Below, piece after piece: positions 1 through 64,000 of a stretch of DNA of 64,000 nucleotides. Origin of the DNA: Lamellibrachia satsuma. Its lineage: Eukaryota; Annelida; Polychaeta; Sabellida; Siboglinidae. Under the pieces are notes generated by a model. It was not told the origin of the DNA, did not search any database, and saw only the letters and a list, made by a program, of their open reading frames with translations. The stretch's first letter is position 1, and every line of letters begins with the position of its first letter. The position numbers and the translations under genes were made by a program. The stretch covers positions 1,670,001 through 1,734,000 of the forward strand of contig BSQZ01000073.1 of the NCBI GenBank assembly GCA_033239005.1. Direction: 5' to 3'.

Positions 1-4682
<4,682 letters not shown>

Positions 4683-6330
4683 CGGCATATCTCTGACATC
4701 TGACGGAAGTGATGCACAGTGACACAAGTGACAAATTAGTGACACAACAGACGCGTGTTGAACAAACTTTTACATATTACAAACAGATTATGTCTTCCAG
4801 CAAGCTTATATACCTTGGCAGTATTATATGTACTATATCTATTTATTATATACATATGTGTTATATACATAACGTAGAAGCATTGGAAAGATCAAATGAG
4901 AATCACTGGCAACTTTCACTTGGGAGAGAAGTTATTACTTTTGAGAAAATTTTTTATAAGGCAACATTCTTCTGGAATTTTTCTACAACCATTATTTTTT
5001 ATCAGGTACTTTGTAGAAACTACTTTGGGAAAAGTCACCTTAGTTGTGGAAAAGGTAGGGGTTTGTTAACATAGTAGAACATAACCAAATTATTCAGTTG
5101 TTTTACACTAGCTTTTTAGAGTCTTCCAGTGGTAGCTGTCAATCAATTTGTGCTGTCAATAATTTTTTTTTCAACGATTTTCATTGGTTAACCGATACAT
5201 ATTTATTTGGGGGTTTCATATAATTAAAATGCCCCAAATTTTAGATTTCAATGTACATCTAAATAAACAAAGTTAGACTTCATGTTTTTAACATATGTTG
5301 CTGTACAATATTTACTGTCAGAAATTTTATGAAATGGTAGTTTGACAGACCAATCAATCATCCAATGAAAAATGGGAATAGACAGAACTGGCATATTTTT
5401 TTCATCACCAAATCATGTGTTTTTGAAAATATTAAAGATTACGATTCTAATACTTGTTGTATAGGTATTATTGTTAACCAACTGAGATGTTATGAGTATT
5501 AATACATTCAGTGTTGCAATGTCCCGTAAAACAGTCATTTCATTAAGCAATGAAACTTGTTGTAACATCAACTATTGTGGCAGCAGAACAATCAAGGGTG
5601 TTGGAATATCACCATTACAATATATAATTCATTTAGGACAACACTTTTTACTTAATTAACCTGAAATAATGAGATTTAGAAAAACATCATTTATGTGTGT
5701 AGATAGTGATATTACAATGTTTGGGATTTCGTTTACAGCAGTCGACCAATCAAAGGTGATGGAACAAATATAAGTGTTCCAATTGTTTGAATCACAGGAC
5801 TAGTGATATTAAATATGAATATTTCCAGGGGTATGTTTTTGGCCATCTGTAATCTCATCTATGTGGAATCATTTGACTATTAGTACACTCAGGAATCAGT
5901 AATATTTATGCTGTGTTGTTGCATAGTCATTATTGCTTAATCTGAGAAAAATGGAAACCGCTTTAACATATATGACCGAATTATGCCACTGTCAAAAATA
6001 AATCATGATTAAACATGTTTGTTTGTTTTGTTGGTAAGACAGAATGATTGGTTAACATCAAGTGCTAAGCTAATCTTTCTTTTTCTTTGACTTCAATTGT
6101 GTTTTGTCCCCGCGCATATGTAGCATTTTCATTAAATCCTACATATTTGTTTTTGAGAAAATCAACCTGGAAGATGCATCAAATTTGTTGTAATATTCTG
6201 TTTCATACACAATGTTTGTATACATAAAACTGGATGTGACATTAACAACCCAACCAACACCATAATTCAAGATGTTGCCTCATCGGAAAGCAATATAACC
6301 TGTTGAAAGTCAGACCGCCAAACAAAACAC
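4683..6330. other. 3' UTR candidate and gene-free AT-rich spacer
   Basis: The first ~580 bp may be the 3' UTR of the LRP2BP-like gene. From about 5270 to 6330 I see no convincing coding sequence, terminal repeats or array. Confidence 0.5.
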
Positions 6331-6451
6331 CAAAATGGCCAGACCATGCGTCAAACTGGGCAGGCAGCTAAAGTGGCACATGAAACACATAATCTGCTCT
6401 GGACACGACAACGAAAATCATGCACAGACACACACGCACGCATGCGCGCTC

Positions 6452-6791
6452 GACACATCCTCGGATGACACATCCTCGGAGGACACATCCTCGGAGGACA
6501 CATCCTTGGATGACACTCTGTACACTCATCCTCGGAGGACACATCCTCGGAGGACACATCCTCGGATGACACATCCTCGGAGGACACATCCTCGGAGGAC
6601 ACATCCTCGGAGGACACATCCTCGGAGGACACATCCTCGGAGGACACATCCTCGGATGACACATCCTCGGAGGACACATCCTCGGAGGACACATCCTCGG
6701 ATGACACATCCTCGGAGGACACATCCTCGGAGGACACATCCTCGGAGGACACATCCTCGGAGGACACATCCTCGGAGGACACATCCTCGGA
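6452..6791. repeat. 15-bp minisatellite (acatcctcggaggac)
   Basis: About 22 copies of a 15-bp unit with occasional gatgac variants. The unit is a multiple of three without stops, so it reads as Ser-Ser-Glu-Asp-Val on one strand and Arg-Thr-His-Pro-Arg on the other. Nothing around it supports a gene. Confidence 0.95.
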
Positions 6792-6899
6792 TGCTCTTTC
6801 GTATATTCAGTTGTAAACATACAAACTCAAAGCTCTGAATCGAGCCTTACTTTATCGCTCCAACCATACACTTCGATCCGCCCTTCTTCGGTATCGAAC

Positions 6900-7080
6900 G
6901 TTCGTTCTGCTTCGTGTCAAGTGCTTCACTATGGAACACTGCACTGTGACACCAAGAATTATTACAGCAACAATCAAGTCAAAAGGAAGAAACGTCAGTG
7001 TGATTCAGTGCTATGTTCCAACAAACAGTGGTAATGAATATGCAGATCAAGAGTTCTACGACAGACTGCACATTGTACTG
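6900..7080 (+). mobile_element. LINE endonuclease fragment
   Basis: The frame from 6931 reads RIITATIKSKGRNVSVIQCY then VPTNSGNEYADQEFYDRL. This is the middle of an apurinic-type endonuclease domain of non-LTR retrotransposons (pattern RII.A……..IQCYAPTN…..FY..L). No reverse transcriptase follows; instead the segment passes directly into the 61-bp array. The clade cannot be assigned from so short a piece. Confidence 0.6.
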
Positions 7081-9735
7081 GTTGAAACGTCAGGGAGATA
7101 CAACAAATCTAGAGTTCTACGACAGACTGCACACTGTACTGGTTGAAACGTCAGTGAGATGCATCAAATCAAGAGTTCTACGACAGACTGCACATTGTAC
7201 TGGTTGAAACGTCAGTGAGATGCATCAAATCAAGAGTTCTACGACAGACTGTACACTGTACTGGTTGAAACGTCAGGGAGATACATCAAATCAACAGTTC
7301 TACAACAGACTGCACACTGTACTGGTTGAAACGTCAGGGAGATACAACAAATCTAGAGTTCTACAACAGACTGCACATTGTACTGGTTGAAACGTCAGTG
7401 AGATGCATCAAATCAAGAGTTCTACGACAGACTGCACACTGTACTGGTTGAAACGTCAGTGAGATGCATCAAATCAAGAGTTCTACGACAGACTGCACAC
7501 TGTACTGGTTGAAACGTCACGGAGATACAACAAATCTAGAGTTCTACGACAGACTGCACACTGTACTGGTTGAAACGTCAGTGAGATGCATCAAATCAAG
7601 AGTTCTACGACAGACTGTACACTGTACTGGTTGAAACGTCAGGGAGATGCATCAAATCAACAGTTCTACAACAGACTGTACACTGTACTGGTTGAAACGT
7701 CAGGGAGATACAACAAATCTAGAGTTCTACGACAGACTGCACACTGTACTGGTTGAAACGTCAGGGAGATACAACAAATCTAGAGTTCTATGACAGACTG
7801 CACACTGTACTGGTTGAAACGTCAGGGAGATACAACAAATCTAGAGTTCTACGACAGACTGCACACTGTACTGGTTGAAACGTCAGTGAGATGCATCAAA
7901 TCAAGAGTTCTACGACAGACTGCACATTGTACTGGTTGAAACGTCAGTGAGATGCATCAAATCAAGAGTTCTACGACAGACTGTACACTGTACTGGTTGA
8001 AACGTCAGGGAGATGCATCAAATCAACAGTTCTACAACAGACTGCACACTGTACTGGTTGAAACGTCAGGGAGATACAACAAATCTAGAGTTCTATGACA
8101 GACTGCACACTGTACTGGTTGAAACGTCAGGGAGATGCATCAAATCTAGAGTTCTACGACAGACTGCACACTGTACTGGTTGAAACGTCACGGAGATACA
8201 TCAAATCAAGAGTTCTACGACAGACTGCCCACTGTACTGGTTGAAACGTCAGGGAGATGCATCAAATCTAGAGTTCTATGACAGACTGCACACTGTACTG
8301 GTTGAAACGTCAGGGAGATACATCAAATCAAGAGTTCTACGACAGACTGCACACTGTACTGGTTGAAACGTCAGGGAGATACAACAAATCTAGAGTTCTA
8401 TGACAGACTGCACACTGTACTGGTTGAAACGTCAGTGAGATGCATCAAATCTAGAGTTCTATGACAGACTGCACACTGTACTGGTTGAAACGTCAGGGAG
8501 ATGCATCAAATCAAGAGTTCTACGACAGACTGCACACTGTACTGGTTGAAACGTCACGGAGATACATCAAATCAACAGTTCTACGACAGACTGCCCACTG
8601 TACTGGTTGAAACGTCAGGGAGATGCATCAAATCTAGAGTTCTATGACAGACTGCACACTGTACTGGTTGAAACGTCAGGGAGATACATCAAATCTAGAG
8701 TTCTATGACAGACTGCACACTGTACTGGTTGAAACGTCAGGGAGATGCATCAAATCTAGAGTTCTACGACAGACTGCACACTGTACTGGTTGAAACGTCA
8801 GGGAGATACAACAAATCTAGAGTTCTACAACAGACTGCACACTGTACTGGTTGAAACGTCAGTGAGATGCATCAAATCAAGAGTTCTACGACAGACTGTA
8901 CACTGTACTGGTTGAAGGCGTCAGGGAGATGCATCAAATCAACAGTTCTACAACAGACTGCACACTGTACTGGTTGAAAGCGTCAGGAGATACAACAAAT
9001 CTAGAGTTCTACGACAGACTGCACATTGTACTGGTTGAAACGTCAGGGAGATGCATCAAATCAAGAGTTCTATGACAGACTGCACATTGTACTGGTTGAA
9101 ATGTCAGGGAGATGCATCAAATCAACAGTTCTACGACAGACTGCACATTGTACTGGTTGAAACGTCAAGGAGATGCATCAAATCTAGAGTTCTACGACAG
9201 ACTGCACACTGTACTGGTTGAAACGTCACGGAGATACATCAAATCAACAGTTCTACAACAGACTGCACACTGTACTGGTTGAAACGTCACGGAGATACAT
9301 CAAATCAAGAGTTCTACGACAGACTGCCCACTGTACTGGTTGAAACGTCAGGGAGATGCATCAAATCTAGAGTTCTATGACAGACTGCACACTGTACTGG
9401 TTAAAACGTCAGGGAGATGCATCAAATCAACAGTTCTACGACAGACTGTACACTGTACTGGTTGAAACGTCAGTGAGATGCATCAAATCTAGAGTTCTAC
9501 GACAGACTGCACACTGTACTGGTTGAAACGTCAAGGAGATGCATCAAATCTAGAGTTCTATGACAGACTGCACACTGTACTGGTTGAAACGTCAGTGAGA
9601 TGCATCAAATCAAGAGTTCTACGACAGACTGCACACTGTACTGGTTGAAACGTCACGGAGATACATCAAATCTAGAGTTCTACGACAGACTGCACACTGT
9701 ACTGGTTGAAACGTCACGGAGATACATCAACATTC
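7040..9735. repeat. 61-bp minisatellite derived from a LINE fragment
   Basis: About 44 copies of a 61-bp unit containing gttctacgacagactgcac and ctggttgaaacgtcag. The unit's first part is the endonuclease codons for EFYDRLH at the left edge, so the array appears to have expanded from the LINE remnant. Variants (cacgg/caggg/cagtg; tctaga/tcaaga/tcaaca) are intermixed along the array. The unit is not a multiple of three. Confidence 0.95.
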
Positions 9736-9939
9736 TAGTGCAAGACAAAACACATCCTGGCTTTTGAGTGAAAGAGGAAGTACAGTCACGAACGATAGTT
9801 GCACAATTAATCAGTGTAAATCTTGGTAACACATCATTGCGCCTACACTACGATTGTCTACACAACTACATTTTGTTATTACGTCAAAGTTTTAAATTGT
9901 ATTTTAACAACGATGTATGATTGTCCATCACACACAAAC

Positions 9940-9952
9940 ACGCACGCATGCA

Positions 9953-9984
<32 letters not shown>

Positions 9985-10060
9985 CACTCCTTATATACTC
10001 CTCCTATATATATATATATCGAGAGTTGTAACACCGTCAAGGAGGGAGTATATAATATAT
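9940..10060. repeat. Compound microsatellite (GCAC/CA and TA tracts)
   Basis: A gcac/cacaca tract at about 9941-9985 is followed by short ta runs near 10005-10020 and 10050-10066. Confidence 0.85.
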
Positions 10061-10069
10061 ATATATATT

Positions 10070-11960
10070 TAGATTGGATAAGAACTAAGAATTGGCAAGA
10101 TCCTTATCAAGGGTGTTTATTTTTATTAGAATTATCGGTCGGAATTTGGTAATTTTTCAGGTCTTGGGCTTGGACTCACAAGTCAATAATTACACTATAT
10201 TGATCTAATAACCTTTCACTGTGAGATATTGCTTTGACGTCATTGCAAGTAGATTGAGTGATAAACAATTTGAGCCAATGGCCATGGACACACATTGGAT
10301 ATGAAACCTGCTGATGCAAAGCGTGTGTTTGATGCACATCCGTGAATGACCTAATACATTTTAGGATATTAAATATTGGTAAATGCATATCTACCTAACC
10401 TAACCAATTCTTTGCCATTTAATGTAATACACACAGTCCGCACAGATTGATTAATTGTGTGATGCTCATAAACTGTATAAATGCAAACACAATGTGTATG
10501 AGTATGACCCCCGTACGTTGTTGAACAGCAAAAAGTTATACATAATCGTTTGTAATAGCTATGCTAACTTGAACATACACATGGATGCACTAATTTAAAT
10601 TTAACTGTAGTTATCACTGTACACTGTTAGCAACTTCGTACTCAATATTATTAAGAGATGACGATTGAAGTTTAGGAAACGTGAGCTGTTTTAGGAATAT
10701 AATAACTTATTATGGATAGGATTGTGTATATGAGGAGTTGTAATAATGTGCATCAATGAGCTATAGTAATATGTAAAGTATGTTCGGCATGTGGGGCAAT
10801 TGCATTTAATAAGAAGCCTCTGCTTATCGAAAACATTTACATTTGGCGTTGAACTGAATAAACTTTATTTCAAGCTTAAATATACAAGGGTAATACGACA
10901 TTAGCAAAACACACAACTAATCTTGAGTAACTTCCAAAATCCATTCAGTAGGTTTACATGAGAAGGCTCTCGGCATTTATCCGACCGTATAACGTGGCGA
11001 CTTCCACAAGTCATCGCCTTGACAATGCAATAAGGCAGGTGGTCGATAATTGTCTCAGCAATCGGTGGCCAGCGGCCAAACAGTTCAATGGCCGACATAG
11101 TGGATGTCTCCCAACAAGACATATCACGACTCCGTTTTACATAGTGCTGAAGATACGTCGAATCAACCCTTCATGTCGCGGCACAACCCCGGCGGACACA
11201 CGACTTCACATCTGACACTTAGGCCGTACCGAAGCTCGACACTGAAAATAATGTAAATACATCTGAATTACTATATGAAAGTAAACACAAATTAGCAAGC
11301 AACGAACTACGCACAGTACGTGTCACGCGTGTATCGCTAGTGCAATTAATTACAATTAGGGTCATTCACAAATAAGGACATTCATCATATTTATAAATAA
11401 TACTTAGGTCGATCTAGTAACATTACACAAACTACATTTCAGTGGTTACATCTGAGGCTTCCATAACTACAATCCATAACTACAAAATAAAACATAACCC
11501 AACAACAATACTCTGCCACAACACAACACCTTATATTTATAGTTATAGTCCCAGGCACCCGCACTCGAAACAGTAATCCCGGCCAATACATATACATACT
11601 AGCACGAATGATTAAAGACGTGCGTACTCATTTTATTTCAGATACATCAATGTCTGGAACCTACTCCCATCAGAAATAAGGGGTGTACTAAGACTCCCTT
11701 CAATTCATTCCTGTCAGCATGCTGTGAGCACAGTCTATTTAGCTCCACCAGCCCACCCCATCCGCATATAAAGGACATCTGAATGTGCCTACACGTATTA
11801 TGTGTAGTATTGTGGCTTTGAAATTATGTTTCATGTCAGTCACCCAAGGGGCTGTGCAGAACAAACTCATTCAAGTCCAAGTGCATATAAAACAAATGTA
11901 CGGTCATATAACCGGATTCCCGAAACTTACTATGCATACTAAAAGCGTATTCAGATAAGT
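10070..11960. other. Gene-free spacer
   Basis: No domain, array or terminal repeat recognised. A less AT-rich patch at about 10950-11230 has short open frames on both strands with no recognisable family; it may be an old mobile-element remnant. Confidence 0.4.
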
Positions 11961-11967
11961 CATTCTC

Positions 11968-12365
11968 TAACAAGATTTAACAAAATTTGCCATCCAAGCC
12001 AAAGGCCCAGATGGCAAGTGGACAAGGAAGCCATTGGCTTATCGAGAGTCCAACAATGTTCATCTACTTATAACCCGCCCTCCTGAGATATGTCTCAACC
12101 TTGTTTTTAAACATGTTCACGCTGCTAGCAGTTACACAATCTGTAGACAATTTGTTCCATTCATTTATTTTCCTCTGTGAGAACGAGTGCTTCCTGATGT
12201 CCAATCTACATTGATCCTTTACTAATTTTACCTCATGTCCTGTAGTTCTGCTATCCTTCTTGAGTGAGAAAAACATATTTCTATCAATATTTTCATACCC
12301 ATTCAATATCTTAAAAACTTCAATCTGATCTCCTCTTAACCTCCTTGTCTCTGTCTTCTGATTAG
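11968..12365 (-). mobile_element. 5'-truncated CR1-like retrotransposon, 3' end, antisense
   Basis: Reading the minus strand, this piece encodes ETRRLRGDQIEVFKILNGYE to the ORF2 C-terminus, followed by the same 3' tail as the large copy at 20.2-25.25 kb (…gactctcgataagcc…ttgttaaat). The truncation point is about 12365. One of five copies of the family in the window. Confidence 0.88.
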
Positions 12366-12369
12366 ACAA

Positions 12370-12975
12370 CGCTTACCTCCCGAGCAATATTCTCAAGAAT
12401 GGCAAGTGCAACCTTGTGCACACACGTGTACTGTTAAATCAACGAAGCAGACCTTTACGGCAGGTATTGTCTGGCCGCACCTTCTGTTTCCAGCCGGACA
12501 ACACACGTTTTTACGCCACCAAATTGTGAATCTGCGAATAAGCCGGGTCTATCTTCACCTACAGGGACATTCCCGTTCAGCGTCAATTGCAATTTGCAAC
12601 CACTAAACACCCACTGAATAATGGACTGTCTCGGGTGTGAAATCCCATACTTAGCCTATTAAATATAGTTGCTATATAAATATATAAACTTGTTTGAGTT
12701 TCCTTAGAAAACCCCTTAATGCTGCTTATATAATAATCACATACATTCAACGATCGTACATGTACACATATGTCAAATTGTAGTTCTGAAGCGACGATAC
12801 ACCCCCACTACTGAACATGGGAACATCCCAACGATATAACCGGCAGTACGCTGGCCCTATGATCATAATTATTATGCAAGACTGGTACACGGACTGCTTA
12901 GGATGTTGCTGGTGTTACGCAATACCCTGCTGCAGTGTATTCAGCCAGCTGTAAGTTGTCAATCTGGCTGTAGGC
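12370..12975. other. Gene-free spacer
   Basis: Unique sequence between the truncated CR1-like copy and a MITE-like tract; nothing recognisable. Confidence 0.4.
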
Positions 12976-12979
12976 TGTC

Positions 12980-13134
12980 AGCAGGGTAGACTGAATTGCT
13001 TTAATTTTGTACTTGAGTGAGAGTAAAAGTAATTCACCTAAAAACTACTTGAGTAAAAGTACTTTGTAAAAAAAGTACTTGAGTAAAAAGTAGAACTACT
13101 TTTCAAAAGTACTTGGTCAAATCGGTCTGCCACC
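12980..13134. mobile_element. Possible small hAT-type MITE
   Basis: A tract rich in agtaaaagtactt motifs ends in ggtctgccacccttg, which read backwards (caagggtggcagacc) resembles a hAT terminus. The proposed left end (cagggtagactgaatt) matches it only loosely, and I find no target duplication. Confidence 0.3.
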
Positions 13135-13446
13135 CTTGAACATAGTGCTCACTTGGATGCTTTGAAAGTTATATTATCATTAATGAGAGCTCACAACATC
13201 AAATAATTTCAGTTAAATACATAACTTAATTAATGATGAAGCACATTCCGCCGAGAATAGAGTCTGTCGTCAGAAGCATGTTTTGACTGTTATTGTCGCC
13301 ATGTGGCACCACTGGTATACACAACAATTATGTCGTCATCAATGAAGTAATCTGACGTATTACTGCGTTTTCATGATGTTGTGATCTTTCTGATTTTATT
13401 ATCTGATATTTTTTGATAGTTCGCAGTCCTTTTTTAAGACAGGATC

Positions 13447-14395
13447 AACATTACCAAAACATGTTTTTTTCTATTTTGATTAAAAAAGTGTACCTGGCTT
13501 AAACAAATTACTAATATTAATGTTAATGTATTTTTTTACATATTGTGGAAGTACTCAATGTTCTCAACCTGTGTGGGGGTCATTCATACCAGTGCATCCA
13601 TTATTTTTGTTGCAAGAAAGCTGTAAACAGTGCTATTTTTCACTTATTTTGCACATTTTTATAGGGGCGGTTGGTAGAAAGCAAAAAACAAACATAGTAT
13701 ATACCCTACAGATATATTTTTAAAACCCAGTATCTACTTCTAAGCATGTTTGACATGTACAGGTCATTAGCATTATTCTATATATGAACAATATTTTTTA
13801 CAAGATTTTTTTTAACTGCAAACTGAAGACATGCTGATGCAAGATGAATATTTGACAAGTGTATCATGTAGGATGTTGATCATTGGAAAGATATATTATT
13901 AAGATGCATCATGGAATCAGTTGTGTGGCTGTAGGTTAATTAGTTTTCATGTTAGAGCACTTTAAAGATACCCCCGTCAACATTTCCAAAACACGTTTTT
14001 TTTCTATTTTGATTAAAAGTGTACCTGGCTTAAAAAAATTACTAATATTAATGTTAATGTAATTTTTTTTATATATTGTGGAAGTACTAAATGTTCTCAA
14101 CCTGTGTGGGAGTCATTCACACCAGTGCATCCATTATTTTAGTTGCAAGAAAACTGTAAACAGTGCTATTTTTCACTTATGTTGCACATTTATACAGGGG
14201 CAGTTGGTAAAAAGAAAAAACAATATATATCTTACAGAGACATTTTAAAACTTGGTGTCTATTTCTAAGCATGATTGACATGTATAGGTCATTAGCATTA
14301 TTATGTATATGAAAATATTGTTTACAAGGTTTTAACTGCGAACTATTATGCAGATTTTGACAGAAGCCTTTTCACAGCTGTATCATGTAGGATGA
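13447..14395. repeat. Diverged tandem duplication (~0.53 kb unit, two copies)
   Basis: 13447-13880 and 13979-14395 share ordered blocks such as tctattttgattaaaa, agtgtacctggctta, tattaatgttaatgta and ttctcaacctgtgtggg, at an offset near 533 bp. Both copies have drifted; neither has coding potential. Confidence 0.8.
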
Positions 14396-14399
14396 AATG

Positions 14400-15640
14400 T
14401 AAGTTTTTATTGTCAAACTTATTGCATTGTCTGGGTGTATTAGTAGTTAAAATAAGAAACAACTACTATAAATATGTACATCATTACAAGTATTATATCA
14501 ATATGTGTGGATTGTTGATTGAATAACCATTCTGACACAATATTGCATACCAACGATCAGTTATACATCATTTTTAGAGTTTCATACACCTTCACCCATC
14601 ATCATATCCAAAATAGATAAATTTGGCATAAACAAATATTTAAGTAGTCATATACATAAGTCGTATCCACAGTTATGATAGTACTTATAATGAAAAACAG
14701 TCAGAAAGCACAGTGTAAATCATATTAACATTCCAAATGTAAGACTGTCAGCTTTGAGCTTAATGTGAGTAATGGATGCCTTTCTTCGTCTTGTGTGCTG
14801 GGACATCGTTTGACAGGTCAGTCACGCCGTTACTTTGCAAGTTTGTTTACATGTTTTATCTCCCGCCAAAATGAGCAAAACACCCTGCAGAACTTCAAAC
14901 ATAAACTGCTACACGATAATATAGTTAGATATATCAATTACTACTTACACACGTACTTGAAGATTGGATAGTTATGAACTTTAACAACTACGACGAGAAA
15001 GACGAACTTGAAACAACAGCGGGCTAGGACATCGCATAATTTATTATTCTGACATGTGTGTGGCGCCACCTAACGTTCAAATAGCTAGATAATTCTTTGT
15101 GTCAGTGGATAGTGATACGGGGTTGTTTTAGTTGTACAGTACTTTACTAGCCAGACCTAGCCAAAATCAAAATAATATTTTTGTGTTAATAAATGATCAA
15201 TAAAAGACATACAATTGTTTTTTCGTGAATCAAGGTGAATCCCGGATTTGCGAGAATCGTGAAATTTTCACCTTAAAAAACAAAATACTTTCGCCTAAAG
15301 AAATAAAACAGGATGTACATCAGAGTAAAGAACGTTTATTCAGCTTTACAGGCATATGCACACTTTTATTATAGGTGGTCTATGTAGGCTGCTATGGACC
15401 GTTAAAGTTAACCCCTATAAACGGGCCTCTGTACACGTTTTGGTTGACTTGCTGATCATAGCACTACTAGCGCCGCCTAACGAGCTCCGGCATTGCTATA
15501 ATTTATAGATGTACTAGGAATAGAGTTAATTTCTTGTGATCTGGATGTTTGTGGGCTGCACTGCCACTGAATGTAAAGGCAAATGGCATATGTACTAATG
15601 GAGTAATGACGATATTGAGGTGGAATAAAAAGTTTTAAGA
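14400..15640. other. Gene-free AT-rich spacer
   Basis: No family, array or terminal repeats seen on either strand. Confidence 0.4.
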
Positions 15641-15651
15641 CCGTAAAATGT

Positions 15652-15960
15652 TGACCTAATAATGTGTGAATTTGACATGACCTTGCAATGACCTATCCAC
15701 TTCACCTATGACCATTGACCTATTTAGGTTTAAAATTCCCTAATTAAATTATTATGTATGACATGAGTAAGTCAAGGAGTGTAAGGTGGAATGTCTATAC
15801 ATATTGACCTTAATACGCATTAATGACCTAATTATGTGTGTTAATGGTCTATTTATTTTAATTAAGTATGGATTGTGGTGCTACCATGTCAACAGAGTCT
15901 GTAATTGTTGGCCATAATACTGATCTTACAGTGACCTGATTATTTGATCTCCATTGACCT
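15652..15960 (-). promoter_or_regulatory. Cluster of eight nuclear-receptor half-site motifs, one a perfect DR5
   Basis: TGACCT occurs eight times, always in this orientation: 15652, 15678, 15689, 15716, 15805, 15824, 15932, 15955. The pair at 15678 and 15689 has a 5-bp spacer, which on the minus strand is AGGTCA-N5-AGGTCA, the classical retinoic acid response element layout. Regulatory function is inference only: the tract could equally be a decayed short tandem repeat, and no gene start lies close. Confidence 0.35.
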
Positions 15961-16489
15961 ATTTACATTGATGAATTACCTATTTCAGCCATAAATAATT
16001 ATGTTGTGTGGTGTTCGTAAATGTACTTGGTGTACACAATTGGCTTTACTACAATGTGATCATTTGGTGACTGAATTAAGTATAATTAAAGATGCCTCCT
16101 CAATTCGTTTTTTCCTTGTCTCTCAAATTAATTTTGCCATAAATTAAGCCTACTTAGTATTCACTATGACATGCTAGTTCATTTAAATAACTTAATGCAT
16201 CAACAAGTATTACAACTGTATCTTCAACTGATTTAGCCTATCGCAAATCCGGTTTATTTGCACAAGCGAACTTGCATATTGCAGTGGATACTAGTTTAGT
16301 TTGTCGCAAAATTAATTTGGAGGAGGCACCTATAAGTGAAAATCGAAATGCTGAAAAATCACAAATTTCACCCTTGGTGAAATTTCATAAATTTGTCATG
16401 ATCAGCGAGAGGATGGAAGTCACGCCTATGATCGGCATTGACTCACACAGTGTTTACTATTTTGGATATCCACTATTCTGAGCCTTACT

Positions 16490-19325
16490 ACATTTATTAT
16501 TATTAAACATTTATACATATATAAGTAAAATATTTACATAAAGTTGTACATATATAAATAAAATATATTAAAATAAGCTAATACAGATAAAAGAATAAAT
16601 TAAATGAGCTAACAGATTTAATAATAAAAATAAATAAGGTGCTTAAATTAGTTAAATAAATAGGTAGACTAAGTAAAATACATAAATCAAATGTATAGCT
16701 AAAATGTCACTGGAATATCAATGCTGCAAAGTGCAAAGTTGCCTGTTGGAACAAATGTGTCTTTAATAATGTCTTAAAGGTGGCAACGGAGTTTGCATTA
16801 CTGACTACGTGAGGCATAGCATTCTATTGAATCAGCACAGCCACAAGAATGAATGACTAAAGTCAATTGTTTCGATGATTTCAACAAAAATACTAACTTT
16901 TTAATTAAACCGTTTGCAGATATTACTTAATTCACACACTACATACTACATCAACAAACCAGATCAGCTAAATCAGTTGAGGATGCAGTTTTCAGTGACA
17001 CGTGGAGCTAGTATATTCATAGAATCTATAGTGTTTACTGTACAATTATAAAGAACACCAATATGTTCTTTCATAGGGAAATAATTGTTTGAAATATTCC
17101 CTGCATGCATAATGCAAAAAAATTATAGTCCAGTGTCAAAACTGGTTTACATACACTGCAGGCTGATATGAATACATGGAGAAAGACTACACCCAAAGTA
17201 GTGCAGCAGTACAAAGACTAGTCGACATCAGCCCATCATAAAAGGAATTACAAGGAGTACATTGCAGCAATATTCACAGTTCACTGTTTCATAAATCCAA
17301 TCCATGTCGAAGTTCACATGACATTATAGGCTCTTTGCAGCAAAGTTCATAAGTTGTTCACATGACATTGTACACATATTCACAGTTCACTGTTTCGTAA
17401 ATCCATGCATGTGTAATATGTGGATTTCACAGCCTGATATACAATTTTTGGCTGATCTAGACATGCCAAACTTTCTGCTGAAGCTGTCATGCAAAGTTCA
17501 TTCTGGTTCTGGATGGCCGTTCTCTTGGCTGGAGTAACTGTTGCAGTGCATAATCTTCTTGGAAGTCACTGGCCCTACAATGATACTGTATATTCGACTG
17601 ATAATTGTCTGTGATTTTGCAACTGATGTGTGAAATATTATTTATTACTGTATGCATGTTTACTACAAGGTATGGTTAAAGAAGTAACTCGAACTTGTCT
17701 AGTTCTAGTACCATTGTTACGTTATGTAACAGATGTAGTGTGATAAATTTAAAAATGTGTACAATCAGCCCAAACAAGATCTGAATGATTGATACTTATG
17801 TATATGTGTTGCAGACAGTAGACAATTAAAACATGTTTATAATGTAATTTAACCAAACAATGGATACTGTTAACTTGCACGAATTGGCCACCATTAATAA
17901 TTGGCTACCTTAAAAGCAGCCTTGTCACAGTCGTAGAATTTTCAAGTTAATGACATTTCTATCCAGTTTTCAAATTAGAGTGACACTAGCAATTAGGAAT
18001 GTAAAATAATTAAATTACTTGTGTTATTAGCACTGGCCCACTAAATTGACTACGAGTATGGCATAGGTAACTGAAGCATATTTTGTGTGTTGGTGGGGCA
18101 TGAAAATTTGTTTGAGTTGAAGTCACGTACAGCATGAAACTAAGGCAAATTTTGAACAACAATGTCACATGTACACCACTAATATTTGGAGAAGCCAAAA
18201 AGTGTCTCATCTGCCCCTGATATATCCCTGGGTGCAGCTGCCCTCATCCTCTGTTACAGCACCTATGATTGCTAGTAAATATATGTGCAATGGATTTCAG
18301 TTGCTACATTGTTGTTTTGTGGAAGGCAATATTGAACCATTGATATTTTTTATTTAATTAGGCATGTTGATCAATAGTATTATTCATGCCTATTGTGTTA
18401 CATCGAAACATCATACTGTATCATGTTTGTTATGTGTGTACAGCATAACAAGTGCCCAATGTGTTAAGTTGGTGGCACACAGGAATTAAATTATTAAAAA
18501 CAAATCTTGTCAAGTAATACTTGCCATACTTGTTATTGTTATGCTGATTATATTAATAATTGTTTATGGTGTATAGCCTCCACTCGTTACCACCATTTCC
18601 TCCCTAATTAACATACAATTCAATGCATCTACACAGTACACATCTAAAATAAATGGATCAACCAATCAAGTACAGTTAAAATCAGACTCTTACAAGTTAC
18701 AGGGGTTATGATTCGTGAATGATTTTCTTTTAAAATCAAGTTCCATGTGCAACTTTGCATCGAATAATTTGCTAATAATCACCACACACGATACATGCTA
18801 ATTAGGAAGTAATAGATGTATGCAAGTTTTATTTGATTGTATAAAATATAAATTTATAAAAATAATGCTTTACAAAAAACTAAGCATTTACATGCAAATT
18901 GTGCCTAAATTATTAGGGCATATGCCGACGGTTTTTCCAGCATTTTTGTACCTGAATGCGTTCCTTGCATCATTCCGCATATGTTCCAGTAAAAAAGTTC
19001 ATATATTCTTTTAAAACATTGTGTTTTAGGCCACTATTAATCGTTTTACACTTCAAACAGCGGAACCGATTGCATGATACACATGGCGCCTGTGCGATTT
19101 GCGCATTACTCACTCCTCGGTGCCATCAGAACCGCGAAGGCGATCTTTGTGTGTATCGCGCGTACAATTACGCATCGTAAAAAAAATAAAAGATAAAAAA
19201 GAGAAAGTAAGCTAAAAAAAATTTTTTAAACTAAAGAATTCTACAAAAAAATTAAATATCCCCAGTTTTTATATTAAACGCAACATTTGTAGAGCACGTA
19301 CAGTCACTTGTAACGTAATATTTCC
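16490..19325. other. Gene-free AT-rich spacer with minor repeats
   Basis: Contains a second copy of the unnamed dispersed repeat near 16862-16920 and a short local duplication around 17270-17420 (ttcacagttcactgtttc twice). I see no gene in it. The 15990-16490 stretch to its left is likewise empty. Confidence 0.4.
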
Positions 19326-19329
19326 TCTT

Positions 19330-19830
19330 TTATTTAATAAAATATTTGATATTGCAAATATTATTTTTTTTTTAAATTATTTGGTTGATATTAAATGTTA
19401 TGCGTATGCGCAACTACAAGGGGGCATCTCATTGCATGTCATTGTTAATATAATTAAATTTTATTTCATTTAATTTATATTATCTGTCGTTTGGTGAACA
19501 AAGACTATTGTTTTTTTAATTAAAATTATACTGTTGATATTGCATGTCATGTGCATGTGCAACTTTAAAGGGACAACGCATTGCACGTCATTGTTAACGT
19601 AATTAAATTAAAAAGAATGCATGGGTTAAATTATCTGTCGTTTGGTGAGCAAAGGTTATTGTTTTTGTAATTAAAACATAAACTGATGATATTGCATGTC
19701 ATGCACATCTTTAAAGGTACAATTCATTGCATGTCATTGTTAATATAATTAAATTTGAAAGATTGCAGGGGTTAAATTATCTGTCGTTTTGGTGAACAAA
19801 GGTTTTTTTAAATCATGCTGATATTGCATG
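19330..19830 (+). repeat. ~150-bp tandem repeat, also present inverted at 30.5 kb
   Basis: Three to four diverged copies share ttatctgtcgtttggtga, a gatattgcatgtcat block and attgcatgtcattgttaa. The ctgtcgtttggtg block recurs at about 19481, 19632 and 19778. The same unit appears twice in the opposite orientation at about 30500-30735. Confidence 0.8.
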
Positions 19831-20299
19831 TCTGGTTTCCTTCTGATGGGGAGGGAGGGGGAGGGATTCTGTGTTGTCCGTTTTCGCAGCAACATCCTGC
19901 GGAGAAATCGTGATGTAGTACCGCCTTGCCAGTGATTAATGGGAAGAAGAAGATATAGCTCAGAAACAATTTTAATTGTTCATAGTAAATAACATTAATT
20001 ACTTTCTCATAATACATGTGAATTAAAAGCATCCTTTCATTGCGCATACACACATTCAACAAAATATGTAACATTAATTAACATATTAGTAATTAATTAA
20101 TTGACGTGCTACACTATTGTAACAGCTAGTGTGATTTTGACGTGTAATAAATAAAACACAACAGTTTACAGTTATTTATCTTTCTTAAAGAGATGGAGTC
20201 ATCATAGAGTATTCAACTTAACTTCCGGCTACTTGGACTTGGTGCAGCGACTTGAATTTGGTGTAGATCATTTACAGAAATACGTGGAATATCAAATAG

Positions 20300-20625
20300 A
20301 ATAAGTATTACTATTGCATATATATTATACACAAACGTATTGTAGACATATATTAGGAAACAGGTTTTGTTAATTATTAGTCAGAGGGAGTATTTTAGAG
20401 TAAGTTAGTTTCGGATTCTGTCAGGGAATTCAGCGAGCGTTAATAGGGGTGTTTACAATTCGAAAAATTAGATAACAGTGAATAGTCAGTAACAGTGAAT
20501 ATTGGTTAGAATAAGTATTAGTATTATACATATATTGTTCACCAACTTCTTGTAGACATATATTAAGAAACCGTTGTTATTAACAGAGGTAGTATTTTTT
20601 TTTTCCCGGATTCAAACTCAACGAG
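20300..20625 (+). repeat. Two tandem monomers in the retrotransposon 5' region
   Basis: Blocks agaataagtatta, tgtagacatatatta and gaaac recur at about 208-bp offset (20300-20410 and 20508-20625). Tandem 5' monomers acting as promoters are known from some LINE families; that role here is a guess. Confidence 0.55.
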
Positions 20626-20956
20626 TGATAAAAGGGAGTTTGTTTACAAGTCATTCAACCCGTGCATCGAGCTATCGTTTACATTAGCTAATATATATAT
20701 ATATAAGATAAAGTGATTTATTTACTTAAATTACATACATAAGGTAATATCTGACATAGTGGTAGTCAACGTTTTCGGTAAAAAGGAATTAACAGCAGGA
20801 CTTTAGCGTAAATTAGTACACACTCACTTCGTTGTTTTGTTACACAGTGTTCTCCGTATTCGCTAGGTGGCAGGATTTTTAGCCTAAAGTGTTCTTTTGA
20901 TCACAAAAACAGCCTTATTCAAGGCTAACGTAGCACACTAATTAAAACTAAATTGT

Positions 20957-22278
20957 ATGATGGCCCCGTGCAAACGACAGTTAAAGGCCACAAGGCACGT
21001 AATTTGTGGCAGTTGTAGTAACTGGGTAGATTTCGTCAAGTCTGGGTGCGAAAAGTCCTGGGCTGAGGTCCAGGCAGATAGTTTTAATTTTGAGTGTAGG
21101 GGATGCGCAAGGATGAAGGAAATAGAGGTGGAGTTGAAAGAGCTGAGACTGCTCGTTGTGGCAATGGTGGGAAGGGATCAGGGAGTTGTGCCAGTAGTTC
21201 CGGTGAGGGAACAGTAGACGATAAAGTGGGGAAAGACACAAGAGATGCTAGGGAGAGCTCACCTCAGCCTGGGAGGAAGCTGAGAGGAGGGAAGGTGACA
21301 GGTCATAGGGAGACAGGACGTAAGGAGACGGGAAGGAAAGGAACGGGAGGGAAGACAACCGGGGTGAAGGAGAGGGGAGTAGGGGAGACAGGAGGGAAGG
21401 AGAAGGGAGTGGGGGAGACGGGAGGGAAGACAACCGGGGTGAAGGAGAGGGGAGTAGCGGAGACAGGAGGGAAGGAGAAGGGAGTGGGGGAGACGGGAGG
21501 GAAAACAACCGGAGTGAAGGAGAGGGGAGTAGCGGAGACAGGAGGGAAGGAGAAGGGAGTGGGGGAGACGGGAGGGAAAACAACCGGAGTGAAGGAGAGG
21601 GGAGTAGGGGAGACAGGAGGGAAGGAGACGGGAGTGGGGGAGACGGAAGGGAAGGGGTCAGGACAGAATGTGATGGAGGGGATCGAAAGGAAGAGTTATT
21701 CTGCAGCAGTGATAGAGGGGGTGAGGAAGAGAGCGAGGGTGTTTGTGGGGGATTCGATAGTTAGGAAGACCGACAGAGTCTTAAACAAGGGAGATGATGT
21801 GGTGGTCTGCTTGCCTGGAGCCAAAATAGAGGCGATAACTGAGAGGGTAAAAAACATCGTAGGCTCGGGTAAGGGTGGATCTGTTTTAGTACATGTAGGG
21901 ACAAATAACGTAGAGAGGGAGGGTACAACTGCCATAGTTAGGAAATATAGGCAGTTGGTCAGAACACTAAAACAGACGCGGGTTGAGCAGGTAATACTGT
22001 CAGGGATTTTACCTGTGATGGGCAGGAGGGGTCATAAATATCGAAATTGTCGGGGGATGGCAATTAACATGTTAGTCCAGAGGCTGTGTAGGGATGAGGA
22101 AGTTGGATTTGTGGATTTATGGGAAAGTTTTGTTGGGAGGGCTGATATGTACATGAAGGATGGGCTTCATTTAAGTGGAAAGGGGGCGGCAGTATTCGCG
22201 GACAAACTTTCAGCAGCAGTAGATAGCGACTTGGGTACAATGACAAATATTTTTGGAAGTAAACATTCTTTAAACTAG
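20957..22278 (+). pseudogene. Retrotransposon ORF1: zinc finger plus SGNH esterase-like protein, frameshifted
   Basis: Part 1 (20957-21217) has a CGSCSNWV…CRGC pattern, a likely zinc-binding module, followed by a short heptad-like stretch (MKEIEVELKELRLL). Part 2, in another frame (21103-22278), continues with a basic linker and four copies of a 75-bp unit (21376-21660; GVGETGGKEKG type). It then has an esterase-like domain with VFVGDSIVRKTDRV (GDS block), VLVHVGTNNVE (GTNN block) and DGLHLSGKG (DxxH block). These blocks match the SGNH hydrolase fold seen in ORF1 of CR1/L2-type LINEs, where it is thought to aid RNA or membrane association. The two parts were probably one protein before a frame break near 21200. 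Confidence 0.8.
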
Positions 22279-22300
22279 AAGTGCAGGGGGTTACCTAGAG

Positions 22301-25148
22301 GTGTCTCAAGCAGAACAAGAGACCACTAGCACAGATAAACCAATATCAAATCATCCGAAAAACATCTCTGAAAAAGGTTATAGATGCGTATGTTTAAATG
22401 CAAGGAGCATAGTAAATAAGAAAAACGAATTAAACATTATGGTAGAAGATATTGACCCTCACATAATTGGTATAACTGAATCATGGGCCAACATAGATAT
22501 AACAGATGCTGAATTAGGACTGACAGGATACGTAATGTTTAGGAAAGATCGAATAGGAAGAAGGGGCGGGGAGTTATTTTATATGTTAAAGAATCTATTC
22601 AGGCTTATGAAATGAAACTAGAAAGGGAAGCAGATTGCGATGAAGCTGTTTGGTGCAAAATTGTTTCAGGAAATTCAAAATTAACTGTTGGATTAGTTTA
22701 CCGAAGTCCAAACATAAACGAAGAGGACAACACAAAAATAAAAACGCTATAAAGGAAGTTAGTAAAGGGAATGTATCATAATGGGAGATTTTAACCATGG
22801 ACACATACAATGGAATTCTCTAGAGAGCACAGGGATTGAGGATCAACAATTTCTATGTTTAATCCAGGATAGCTTTCTTACTCAGCACGTACTAGAACCA
22901 ACCAGGGAAAATGTATTAGATATAGTTTTGTCATCACAAAAAGAATTAGTGGACAATGTAAAAATATTTGAACCATTGGGTAATAGTGACCATAATCAAA
23001 TACATTTTGACATCAATGTAAAATCAGAAAGTAAAAATAAGAAAACGTACAAGAGAAACTTCCACAAAGGTAACTACAAAGATATGAGAAAATACTTAGC
23101 ACAGCTAGATTGGAATAACATGCTGATGAATAAGACTGCAATTGAATGTTGGAATATTCTAAAATATGAAATTGAGAGTATCATTGATAAATTTGTTCCC
23201 TTCCGAAAACAAGGAAAACGGTGTAGAAAGAAACACGTGTCAAAAAGAGGCAATTAGAAAAATAATGCTAAAACAAACTATGTGGAGGGTTTATAGGCGT
23301 ACCAGAAAGGAAGAAGACTATGCAAAATACAAAGAGGCACTTAATGCAGCTACAACTGAAATCAGACAATCTAAAAGAAGCTATGAGCAAAAACTGCATG
23401 TAACATAAAAACTGACAGCAAGAGTTTTTATGCATATGTCAGGAGTAAACAAAACGTACAAGACAAGGTTGGACCTCTAGAAGACAGTGCTGGAAATATA
23501 ATATCACAGGGGTTTTTAATGGCGGAAGACCTAAATGGTTACTTCAGTTCAGTGTTTACAAAAGAAGATATTAGTTCATTACCAGTTGCTGATGCTAAAT
23601 TTCAGGGGACTAAATCTGACTATTTAGGACCGTTAGTTGTAACTCCAGAATTGGTAGCTAGGAAAATAAAGGCAATGAAGGATAACAAATCACCGGGAGT
23701 GGATGGGATTCCTCCAAAATTACCAATGGAAACAGTAGATCAAATCAGTATACCACTTGCAAGAGTATTCAACTTGTCATTAAAAGAGGGAGTTGTTCCG
23801 TTTGAATGGAAAGAAGCAAACATCATACCATTATTTAAAAAGGGTTCGAGAAATAAGTCAGAGAATTACAGACCAGTGAGTTTAACGTCAGTGATTTGTA
23901 AATTATTAGAAAGGTTAATTAAAGACCATATGGTGGACTTCCTCGTTAAGCATAAATTATTAAATTCATCTCAACATGGATTCCTTAAAGCGAGGTCATG
24001 CTTAACAAATGTGTTATGTTTTTTGGAAGAAATCACTAAGTGGATAGACGAGGGATCGCCAGTAGATATTATCTACTTAGATTTTCAGAAAGCTTTTGAC
24101 AAAGTGCCACATCAAAGATTGCTACTTAAATTAAAAGCCCATGGTATCGGGGATAGCATAACTGACTGGATAGAACAATGGCTGACTGACAGAAGACAAC
24201 GAGTTGTAGTAGATGGCGAAGTTTCAAATTGGAAATCGGTTTTGAGTGGGGTACCTCAAGGATCAGTATTAGGACCTATATTATTCTTAATTTATATCAA
24301 TGACTTGGACGACAGTATAACAAGTAACGTACTGAAATTTGCGGACGACACAAAACTGTTTAGAAAGGTTAATACTGATGGTGATAAACAACATTTACAA
24401 AACGATCTAGACAGATTAGTGAAATGGTCTGAGAAATGGCAGATGCTGTTCAATTTTTGGGAAATGTAAATGCCTACATACAGGACATGGGAACTTGAAT
24501 GTAAACTATAAAATGGGAGCTACTGTTCTTGGTACTACTGTAAAAGAAAAGGACTTAGGAGTTACAATAAGCGCTGATATGAAAGTTTCAGAGCAGTGTG
24601 GTATTGCAGCTTCAAAGGGTAATCAAATTCTTGGATTGATTAGAAGAAACATAACATACAAGGGAAAAAAGTTAATTATACCTCTTTATAAAGCAATAGT
24701 TAGACCTCATTTAGAATACTGTATACAAGCATGGAGACCATATCGTAAGAAGGATATAGATACGCTTGAACGCATACAAAGGAGAGCAACTAAAATGATT
24801 CCAGAACTTAGAGACCTTAGTTATGAAGAACGCCTGAAAGAATGTGGTTTAACAACTCTAGAGACAAGGAGGTTAAGAGGAGATCAGATTGAAGTTTTTA
24901 AGATATTGAATGGGTATGAAAATATTGATAGAAATATGTTTTTCTCACTCAAGAAGGATAGCAGAACTAGAGGACATGAGGTAAAATTAGTAAAGGATCA
25001 ATGTAGATTGGACATCAGGAAGCACTCGTTCGCACAGAGGACAGTAAATGAATGGAACAAACTGTCTACAGATTGTGTAACTGCTAGCAGCGTGAATATG
25101 TTTAAAAACAAGGTTGACACATATATCAGAAGGGCGGGTTATAAGTAG
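22301..25148 (+). pseudogene. Retrotransposon ORF2: endonuclease–reverse transcriptase, frameshifted
   Basis: The endonuclease starts with RCVCLNARSIVNKKNEL and includes HIIGITESW, then after a frame change GLVYRSP, MGDFNHG and GNSDHNQI (the SDH motif). The reverse transcriptase spans about 23519-24469 with KSPGVDGIPP, NYRPVSLTSV, YLDFQKAFDKVPH, SGVPQGSVLGP and LKFADDTKLF. The C-terminal thumb region (24495-25148) ends with FKNKVDTYIRRAGYK and stop. Frame breaks lie near 22568, 22750, 23255, 23405 and 24465, so no full-length protein is made. It lies 22 bp downstream of ORF1 on the same strand. Confidence 0.9.
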
Positions 25149-25250
25149 GTGAACATTGTTGGACTCTCGATAAGCCAATGGCTTCCTTGTCCACTTGCCA
25201 TCTGGGCCTTTGGCTTGGATGGCAAATCTTGTTAAATCTTGTTAAATCTA

Positions 25251-25564
25251 TTCAGTATCCTTGGCACAATAATTACGTAAAAACAGAAATGTATTATTAT
25301 CATTATGGGACTACATAACTTTTCATTATCATTACAAGCCAGCATTGTCAGTTTCATTATCATTAACATCAATGACCAGTTATATGTAAAGAACTCCATG
25401 AACCATCTACTGTACACGTTTCAAAGTAACAATGGTGTTTTAAAACTGTCTGCTGGTGTAACTCATACTGCGCTGCTGCTTGGTGGGTTTATTGACACAG
25501 TTGTTAAAGACAGTAAGCTTACCTCTGGTCCACTGCTAGAAGTCTGGAACCCATGTCAGTGAAG
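25251..25564. other. Spacer between LINE tail and hAT element
   Basis: No family recognised; short unsupported frames only. Confidence 0.4.
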
Positions 25565-25572
25565 TGATCACC

Positions 25573-28500
25573 CAGGGCGTTTTTTATTGAATTTTCACTG
25601 GGGGGCAATGTCCTAAAACGGCACTCCAAATGGTTAAAAAGGGCAGCTTACGCATTATTAATGATTATTTACATAACCTGGAGCCCCCATCTTCTGGTCT
25701 TCTCCAGGAATTTGACGACAGCGGGTCGAGGGTCAAAGTAGGCGGTGCCCACAACATTCAGTGCCACAATGAGGCGGGCGTTTCTCGTGTCCTCACCCAT
25801 GCTTGTGCGGTGATTGTCGACCACGAGGTTGTGGTGGCTCACGATCCGTTCGGTCTGCATAGAGTGTGGACTCATGCAAGCCAGAGATGCCAACACCTTC
25901 TGAACTGAACCTGTGGTGACTGGCAGAAGTTGCCGCAATCTGACAGTCATCTTACAACCGAGATCACAGCCATCAGGCAGGAACGGCACATTCATCATGT
26001 TCTCACATTGCTCGGTTGCCCCATCCGCAAAGTAAGAAGCTTCGTCTGGAAAAAGACGCCTTACGACACGCACGCCATGTTCAACGAATGATCCCAGGTT
26101 GCGTGATATCACCAACCCCTTCATGTCTTTGATGATGTCCTCCTGCTCCGGGTGGATGCGTTCAGACAAGTATTCGTGGGATGCTTGCACGACCTCCAGT
26201 CTGATTGTTCGTGCATTACGGCGGTTCGTACAAACGAACTGTTGGTTGGACTTTCGCTGTGTTAGGTCCTCATTGGTGCTATCGGTTGGGCAACTCTCTT
26301 TCTCCTCTCTTCTTCCCGGGAATAGTCCATCCCTCATCAATCTCAACTTCTTGACGGCAGCGCCAGTCACAGTGAGAAGATCGCTGATGAACAAATCACT
26401 CCTTTGCAACTTCTTCTGGAATGTTTCAAATATCTCCAGGATGTCGCCCATCAGTGAGGTGATCCACTTCTGTTTGTGGTTCCAGATTCTCAGAAACCCT
26501 TTGGCTTCAGCCTTCTCCTTTCTATCGCTGGTACTTTCTGGTGCCTGCATCTGTTCTCACACATTAATACAGACTGTTATGTTATTCAGCACAGCATCCA
26601 CCAGCTGCAGCTCGTGCTGAGCAAACTTGACTTCGTGGTGCCGGGGGAACTGTTTGACATTCCCGGCTTGTGCTGACAACATCTTCATCCTTCTCGGCGT
26701 CCGGAAGAATCGTACGAGCCTCAGTAGATTAGACTTCCAGATGCCCAGCTCCGGTACAGTGTTGACGACCGACTCAATGGCTACGTCCGACCGGTGAGCA
26801 GCACACCAGAAAGTTGCCAGACCTCTCTGCACTTGGTCAGCAAGCAAACGCCATGACCCACCATGTCTGCCAGTGTTTGCCGATTCGCCGTCAGTGGTGA
26901 CACCGACGAGCTTCGTGTCTTTACCTCCGGTCAGATCCAAAGTTTTGTTCACCGCTTCCAGTAGTCCACGGGCGCCGTTCTTCTCTGGCGAATGCATGGC
27001 GACGAACACACTCGTTACGCTACTATCACTATTAGCCATCCGTCCACTTACAAACTTGTGGTCCAACATTTGCCTGTCACAGCTGCCATCAATCTGCACA
27101 CGTGCATCGGTTGAACATTTGAGACAGACGCACTTTCTCTAGTTCGTATTATGACATCCAGCATCTGCTTGTAGTAGTTCGGATCCCTGTAGTGTAGATC
27201 GCTAGACGAGGGCGTGAATGGAACAAATTCCACATATGCGCCATTTTGTCGCATAGTGGCCAATAGATGGTCCGACGCCAAACAAGCCAGAGATCGCATC
27301 GGCCACGATCGGGCGGAGACCGTTTCGATTAGAGTCGTTGTATACGTCGACGCCCATTCGCAGAAGCATCGCAAAAATAGTCTTATTGTAAGCAGTGAGT
27401 GCGCGTAGCCATGGATGCGACGTTGTGCACTCTTCCTAGGCTTCGTCCATCTTCTTCTTGCTTGTAGCTGCCATGTGCAGTTCAGAGGTCATATGGTCAA
27501 TGACCCTTTCCAGCTTATCACTACAGTCCGTCCTGACGCCTCTTGCGATTGGGATAGTGCCATTTTTAGAACTTTTCTTTGCCATCTCTTCATACTCCTG
27601 ACATGTTGTACATAGAATGTGAGCCCTTGTTCGGCCACATTTCTTTGCCGAATATGAGCGAAGCTCGGGGAATTTGTTGACAACATCTGCAATAGTTAAA
27701 GGAATTCCTGTGTACGTCGGTGTGCGGGAACTTGACGGTCTCTGGTGTGAAGTTGCGTTGTCGGTTTCCAAGTGTCTGGGTAAGGTGGTGATCTTTGTCG
27801 CCAGGAGTGTGGTCAGGTGTGATGGCAGTGGACGGATCATGGCTGCTTGATGAACTGGTTATCGGGCGAGAACACGACGAAGGCAGTACCTCTATGACTG
27901 GTGGTACACTTTATCTTTGGGAGTGTCATCAGATGTGATGGCAGCGGACGGATCATAGTTCCCTGGCGGCATTGTGGGTATTTCTGGTAATGAGTCATTG
28001 AGGCCGCGTCGAAAAATTGTGTCTAGGAGTTGACATTTTGCGGCAGATTTCTGTAGCTCTTCTTGTCTTCGTTTTGCATTTCTGTCTCTCTTAGGCATGA
28101 CTGGCAGGATATCGACCTGGACAAATTAAATGGTTAAATGTAATAACTAACTCAGGAAAAGCATGTCTATTTGAAACATTTGTAGAGTGGAATTACAATC
28201 CGAGCGGCGACATGCTCTAGACTCTAGACATAAATATACTGAAGATATAGGCTTAAGGCAGAAAATAGAGTAATACAAAACATGTATACCACGTCTATCA
28301 ATGAAATGGTTGGCTAAGTGCATAACAAATCAAAATATAGAAAATACGTACTTCCAAAACTGACATGTGCAAATGTTGATTACATTTTATGTTAATATGT
28401 GCACCACCAACTTTTGAGTAACAATTTTCCAAAGTTGAAGTCCCTGCTGACCGCCAACTTTCCATCTCACATGTAGAACACTATCAACTACTCATACATT

Positions 28501-29477
28501 TTAAAGTTTATTTGTTTAGTATGTATACACTATGCTTATTTGAGTTATCATGCTTAAAATTTCGATTTCTCAAAGATGCGGTGAATGAATTGGCTAGGTT
28601 ACTGCCTTAATCAAAATCTACCCTGACAGGTTTATGGCTGTTGTGATGTTTGTATCATCTTACCTACAAGAGGGATCATTATTAAAATGTGATTATTTTG
28701 TGATATTTGTTAAACGTTTCAAATTGCTTTCGTTGGACATTACACACACTTTGCCAGGTTTATTTATTATTTGAAAAAAAACAGCCGACTGACAGGTTGT
28801 TGATACGTCGTTAATCGCCGCCCGCTCGCTCTCGACCATTGGTAATAGCGAATGGGCGTGGTTTAGTCTCGCCTGTGCTATACCGGGTACGTTTAGCAAT
28901 TTCGCGGCCAGGACACCGGTTTATGTTAACAGCTATTTCAACATCACTGTAAAGAGCTGGACTGCACGCGGCTCAATCGTGTAAAATGTGATGGCACGTC
29001 TTGTTGAATTATACACAATTGAAACAAACAGTAACATGCAGGTACACATATTTACATATACATAATCATTAGCTATTCTAGAACCGGAACACTGACGTCA
29101 TAAGTAAACACTTCTATGGCTATGGTATGGCTATGCCAAAGCACGTTTTCAGTTCTTCGCATGCACTGTATGAAGAAGCCATTCGGCAATACGTCACTGT
29201 TATTGCTATGATGCTATTACATTCCCATATCAATAAATTGGTCTTCTGTAGACATATTGCCCTTCTTTAACTTTGGAACTTTTTTGATTTTGCCACCAAT
29301 GAATTAAAACATACTAACAAAAAGAATACAAATTAAGACCTACGTTAATACGTAAAAGAGGCTGGTTAAGGAGAATGGGGGCACGCATTGGGGGGGCAAG
29401 TTGGTTTGACTGGGGGGGGCAATTGAAAGGGCTGGGGGGGGCATTGCCCCCCACTTTGTATGTTAAAAAACGCCCTG
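25573..29477 (-). mobile_element. hAT transposon (KIAA1586/ZNF862-like type) with TIRs and 8-bp target duplication
   Basis: Left end CAGGGCGTTTTTTA at 25573; right end TAAAAAACGCCCTG finishing at 29477, its exact inverse. Both ends also carry a GTGGGGGGCAATG-like block about 25-30 bp inside. Flanking 8-mers are TGATCACC (25565-25572) and TGGTCACC (29478-29485), a 7/8 match. Eight-bp duplications are characteristic of hAT elements. The minus strand carries a frame-broken transposase. One mismatch in the duplication and the frame breaks suggest moderate age. Confidence 0.9.
25669..28098 (-). pseudogene. hAT-type transposase, frame-broken
   Basis: Read on the minus strand. A basic N-terminal piece (28098-27892) starts MPKRDRNAKRRQEEL. 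The next piece (27840-27436) contains a BED-like finger pattern, ILCTTC followed by HMTSELH. The catalytic core spans 27374-26557: QIDGSCDRQML (likely first Asp), LVGVTTDGESANTG (second Asp) and FWCAAHRSDVA (the CxxH pair typical of hAT transposases). The C-terminal part (26550-25669) ends with TERIVSHHNLVVDNHRTS (last Glu, dimerisation region) and NVVGTAYFDPRPAVVKF. The pieces fall in different frames and upstream stops interrupt them; introns could explain some breaks. The closest family I recognise is the hAT lineage that gave rise to KIAA1586/ZNF862-like proteins. Confidence 0.75.
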
Positions 29478-29544
29478 TGGTCACCAATGATTAAAAGCCT
29501 GTCTCCATTAGGAGGCTAGTGTGAAAAGGATAGTTAGGTGGAGA

Positions 29545-29635
29545 CTCGATAAGCACATGGCGTCCTTGTCCGCTTGCCATCTGGGCCTTTGCCTTGGATG
29601 GCAATCTTGTTAAATATTGTTACAAATGGAGTAGG
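29545..29635 (+). mobile_element. CR1-like 3'-end fragment
   Basis: Matches the last ~90 bp of the copy at 20.2-25.25 kb: gactcgataagcacatggc, cttgccatctgggccttt and a ttgttaaatattgtta tail. It lies about 60 bp beyond the hAT element. Confidence 0.85.
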
Positions 29636-29639
29636 GACA

Positions 29640-30168
29640 TAACTCCTCACGGACAAAACCCCTAACGATCGTTATTATTTTGGCCTTGCAGTAATGTAAC
29701 ATAATTTTTCTGCAACTTGTTTATTTAAAATAATTCAGTCACGTACATGTTGACACTTCTTATGTGTTGAATAGGAGAAATACCAAAGATGTAGCTAATT
29801 GCGTATAGGATGATCTTTTCACTTGCTATTATACAAAATCAGTAGACCTAGTATCACATCACAACATACATTTCTTTTATCCAGAGGGGGTAATGTAGGT
29901 ATACAGACACACTTCTCCCGGATAGCATGTCACCACCTAAATGGCAACGTGGACTAAAAAACCTCCTCACATAACAAATGTGAGGAGGTTTAACCTTGCA
30001 AAAAATACAACATGCGGTATATGTAATAACTTTTATTTGCATTGTAAAACATTAGTTACATATCTTTATTGTGGGGGGTGAGTGCTGAGTACGAGTACAC
30101 CACTTGTACCATGGCTAGTCGGCACAGGCTTTATACAATGTTCCTGTTATTGTTGTTCCGATTAACGC
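29640..30168. other. Spacer containing a perfect 14-bp hairpin
   Basis: No gene seen. The inverted repeat at 29959-29972 / 29978-29991 is listed separately. Confidence 0.4.
29959..29991. other. Perfect 14-bp stem with 5-nt loop
   Basis: aaacctcctcacat, loop aacaa, then the exact inverse atgtgaggaggttt. No Helitron-type CTAG/CTRR end follows closely and no polypyrimidine or gene context suggests a role. Confidence 0.8.
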
Positions 30169-30290
<122 letters not shown>

Positions 30291-30499
30291 GAGAAGATTA
30301 GAATTATTACAAAACTAAATATGTATTTGGCTTTCCCAAAAATAGAAATATGCATATAATTTAACTATTATTTGTAAATTATTTAAATGAACATGTCAAT
30401 GTAAAGAGAGTATATTAAACTGTAAATTGATAAAAATTTACTTAAATTTATATAAATTGACTTAATTAAATTAAAGTACTCCTTCCCTCCCTCCTTATA

Positions 30500-30735
30500 G
30501 ATGCGCATGACATGCAGTATCATCAGTATAATTATTAATTACAAAAACAATAGTCTTTGTTCACCAAACGACACATAATTTAACCCATGCATACTTTTAA
30601 ATGTTCTATTAACAATGACGTACATTGAGTTGTCCCCTTAAAGATGCGCATGACATGCAACATCAACAGTATAATTTTTAATTAAAAAAATAATAGTCTT
30701 TGTTCACCAAACGACAGATAATTTAACCCAAACAT
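30500..30735 (-). repeat. Inverted copies of the ~150-bp repeat of 19.3-19.8 kb
   Basis: Two units contain tctttgttcaccaaacgaca and gacatgcaacatcaacagta, the reverse complement of the blocks in the 19.3-19.8 kb array. Confidence 0.8.
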
Positions 30736-30917
30736 GAGGTGGGCGTGTTAAAACGTGTATTACTTGTTATAATGATTAAGATTATTCAAAGACATTGATG
30801 ATACGATAGGATAGTTAAAATTTTTACCTATTAAAAAATGCCAATTGTTATCTTGAAAGTCCGATCCGAAGAACTGATGCAGATGATTTTCATTAAACGA
30901 CCAGCGCGTTTTTGCTG

Positions 30918-31072
30918 GATCTGCGCAATATCCAGATGGGTGCTCAATCTCCAGATAGGTGCGCAATCTCCAGATTGGTGCGTAATCTCCAGATGGGTGC
31001 TCAATCTCCAGACGGGTGCGCAATCTCCAGATGGGTGCTCAATCTCCAGATGGGTGCGCAATCTCCAGATCA
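30918..31072. repeat. 19-bp minisatellite
   Basis: About eight copies of caatctccagatgggtgcg with point variants. Flanking 31075-32200 has no recognised feature. Confidence 0.92.
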
Positions 31073-31074
31073 TC

Positions 31075-32363
31075 GGGTATCCGTGGATTGCGCAGCGCAA
31101 TCGAGTGCAATATGTAGATTGCACCGATCCAGCAACTGCGCCCAGCATGTTTATGAGCACCAAACATTCCCATAGTATGTTCATTCTTTCGCGGGGAGAC
31201 ATGGTCAAACATGAGGTGGGCGTGTGCATGTGTGTACATGTGCGTGCGGTGTACGTGTGCAGTGAATCTGTGAACGACGTCACTGTTAATGCTAAGAATA
31301 ACTTTGGGCATACGCTGGATGCCATGTATAATATCGCCTGTGCTAGATCGGTGTCTGAAAATGTCGGAATTCGAACGTAGTAATTAAGCGACACTTTTGA
31401 CCTTGTATTGTTTCTTGGCAATGCCTTTGTCCTCTGTTGACATTTTTTTAACTAAAAAAATGGGGGAGCCGGACCTCCTGGACCACCCCTCTGGATCCGT
31501 CTGAGTCTTATATATCGGGTAGATTGTTTCCTGGTTGTGTTAAATATGTTGTCTAGTATATTTATTAAATAATTATACACACTGATAGACGGGAACAATT
31601 AAAGACCATGATTATAAATAAATGTTGCCATATTGTTGTAACATACGAATGAAAAGTTACCGCAATCGCCATTTGAGCGGTGTTCGTTTATTGAATGTAT
31701 TTATACACGAAGCTTTCTAGCAGCTGTATGTATTAAATCGATAAAATAATATTAGCTAACATGTTGATTAACATGTGAATAATTATGTTATCTAAGCAGA
31801 ATGCCTAGATTGTTAATAATTATTCTTCCGTGGTGTTCGGACCAATCACCCAACCAGTAGGCTTACATATAGGCTTTATTTAGCTATTTTATTATAAAAG
31901 TCTAGACATTACCAATGTAGGCCCCATAGATTGTGTATTAGAATACTGTTTATAAGCATATTGCTTATTGTACACCGTAAGCTGCTGCCACCTAGCGAGT
32001 AATGCGTTAAAACGTTAAACGCCTAGAGGCGCCCTAGTGTTTATTGTAGCGATTATTGTAGGAAGTTTTTAGAAAAGGAATAAACTAAGTTAGTTCCTGA
32101 GCGGAAAATGCCTTTGTCTATGTCTGCAACTTAAAACAAGTTAAAATATTAAACCCCTCGTGGCGTCCCTGGCCTGAGACTGAGCACGTATGACGGTATG
32201 ACCTGCCTGTAACTCGCTAGATCACTCCACTAATTTTATTCCAATCCGAAAGAGGGCGCTGTCTGTCATGTTGTGTAACGGAATCGGCGACGACGAAGAC
32301 ACATTTCTTAGATATTTTTGACCTGGTGTATAACAGTTTTCCTTTCGCAGAGTTGCGACAGAG
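31075..32363. other. Upstream region of the FBXW4-like gene
   Basis: Unique sequence without recognised repeats. The last ~150 bp before 32364 must contain the 5' UTR and probably the promoter, but I see no TATA box or other element I would assign. Confidence 0.4.
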
Positions 32364-32656
32364 ATGGCAGAAGACAAACACCAGGTAACAAAAGCGGACA
32401 GCTCCCGTCGGCGTCATAATTATAGGAGCCGGAAAAGACGGGCCAAAAATAATACGGCGCCGTTGCTTCTCTCTCGTCTTCCCGATGATGTCCTGTACCA
32501 GATCATGTCGTTTTGCAACCTGCAAGACCTTGGCAGGTTGGCTCAGACCTGTCACCGCCTGACATATCTGGTAGGTCAGGACTGGACTTGGACGTGCATG
32601 AGTCGTCGATTAACCATGATCAGAGATTACACGAAGTCCAAGGACGTCGACCACGG
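32364..32656 (+). CDS. FBXW4: FBXW4-like exon 1 (start codon, F-box)
   Basis: A basic N-terminus (SRRRHNYRSRKRR, a possible nuclear localisation signal) precedes the F-box at about residues 36-80, with LPDDVLYQIMSF and LGRLAQTCHRL. The donor is gtagga at 32657, phase 2. Confidence 0.92.
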
Positions 32657-35600
32657 GTAGGAATGTTACTGCAAATTAGTTACATCTGTCATTGCCAAAT
32701 TGTAAATTAGTAAGGCTTGTGTAGTACTAGTTATATTTATTGTTACGTAATTCTTGAGCTTCTATAAACTTTGCACAGTAGCCTATGAACTTTCTGATAT
32801 GTTGTACCTTTGATTCATGAGATCAACCCAGGTCACGTTCAGTGTCCACGGAAGGTAATGGATTTCATGTCCGCTTAATCTTATACATGTCCAAGACAAT
32901 TACGCTTAATCTGTGGTCAAACATGAATCTGATACGTGTCCATTAAGGGAACCCAGGCACAAGAACCTAAGATTCTTTATCTACTTCATAAATAATAATA
33001 GCATCTGATCATTTTGAATTTAGACAAGGTTAACTTATTGATTATAGTTCTACATATATAAGAATGCTGCGTGAAAGAAGAGGGTGGGCTTCCTCTTTGA
33101 TGTACTAGTTCATTGTTGTGAATAAAGATTCTCAAAAGTTGAGACTTATCTGGATCTTCGAGATGATCTTGTTATTCGTGGTTGCGTCTGGGTTATCCTG
33201 AATGAAGTAACAAGATTGCCATGCCAAACAACAACTTCCAGATGGCAATTGGACAAGGAAGCCATTGGCTCATCGAGAGTCCAACAGTTTTCTCATCTAT
33301 GTGTAGCCCGCCCTTATCAAATATCTGTCAATTCTATTTTTAAACATATTCACACTACTAGCTTTAACACAATCATTTGGCAATTTGTTCCATTCATTTA
33401 TCACCCTTTGTGAGAAAGGGTACTTTCTCATGTCCAACCTACACTGCTCCTTAACTAATGCTGCTTTGTGTCCTCTGGTTCTACTGCCTTCTTTAAGTTT
33501 GAAGGACAATTTCCTATCAACATCCTCATAACCATTCACTATTTTAAACACTTCTATTTGGTCTCCTCTTAGTCTCCTGGTCTGTAGTGTTGTCAAACCA
33601 CATTGTAATAAGCGACATTCGTAACTAAGGTCTCTCAGTTCTGGAATAATTTTAGTTGCTCTTCATTGTATTCTTTCTAGCTTGCCTATGTCCTTTTTAC
33701 GATACGGCCGCCATGCTTGAATACAATATTCCAAATGTAGTCTAACTATTGCTGATGTACAGGGGTACAATTAGCTGTTTCTCCTCATACATGATAATTA
33801 GCCCTAGAATTTCATTTTCTTTTGAAGCAGCAATCCCACATTGCTCTGAAACTTTCACGTCAGCAGTAAATGTTACTCCTAAGTCCTTTTCTTGTGTGGT
33901 TCTACTTAGTACAGCATCCCCCATTTTATATACTTCATCCATGATTCCATGTCCTATGTGTATACATTTACACTTCCCAAAATTTAATAACATTTGTAAT
34001 TTTTCTGACCATTTAACTAATTTATCTAGATCATCCTGTAAACTTTGTTTATCTGTATAATTTGTAACCTTTCTGAATACTTTTGTGTCATCTGCAAATT
34101 TGAGTACTTTGCTAGATATATCATCTTCTATATTATTTATATATATTAAAAACAGTATAGGGCCTAATACTGATCCCTGTGGTACCCCACTCAAAACCAA
34201 TTTCCAGTTTGAAATCTCACCATCTACTATTAGTCTCTGTCTTCTGTGTGTAAGCCACTTTTATATCCAGTTGATTACATCATTACCTATACCATGGGCT
34301 TTTAGTTTAAGTAACAATCTAAGTAGACAACATCCACTATTGAGATGTATTTACTAAATTATGTTTTACAAGGAATTCCACCATGTGGTCTCTAATTAAT
34401 GTTTCGAGTAATTTACATACAACTGATGTTAAACTCACTGGTCTGTAATTTTCTGGCTTGTTCCTCAATCCCTTCTTAAATAGTAGTGTAATGTTTGCTT
34501 CTTTCCATTCTGAAGGAACTATTCCTTCTTCTAGTGACAAGTTAAAAAAATTTGCAAGTTGTGTACTAATTTGCTCAACAATTTCTTTGAATTGAATCAA
34601 CTCTAGGTGATATGTTATCTTTCATCTTCTTAATTTTGTTTGCAATCATTTCAGGAGTTACAAATAACTGCCCTAAATGTTCTGATTTATTGCCTTCAAA
34701 TTTAGTAAATGGAACTGGAAGTGAGCTGATATCTTCTGTGGTAAAAACTGAGGTCCAGTGGTCCGACCTTATCTCGAACTTTCTGTTTACTCCTTACATA
34801 AGCATAGAAACTCTTGCTGTTATTTTTTATATTACCTGCCAATTTTTTTTCAAATGTTCTTTTAGATTTTCTAATTTCAGTTGTAGCTAGGTTAAGTGCC
34901 TCTTGTAATTTGCATAGTCTTCATCCTTTCTTGTACGCCTATAAACCATCCACATAGTTTGCTTAAACACTATTTTTTCTAATAGCTTCTTTTGACAAGT
35001 GTTTCTTTCTAGACCGTTTTCAGTGTTTTTTCAAGGGAACAAATTTATCGATGATACTCTCAATTTCATATTTTAGAATATTCCAACATTCAGTTGCGGT
35101 CTTATTCATCAGCATGTTATTCCAATCTAGCTTTGCTAAGTATTTTCTCATATCTTTATAGTTACCTTTGTGGAAGTTTCTCCTATACGTTTTTTATTTT
35201 TACTTTCTGATTTTACCTTGATATCAAAATGTATTTGATTGTGGTCACTGTTACCCAGTGGGTCATATATTTTTACATTGTTCACTAATTGTTTTTGTGA
35301 TGATAAAACTATATCTAATACATTTTCTCCCTGGTTGGTTCTACCACGTGCTGAGTAAGGAAGCTATCCTGAATTAAATATAGAAATTGTTGGTCCTCAC
35401 CCCATGTACTCTCTAGAAATTTCCATTGTATGTGTCCATGGTTAAAATCTCCCATTATGATACATTCCCTTTTACTAACTTCCTTTATAGCATTTCGTAT
35501 TTTGTGTTATCCTCTTTGTTTATGTTTGGACTTCGGTAAACTAATCCAATAGTTTATTTTGAATTTCCTGAAACTATTTTGCACCAAACAGCTTCATTGC

Positions 35601-38600
35601 AATCTGCTTCCCTTTCTAGTTTTATTTCATAAGCCTGAATAGATTCTTTAACATATAAAATAACTCGCCTTCCCCTTCTTCCTATTCTGTCTCTCCTAAA
35701 CATTACGTATCCTGTCAATCCTAATTCAGCATCTGTTATGTCTGTGTTGGCCCATGGTTCAGCAATACCAATTATGTGAGGGTCAGTATCTTCTATCATA
35801 ATGTTTAATTTGTTTTTTAACTATACTCCTAGCATTTAAACACACGCATCTATAACCTGCTTCAGACATGTAGGGATATATCTTGACGTGATATGGTAAC
35901 CTGTACAAAATGGTACTTAGTCCTAGTCGTTACACATACATAGTAGAGTCATAGTATTAGTAAGTTACTAGTTAATGCCATAGTGACAGGATTTGGATGT
36001 TTTGGGCCGAACCAGTCATTTTCGCAACCGGTGAACTGTGAAATGTTCTTGCTCGCATGGGCCGAATCAACTGTGGACCTTATTTAATATTACCTTCATT
36101 ATATTTTTATTTGACCAACTTAACTATTTGCCACATGTATTTTGTAACTGGGAAATGTTATACGCTAAATTATTAGCGTTTTCGAACAAATATTCTAATT
36201 AATTAATTCTAGCTAATTTTGTAATTAATACACATTTCCTTAGGCATTAATTACTTCAGTTTTTATCATTATTTTATTATGTCAAGTGCTTTCTGTTACT
36301 TGGTGGATTTTGCTCTATAATAATTATATAGTATAATTGCAATATTAGCATGTGTTTTGTGTGCAATCTTAATTTTTTTTTTTCGAATCAGGTTGTTGGC
36401 CGAAACAACTATTCTTAGAATTCCACTACTTAATATTCTGCTACTAGCATGGCTGAATCAACCGTAGCTGAATTAAAAGCCGACATGGTTTTCAGCATAT
36501 TGGGCCAAACCCTCCGTCTCCATGGGCTGAACTGACTGGGCAGAACCATCCGTCGGCGTAGGTCGATCCAGTTATGTGCTGAACCATCCATGACCCAAAG
36601 TGACTTAGTCTCTTAAATACTCTCTTAGACTTAATAACTAACCTTAAGTTACTTACCTACTTAACCATGCCTTAACTTAACCATTGTGCTACAGGTTAAA
36701 AAATCCAAGACTTCGTATGGCTTGGTGGCTGTGGTAGAACGTCAGACTGTCGGTCGAGAAGACAGGTTGGAACCCTGCTGCCGTTTCTAAACTTGGGCAG
36801 TTTTATTCACCCCATTTTGGCTTTGCCTGTGTCATTTGGAAGAGATACTAAACACCAGGGCTGGGTCCAATTACACAAAATTATATCAATTACAATTACA
36901 TTTTAAAAAAAAATCAATTACAATTACAGTCATAATTTTCCAAATCAATTACAATTACACTGTTTCAATTTCAATTACAATTACATTATGCGGAACCAAA
37001 TATATTCAGCATTTGTTAATTATGTATTTTTGCACGTTTTGCTGAATTTCAATATTTTGTACACAATTGATAAAGAAATATAACGGTAATGTTTGTACAT
37101 TTTGTTGAATTGTGATTTTGAATTATACTAAATAAAAAGATAGCCGTTTAAAACATATTTTTATTATATAAAAATACAATGCAATATCCAGATGTAATCC
37201 TACAGGACATATTCCAATACAGACATTTAGCCGTGCGCATTTCTTAAATTTTTCTTTGGAAAATACTAATAATAGGGTATGATGTGTTTACTTTGAGGTT
37301 GTAGCTCCTACTCTAAGCTGACATTCTTAATTGGTCTGCCATTTGCCTTGTGTGAATTGGGAATGGGAAGAGAGGCCATATAAATGGTCCTTGCCACTTG
37401 ACCTGTCTCCAACCCACCACAACACAAGGGGTGTAATTGGCTTGCTAACTCTGCAATGTTTCACTGAGCTGATATTTTCTGAAGCAATATCAGGCTACAG
37501 GTCTTTCCATGTTGTTTGAATACCAGCTTAGCCTTTGTCTGACAATGTCTGTGCATTGTTTATTGCTTCCTGGCTGTTACCAACTTACTGAAAAGGCTAA
37601 TTGCTAAGGCTACCCACCACAAGCACCACTGAATACTGAGACTTAAATATAAATATATAAGCAGGTGTTATTATTAGCCTTGATTTTCAACTCATGTGAG
37701 ACTTAAATTATATTTTTATTGACAATTCGTTCAGGTAGTTTGTGATATGAAACATACTGTAATTGATTGTAATTGAAATAAATTTTCAATTTAATATACA
37801 AAATATAACAATTACAATTACAGCAACATTTCGAAACCATAATCAATTACAATTACACAATTTTGTTGTAATCAATTACAATTACACAATTGGACCCAGC
37901 CCTGCTAAACACCATTGGTTCTTTCTAACTGGTGTCTATGCCACAGAAAATAAAAGAACACACACAGAGAAATGGTAAAAACGTGTTGTCAATGCCTCAC
38001 AGAACTGGTGATCTTGATCTGTAAACTTATTACTACTATTATTCTGTGCCTCTCAATTTAGCTTTAGTTCACCTCAGTCGACAGTCTGAGGTTCTGCTGA
38101 TGAGCCACCGTGCTCCAGGCTATAGTTACGACATGTTTACTGTTTTGTTAATAAATAATGACTGTGTTTAGAGTATACCTTTAGTCTAAATACTAAGGCT
38201 AAGACATTGCCGTAACTGTACCCACAGCCTAATAAATAACCTAGCAATGACTGTGGTTAGAGTATACCTTTAGTCTAAATACTAAAGCTAAGACATTGCC
38301 GTAACTGTACCCACAGCCTAATAAATAACCTAACAATGACTGTGGTTAGAGTATACCTTTAGTCTAAATACTAAAGCTAATACATTGCCGTAACTGTACC
38401 CACAGCCTAATAAATAACCTAACAATGACTGTGTTTAGAGTATACCTTTAGTCTAAATACTAAAGCTAATACATTGCCGTAACTGTACCCACAGCCTAAT
38501 AAATAACCTAACAATGACTGTGTTTAGAGTATACCTTTAGTCTAAATACTAAAGCTAAGACATTTCCGTAACTGTACCCACAGCCTAATAAATAACCTAA

Positions 38601-41600
38601 CAATGACTGTGGTTAGAGTATACCTTTAGTCTAAATACTAAAGCTAAGACATTGCCATAATTGTACCCACAGCCTAATAAATAACCTAAGAAAGTATGTT
38701 GGAAACTTTCAAGTGAAATACTGATGTTTGATTGCAGCTCTTCCAAGGGGATGACGTTGCGAGACCAGTGCCACACTGCCCTTAACTGGAGCTCCGGCAC
38801 TGCCACTTTGACTCACCTTGTCCGTTATAATGTCAAGTAAATGCTACTTCTACACTAACTTTAGACAGTTTAGTTACTGTTATGTAGGTACATATATTTT
38901 AAATACTAAAAGTAGCTAAACTCAAAATTGTGATGCATGTATTCACCACCACCACTACCCCTGCTTAGACAGTTACACTTCTGGTTACGTATCGAATGAA
39001 ACAACCTGTTTACTTTTATGTATCATTCTTTAGCTTCACAATGGCCACCTTATTTGGCTAGCCTTTTATACAACAGTCATTCAAGACAATTTTAATATTT
39101 AATGTAAAGCACCTCGAGTAGTTTATAGCTTGATTTGGTGCTGTATAAGTGCAATTTTATGATTACTTTCCTGCATCTTTCCAACATCCTCGTTGGTTCC
39201 CCAGGCAGCTGAAATCATCTCACAACAACTTGTTGTTCCTATAACTAAGCTTAACCTGGGCAAGCATCCTCTGTATTTCCACCCAACATCCATGGCGGTT
39301 CTTTGCTCTTATGATGGCTTAACATATCTGGTTTTTTGCGTCTCAGAGCTCAGATTCCTGAGAATTTATGCTTAACATATCTGGTTTGTTGCGTCTCAGA
39401 GCTCAGGTTCCTGAGAATTTATGCGCTGTATAAGTTTATTGTTATTAATATGTGCGAACATTTATAGATTTTATTATTTTAAATATTGGTCTCAAAATTC
39501 TGAACAGGTAGCATTTTTAATACAGATTTTAATGTAGGTCACATATATGACGAGCAAATATTATAGAGTGGTTAACATTTGTGTTTTTTAGACAGTTGCC
39601 ATGGATACAGTTAGACAAAGACAACTTGTGGGTGTCGTACCTCAACACTATTCGATGTTACCCCCGCAAGGGGTGCGGAGGCATCGAGGCTGAGAACCAA
39701 GCCAAGGCTCTCCAAGGTCACAGAGTTGACGTACGGCGATTTGTGTCCAAGAGTGGGCTTGTGGTCAGTGGAGCGTGGTGAGTCGGCTGAGTAAATAAAG
39801 CTCAGTTTTTTGCTCATCTCATTTTAGAAACATTTCGACAAAAATCAAACCTGTCTAGTATAGGCCATGACAGGCGCTACTCTGTTTGTGCATCAGCCAT
39901 GACAGGCAACCTCGTTTGTGTATTGGCTGTGACACGCTACCTCGTTTGTGTATCGGCTGTGACACGCTACCTCGTTTGTGGATCGGCTGTGACATGCTAG
40001 CTCGTTTGTGTATCAGCTGTGACAGACTACCTCGTTTGTGTATCGGCTGTGACACGCTACCTCGTTTGTGTATCGGCTGTGACATGCTAGCTCATTTGTG
40101 TATTGGCTGTGACATGCTACCTCGTTTGTGTATCAGCTGTGACACGCTACCTCATTTGTGGATCGGCTGTGACATGCTAGCTCGTTTGTGTATCGGCTGT
40201 GACACGCTACCTCTTTTGCGTATCGGCTGTGACACACTACCTCGTTTGTGTATCGGCTGTGACAGACTACCTCGTTTGCATATCGGCTGTGACAGGCTAC
40301 CACGTTTGTATATCGGCTGTGACAGGCTACCTCATTTGTGTATTGGCCATGACAGGCTACCTCGTTTGTGTATTGGCCGTGACAGGCTACCTCGTTTGTG
40401 TATTGGCCGTGACAGGCTACCTCGTTTGTGTATCGACCATGACAGGCTAGCTCATTTGTGTATGGGCTGTGACATGCTAGCTAATTTTTGTATCGGCCTT
40501 GACTCGTTTGCTACCTCGTTTGTGTATCGTAGCTTATTTGTGTATCGGCCTTGACAGGCTAGCTCATTTGTGTATCGGCTGTCACATGCTAGCTCGCTTG
40601 TGTATCAGCTGTGACAGGCTAGCTCATTTGTGTATCGGCTGTGACATGCTAGCTCACTTGTATATCGGCTGTGACAGGCTAGCTCATTTGTGAATCGGCT
40701 GTGACATGTTAGCTCACTTGTGTATCAGCTGTGACAGGCTAGCTAATTTGTGTATCGGCTGTGACATGCTAGCTCACTTGTGTATCGACTGTGACATGCT
40801 AGCTCACTTGTGTATCGGCTGTGACAGGCTAGCTCATTTGTGTATCGGCTGTGACATGTTAGCTCACTTGTGTATCAGCTGTGACGGGCTAGCTTGTTTG
40901 TGTATCAGCTGTGATGTGCTACCTCGTTTTTGTATTGGCTGTGATATGCTACCTCGTTTGTGTATTGGCTGTGATATACTACCTCGTTTGTGTATCGGCT
41001 GTGATATGCTACCTCGTTTGTGTATCGGCTGTGATATGCTACCTCGTTTGTGTATCGGCTGTGATATGCTACCTCGTTTGTGTATCGGCTGTGATATGCT
41101 AGTTCATTTGTGCACAGTTTTTATTTTAATTTTGACGAAATCATTGGAAAAACTATTAAATTATTTTGTACCAGATATGGTCAGAATTTGGTAATAAAAG
41201 GACAAAAGTAGCCTGGTTCTACATATGGCTATTCAATAGTATTCACACGTTACCCAATCTAACAATCACAGTCAATTCTTTCAATGATTTTAACAAAAGT
41301 CTGCACACTCTTTTTTTAACTGACACCATATTACTTAAACTATTCACATAATACATATTTGAACATAAATTAACCTGGTTTATGATAGGCTAAGTGAGAT
41401 GAGGAAGAAGGTTTAACTGGACAACAAGTTTTCACCAACAGTTTACTATTATGCACTCGTTATTTATGGACAAAATAGATAAAATTTTAAATGGCAACTA
41501 ATGCCGTGCTAGATGTTTTTCATTCACTTCATGCATATTTTAATTAATTTATGATTCAACATTGTTTTCACATATTTCCTATAATAAATGTAACTGAACT

Positions 41601-44600
41601 GTAGGCCTGTTGTTGTAGTTGGGTATTTGTCTTCACAATGTCAAGTTATCATTGTGCAACATGATTTCCTGATTTGAACCAGTCTCTGCGAGTTTGGTAA
41701 TTTTAATTTTCATAAATATTCTCAGATATTTTGCCTTCATCATCTGGGAAATAAAGCAAGATTCTTGTAGGATTTGACTGTGACAGAGGTGTATTTATTT
41801 ATTGTTGTCATTGCTGCAGTGACGGCAGTATCAGTTGTTTCCTCGCCGACAGTGGTAGATGTATAGGGAGACTCACCCAGTGTCATAGCAGCGACATCCA
41901 TGCCGTTGACTTTCACACGGACTCGGTGATTGTTTCTGGCTCAAGAGACAGTACTATCAAGGTAAGTGTAGTTACTGGTCACCTGTTAAGTTCTGATAGT
42001 GCATTGTCTTCGTAAGACTGGTTTACACAGTAATTTTTGTTCCAGGTGACACCATGTTACATGATACTGCCAACTAAATTATATGTGCGTTTAGACGAGC
42101 AACATGTCTTGACACTGCAACCGTGATTTCAATTCATGCCACTCCAAATTTGAACTTTGATGAAAGGTTATGACAGGGTCACCTGCCAGTTGCTAATTGG
42201 CCTCTTGGCGAGACCAATCTCTGTTCTCCTGACACATTCAGGGTAAACTCTTGGCGAGACCAATCTCTGTTCTCCTGACACAATCGGTAAACTGTTGGTG
42301 ATACCAATCTTACTTCTCCCGACACAATCAGGGTAAACTCTTGGTGATACCAATCTCACTTCTCCCGACACAATCAGGGTAAACTCTTGGCAAGACCAAT
42401 CTCACTTCTCCCGACACAATCAGGGTAAACTGTTGGTGAGACCATTCTCACTTCTCCCGACACAATCAGGGTAAACTCTTGGCAAGACCAATCTCAGTTC
42501 TCCCGACACAATCAGGGTAAACTCTTGGTGATACCAATCTCACTTCTCCCGACACAATCAGGGTAAACTCTTGGTGATACCAATCTCACTTCTCCCGACA
42601 CAATCGGTAAACTCTTGGCAAGACCAATCTCACTTCTCCTGACACAATCAGGGTAAACTCTTGGTGATACCAATCTCACTTCTCCCGGCACAATCAGGGT
42701 AAACTCTTGGCAAAACCAATCTCAGTTCTCCCGACACAATCAGGGTAAACTCTTGGCGAGACCAATCTCTGTTCTCCTGACACAATCGGTAAACTGTTGG
42801 TGATACCAATCTTACTTCTCCCGACACAATCAGGGTAAACTCTTGGTGATACCAATCTCACTTCTCCCGACACAATCAGGGTAAACTCTTGGCAAGACCA
42901 ATCTCACTTCTCCCGACACAATCAGGGTAAACTGTTGGTGAGACCATTCTCACTTCTCCCGACACAATCAGGGTAAACTCTTGGCAAGACCAATCTCAGT
43001 TCTCCCGACACAATCAGGGTAAACTCTTGGTGATACCAATCTCACTTCTCCCGACACAATCAGGGTAAACTCTTGGTGATACCAATCTCACTTCTCCCGA
43101 CACAATCGGTAAACTCTTGGCAAGACCAATCTCACTTCTCCTGACACAATCAGGGTAAACTCTTGGTGATACCAATCTCACTTCTCCCGGCACAATCAGG
43201 GTAAACTCTTGGCAAAACCAATCTCAGTTCTCCCGACACAATCAGGGTAAACTCTTGGCAAGACCAATCTCAGTTCTCCCGACACAATCAGGGTAAACTC
43301 TTGGTGATACTAATCTCACTTCTCCCGACACAATCAGGGTAAACTCTTGGCGATACCAATCTCACTTCTCCCGACACAATCAGGGTAAACTCTTGGCAAG
43401 AGTTATTAAGCGGACACAGCATTTTGCTGATAGTGAGATAATTTAAACTTGAAGTTTGCACTCAGTTATTAACATTTGTTTGCTACTAGTTGATATGATG
43501 ATATCCTGTGTAGCATTGCTAAAGATGGATGTTTTTATGCCAGAAATCCGTCATTGTATATGCCTGAGTGATATCAACTAACTTAACTGTGCAGACTTGA
43601 CACGTCAGGTGGCGCCGAACTTTCAGGGATTTATTTACGACCCCAGGAAGGATCTGTAACATTAAATTTGTTCAAGATTCACCCCACTGTTTACATTTTG
43701 TAGAATCACCCTTTCTAGATTATTTGCAATGCTATGTCTGTTTTCAACTATGCATGTTTTCAATGATAGTTCCAAGTGATCTAAGCCATCTTCTGTCATG
43801 TTTGTGTACGTGTTGCCCTCTGGCACATAATATCAAACGGATCAGTGTACGTTTACTTAACTTGGAACAATCATAGAAAACATGCATAGCATTGCGAACA
43901 GGGTTGGCAGAAACTGTGCAGCAAACATACTTTTTCCCCTAGTTTCTGCCGTTATGAAGGAAACTCCCAAAATGGTCATATCTTGATGGTTTAATTTATT
44001 TATTTTATTATCAGGATTAACATCTGCTGTCCACAGAGGCAGACACTTTTGGCCTGTCACCCTCTCAGTCCACAGAGGCAGACACTTTGGCTCCTGTCAC
44101 CCTCTCAGTCCACAGAGGCAGACACTTAGGCTCCTGTCACCCTCTCAGTCCACAGAGGCAGACACTTTGGCTCCTGTCACCCTCTCAGTCCACAGAGGCA
44201 GACACTTTGGCTCCTGTCACCCTCTCAGTCCACAGAGGCAGACACTTAGGCTCCTGTCACCCTCTCAGTCCACAGAGGCAGACACTTTGGCTCCTGTCAC
44301 CCTCTCAGTCCACAGAGGCAGACATGTCTTATCAGCTCACACAAACATGGATACAATAGCATTAGCAACTGAAGTGTTAAACCATGATGAAAAGACAGAC
44401 CAGTGCAACAGTGGCCTGCTGTTGAATCCTTGTCAACCAACAGAAGAATTATAACACACGACTGTCACACATACAGGCAACATACAGAAAGTTATTGACA
44501 TCATATTTTCTTTAAAAAAGGTAACCTGGTGATTACTTTGAAGAGCTGGACAAGGCTAAACATAAAAATATTCATTATAAATTTAATCAGGCCTAATCAC

Positions 44601-47600
44601 TCAGTGATTATGTATGCAGTGTCATGCATTATTGATGCAGACACAAAAAAAACAGTCCAAAGTACATGTCACTATCCTGTGAAATATTGTTCTGTCATAT
44701 ACTATGACATGCACTAATATTTTTGGCTTTATTTATATGATTCCATAAAAGAGACTGAAATTTAACATTTGTTGTATATAAATATGAATGCACCACAAAT
44801 ATATGTACATCAGTACTGTAAACATTGATAAAATTATATACTGTATTAATCAAAGTTATAGTAGCTTAATATTACAGAAGCTTTTATAACTGGTCACATT
44901 TGTCAACCAATTACATGTATTCTCTATTATTGCCGTTTCTGCCTGGCAGAAACCATTTCTGCCTAGCTGTAATACTTTTCTCCCCTATTTCTGCCATAGG
45001 CACAACATAAATACCTTTCTCCCCTGTTTCTGCCGTTGGCACAACATAAATACTTTTCTCCCCTGTTTCTTCCGTTGGTACAACATAAATACCTTTCTCC
45101 CCTGTTTCTACCGTTGGCACAACATAAATACGTTTCTCCCCTGTTTCTGCCGTTGGCTCAACATAAATACTTTTCTCCCCTGTTTCTGCCGTTGGTACAA
45201 CATAAATACCTTTCTCCCCTGTTTCTGCCATTGGCACAACATAAATACCTTTCTCCCCTGTTTCTGCCATTGGCTCAACATAAATACCTTTCTCCCCTGT
45301 TTCTGCCATTGGCTCAACATAAATACCTTTCTCCTCTGTTTCTGCCATTGGCACAACATAAATACCTTTCTCCCCTGTTTCTGCCATTGGCTCAACATAA
45401 ATACCTTTCTCCCCTGTTTCTGCCATTGGCACAACATAAATACCTTTCTCCCCTGTTTCTGCCATTAGCTCAACATAAATACCTTTCTCCCCTGTTTCTG
45501 CCATTGGCACAACATAAATACCTTTCTCCCCTGTTTCTCCCATTGGCTCAACATAAATACCTTTCTCCCCTGTTTCTGCCATTGGCACAACATAAATACC
45601 TTTCTCCCCTGTTTCTGCCGTTGGCACAACATAAATACCTTTCTCCCCTGTTTCTGCCGTTGGCAAAACATAAATACCTTTCTCCCCTGTTTCTCCCATT
45701 GGCTCAACATAAATACCTTTCTCCCCTGTTTCTGCCATAGGCACAACATAAATACCTTTCTCCCCTGTTTCTGTCGTTGGCACAACATAAATACCTTTCT
45801 CCCCTGTTACTGCCATCAGTAGGGCAGCAATACATTGTAAGTAATAAATACAAATTGCTGCCAAGTAATACTATTTGTTGAATAGAAATCATTGCCTCTT
45901 TCTTAGACGTCAATAAAGAAACTTTCATTCAGCAGGTATGTTCGTGCAATAAACGTGTCGCTAACCGTGACATGTTTTCATTAGCTTTGTCATGTGTCCT
46001 TGTAGCTGTGGCGTCTGCCTGGCAGCGACAGCTGTGACGTCCTCCTGCACACGGAGCAGATCGGGGACCGCGTGTGGTCAGTGGCCATGAGTCCAGTTGG
46101 AAGGTCAGTTGACACAAGTGTGTATTCTATGTTTCCTGGTGGCCATAAATCAACAAACATCAGTAGATACAAGAGAAGACTAGTATTAAAGACTAGTATT
46201 AAAGACTAGTATTAAAGACTAGTGTTAAAGACTAGTATTAAAGACTAATATTAAAGACTAGTATTAAAGACTAGTGTTAAAGACTAGTATTAAAGACTAG
46301 TATTAAAGACTAGTGTTAAAGACTAGTGTTAAAGACTAGTGTTAAAGACTAGTATTAAAGACTAGTATTAAAGACTAGTGTTAAAGACTAGTGTTAAAGA
46401 CTAGTGTTAAAGACTAGTGTTAAAGACTAGTGTTAAAGACTAGTGTTAAAGACTAGTATTAAAGACTAGTATTAAAGACTAGTATTAAAGGGACCGGCAA
46501 GAATTTAGGGTGGAAATGCAATTTTGAATAAATATTTCTTGAATTTTATTTGCGCAAGGTTGCTAGATTTACAGAGAATTTTACTGTGATGTGGAGTTTA
46601 CCCCAGATTTTGAGTACAGCCACACAGAAACATTTGTCCAGGTTGAGCTTTGTTTTAGGGAAAAAATATGTTGTCAGATTGATGATCTACGTGTTGTGTA
46701 AATGCTAGAAGTGTGAATATGTTTAAAAACAACGGGTTACACATAGGTGAAACATTTTTGGACTCTTAATAAACCAATGGCTTCTTTGTCCACTTGGGTG
46801 GCACATCTGAAAAAGGCATAACCCAAAATGGCAAATACTAAAAAGGCATAACCAAAATGGCAAATACTAAAATGGCACATACAAAAATGGCACATACTAT
46901 AATTGCACTACAGCAGTAAGGACAAAAATGGCACATTTGAATATAAGGACTTAGAGCAGTTCCTCCGTAGTGCTATAAGGACTTAGAGCAGTTCCTCCAT
47001 AGTGCTATAAGGACTTAGAGCAGTTCCTCCGTAGTGCTATAAGGACTTAGAGCAGTTTCTCTGTAGTGCTATAAGGACTTAGAGCAGTTCCTCCGTAGTG
47101 CTATAAGGACTTAGAGCAGTTCCTCCGTAGTGCTATAAGGACTTAGAGCAGTTCCTCCGTAGTGCTATAAGGACTTAGAGCAGTTCCTCCGTAGTGCTAT
47201 AAGGACTTAGAGCAGTTCCTCCGTAGTGCTATAAGGACTTAGAGCAGTTCCTCCGTAGTGCTGGACACAACATGCGAGTAAACAGAGGGCTCAAATAAGA
47301 TCTCATCATGAACAATTACATTTTTCATTATTTTGATGTGATGAAACAGAACAATTCTGTGGACACACATGTAACCAGAGATGTTTCATGTCATTAAACT
47401 ACTACTGTGATACTGAAATGTGTAATTTTCATCAACATTTATGTTTATTTCTTTGTGGCTTTATGGTGGAGCACCCCATCTCTCTCTCATCAGCCCTCTC
47501 AGTTCTGTTCATAAACCATATTGACACACGTCTTTATGGTGAGGCGCCCCAACCCTCTCTCATCAGTCATGTCAGTTCTGTTCATAAACCATATTGACAC

Positions 47601-49870
47601 ACGTCTTTATGGTGGAGTGCCCCAACCCTCTCATCAGTCCTGTCAGTTGTGTTCATAAAACATATTGACACACGTCTTTATGGTGGAGCGCCCCAACCCT
47701 CTCTCATCAGTCATGTCAGTTCTGTTCATAAACCATATTGACACACGTCTTTATGGTGGAGCGCCCCAACCCTCTCTCATCAGTCCTGTCAGTTCTGTTC
47801 ATAAACCATATTGACACACGTCTTTATGGTGGAGCGCCCCAACCCTCTCTCATCAGTCCTTTTAGTTGTGCTCATAAAACATATTGACACACGTCTTTAT
47901 GGTGGAGCGCCCCAACCCTCTCTCATCAGTCATGTCAGTTCTGTTCATAAACCATATTAACACGTCTTTATGGTGGAGCGCCCCAACCCTTTCTCATCAG
48001 TCATGTCAGTTCTGTTCATAAACCATATTGACACGTCTTTATGGTGGAGTGCCCCAACCCTCTCTCATCAGTCCTCTCAGTTCTGTTCATAAACCATATT
48101 CACACGTCTATGGTGGAGCACCCCAACCCTCTCTCATCAGTCCTCTCAGTTCTGTTCATAAACCATATTGACACACGTCTTTATGGTGGAGCGCCCCAAC
48201 CCTCTCTCATCAGTCATGTCAGTTCTGTTCATAAGCCATATTGACACACGTCTTTATGGTGGAGCGCCCCAACCCTCTCTCATCAGTCCTGTCAGTTCTG
48301 TTCATAAACCATATTCACACGTCTATGGTGGAGCGCCCCAACCCTCTCTCATCAGTCCTCTCAGTTCTGTTCATAAACCATATTGACACGTCTTTATGGT
48401 GGAGCGCCCCAACCCTCTCTCATCAGTCATGTCAGTTCTGTTCATAAACCATATTGACACATGTCTTTATGGTGGAGTGCCCCAACCCTCTCTCATCAGT
48501 CATGTCAGTTCTGTTCATAAGCCATATTGACACACGTCTTTATGGTGGAGCGCCCCAACCCTCTCTCATCAGTCCTGTCAGTTCTGTTCATAAACCATAT
48601 TCACACGTCTATGGTGGAGCGCCCCAACCCTCTCTCATCAGTCCTCTCAGTTCTGTTCATAAAACATATTGACACACGTCTTTATGGTGGAGCGCCCCAA
48701 CCCTCTCTCATCAGTCATGTCAGTTCTGTTCATAAACCATATTGACACACGTCTTTATGGTGGAGCGCCCCAACCCTTTCTCATCAGTCATGTCAGTTCT
48801 GTTCATAAACCATATTGACACACGTCTTTATGGTGGAGCGCCCCAACCCTTTCTCATCAGTCATGTCAGTTCTGTTCATAAACCATATTGAAACACGTCT
48901 TTATGGTGGAGCGCCCCAACCCTCTCTCATCAATCCTGTCAGTTCTGTTCATAAACCATATTAACACGTCTTTATGGTGGAGCGCCCCAACCCTCTCTCA
49001 TCAGTCCTCTCAGTTCTGTTCATAAACCATATTGACACGTCTTTATGGTGGAGCGCCCCAACCCTCTCTCATCAGTCCTCTCAGTTCTGTTCATAAACCA
49101 TATTGACACGTCTTTATGGTGGAGCGCCCCAACCCTTTCTCATCAGTCCTGTCAGTTCTGTTCATAAACCATATTGAAACACGTCTTTATGGTGGAGCGC
49201 CCCAACCCTTTCTCATCAGTCCTGTCAGTTCTGTTCATAAACCATATTGAAACACGTCTTTATGGTGGAGCGCCCCAACCCTTTCTCATCAGTCATGTCA
49301 GTTCTGTTCATAAAACATATTGACACACGTCTTTATGGTGGAGCGCCCCAACCCTTTCTCATCAGTCATGTCAGTTCTGTTCATAAAACATATTGAAACA
49401 CGTCTTGTAATCAGTAGATGATTTGTTCCACCCTTTTATTTTCGTCATCAGGTCGTACGTTGTTGGCACGGCAGGTCTTCATGACGCGTCACCACTCAGA
49501 CTCTGGGACATAGAGACGTAAGTGTCACTCTAAACATAACAAATATTGCTTGTATCGTTCATATTATGCTTGAATAAGAGAGAACCCGGAAATTACATCA
49601 GTGGAGGACAGTATGTAGTTACCTACACTTGTTCGCAACACTGCTTGTTTTCTACGATTGTTACATTAATCTCTGTGAAACGTCTGCATAAGTTCCTTCG
49701 TATGATACAAATGCTTCATGAAATCTTGTCTCCTGAGAAACTACCATAGATCAGAAGAACCAGCTGTGAGAATGCTATCAGTTATCACATTTAGTTGTAT
49801 ATGCAGAACCGAAACCACTGGAAGAAAATCATCACGTCACCACATTGTCATTAAGTGAACGACGTAAGTA

Positions 49871-49961
<91 letters not shown>

Positions 49962-52900
49962 CTCTGTGTGTATAGTTGAGGATTGTAATACTGTGAAGGT
50001 ATTTTATTTGGCTAAAAGTTGCTTTTTAAAAATTATTGGAACTTGCAGCAACCATGTCATATAAACTTTAATAAGGCACTTCTACTCTGCTGTTGCCAGG
50101 GCAACGTTGACCGGTGCGATGGGTCAACACTACAGGTACGGTGCTGGGGTATTGGACGTCCAGTTTGAGTCGCCTGACATTGTCCTGTCCTGCGGCTACG
50201 ACACCTGTGTGAGGCTGTGGGATCTACGGCAGTCTCTCCACAAATGGTCAGTACTAGCCGGTCACTTCACTGCTTGCCTTGGTCAGTACTAGACGGTCAC
50301 TTCACTGCTTGCCTTGGTCAGTACTAGACGGTCACTTCACTGCTTGCCTTCATTTCTTTTCCTTGCCAGTTTTCCCACCAGTATTGTCTTCCAGTCCATT
50401 GTGCCTCTTAATGTGAACAAAATAACTGGTATATAGTTCTAATTCACGAGATGGCTAAAGTACAGTGTCAAATCCGTTTGTTTCAGTGTACAGATGTGGG
50501 AGGAGCCGTTTGACTCTTCGCTGTACAGTGTCAAATCCGTTTGTTTCAGTGTACAGTTGTGGGAGGAGCCGTTTGACTCTACGCTGTACAGTGTCAAATC
50601 CGTTTGTTTCAGTGTACAGTTGTGGGAGGAGCCGTTTGACTCTACGCTGTACAGTGTCAAATCCGTTTGTTTCAGTGTACAGTTGTGGGAGGAGCCGTTT
50701 GACTCTACGCTGTGCAGTGTCAAATCCGTTTGTTTCAGTGTACAGTTGTGGGAGGAGCCGTTTGACTCTACGCTGTGCAGTGTCAAATCCGTTTGTTTCA
50801 GTGTACAGATGTGGGAGGAGCCATTTGACTCTACGCTGTACAGTGTCAAATCCGTTTGTTTCAGTGTACAGTTGTGGGAGGAGCCGTTTGACTCTACGCT
50901 GTGCAGTGTCAAATCCGTTTGTTTCAGTGTACAGTTGTGGGAGGAGCCGTTTGACTCTACGCTGTGCAGTGTCAAATCCGTTTGTTTCAGTGTACAGTTG
51001 TGGGAGGAGCCGTTTGACTCTACGCTGTGCAGTGTCAAATCCGGTTGTTTCAGTGTACAGTTGTGGGAGGAGCCGTTTGACTCTACGCTGTGCAGTGTCA
51101 AATCCGTTTGTTTCAGTGTACAGTTGTGGGAGGAGCCGTTTGACTCTACGCTGTGCAGTGTCAAATCCGTTTGTTTCAGTGTACAGTTGTGGGAGGAGCC
51201 GTTTGACTCTACGCTGTGCAGTGTCAAATCCGTTTGTTTCAGTGTACAGTTGTGGGAGGAGCCGTTTGACTCTACGCTGTGCAGTGTCAAATCCGTTTGT
51301 TTCAGTGTACAGATGTGGGAGGAGCCGTTTGACTCTACGCTGTGCAGTGTCAAATCCGTTTGTTTCAGTGTACAGATGTGGGAGGAGCCGTTTGACTCTA
51401 CGCTGTGCAGTGTCAAATCCGTTTGTTTCAGTGTACAGTTGTGGGAGGAGCCGTTTGACTCTACGCTGTGCAGTGTCAAATCCGTTTGTTTCAGTGTACA
51501 GTTGTGGGAGGAGCCGTTTGACTCTACGCTGTGCAGTGTCAAATCCGTTTGTTTCAGTGTACAGTTGTGGGAGGAGCCGTTTGACTCTACGCTGTGCAGT
51601 GTCAAATCCGTTTGTTTCAGTGTACAGTTGTGGGAGGAGCCGTTTGACTCTACGCTGTGCAGTGTCAAATCCGTTTGTTTCAGTGTACAGATGTGGGAGG
51701 AGCCGTTTGACTCTACGCTGTGCAGTGTCAAATCCGTTTGTTTCAGTGTACAGTTGTGGGAGGAGCCGTTTGACGCTACGATGTGCAGTGTCAAATCCGT
51801 TTGTTTCAGTGTACAGTTGTGGGAGGAGCCGTTTGACTCTACGCTGTGCAGTGTCAAATCCGTTTGTTTCAGTGTACAGTTGTGGGAGGAGCCGTTTGAC
51901 TATACGCTGTGCAGTGTCAAATCCGTTTGTTTCAGTGTGCAGTTGTGGGAGGAGCCGTTTGACTCTACGCTGTGCAGTGTCAAATCCGTTTGTTTCAGTG
52001 TACAGTTGTGGGAGGAGCCGTTTGACTCTATGCTGTACCATGTCAAGTCTGTTTGTTTCAGTGTACAGTTGTGGGAGGAGCCGTTTGACTCTACGCTATA
52101 CTGTGTTAAATCTGATGGTCTTCAGACCATCATAGCAGGCACAGCAAGACATGGCATGGTTCGTGTGTGGGACAAACGCATGAGTGAGGCAGTGCAGGTA
52201 AAACTGATGTAGTGCACACTAGTGTGTTGACCAGGCCTGTGTGTCATGTCACCTGTCTAGTCAACACAATAGTGCACACTAATGTGTTGACTAGGCCCGT
52301 GTGTCACATAACCAGTCTATCACCCTTATTGTTCTGTGTAGTGCACACTAGTGTTTTGACCAGGGCCATGTGTCATGTCACTAGTCTATCACCCTTATTG
52401 TTCTGTGTAGCGCACATTAGTGTGTTGACCAGGCCCATGTTGCATGCCACCAGTCTATCACCCTTATTGTTCTGTGTAGTGCGCACTAGTGTGTTGACCA
52501 GGCCCGTGTCATGTCATCAATCTATCACCCTTATTGTTCTGTGTACTGCGCACTAGTGTGTTAACCAGGCCCATGTGTCATGTTACCAGTCTATCACCCT
52601 TATTGTTCTGTGTAGTGTGCACTAGTGTGTTGACCAGGCCCATGTGTCATGTTACCAGTCTGTCACCCTTATTGTTCTGTGTAGTGTGCACTAGTGTGTT
52701 AACCAGGCCCATGTGTCATGTTACCAGTCTATCACCCTTATTGTTCTGTGTAGTTTGCACTAGTGTGTTGACCAGGCCCATGTGTCATGTTACCAGTCTA
52801 TCACCCTTATTGTTCTGTGTAGTGCGCACTAGTGTGTTGACCAGGCCCATGTGTCATGTCACCAGTCTATCACCCTTATTGTTCTGTGTAGTGCGCACTA

Positions 52901-54143
52901 GTGTGTTGACCAGGCCCATGTGTCATGTTACCAATCTAATACCCTTATTGTTCTGTGTAGTGCGCACTAGTGTTTTGACCAGGCCCATGTGTCATGTTAC
53001 CAGTCTATCACCCTTATTGTTCTGTGTAGTGCGCACTAGTGTGTTGACCAGGCCCATGTGTCATGTCACCAGTCTATCACCCTTATTGTTCAGTGTAGTG
53101 CACACTAGTGTGTTGACCAGGCCCATGTGTCATGTAACCAGTCTATCACCCTTATTGTTCTGTGTAGTGCGCACTAGTGTGTTGACCAGGCCCATGTGTC
53201 ATGTAACCAGTCTATCACCCTTATTGTTCTGTGTAGTGCGCACTAGTGTGTTGACCAGGCCTGTGTGTCATGTAACCAGTCTATCACCCTTATTGTTCTG
53301 TTATATCTTCATTGAAAAACTAATGTACGGTCTGGATTATTATAAAATAGAACTTAGCAGATATGGACCACAATCAAGACTGAATGGCAGCTGTTCTAAA
53401 CTATGCATGTGATGTTACTGATATCTTAGTTTTAAAAGTACAAATTCTGATCAGTCTTTATTGTATGATCATGTTATACAATATAAACTATAAATGTAAT
53501 TTAAGGGTATTAATGATCTGCCCATCACATGACCCCGTGATTCAAACTTTGTTGACAGGACACGTATTAGAAATAATCACCAGCTGTGAGTGAATGTACG
53601 GAACGGCTGATATTTATAGTTAATGGTCAGATTATATACAAAAATGATTCTTTAAAACATATTTCATTTGGGTGGTTATGTTAGAATATATATAGTTTAT
53701 GCTGTATAATATGATTAGAATAGATATAGTTTATGCTGTATAATATGATAAGAATATATATAGTTTATGCTGTATAATATGATTAGAATATAGTTTATGC
53801 TGTATAATGATTTAAATATATATTGTTTATGCTGTATAAAATGATTTAAATATATATAGTTTATGCTGTATAATATGATTAGAATAGAGTTTTTGTTGTA
53901 TAATATATATATATATATATATATAGTTTATGCTGTATAATGATTAGAATATAGTGCTGTATAATATGTCCATTCTCTGTAAGTACAACATTCTGACAGG
54001 GCCATTCGTTGTTTCAGATGTATTACCTGGGTCGGTGGAGTAGTCCCGTCTACTCTCTCGCATATGACACCTCCCATCTCTACGTCGCCCTCGACAAGGG
54101 CGTCGAACGACTAGACTTCGGCATTTCTCCCTCGGTGTATTGA
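32364..54143 (+). CDS. FBXW4: FBXW4-like F-box/WD40 protein, complete (nine coding exons)
   Basis: Predicted SCF ubiquitin-ligase substrate receptor: the F-box would bind SKP1 and the WD40 propeller the substrate. Coding exons: 32364-32656, 38738-38836, 39592-39777, 41820-41961, 46006-46103, 49452-49517, 50100-50246, 52062-52197, 54018-54143. All introns are GT–AG, phases agree, and the total is 1293 nt (430 aa plus stop), close to the human protein as I recall it (412 aa). Recognition points: F-box LLSRLPDDVLYQIMSFCNLQ (exon 1), QLPWIQLDKDNL (exon 3), VIVSGSRDSTIK (exon 4), DRVWSVAMSPVG (exon 5), GVLDVQFESP and LSCGYDTCVRLWDLR (exon 7), LWEEPFDSTLYCVKSDG (exon 8), SSPVYSLAYDTSHLYVAL (exon 9). 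The start ATG is the first in the frame with the F-box about 40 residues downstream. Introns are packed with minisatellites and transposons; exon 8 is preceded by 26 copies of its own acceptor region. Confidence 0.93.
32657..33200. other. Start of FBXW4-like intron 1, nothing recognised
   Basis: Unique AT-rich sequence between exon 1 and the antisense CR1-like copy. Confidence 0.4.
33205..35868 (-). mobile_element. CR1-like retrotransposon, 5'-truncated ORF2 copy, antisense in FBXW4 intron 1
   Basis: On the minus strand it runs from the start of the endonuclease (IIGIAEPWANTDITDAELGL, near 35790) through RT blocks (NYRPVSLTSVVCKLL, LSGVPQGSVLGP, LKFADDTKVF) to a C-terminus ending in IRAGYT and the shared 3' tail at about 33205-33290. 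It has multiple frame breaks and at least one internal deletion between the NYRP and GVPQG blocks (near 34280-34360). It diverges clearly from the 20.2-25.25 kb copy, so it is an independent, older or different-subfamily insertion. Confidence 0.9.
35869..36714. other. Intron 1 spacer
   Basis: Short gccgaa/gaac-type degenerate strings around 36000-36600 but no clear array, gene or element. Confidence 0.4.
36715..38000 (+). mobile_element. tRNA-derived SINE-like unit interrupted by a hAT MITE
   Basis: 36719-36785 resembles a tRNA: an A-box-like tggctgtggtagaacg, an anticodon-arm-like region, and a B-box-like ggttggaaccc about 45 bp later. The sequence following (…gccgtttctaaacttgggcag…) continues after the MITE at 37913 with cattggttctttctaactgg. 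The right limit is uncertain. No second copy in the window confirms the family. Confidence 0.5.
36856..37904. mobile_element. hAT-type non-autonomous element (MITE-like), perfect 8-bp TSD
   Basis: Ends CAGGGCTGGGTCCAATT (36856) and AATTGGACCCAGCCCTG (ending 37904), a perfect 17-bp inverted repeat. The 8-bp CTAAACAC flanks both sides (36848-36855 and 37905-37912). Subterminal regions are rich in caattacaattaca. No intact transposase. The perfect duplication indicates an insertion that has not been rearranged. Confidence 0.93.
38157..38692. repeat. 89-bp minisatellite, six copies
   Basis: The unit contains agagtatacctttagtctaa and cattgccgtaactgtaccca. It ends about 45 bp before FBXW4-like exon 2. 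Confidence 0.95.
38738..38836 (+). CDS. FBXW4: FBXW4-like exon 2 (divergent)
   Basis: Acceptor tttgattgcag ends at 38737; donor gtaaat at 38837. Encodes SKGMTLRDQCHTALNWSSGT and on to LVRYNV. The NW…G…..L.RY spacing matches the human linker between F-box and propeller. Phase 2 at both ends joins correctly (GG|C, AA|A). It is the least conserved exon, so it rests on splice sites, phase and spacing. Confidence 0.72.
39095..39170 (+). repeat. Possible L2-type LINE/SINE 3' tail
   Basis: The pattern gtaaagcacctcgag followed by ggtgctgtataagtg resembles the conserved stem of L2/MIR-like 3' ends. A similar gcgctgtataagtttatt lies at 39424-39441 after a 52-bp direct duplication (39320-39423). Confidence 0.4.
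39592..39777 (+). CDS. FBXW4: FBXW4-like exon 3
   Basis: Acceptor gtgttttttag ends at 39591; donor gtgagt at 39778. It encodes QLPWIQLDKDNLWVS, then a variable loop, then LQGHRVDVRRFVSKSGLVVS, the first WD-type blade (GH…V…F…….VSG). Confidence 0.9.
39865..41108. repeat. 30-bp minisatellite, ~41 copies
   Basis: The unit contains ctcgtttgtgtatcggctgt and gacatgctac/gacaggctag variants, beginning about 88 bp after the exon 3 donor. Variants are grouped: lacctc-type (acctcgtttg) at both ends and agctca-type in the middle (about 40540-40900), indicating block-wise expansion. Cysteine-rich open frames here are by-products of the 30-bp period. Confidence 0.96.
41113..41345 (+). repeat. Dispersed repeat, unnamed family (copy 3, longest)
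   Basis: Contains aaatcattggaaaaactatt (compare aaatcattggacaaactgtt at 63071) and agtcaattctttcaatgatt (compare 1398 and 16862). 41346-41819 is otherwise unremarkable intron. Confidence 0.45.
41820..41961 (+). CDS. FBXW4: FBXW4-like exon 4
   Basis: Acceptor attgctgcag, donor gtaagt. Encodes DGSISCFLADSGRCIG then HAVDFHTDSVIVSGSRDSTI, the second WD repeat; SGSRD is shared with the human protein. Confidence 0.92.
42175..43405. repeat. 46-bp minisatellite with a ~502-bp higher-order repeat
   Basis: The unit contains gggtaaactcttggtgatac and acttctcccgacacaatca. Ordered variant monomers at 42251-42752 recur in the same order at 42753-43254, so an 11-monomer block was duplicated as a whole. The array lies in intron 4 about 210 bp past exon 4. 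Confidence 0.95.
43406..44030. other. Intron 4 spacer, nothing recognised
   Basis: Unique sequence between two arrays; no element or exon evidence. Confidence 0.4.
44035..44325. repeat. 40-bp minisatellite, seven copies
   Basis: The unit contains cctctcagtccacagaggca; variants acttt/actta recur in a pattern suggesting duplication of multi-unit blocks. Confidence 0.95.
44330..44930. other. Intron 4 spacer, nothing recognised
   Basis: AT-rich unique sequence. Confidence 0.4.
44935..45825. repeat. 39-bp minisatellite, ~22 copies
   Basis: The unit contains aaatacctttctcccctgtt and gccattggcacaac. On the minus strand a 317-codon frame (45864-44911) runs through it: a hydrophobic start (MAAICIYYLQCIAALLMAV), then repeats of ETGEKGIYVVPMA, then a short unique end. 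Differences between units are mostly amino-acid changing, so I see no sign of protein-level selection and do not call a gene. Confidence 0.95.
46006..46103 (+). CDS. FBXW4: FBXW4-like exon 5
   Basis: Acceptor gtccttgtag, donor gtcagt. Encodes LWRLPGSDSCDVLLHTEQIG then DRVWSVAMSPVG, completing one WD blade (…TIK|LW) and starting the next. Confidence 0.92.
46175..46490. repeat. 13-bp minisatellite, ~24 copies
   Basis: gactagtattaaa with gt/at variants, starting about 70 bp after the exon 5 donor. Confidence 0.96.
46691..46797 (+). mobile_element. CR1-like 3'-end fragment
   Basis: Contains gtgtgaatatgtttaaaaac (the FKNK codons of ORF2), cggg-ttacacatagg and aaaccaatggcttctttgtc from the shared tail. 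Followed to 46930 by short degenerate aaatggcacatact repeats. Confidence 0.85.
46935..47260. repeat. 32-bp minisatellite, ten copies
   Basis: The unit contains aaggacttagagcagttcct and ccgtagtgct; very homogeneous. Confidence 0.96.
47455..49408. repeat. ~72-bp minisatellite, ~27 copies
   Basis: The unit contains tttatggtggagcgccccaa and cagttctgttcataaaccat, with length variants of about 67-73 bp. It ends 43 bp before FBXW4-like exon 6. Confidence 0.95.
49452..49517 (+). CDS. FBXW4: FBXW4-like exon 6
   Basis: Acceptor ttcgtcatcag, donor gtaagt. Encodes SYVVGTAGLHDASPLRLWDI, a WD-dipeptide repeat end aligned with FVTGTACCGHFSPLRIWDL of the human protein. Confidence 0.92.
49518..50099. other. 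FBXW4-like intron 6 with (TA)n tract
   Basis: Unique sequence apart from a ta microsatellite at about 49871-49958. Confidence 0.6.
50100..50246 (+). CDS. FBXW4: FBXW4-like exon 7
   Basis: Acceptor ctgttgccag. Encodes YGAGVLDVQFESPDIVLSCG and YDTCVRLWDLRQSLHK; donor gtcagt at 50247 in phase 2 (TG|T joins to exon 8 as Cys). The donor region is tandemly triplicated. Confidence 0.93.
50245..50349 (+). repeat. 35-bp triplication spanning the exon 7 donor
   Basis: tggtcagtactag starts at 50245, 50280 and 50315, followed each time by cggtcacttcactgcttgcc. Each copy has a gtcagt donor. Using the second or third would add 35 or 70 nt and run into a TAG. Confidence 0.95.
50463..52110 (+). repeat. 63-bp minisatellite made of the exon 8 acceptor and exon edge, 26 copies
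   Basis: The tttcag acceptor ends at 50486 and recurs every 63 bp to 52061 (25 intervals, 1575 bp, no indel). Each unit has 12 bp of intron end (cgtttgtttcag) and about 51 bp of exon 8 start (tgtacagttgtgggaggagc…). The exon frame is open across the whole array (21 residues per unit, WEEPFDSTL core). Only the last unit continues into the real WD exon. Confidence 0.97.
52062..52197 (+). CDS. FBXW4: FBXW4-like exon 8 (last-acceptor version)
   Basis: Encodes VQLWEEPFDSTLYCVKSDGL then IAGTARHGMVRVWDKRMSE; donor gtaaaa at 52198, phase 0. The human version reads WEEPHDSTLYCLQTDG, so the last acceptor gives the conserved protein. Earlier acceptors would add 21 residues each, in frame. Confidence 0.92.
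52211..53300. repeat. 69-bp minisatellite, ~16 copies
   Basis: The unit contains gcgcactagtgtgttgacca and tctatcacccttattgttc. It starts only about 13 bp after the exon 8 donor. Confidence 0.95.
53675..53960. repeat. ~35-bp AT-rich tandem repeat
   Basis: Irregular copies of tatagtttatgctgtataat with an internal ta run, ending about 57 bp before exon 9. 53301-53674 is unique intron. Confidence 0.88.
54018..54143 (+). CDS. FBXW4: FBXW4-like exon 9 (terminal)
   Basis: Acceptor cgttgtttcag. Encodes WSSPVYSLAYDTSHLYVALD and ends FGISPSVY with TGA; matches the human SSPVYCL…HLYAAL…LDF end. It closes the propeller. Confidence 0.92.
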   Translation: MYYLGRWSSPVYSLAYDTSHLYVALDKGVERLDFGISPSVY

Positions 54144-55343
54144 CACACAACATCGCAGTGATGAATGCTGACAGTACACGCAAAAATACTGAGCGTATTT
54201 ATTTTAAGAAAGTTATGTTGGCTTATCTTAAAGATGTATATACATTGACCTATTTACAACATCACTCGGAGCACATGATCACACTGCAGCAAGCAACTAG
54301 AAAATCATCACATTACATCAACATGTTTTAAATATATACATAATATATCAGTTCATATAATTTACAATGCAACACTGGCAAATCTATCCTGTCTTTATTG
54401 AACATGATTGATCAACATTGAACGACTATGCTGCCAGACAAGATACATCATGATTCTTATTTACTACAGCACCAGTCCAAATGAACTCCACCATTGCAGT
54501 GATCAATTTAGCATGATCGTTGAATTATTTACACTGCCACATTACAACCCATCTTGCACAAACTGATTCATATCATATTTACATTAAATTTACACGATGA
54601 CTCAACAAGGTATCTTTGGTTTACAACAGGACACCACAACACATGCATTCACCCTCAGTCCCAGACAAGGTGGAGCCACTCTACCCTGTTTATATATTTT
54701 ACATATAGAAGTCAGGGAAACGTGCGGGTGAATCTTGACATGCCAATGTTAGGCGTGCAAATATATTTATCTGAAAATGTGGGTGTTTTCAAGAATGTAA
54801 GCGTATTGTGATACAGCGCATTGTGATACGTTATTGTATTGTCACTTGCTGTTATAAGACTGACAAATACATCAATATCAACACAAACTGACCCACTTGT
54901 TGACACATTTTGTCTACTGACTGTCTGTAGCTCAACACAGAATTTCCGGTGCTGAGTTACTCATGACAATATGTCAAATGGCAGTCTAATCACTCTACTG
55001 GGGCCACACAGTCATGTCTCGTTTACCTGCTTTCCAATAATCCACACGTTTTTGTGGGAACAGTCTCGACATGCTGTAAATGATTTCATTAATTCGTGAC
55101 TCACTAAACCGCAAACTTTGTTAATCCAGCCAATGCCACTGGGAACCAGTGTGTGCAGATAAACGAGACTTGACTGCATTCAGAAACTGACATGGACCCT
55201 GGTGGTGATCTCCAAAAGTAACATCACAACCTGTGTTGTTTGGGGCTTAAAGCCACAATTTGTGCATTAGCCAAAGCTTGGTCACTTCAGACCCAAATTC
55301 GCTGTCACACGTCAAGAAGTTGAACGCCCCAACACTTGGCACT
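54144..55343. other. Convergent 3' UTR region of FBXW4-like and RGS-like genes
   Basis: No open frame of note. tttatt at 54395-54400 is an AATAAA on the minus strand and could end the RGS-like transcript, giving it a UTR of about 0.95 kb. I find no plus-strand AATAAA in the first 250 bp after the FBXW4 stop. Confidence 0.45.
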
Positions 55344-56299
55344 TCACACGAAGCTCACTTGAATGTCCCCATTTGCCTCGCATTCGGCAAACACGAGATT
55401 CTTCTTAGTCTTCTGTTGTCCGTCACTGTCTACCTTGTCAGCGACCCATTTCTTCAGTATCGACACTGTCGTCGTCGGTGCAGCATCGCTCGTCTCTGAT
55501 GACGCGGCCTCGGGACTACTCTCCGACCCAAGGATGAGGTCGTGGGTTGTCGGACTAGGCGTCGACGGTTCTGTGTCCATTACACTAATTTCACCGTCGG
55601 TAAACAGTGGCAAGAAGCGGTTGCCGATGACGTCCCGATCGCCGTAGGATGATGTTGGATTGGGAATGGAATCGACCTCCATTGCGTCGTCGGTTGGCGT
55701 CACCCTGCACTGCATCGCTTGACACTTGAAGTCGTCCGTGTTGTTCGCACAAAACTCCGATGACAAACTTTTGCATGCCCCTTCCAACCCCTGCTGGAGG
55801 AGGGGTGGCTGACCCGAACTCGGCCCTAATGACCTACTGGGTATCTGTGTCCTCATGTAGATCTGCAGCGATCCCCCGTTTGCTCGGCTTTCTCTATCAC
55901 GGCCGACACATTGGTTTGTGAAGTCGGGAGGTGCGGCCTGTCCAAGAGGTCGGGTGAAATACGCCTCAGCCTCGTCGTGGCCAGGCAGAATACCGTCCTG
56001 ACTGAAACTCTGGTCCATGAACTGTATCTGGGCGCCAGATGACAGCGTGCTCGTGTCATTGACAGCCGTCAAGCCGAGACACGAATGTCTAGCCCGATTG
56101 TCGTCCTTAAGGTGGGGGTGGAAGGCACCGAGGCAGTACGCAGACACGGTGGACTCCCTCGAGGGGGAGGGTGGTCGGGGATCCTCAGGACGCTGGGGTT
56201 TGAGGAAGTCAGGCAGCTGAAGGTCGTGGGGTTTCAGGCCCCGCTGGTCGTCCAACTGCCGACCCTGAACCCTTGACAACAGCTCCAGGAATCGTTCGT
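55344..56299 (-). CDS. RGS12/14-like terminal exon (GoLoco)
   Basis: Minus-strand acceptor gccttcag; two bases complete the Asp codon split from the previous exon. GoLoco occupies the first ~35 residues; the rest has no domain I recognise. Confidence 0.85.
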
Positions 56300-59200
56300 C
56301 TGAAGGCAATAATAATGATAATTATTTATTTCGATTTGTAATCATAAGATTGAATAAAAGTACACTAGGTACAATATATGAAGATAAACTAAAAATTAAG
56401 GTATATAAAATGCTGACTAAAACAAAGGTGCCCATTAAGACATAGATATGTTGTTAGTGCCATCAAGTCTTGCAGGAATGAGGTGTGAAATTCAGGCGAG
56501 TAATAATTTTTCAATGGTTGACCATATAAATGATTTTTTTGTAGAATGAGTAAAACTATACTTTAAATGTTTGAAATTGAAGACTGAAATTAAGTATTGG
56601 GAGATTTCAAAAGGGAAGCAAAAAACAGCCGAGAATGGGAGAAGATCCTGATGGATGGAGACGACTCGTTGAGAGGACGGAACAGACTAAGTGACGTGGC
56701 CCCCACCCTGGGAGACGACTTGTTGAGAGGACGGAACAGACTAAGTGACGTGGCCCCCACCCTGGGAGACGACTCGTTGAGAGGACGGAACAGACTAAGT
56801 GACGTGGCCCCCACCCTGGGAGACAACTCGTTGAGAGGGAGGAACAGACTAAGTGACGTGGCCCCCACCCTGGGAGACTACTCGTTGAGAGGGAGGAACA
56901 GACTAAGTGACGTGGCCCCCACCCTGGGAGACAACTCGTTGAGAGGGAGGAACAGACTAAGTGAAGTGGCCCCCACCCTGGGAGACAACTCGTTGAGAGG
57001 GAGGAACAGACTAAGTGATGTGGCCCCCCCACCCTGGGAGACTACTCGTTGAGAGGAAGGAACAGACTAAGTGACGTGGCCCCCACCCTGGGAGACAACT
57101 CGTTGAGAGGGAGGAACAGACTAAGTGAAGTGGCCCCCACCCTGGGAGACAACTCGTTGAGAGGGAGGAACAGACTAAGTGAAGTGTCCCCCACCCTGGG
57201 AGACAACTCGTTGAGAGGGAGGAACAGACTAAGTGAAGTGGCTCCCACCCTGGGAGACAACTCGTTGAGAGGGAGGAACAGACTAAGTGATGTGGCCCCC
57301 CCACCCTGGGAGACTACTCGTTGAGAGGGAGGAACAGACTAAGTGACGTGGCCCCCACCCTGGGAGACAACTCGTTGAGAGGGAGGAACAGACTAAGTGA
57401 AGTGGCCCCCACCCTGGGAGACAACTCGTTGAGAGGGAGGAACAGACTAAGTGAAGTGTCCCCCACCCTGGGAGACAACTCGTTGAGAGGGAGGAACAGA
57501 CTAAGTGAAGTGGCCCCCACCCTGGGAGACAACTCGTTGAGAGGGAGGAACAGACTAAGTGAAGTGTCCCCCACCCTGGGAGACAACTCGTTGAGAGGGA
57601 GGAACAGACTAAGTGAAGTGTCCCCCACCCTGGGAGACAACTCGTTGAGAGGGAGGAACAGACTAAGTGAAGTGTCCCCCACCCTGGGAGACAACTCGTT
57701 GAGAGGGAGGAACAGACTAAGTGAAGTGTCCCCCACCCTGGGAGACAACTCGTTGAGAGGGAGGAACAGAATAAGTGATGTGGCCCCCCACCCTGGGAGA
57801 CTATTCGTTGAGAGGGAGGAACAGAATAAGTGACGTGGCCCCCACCCTGGGAGACAACTCGTTGAGAGGGAGGAACAGACTAAGTGACGTGGCCCCCACC
57901 CTGGGAGACAACTCGTTGAGAGGGAGGAACAGAATAAGTGACGTGGCCCCCACCCTGGGAGACTACTCGTTGAGAGGGAGGAACAGACTAAGTGACGTGG
58001 CCCCCACCCTGGGAGACGACTCGCTGAGAGGGAGGAACAGACTAAGTGACGTGGCCCCCTCCCTGGGAGACGACTCGCTGAGAGGGAGGAACATACTAAG
58101 TGACGTGGCCCCCACCCTGGGAGACAACTCGCTGAGAGGGAGGAACAGACTAAGTGAAGTGGCCCCCACCCTGGGAGACTACTCGCTGAGAGGGAGGAAC
58201 AGACTAAGTGATGTGGCCCCCACCCTGGGAGACTACTCGTTGAGAGGGAGGAACAGACTAAGTGACGTGGCCCCCACCCTGGGAGACTACTCGTTGAGAG
58301 GGAGGAACAGACTAAGTGACGTGGCCCCCACCCTGGGAGACTACTCGTTGAGAGGAGGAACAGACTAGTGACGTGGCCCCCCCTGGGAGACTACTCTGAG
58401 AGGGAGGAACAGACTAAGTGGCTGGCCCCCTCCTGGGAGACTACTCGTTGAGAGGGAGGAACAGACTAGTGCGTGGCCCCCCTGGAGACTACTCGTTGAG
58501 AGGAGGAACAGACAGTGCGTGCCCCCCTGGGAGACTACCGTTGAGAGGGAGGAACAGACTAAGTGACGTGGCCCTCCCTGGAGACTACCTGGGAACAGAC
58601 TAGTGGCGTGGCCCCCCCTGGGAGACTACTCGTTGAGAGGGAGGAACAGACTAAGTGACGTGGCCCCCACCCTGGGAGACTACTCGTTGAGAGGGAGGAA
58701 CAGACTAAGTGACGTGGCCCCCACCCTGGGAGACTACTCATTGAGAGGGAGGAACAGACTAAGTGACGTGGCCCCCACCCTGGGAGACTACTCGTTGAGA
58801 GGACGGAACAGACTAAGTGACGTGGCCCCCACCCTGGGAGACAACTCGTTGAGAGGGAGGAACAGACTAAGTGACGTGGCCCCCACCCTGGGAGACTACT
58901 CGTTGAGAGGGAGGAACAGACTAAGTGGCGTGGCCCCCACCCTGGGAGACTACTCGTTGAGAGGGAGGAACAGACTAAGTGACGTGGCCCCCTCCCTGGG
59001 AGACTACTCGTTGAGAGGGAGGAACAGACTAAGTGACGTGGCCCCCACCCTGGGAGACAACTCGTTGAGAGGGAGGAACAGACTAAGTGACGTGGCCCCC
59101 TCCCTGGGAGACTACTCGTTGAGAGGGAGGAACAGACTAAGTGACGTGGCCCCCACCCTGGGAGACTACTCGTTGAGAGGGAGGAACAGACTAAGTGACG

Positions 59201-60456
59201 TGGCCCCCACCCTGGGAGACAACTCATTGAGAGGGAGGAACAGACTAAGTGACGTGGCCCCCTCCCTGGGAGACAACTCGTTGAGAGGGAGGAACAGACT
59301 AAGTGACGTGGCCCCCTCCCTGGGAGACTACTCGTTGAGAGGGAGGAACAGACTAAGTGACGTGGCCCCCTCCCTGGGAGACTACTCGTTGAGAGGGAGG
59401 AACAGACTAAGTGACGTGGCCCCCACCCTGGGAGACAACTCGTTGAGAGGGAGGAACAGACTAAGTGACGTGGCCCCCCACCCTGGGAGACAACTCGTTG
59501 AGAGGGAGGAACAGACTAAGTGACGTGGCCCCCCACCCTGGGAGACTACTCGTTGAGAGGGAGGAACAGACTAAGTGACGTGGCCCCCACCCTGGGAGAC
59601 AACTCATTGAGAGGGAGGAACAGACTAAGTGATGTGGCCCCCTCCCTGGGAGACAACTCATTGAGAGGGAGGAACAGACTAAGTGACGTGGCCCCCACCC
59701 TGGGAGACTACTCGTTGAGAGGGAGGAACAGACTAAGTGACGTGGCCCCCACCCTGGGAGACTACTCGTTGAGAGGGAGGAACAGACTAAGTGATGTGGC
59801 CCCCTCCCTGGGAGACAACTCATTGAGAGGGAGGAACAGACTAAGTGACGTGGCCCCCTCCCTGAGAGGGAGGAACAGACTAAGTGATGTGGCCCCCCCA
59901 CCCTGCAAGGGTCCAAGGGGGAGAAGTGCCCAACAACATCATCAAGTTGATCTTTGAAAATCATCATCTACAGCTCTTGTGAAAACATTTCAAGAAATGT
60001 ATAATTAACAACAGCCTGAATTAATAACAACAAACATGGAAATGATCAGTTAATATATAAAATGTACACAGCAAAAAACACTATGAAAATTACATGTTAT
60101 AAACAAAGATTAAAAGATATAGAGAAGTAACAAAAATACTGCGATAAGATCTTAAGGTAGGATATTTGAAATAAATATTCCATTAATTTCAAAGCGATCA
60201 AGATCAAGATCAAAACACATACCTTCTGCATCTAACCGAGAACCCTTGATCGGCGGTCGCACGTTATTACCACCAAGTGGTAGTGGTGGTTTCATTTTCC
60301 CTTTCGGCGCCTTCCCGTCTTTCTCCCCCACAGAGTTCTTACGAATCAAACCAAACAAGCCGTGATTCTTGGCTGCACCCTCTGACTTCTTGTCTGGCTG
60401 CACGACAGAAGTGGAAAGAAGACGAATCAGAGTATATACACCCTGTACTTGATATA

Positions 60457-60498
<42 letters not shown>

Positions 60499-62139
60499 CA
60501 ATTAACAACCAACACCATATAATGTTTATCAGGGTGTTTCAATAGGGCCACAAGTGACTATAACTGCTCTATACAATTTTAATCTTACCTTCATCAACAT
60601 TTTGCATATTTTTAGGGCCAGGACTAACTACATTTATCTTAGTTCCACAATTTTTGTTGCACATTTTCCAGATTTTATTGATGTGAAATCATATATTTTA
60701 TACTCAAGCAGCCTTTAATAAAAATATTGTTAACAGAATGTAATAAGAACAATTTAACAACTATACACTTTCAATTTTAGGCAGCATATTTCTAAATTGT
60801 GCTGTTGTTTTTATCACGTTCGTGATCTTAGCCTTATCTGCCGATATTTGCCTCTTTCTGTTGCGAAAACTGTTGAAACTGCCAGGGCTGGGTCCAATTA
60901 CACAAAATTATCTCAATTACAATTACATTTTTTATTTCAATTACAATCATAATTTTCCAAATCAATTACAATTAAACTGTTTCAATTACAATTACATTAT
61001 GCGGAACTAAATATATTCAGCATTTGTTAATTATGTATTTTTGCATGTTTTGCTGAATTTCAATATTTTGTACATAACTGATAAACAAATATAACAGTTT
61101 GTACACTGTGTTGAATTGTGACTTTGAATTATAATAAATAAAAAGATAGCCGTTTAAAACATATTTTTATTATATAAGAATGCAATGCAGTATCCTGACA
61201 TAATCCTACAGGACATATTCCTTACAGACAAAATCACACAATCTGAAAAGTGAACAAAATCCCACAGGCCATTATACAATATTTATTTGTAGTTCTTCTC
61301 TAAGCATCCTTTCTAGTTTTGCAGACATCCGTGTGCATTTCTTACATTTTTCTTTGGAAAATACTAATAATAGGGTATGATGTGTTTACTTTGAGGTTGT
61401 AGCCTTTTTGGTATTGGTGTACTGCTGAACTCGGTTTTCTGAGGATTTTGGCGTTATAGAAGTCTTCTTTATTGTATTGTATTGTAAAGTAAAAACAATA
61501 AACTAAAAATTGTTGTACCTTTCAGTAGCGTATGGATACCAGCTTAGGGTTACACACACTTGTGGATCAAATGTTACATTTCAAAAATTTAAATATAATA
61601 TAAATGTGCTCTATCTGAAAACTTCAATTACAAATAAACAAATACACTTGATCAAATACAAATACGCTCTATTAAAATAGACGGTTAAATTCAAATACGT
61701 TATGTCAGAATGGCATTTACTAATATTTGAGATCCTAAAATGTGCATGTTCAAGCAGGTCAAATGCATTTAAATGCAAATTGCCACAGTTGGTATGTATT
61801 TGACCAAATACACGGTTATACACCTGGTATGAGCTGGAAAAGCACAAATATGTAAAATCAGTGTATTTAACAACAAATACATCTTCGACCCCAACTCTGG
61901 AGTAGGTGCCACTACAGACATTTACAAAGAAAAACATCAACTAACCTTCTTGTCAGGGTCCCAGATTCCTGTCTCATCAAACTGTAGTGTGGGACTGCCA
62001 GGTTTAGTGACATCCTTGAACAGTTGTCTGTGAGTTGCCTGCCACTGAAGGCCAGCCTTGACAGGGTCACTGTCCACTCTGGCTTGGCCGATTGGCGGCT
62101 TCATGGCGTTGGTCGTCTGACTGCCAACTCCTGTCCACT
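55344..62139 (-). CDS. RGS12/RGS14/Loco-like protein with GoLoco motif, 3' part
   Basis: Three coding exons on the minus strand: 62139-61946, 60397-60223, 56299-55344. Junctions are AG/GT and phases agree (194, 175, 956 nt). The terminal exon opens with DERFLELLSRVQGRQLDDQR followed by GLKPHDLQLPDFLKP. This is a GoLoco motif (DDQR contacts the GDP-bound Gα-i nucleotide site in known structures), and the DQRGL…DL.LP.FL continuation is typical of RGS12, RGS14 and fly Loco rather than GPSM-type proteins. Upstream exons give low-complexity basic text (KNHGLFGLIRKNS). RGS and Ras-binding domains would lie to the right of the window. The 280-residue tail after GoLoco is Ser/Pro-rich and ends VSFV, which could be a PDZ-type C-terminus. 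Expected role: regulation of Gα-i signalling or spindle/cortical polarity. Confidence 0.8.
56655..59905. repeat. 54-bp minisatellite, ~60 copies (largest array)
   Basis: The unit contains ctcgttgagagggaggaaca and gacgtggcccccaccctggg. It fills the last intron of the RGS-like gene, keeping about 320-350 bp from either exon. All frames without stops stay open (for example LGDYSLRGRNRLSDVAPT). Between about 58350 and 58620 the units suddenly carry many 1-4 base deletions. Confidence 0.97.
60223..60397 (-). CDS. RGS12/14-like internal exon
   Basis: Minus-strand acceptor ctgtcgtgcag, donor gtatgt. Encodes KKSEGAAKNHGLFGLIRKNS then basic/proline-rich text ending RLDAE. Phase 0 in, phase 1 out, joining to GoLoco. 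Confidence 0.75.
60883..61403. mobile_element. Truncated second copy of the CAGGGCTGGG hAT MITE
   Basis: Begins CAGGGCTGGGTCCAATTACA as at 36856 and follows it for ~500 bp, with about 110 bp (near 61225-61330) that the other copy lacks. The right half and terminus are missing. It sits in an RGS-like gene intron. Confidence 0.88.
61410..61940. repeat. caaatac-rich tract, possible further MITE
   Basis: Repeated caaatac/aaatacg strings end in cttcgaccccaactctg near 61895, which inverted (cagagttggggtcgaag) looks like a hAT end. No matching left end or duplication found. Confidence 0.3.
61946..62139 (-). CDS. RGS12/14-like internal exon
   Basis: Minus-strand acceptor ttgttctcag, donor gttagt. 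Encodes WTGVGSQTTNAMKPPIGQAR and ends DETGIWDPDKK. Assigned to the gene by strand, phase compatibility and low-complexity style; no domain recognised. Confidence 0.68.
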
Positions 62140-63260
62140 CTGAGAACAAACATGTCATGGACACTGTGCAATGTACTGGTTATAACATACACGCCAATCC
62201 TAGGCGTGCAATCTTACAGGTGCACATCTTGAGACTACTGACCGAAATCTGTAAGAACCACAAACTAACCCAGTGGTTTGACGCCCGTGATAAAAAGGAA
62301 TTCGCTGTACAAACTGGGATATATTGACTGGATTTCTTGAGACTTCAGTGCAGCTGACCACACAAGACTAACCCATTCATGAATCACTCTTCAGGCATGT
62401 TTTGATCTGTTATTCAAAAGCCATGTGGTAAAAGTGCACTGTATCCAATAATACAAAAAACTTTTCCAAATGTATGACACCATAACAAATGTATGACACC
62501 ATAACAAATGTATGACACCATAACAAATGTCACCTGTAAGATCATCAAACAGGTGAACCACAAGAGTTACTACGGGTGAACCACAAGAGTTACTACGGTG
62601 AACTATAAGAGTTACTATGGGGAACCATAAAAGTTGTGTTAGTGGTTAATCACATTAGCCCCAACCAAGGTTCGTTTTCCCCTAAATAAGCCACATTTGG
62701 ACAGGACAGTGGACCAACTGTGGTCAACACTGTCCAAAGTCTTAATGGATTGTTGACAAAATAATAGTAAAAACCACAACACAGTGTGTAACCTACTTGA
62801 GTCTTGTGAAGACTTGATGACTAGACGCTGGTTGTCGACTGTCTGTACACAGGTGTCTACGTTGACTACTGCACCACTAGTCCACTACAACATCAAAACT
62901 TGATGACTAGACGCTGGTTGTCGACTGTCTGTACACAGGTGTCTACGTTGACTACTGCACCACTAGTCCACTACAACATCAAAACTTCTCTAATATCATG
63001 AAAAGTCAAACCTATCTAGTATCCACTGACATGCTGGCTCAGTCGTGCAACTGTCTTATTTAGTTTTGGTCAAATCATTGGACAAACTGTTAATATTTTT
63101 ACTGAATCTGGCCAAATTTCTCCCAGAGAGGGCAAAAGTGATGTCCACAGTGAAGTACAGAACATTAGTCCTGCTAATGTGGCCAACTCGCTATTCAGGT
63201 GCAAAATTACCAGATTACTCCACCTGCTACAGCCAGTCACAGCTGAGCAGCCACAATCAG
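62140..63260. other. Intronic or upstream sequence with small repeats
   Basis: Holds a 19-bp repeat (caaatgtatgacaccataa, about 62465-62530), a short gaaccacaagagttacta repeat (62553-62650), an 86-bp perfect tandem duplication (62812-62897 / 62898-62983) and a diverged dispersed-repeat piece near 63060-63140. No further RGS-like exon recognised. Confidence 0.6.
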
Positions 63261-63264
63261 CTTT

Positions 63265-64000
63265 GCATCCGCCTGCCCACCAATGTCAGAACACAGCTAC
63301 ACACTTGACGTGTTTACACAGCAACCAGTAAACTTTGTGGCCGCCTGCCCACCAATGTCAGAACACAGCTACACACTTGGCGTGTTTACACAGCGACCAG
63401 TAAACTTTGCGACCGCCTGCCCACCAATGTCAGAACACAGCTACACACTTGGCGTGTTTACGCAGCGACCAGTAAACTTTGTGACCGCCTGCCCACCAAT
63501 GTCAGAACACAGCTACACACTTGGCGTGTTTACACAGCGACCAGTAAACTTTGCGACCGCCTGCCCACCAATGTCAGAACACAGCTACACACTTGGCGTG
63601 TTTACACAGCGACCAGTAAACTTTGCGGCTGCCTGCCCACCAATGTCAGAACACAGCTACACACTTGGCGTGTTTACACAGCAACCAGTAAACTTTGTGG
63701 CCGCCTGCCCACCAATGTCAGAACACAGCTACACACTTGGCGTGTTTACACAGCGACCAGTAAACTTTGCGACCGCCTGCCCACCAATGTCAGAACACAG
63801 CTACACACTTGGCGTGTTTACGCAGCGACCAGTAAACTTTGTGACCGCCTGCCCACCAATGTCAGAACACAGCTACACACTTGGCGTGTTTACACAGCGA
63901 CCAGTAAACTTTGCGACCGCCTGCCCACCAATGTCAGAACACAGCTACACACTTGGCGTGTTTACACAGCGACCAGTAAACTTTGATGCTGCCTGCCCAC
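63265..64000. repeat. 72-bp minisatellite running off the right edge
   Basis: Ten or so copies with exact 72-bp spacing; unit contains gcctgcccaccaatgtcaga and cacttggcgtgtttacacag. One plus-strand frame stays open to the window edge (24 residues per unit). Variants alternate in a five-unit pattern, suggesting a higher-order block. Confidence 0.96.

What the first reader, a model, noticed from the sequence alone, without database searches (positions are those of the whole stretch)
50463..52197. Twenty-six in-frame copies of a WD40 exon's splice acceptor
The 63-bp array before FBXW4-like exon 8 is made of the exon's own 3' splice site (last 12 intron bases) and first ~51 exon bases. The acceptors occur at exactly 63-bp spacing 26 times with no indel, and the exon's frame is open throughout. 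Any of the 26 acceptors joins the previous exon in the right phase, so the gene could in principle yield products with 0 to 25 extra 21-residue segments inside the propeller. Changes between copies are mostly amino-acid changing, which argues against protein selection; strict length may reflect recent homogenisation. From memory, and unchecked, minisatellites crossing exon borders ('mirages') were reported at an amphioxus Adh locus, so the class may not be wholly new, but this array's scale and frame neutrality look unusual.
Basis: partly seen in the sequence, partly recalled or inferred. Interest (0 to 1): 0.92.

Follow-up and report, generated by a model that had tools for sequence, protein, structure and literature searches.

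The report
Repeated splice acceptors in worm gene
In a marine worm's FBXW4 gene, the junction between an intron and the next exon has been copied into 26 nearly identical, evenly spaced splice sites that all keep the reading frame; similar arrays were seen at a few other genes of the same genome, so it looks like a neutral repeat type known from lancelets, but one that could reveal how cells choose among near-identical splice sites.

Summary
Twenty-six TTTCAG|TGTRCAG acceptors lie exactly 63 bp apart (50487-52062); all 25 upstream ones keep exon 8's frame open. The host is a complete nine-exon FBXW4 gene, 76% identical to that of the tubeworm Ridgeia, so an annelid, not amphioxus. The gapless Ridgeia match and the family-invariant Tyr-Cys mark the last acceptor as ancestral; all 25 copies lost the Cys. 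Frame neutrality shows no sign of selection: changes are 10 nonsynonymous to 4 synonymous, as neutral; random acceptor-spanning units are neutral in 28%; four other acceptor arrays of this genome (LRP2BP, coatomer alpha twice, a DAW1-like gene) leave only 1 of 38 upstream acceptors in an open frame. This is a 'mirage' minisatellite, a class known from amphioxus, here in an annelid and at several genes (5 of 80 screened WD40 matches, a lower bound). Most likely the exon-proximal acceptor is used through exon definition and the others are silent or leaky; no RNA evidence was available. An in-frame ladder of near-identical acceptors would show splice choice free of nonsense-mediated decay.

The parts
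32364..54143 (+). FBXW4 gene, 9 exons: 32364-32656, 38738-38836, 39592-39777, 41820-41961, 46006-46103, 49452-49517, 50100-50246, 52062-52197, 54018-54143 (430 aa)
   Evidence: spliced model with AG acceptors, GT donors and one open frame; 76% identity over 100% to Ridgeia piscesae P0001, itself a gene prediction; exon 7 found once in the 735-Mb assembly
50247..52061 (+). intron 7 as defined by the last acceptor (1815 nt); only 240 nt (50247-50486) if the first acceptor is used
50463..52112 (+). 63-bp minisatellite, 26.2 copies, spanning the 3' splice site of intron 7 and the first ~51 bases of exon 8
50487..52061 (+). 25 full units, each with 51 bases of exon copy, a branch-point-like TTGAC (A at -37 from the next acceptor), pyrimidine tract and AG
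   Evidence: branch-point site read at 5 of the 26 acceptors; the sequence around it is shared by all units
52062..52197 (+). real exon 8; keeps the Tyr and Cys that are invariant in 33 FBXW4 proteins
50442..50462 (+). left flank with candidate branch points CTAAT (-45) and TTCAC (-41) for the first acceptor
50245..50350 (+). 35-bp x3 array starting at the exon 7 donor (TG|GTCAGT three times); includes only 2 exon bases; not frame-neutral
1506..2224 (+). second acceptor-spanning array, 47/48 bp, 15 acceptors, at the LRP2BP exon starting 2197; mostly frame-breaking

Best explanation
It is a 'mirage' minisatellite: a tandem repeat seeded on the 3' splice site of FBXW4 intron 7 that grew by slippage or unequal exchange and was homogenised, in a genome where such arrays recur. 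Each unit carries a branch-point-like site, a pyrimidine tract, an AG and 51 bases of exon, so each is a complete-looking acceptor. Shown: the anatomy, the gene, the frame, neutral-like unit changes, and other arrays of the kind. Inferred: the growth process, and that the spliceosome mostly pairs the last acceptor (52062) with the exon 8 donor across a 136-bp exon (exon definition), giving the normal 430-residue protein. Leaky use of upstream acceptors would add in-frame 21-residue blocks in a loop of one propeller blade and would escape nonsense-mediated decay. The frame neutrality is luck.
For: Acceptor scores are 8.3 for 24 of the 25 array acceptors, 6.2 for one and 9.1 for the real one; the 10 other real acceptors scored 4.9-9.8 (human-like matrix written from recall). 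Distinct changes among the 25 units: 10 nonsynonymous, 4 synonymous, 0 stop, against neutral 71/24/5%. All 25 copies have lost the invariant Cys (Ser in 24, His in one) and 20 of 25 have Cys instead of the invariant Tyr, while the exon keeps both. The last-acceptor protein aligns to Ridgeia without a gap at the junction. Frame-breaking acceptor arrays occur at LRP2BP (1 of 14 upstream acceptors stays open), coatomer alpha (0 of 8 and 0 of 11) and a DAW1-like gene (0 of 5), so upstream acceptors there must be mostly unused or their products destroyed. Donor arrays occur at a POC1-like gene and at WDR3. Seven of eight FBXW4 introns exceed 700 nt; in large introns, sites closest across the exon are preferred (PMC9225289, abstract). 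Amphioxus mirages: RT-PCR suggested regular splicing (PMC3087553 passages). Among 115 hits of 525-1671 aa to the long form, none covers more than 15% of it.
Against: No RNA evidence at all. The first acceptor would make a 240-nt intron with a CTAAT site at -45, which under intron definition would be the preferred choice. In-frame products would escape decay, so appreciable use cannot be excluded. One search is a weak test: nothing closer than 76% to this FBXW4 was found, so transcripts of this species may simply not be in the database, and most of the 115 sequences were not read.
Confidence: 0.76

Rival explanations
1. An expressed isoform ladder: several or all of the 26 acceptors are used, so FBXW4 carries a variable number of 21-residue repeats, perhaps with a role.
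For: All 25 upstream acceptors are in phase and open; near-equal splice scores, a branch-point-like site in the unit, and no usable donor inside it (best 1.7 against 5.5-12.5 for 11 real donors); 240-nt intron for the first acceptor; the insertion point lies in a loop before strand 346-349 of the Ridgeia model. Eight units alone were modelled as a regular all-beta fold, best model mean pLDDT 92.8. A human minisatellite providing multiple splice donors is cited (Turri 1995, title seen in a reference list).
Against: Units change as neutral DNA and have lost family-invariant residues; other acceptor arrays in the genome break the frame; no repeat-bearing long FBXW4 came up. The repeat model is single-sequence on near-perfect repeats, the five models range from 92.8 down to 55.2, there is no shuffled control, and no PDB match reaches E<=0.001.
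Confidence: 0.14
2. Assembly artefact: the array length or regularity is wrong in the assembly.
For: PMC3087553 reports that one amphioxus mirage appears aberrantly assembled in the draft. Copy number cannot be checked without reads.
Against: The assembly is contiguous (735 Mb in 279 contigs); unit variants are interspersed (units 1, 6, 14, 15, 20 share one change), unlike a simple duplicated block; arrays of many periods occur nearby.
Confidence: 0.04
3. An intermediate of intron gain or of regulated splicing, with the array acting as a splicing decoy or seeding a new intron, as proposed for amphioxus globins.
For: Proposed for amphioxus globin mirages (PMC3087553 passages).
Against: No good donor in the unit, so no new intron is expected inside the array as it stands; no evidence of conservation.
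Confidence: 0.05

Closest known systems
'Mirage' minisatellites of amphioxus (Adh3, TnC, globins BflGb6 and BflGb9; PGBD5 duplications)
   Same: [quoted passage not shown] both 5' and 3' boundaries are affected; homogenised units (PMC3087553 and PMC3902484, passages).
   Different: Annelid instead of cephalochordate; 26 acceptors against the 3 and 6 units reported for the two BflGb6 haplotypes; strictly frame-neutral; seen at several genes in one small sample.
Human 6-16/IFI6 minisatellite providing multiple splice donor sites (Turri 1995; title seen in reference lists only)
   Same: A minisatellite that multiplies a splice site in a gene.
   Different: Donor side and, by its title, in a transcript; here acceptors, use unknown.
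Human internal tandem repeats at exon-intron boundaries in segmental duplications (PMC2812944, passages)
   Same: Minisatellite expansion at exon borders changing gene structure.
   Different: Variable repeats in duplicated human genes, on average 30-bp units repeated 4 times; here 26 copies, exon 7 of the gene found once in the assembly.
Earthworm metallothionein genes with minisatellites in the first intron (PMC12783039, passages)
   Same: Annelid genes with intronic minisatellites.
   Different: The passages seen describe repeats within the intron and separate tandem exon duplications, and do not say that repeats span a splice site.

Membership tests
Mirage minisatellite (splice-site-spanning tandem repeat) | tandem units that include both intron and exon sequence across one boundary | tested here: met
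   12 intron + ~51 exon bases per unit
Mirage minisatellite (splice-site-spanning tandem repeat) | copies carry the AG or GT splice signal | tested here: met
   26 acceptors with AG at exact 63-bp spacing
Mirage minisatellite (splice-site-spanning tandem repeat) | concerted evolution of inner units, diverged edge units (reported for BflGb6) | tested here: met
   13 of 25 units match the consensus exactly; unit 25 has 6 differences and unit 1 has 3 (inner unit 6 also has 3)
Mirage minisatellite (splice-site-spanning tandem repeat) | normal splicing of the mRNA despite the copies | not testable with these tools
   no RNA data; indirect support from frame-breaking arrays in other genes
Mirage minisatellite (splice-site-spanning tandem repeat) | length instability between alleles or somatic cells | not testable with these tools
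   one assembly, exon 7 found once, no second haplotype
FBXW4 (F-box/WD40 protein) | F-box followed by WD40 propeller, best match to FBXW4 proteins over the full length | tested here: met
   predicted propeller of the Ridgeia orthologue
Coding tandem repeat under protein selection | excess of synonymous change between units | tested here: not met
   10 nonsynonymous: 4 synonymous, neutral 71:24

The most novel reading that the evidence does not exclude
A working isoform ladder: the spliceosome draws on 26 near-identical in-frame acceptors, so that one gene yields FBXW4 proteins with 0-25 inserted 21-residue beta-rich repeats in a propeller loop, varying between individuals with array length. 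More generally, this annelid lineage generates splice-site arrays at many genes, some of which are converted into variable protein segments.
Probability: 0.12. Interest if true: 0.9.

Novelty: new member of a known kind. Interest (0 to 1): 0.6.

Why it matters
Choice among competing identical acceptors is usually studied in artificial minigenes, and in natural cases wrong choices can be hidden by nonsense-mediated decay (established knowledge). Here 26 near-identical acceptors with near-identical upstream context all give in-frame products, so ordinary long-read RNA data would show the distribution of choices directly, with frame-breaking arrays at LRP2BP and coatomer alpha in the same animal as controls. 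It also extends mirage minisatellites, which the passages seen report for cephalochordates, to an annelid.

Tried and rejected
Selection for frame: rejected by the substitution counts, by the chance level and by the frame-breaking arrays. Against that reading: the 48-bp units of the LRP2BP array resemble its exon more than the 47-bp ones, so its ancestral unit may also have been a multiple of 3 (sequence; inference).

Amphioxus as source: rejected; the best FBXW4 match is the annelid Ridgeia. The species was not identified.

Long FBXW4 isoform in the protein database: none covering more than 15% of the long form among 115 hits. Unit pattern in bacterial and archaeal genome contigs: 0 matches. 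PDB match for the modelled repeats: none at E<=0.001. Branch-point check: four of the five acceptor arrays have a yTnAy site at -23, -25, -37 or -45 from the last acceptor, the fifth has none; that motif is common, so I draw no conclusion.

Limits. Whether exon 8 or the unit occurs elsewhere in the genome is unknown: that search did not complete. Of the 149 WD40 matches listed, 80 were screened (48, 21, 11), in 34 stretches; two pairs share one open frame. Only arrays near these frames that looked suggestive were inspected by eye; other flagged arrays were not, and one at L025 stayed unclear, so 5 arrays (3 acceptor, 2 donor) is a lower bound. WD40 exons may not represent all exons. Acceptor counts for coatomer alpha and the DAW1-like gene come from fixed patterns and miss diverged copies (9 found where Tandem Repeats Finder gives 12.3 copies; a second pattern gave 0 of 7 open instead of 0 of 8). 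An earlier count for the 52-bp coatomer array used a wrong phase; one search repeats it with the right one, also 0 of 8. The splice-site matrices were written from recall.

Papers: passages only for PMC3087553, PMC3902484, PMC2812944, PMC12783039, PMC9921365, PMC10192322; reference-list passages of PMC4526556 and PMC2572611; abstract and outline for PMC9225289; all others as search listings. Searches that could have shown mirages were made; their listings named no annelid case, but the library holds only open-licence papers and listings are capped.

Full report
Observation. The window holds a 63-bp tandem array at 50463-52112 (26.2 copies, 97% matches, no indels). Twenty-six acceptors TTTCAG|TGTRCAG lie exactly 63 bp apart, first exon bases 50487 to 52062. 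The last is the real start of exon 8. Exon 8's frame is open from each of the 25 upstream acceptors.

Gene and organism. A complete nine-exon FBXW4 gene can be spliced from the window (430 residues, one open frame, AG and GT at every intron). The closest protein is a gene prediction from the vestimentiferan tubeworm Ridgeia piscesae, 76% identical over the full length; the next hits are 53% and below. The window therefore comes from an annelid, probably a siboglinid or close relative (inferred from this one gene), and not from amphioxus. It lies in a 735-Mb assembly of 279 contigs, in which exon 7 was found once.

Which acceptor is ancestral. The Ridgeia protein aligns without a gap across the exon 7/8 junction when the last acceptor is used. 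In 33 FBXW4 proteins the Tyr-Cys pair 357-358 (Ridgeia numbering) is invariant. Exon 8 keeps it. In the array the Cys is lost in all 25 copies (Ser in 24, His in one) and the Tyr reads Cys in 20. The copies are thus free of the constraint on the exon.

Is the frame selected? The distinct changes among the 25 units are 10 nonsynonymous, 4 synonymous and no stop; the neutral expectation from all single changes, transitions weighted double, is 71, 24 and 5%. Three of six frames are open over essentially the whole array and a fourth over most of it. If units of 4-40 intron and 10-80 exon bases are drawn at the 11 acceptors known in the window, 28% are frame-neutral and open, so that at least one of five arrays would be neutral in 81% of cases (this ignores later indels). 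Other arrays of the window lack indels although their period is not a multiple of 3.

Other arrays of the kind. In the window, a second acceptor array (47/48 bp, 15 acceptors, 1533-2197) sits at an exon of LRP2BP; the exon junction is fixed by a gapless 65% match to Capitella. Only 1 of its 14 upstream acceptors keeps an open frame. Of 22 junction queries (16 of FBXW4, 6 of LRP2BP, one of these set 3 bases off), only these two acceptors had repeated copies spanning the junction over 28 bases or more. A weaker 35-bp x3 array begins at the donor of exon 7 with 2 exon bases. Elsewhere, 80 of 149 WD40 matches were screened in 34 stretches. Five junction-spanning arrays were found: two acceptor arrays in a coatomer alpha gene (52 bp and about 75 bp), one acceptor array in a DAW1-like gene (44 bp), one donor array in a POC1-like gene (67 bp; the name is recalled, one search shows only other WD40 proteins) and one donor array in WDR3 (about 21 bp). 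In the three acceptor arrays 0 of 8, 0 of 11 and 0 of 5 upstream acceptors keep an open frame. Coatomer alpha is an essential protein (established knowledge), so its upstream acceptors must be mostly unused or their products destroyed.

Mechanism. The FBXW4 unit has a yTnAy site (TTGAC) 37 nt before the next AG, a pyrimidine tract and an AG, and scores like real acceptors of these genes; no GT in the unit approaches the real donors (1.7 against 5.5-12.5; matrices written from recall). Alternative products would therefore be left extensions of exon 8 by whole units. For sites in large introns, pairing across the shortest exon is favoured; in short introns, pairing across the shortest intron (PMC9225289, abstract). 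FBXW4 introns are 582-6081 nt, so exon definition and the last acceptor are expected. The first acceptor would make a 240-nt intron and has a CTAAT site at -45, so this is not certain. The choice is inferred, not shown.

Effect on the protein. In the AlphaFold2 model of the Ridgeia orthologue (mean pLDDT 89.5), the junction falls in the codon of Cys 344 (position from the alignment), in the loop between strands 331-336 and 346-349; by the usual propeller naming (recalled) that is the loop between strands c and d of one blade. Extra units would enter there. Eight units alone were modelled as a regular all-beta fold (best model pLDDT 92.8, the five models down to 55.2), but from a single near-perfectly repetitive sequence, without a shuffled control, and with no PDB match at E<=0.001, so I give this little weight.

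Comparison with what is known. Tandem repeats over exon-intron boundaries were reported in amphioxus Adh3, TnC, globin and PGBD5 genes and called mirages; both boundaries can be affected, units are homogenised, and RT-PCR suggested regular splicing (PMC3087553, PMC3902484, passages). A human minisatellite with multiple splice donors is on record (Turri 1995, title only). Earthworm metallothionein genes have minisatellites in the first intron; the passages seen do not say that they span a splice site (PMC12783039). The listings of my searches named no annelid mirage; the library is limited to open-licence papers. This array is thus a new member of a known kind, in a new phylum as far as seen, with more copies than the BflGb6 case, and the only one of five acceptor arrays here whose copies are all in frame.

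Verdict. It is best read as a neutral splice-site-spanning minisatellite with normal use of the last acceptor; the in-frame ladder is a lucky property that makes acceptor choice measurable.

Noticed in passing
window 1506-2224: Second acceptor-spanning array (15 acceptors; 8 of 14 spacings are 47 bp, 6 are 48) at an LRP2BP exon, mostly frame-breaking; the 47-bp units have lost one G relative to the exon.
   Followed up: yes
L023 3069-3707 and 4877-6099: Two acceptor-spanning arrays (52 bp, ~75 bp) at two exons of one coatomer alpha gene.
   Followed up: yes
L015 4638-5521 (- strand); L030 1657-1984 (- strand): Donor-spanning arrays in a POC1-like gene (67 bp; name recalled) and in WDR3 (about 21 bp).
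   Followed up: partly
L039 1214-1485 (- strand): Acceptor-spanning 44-bp array in a DAW1-like gene.
   Followed up: partly
window 1-64000: Tandem repeats (period >=10) cover 33.8% of the window against 15.6% and 16.9% in two sets of other stretches of the genome.
   Followed up: partly
window 7046-9730: 61-bp array of 44 copies with 0% indels, one of the longest arrays here.
   Followed up: no
window 21100-25148 and 33742-34260 (- strand): Open frames resembling LINE reverse transcriptase (recognised from recall, no family search run).
   Followed up: no
window 55344-56321 (- strand): A 325-residue open frame with a GoLoco-like stretch (recognised from recall).
   Followed up: no
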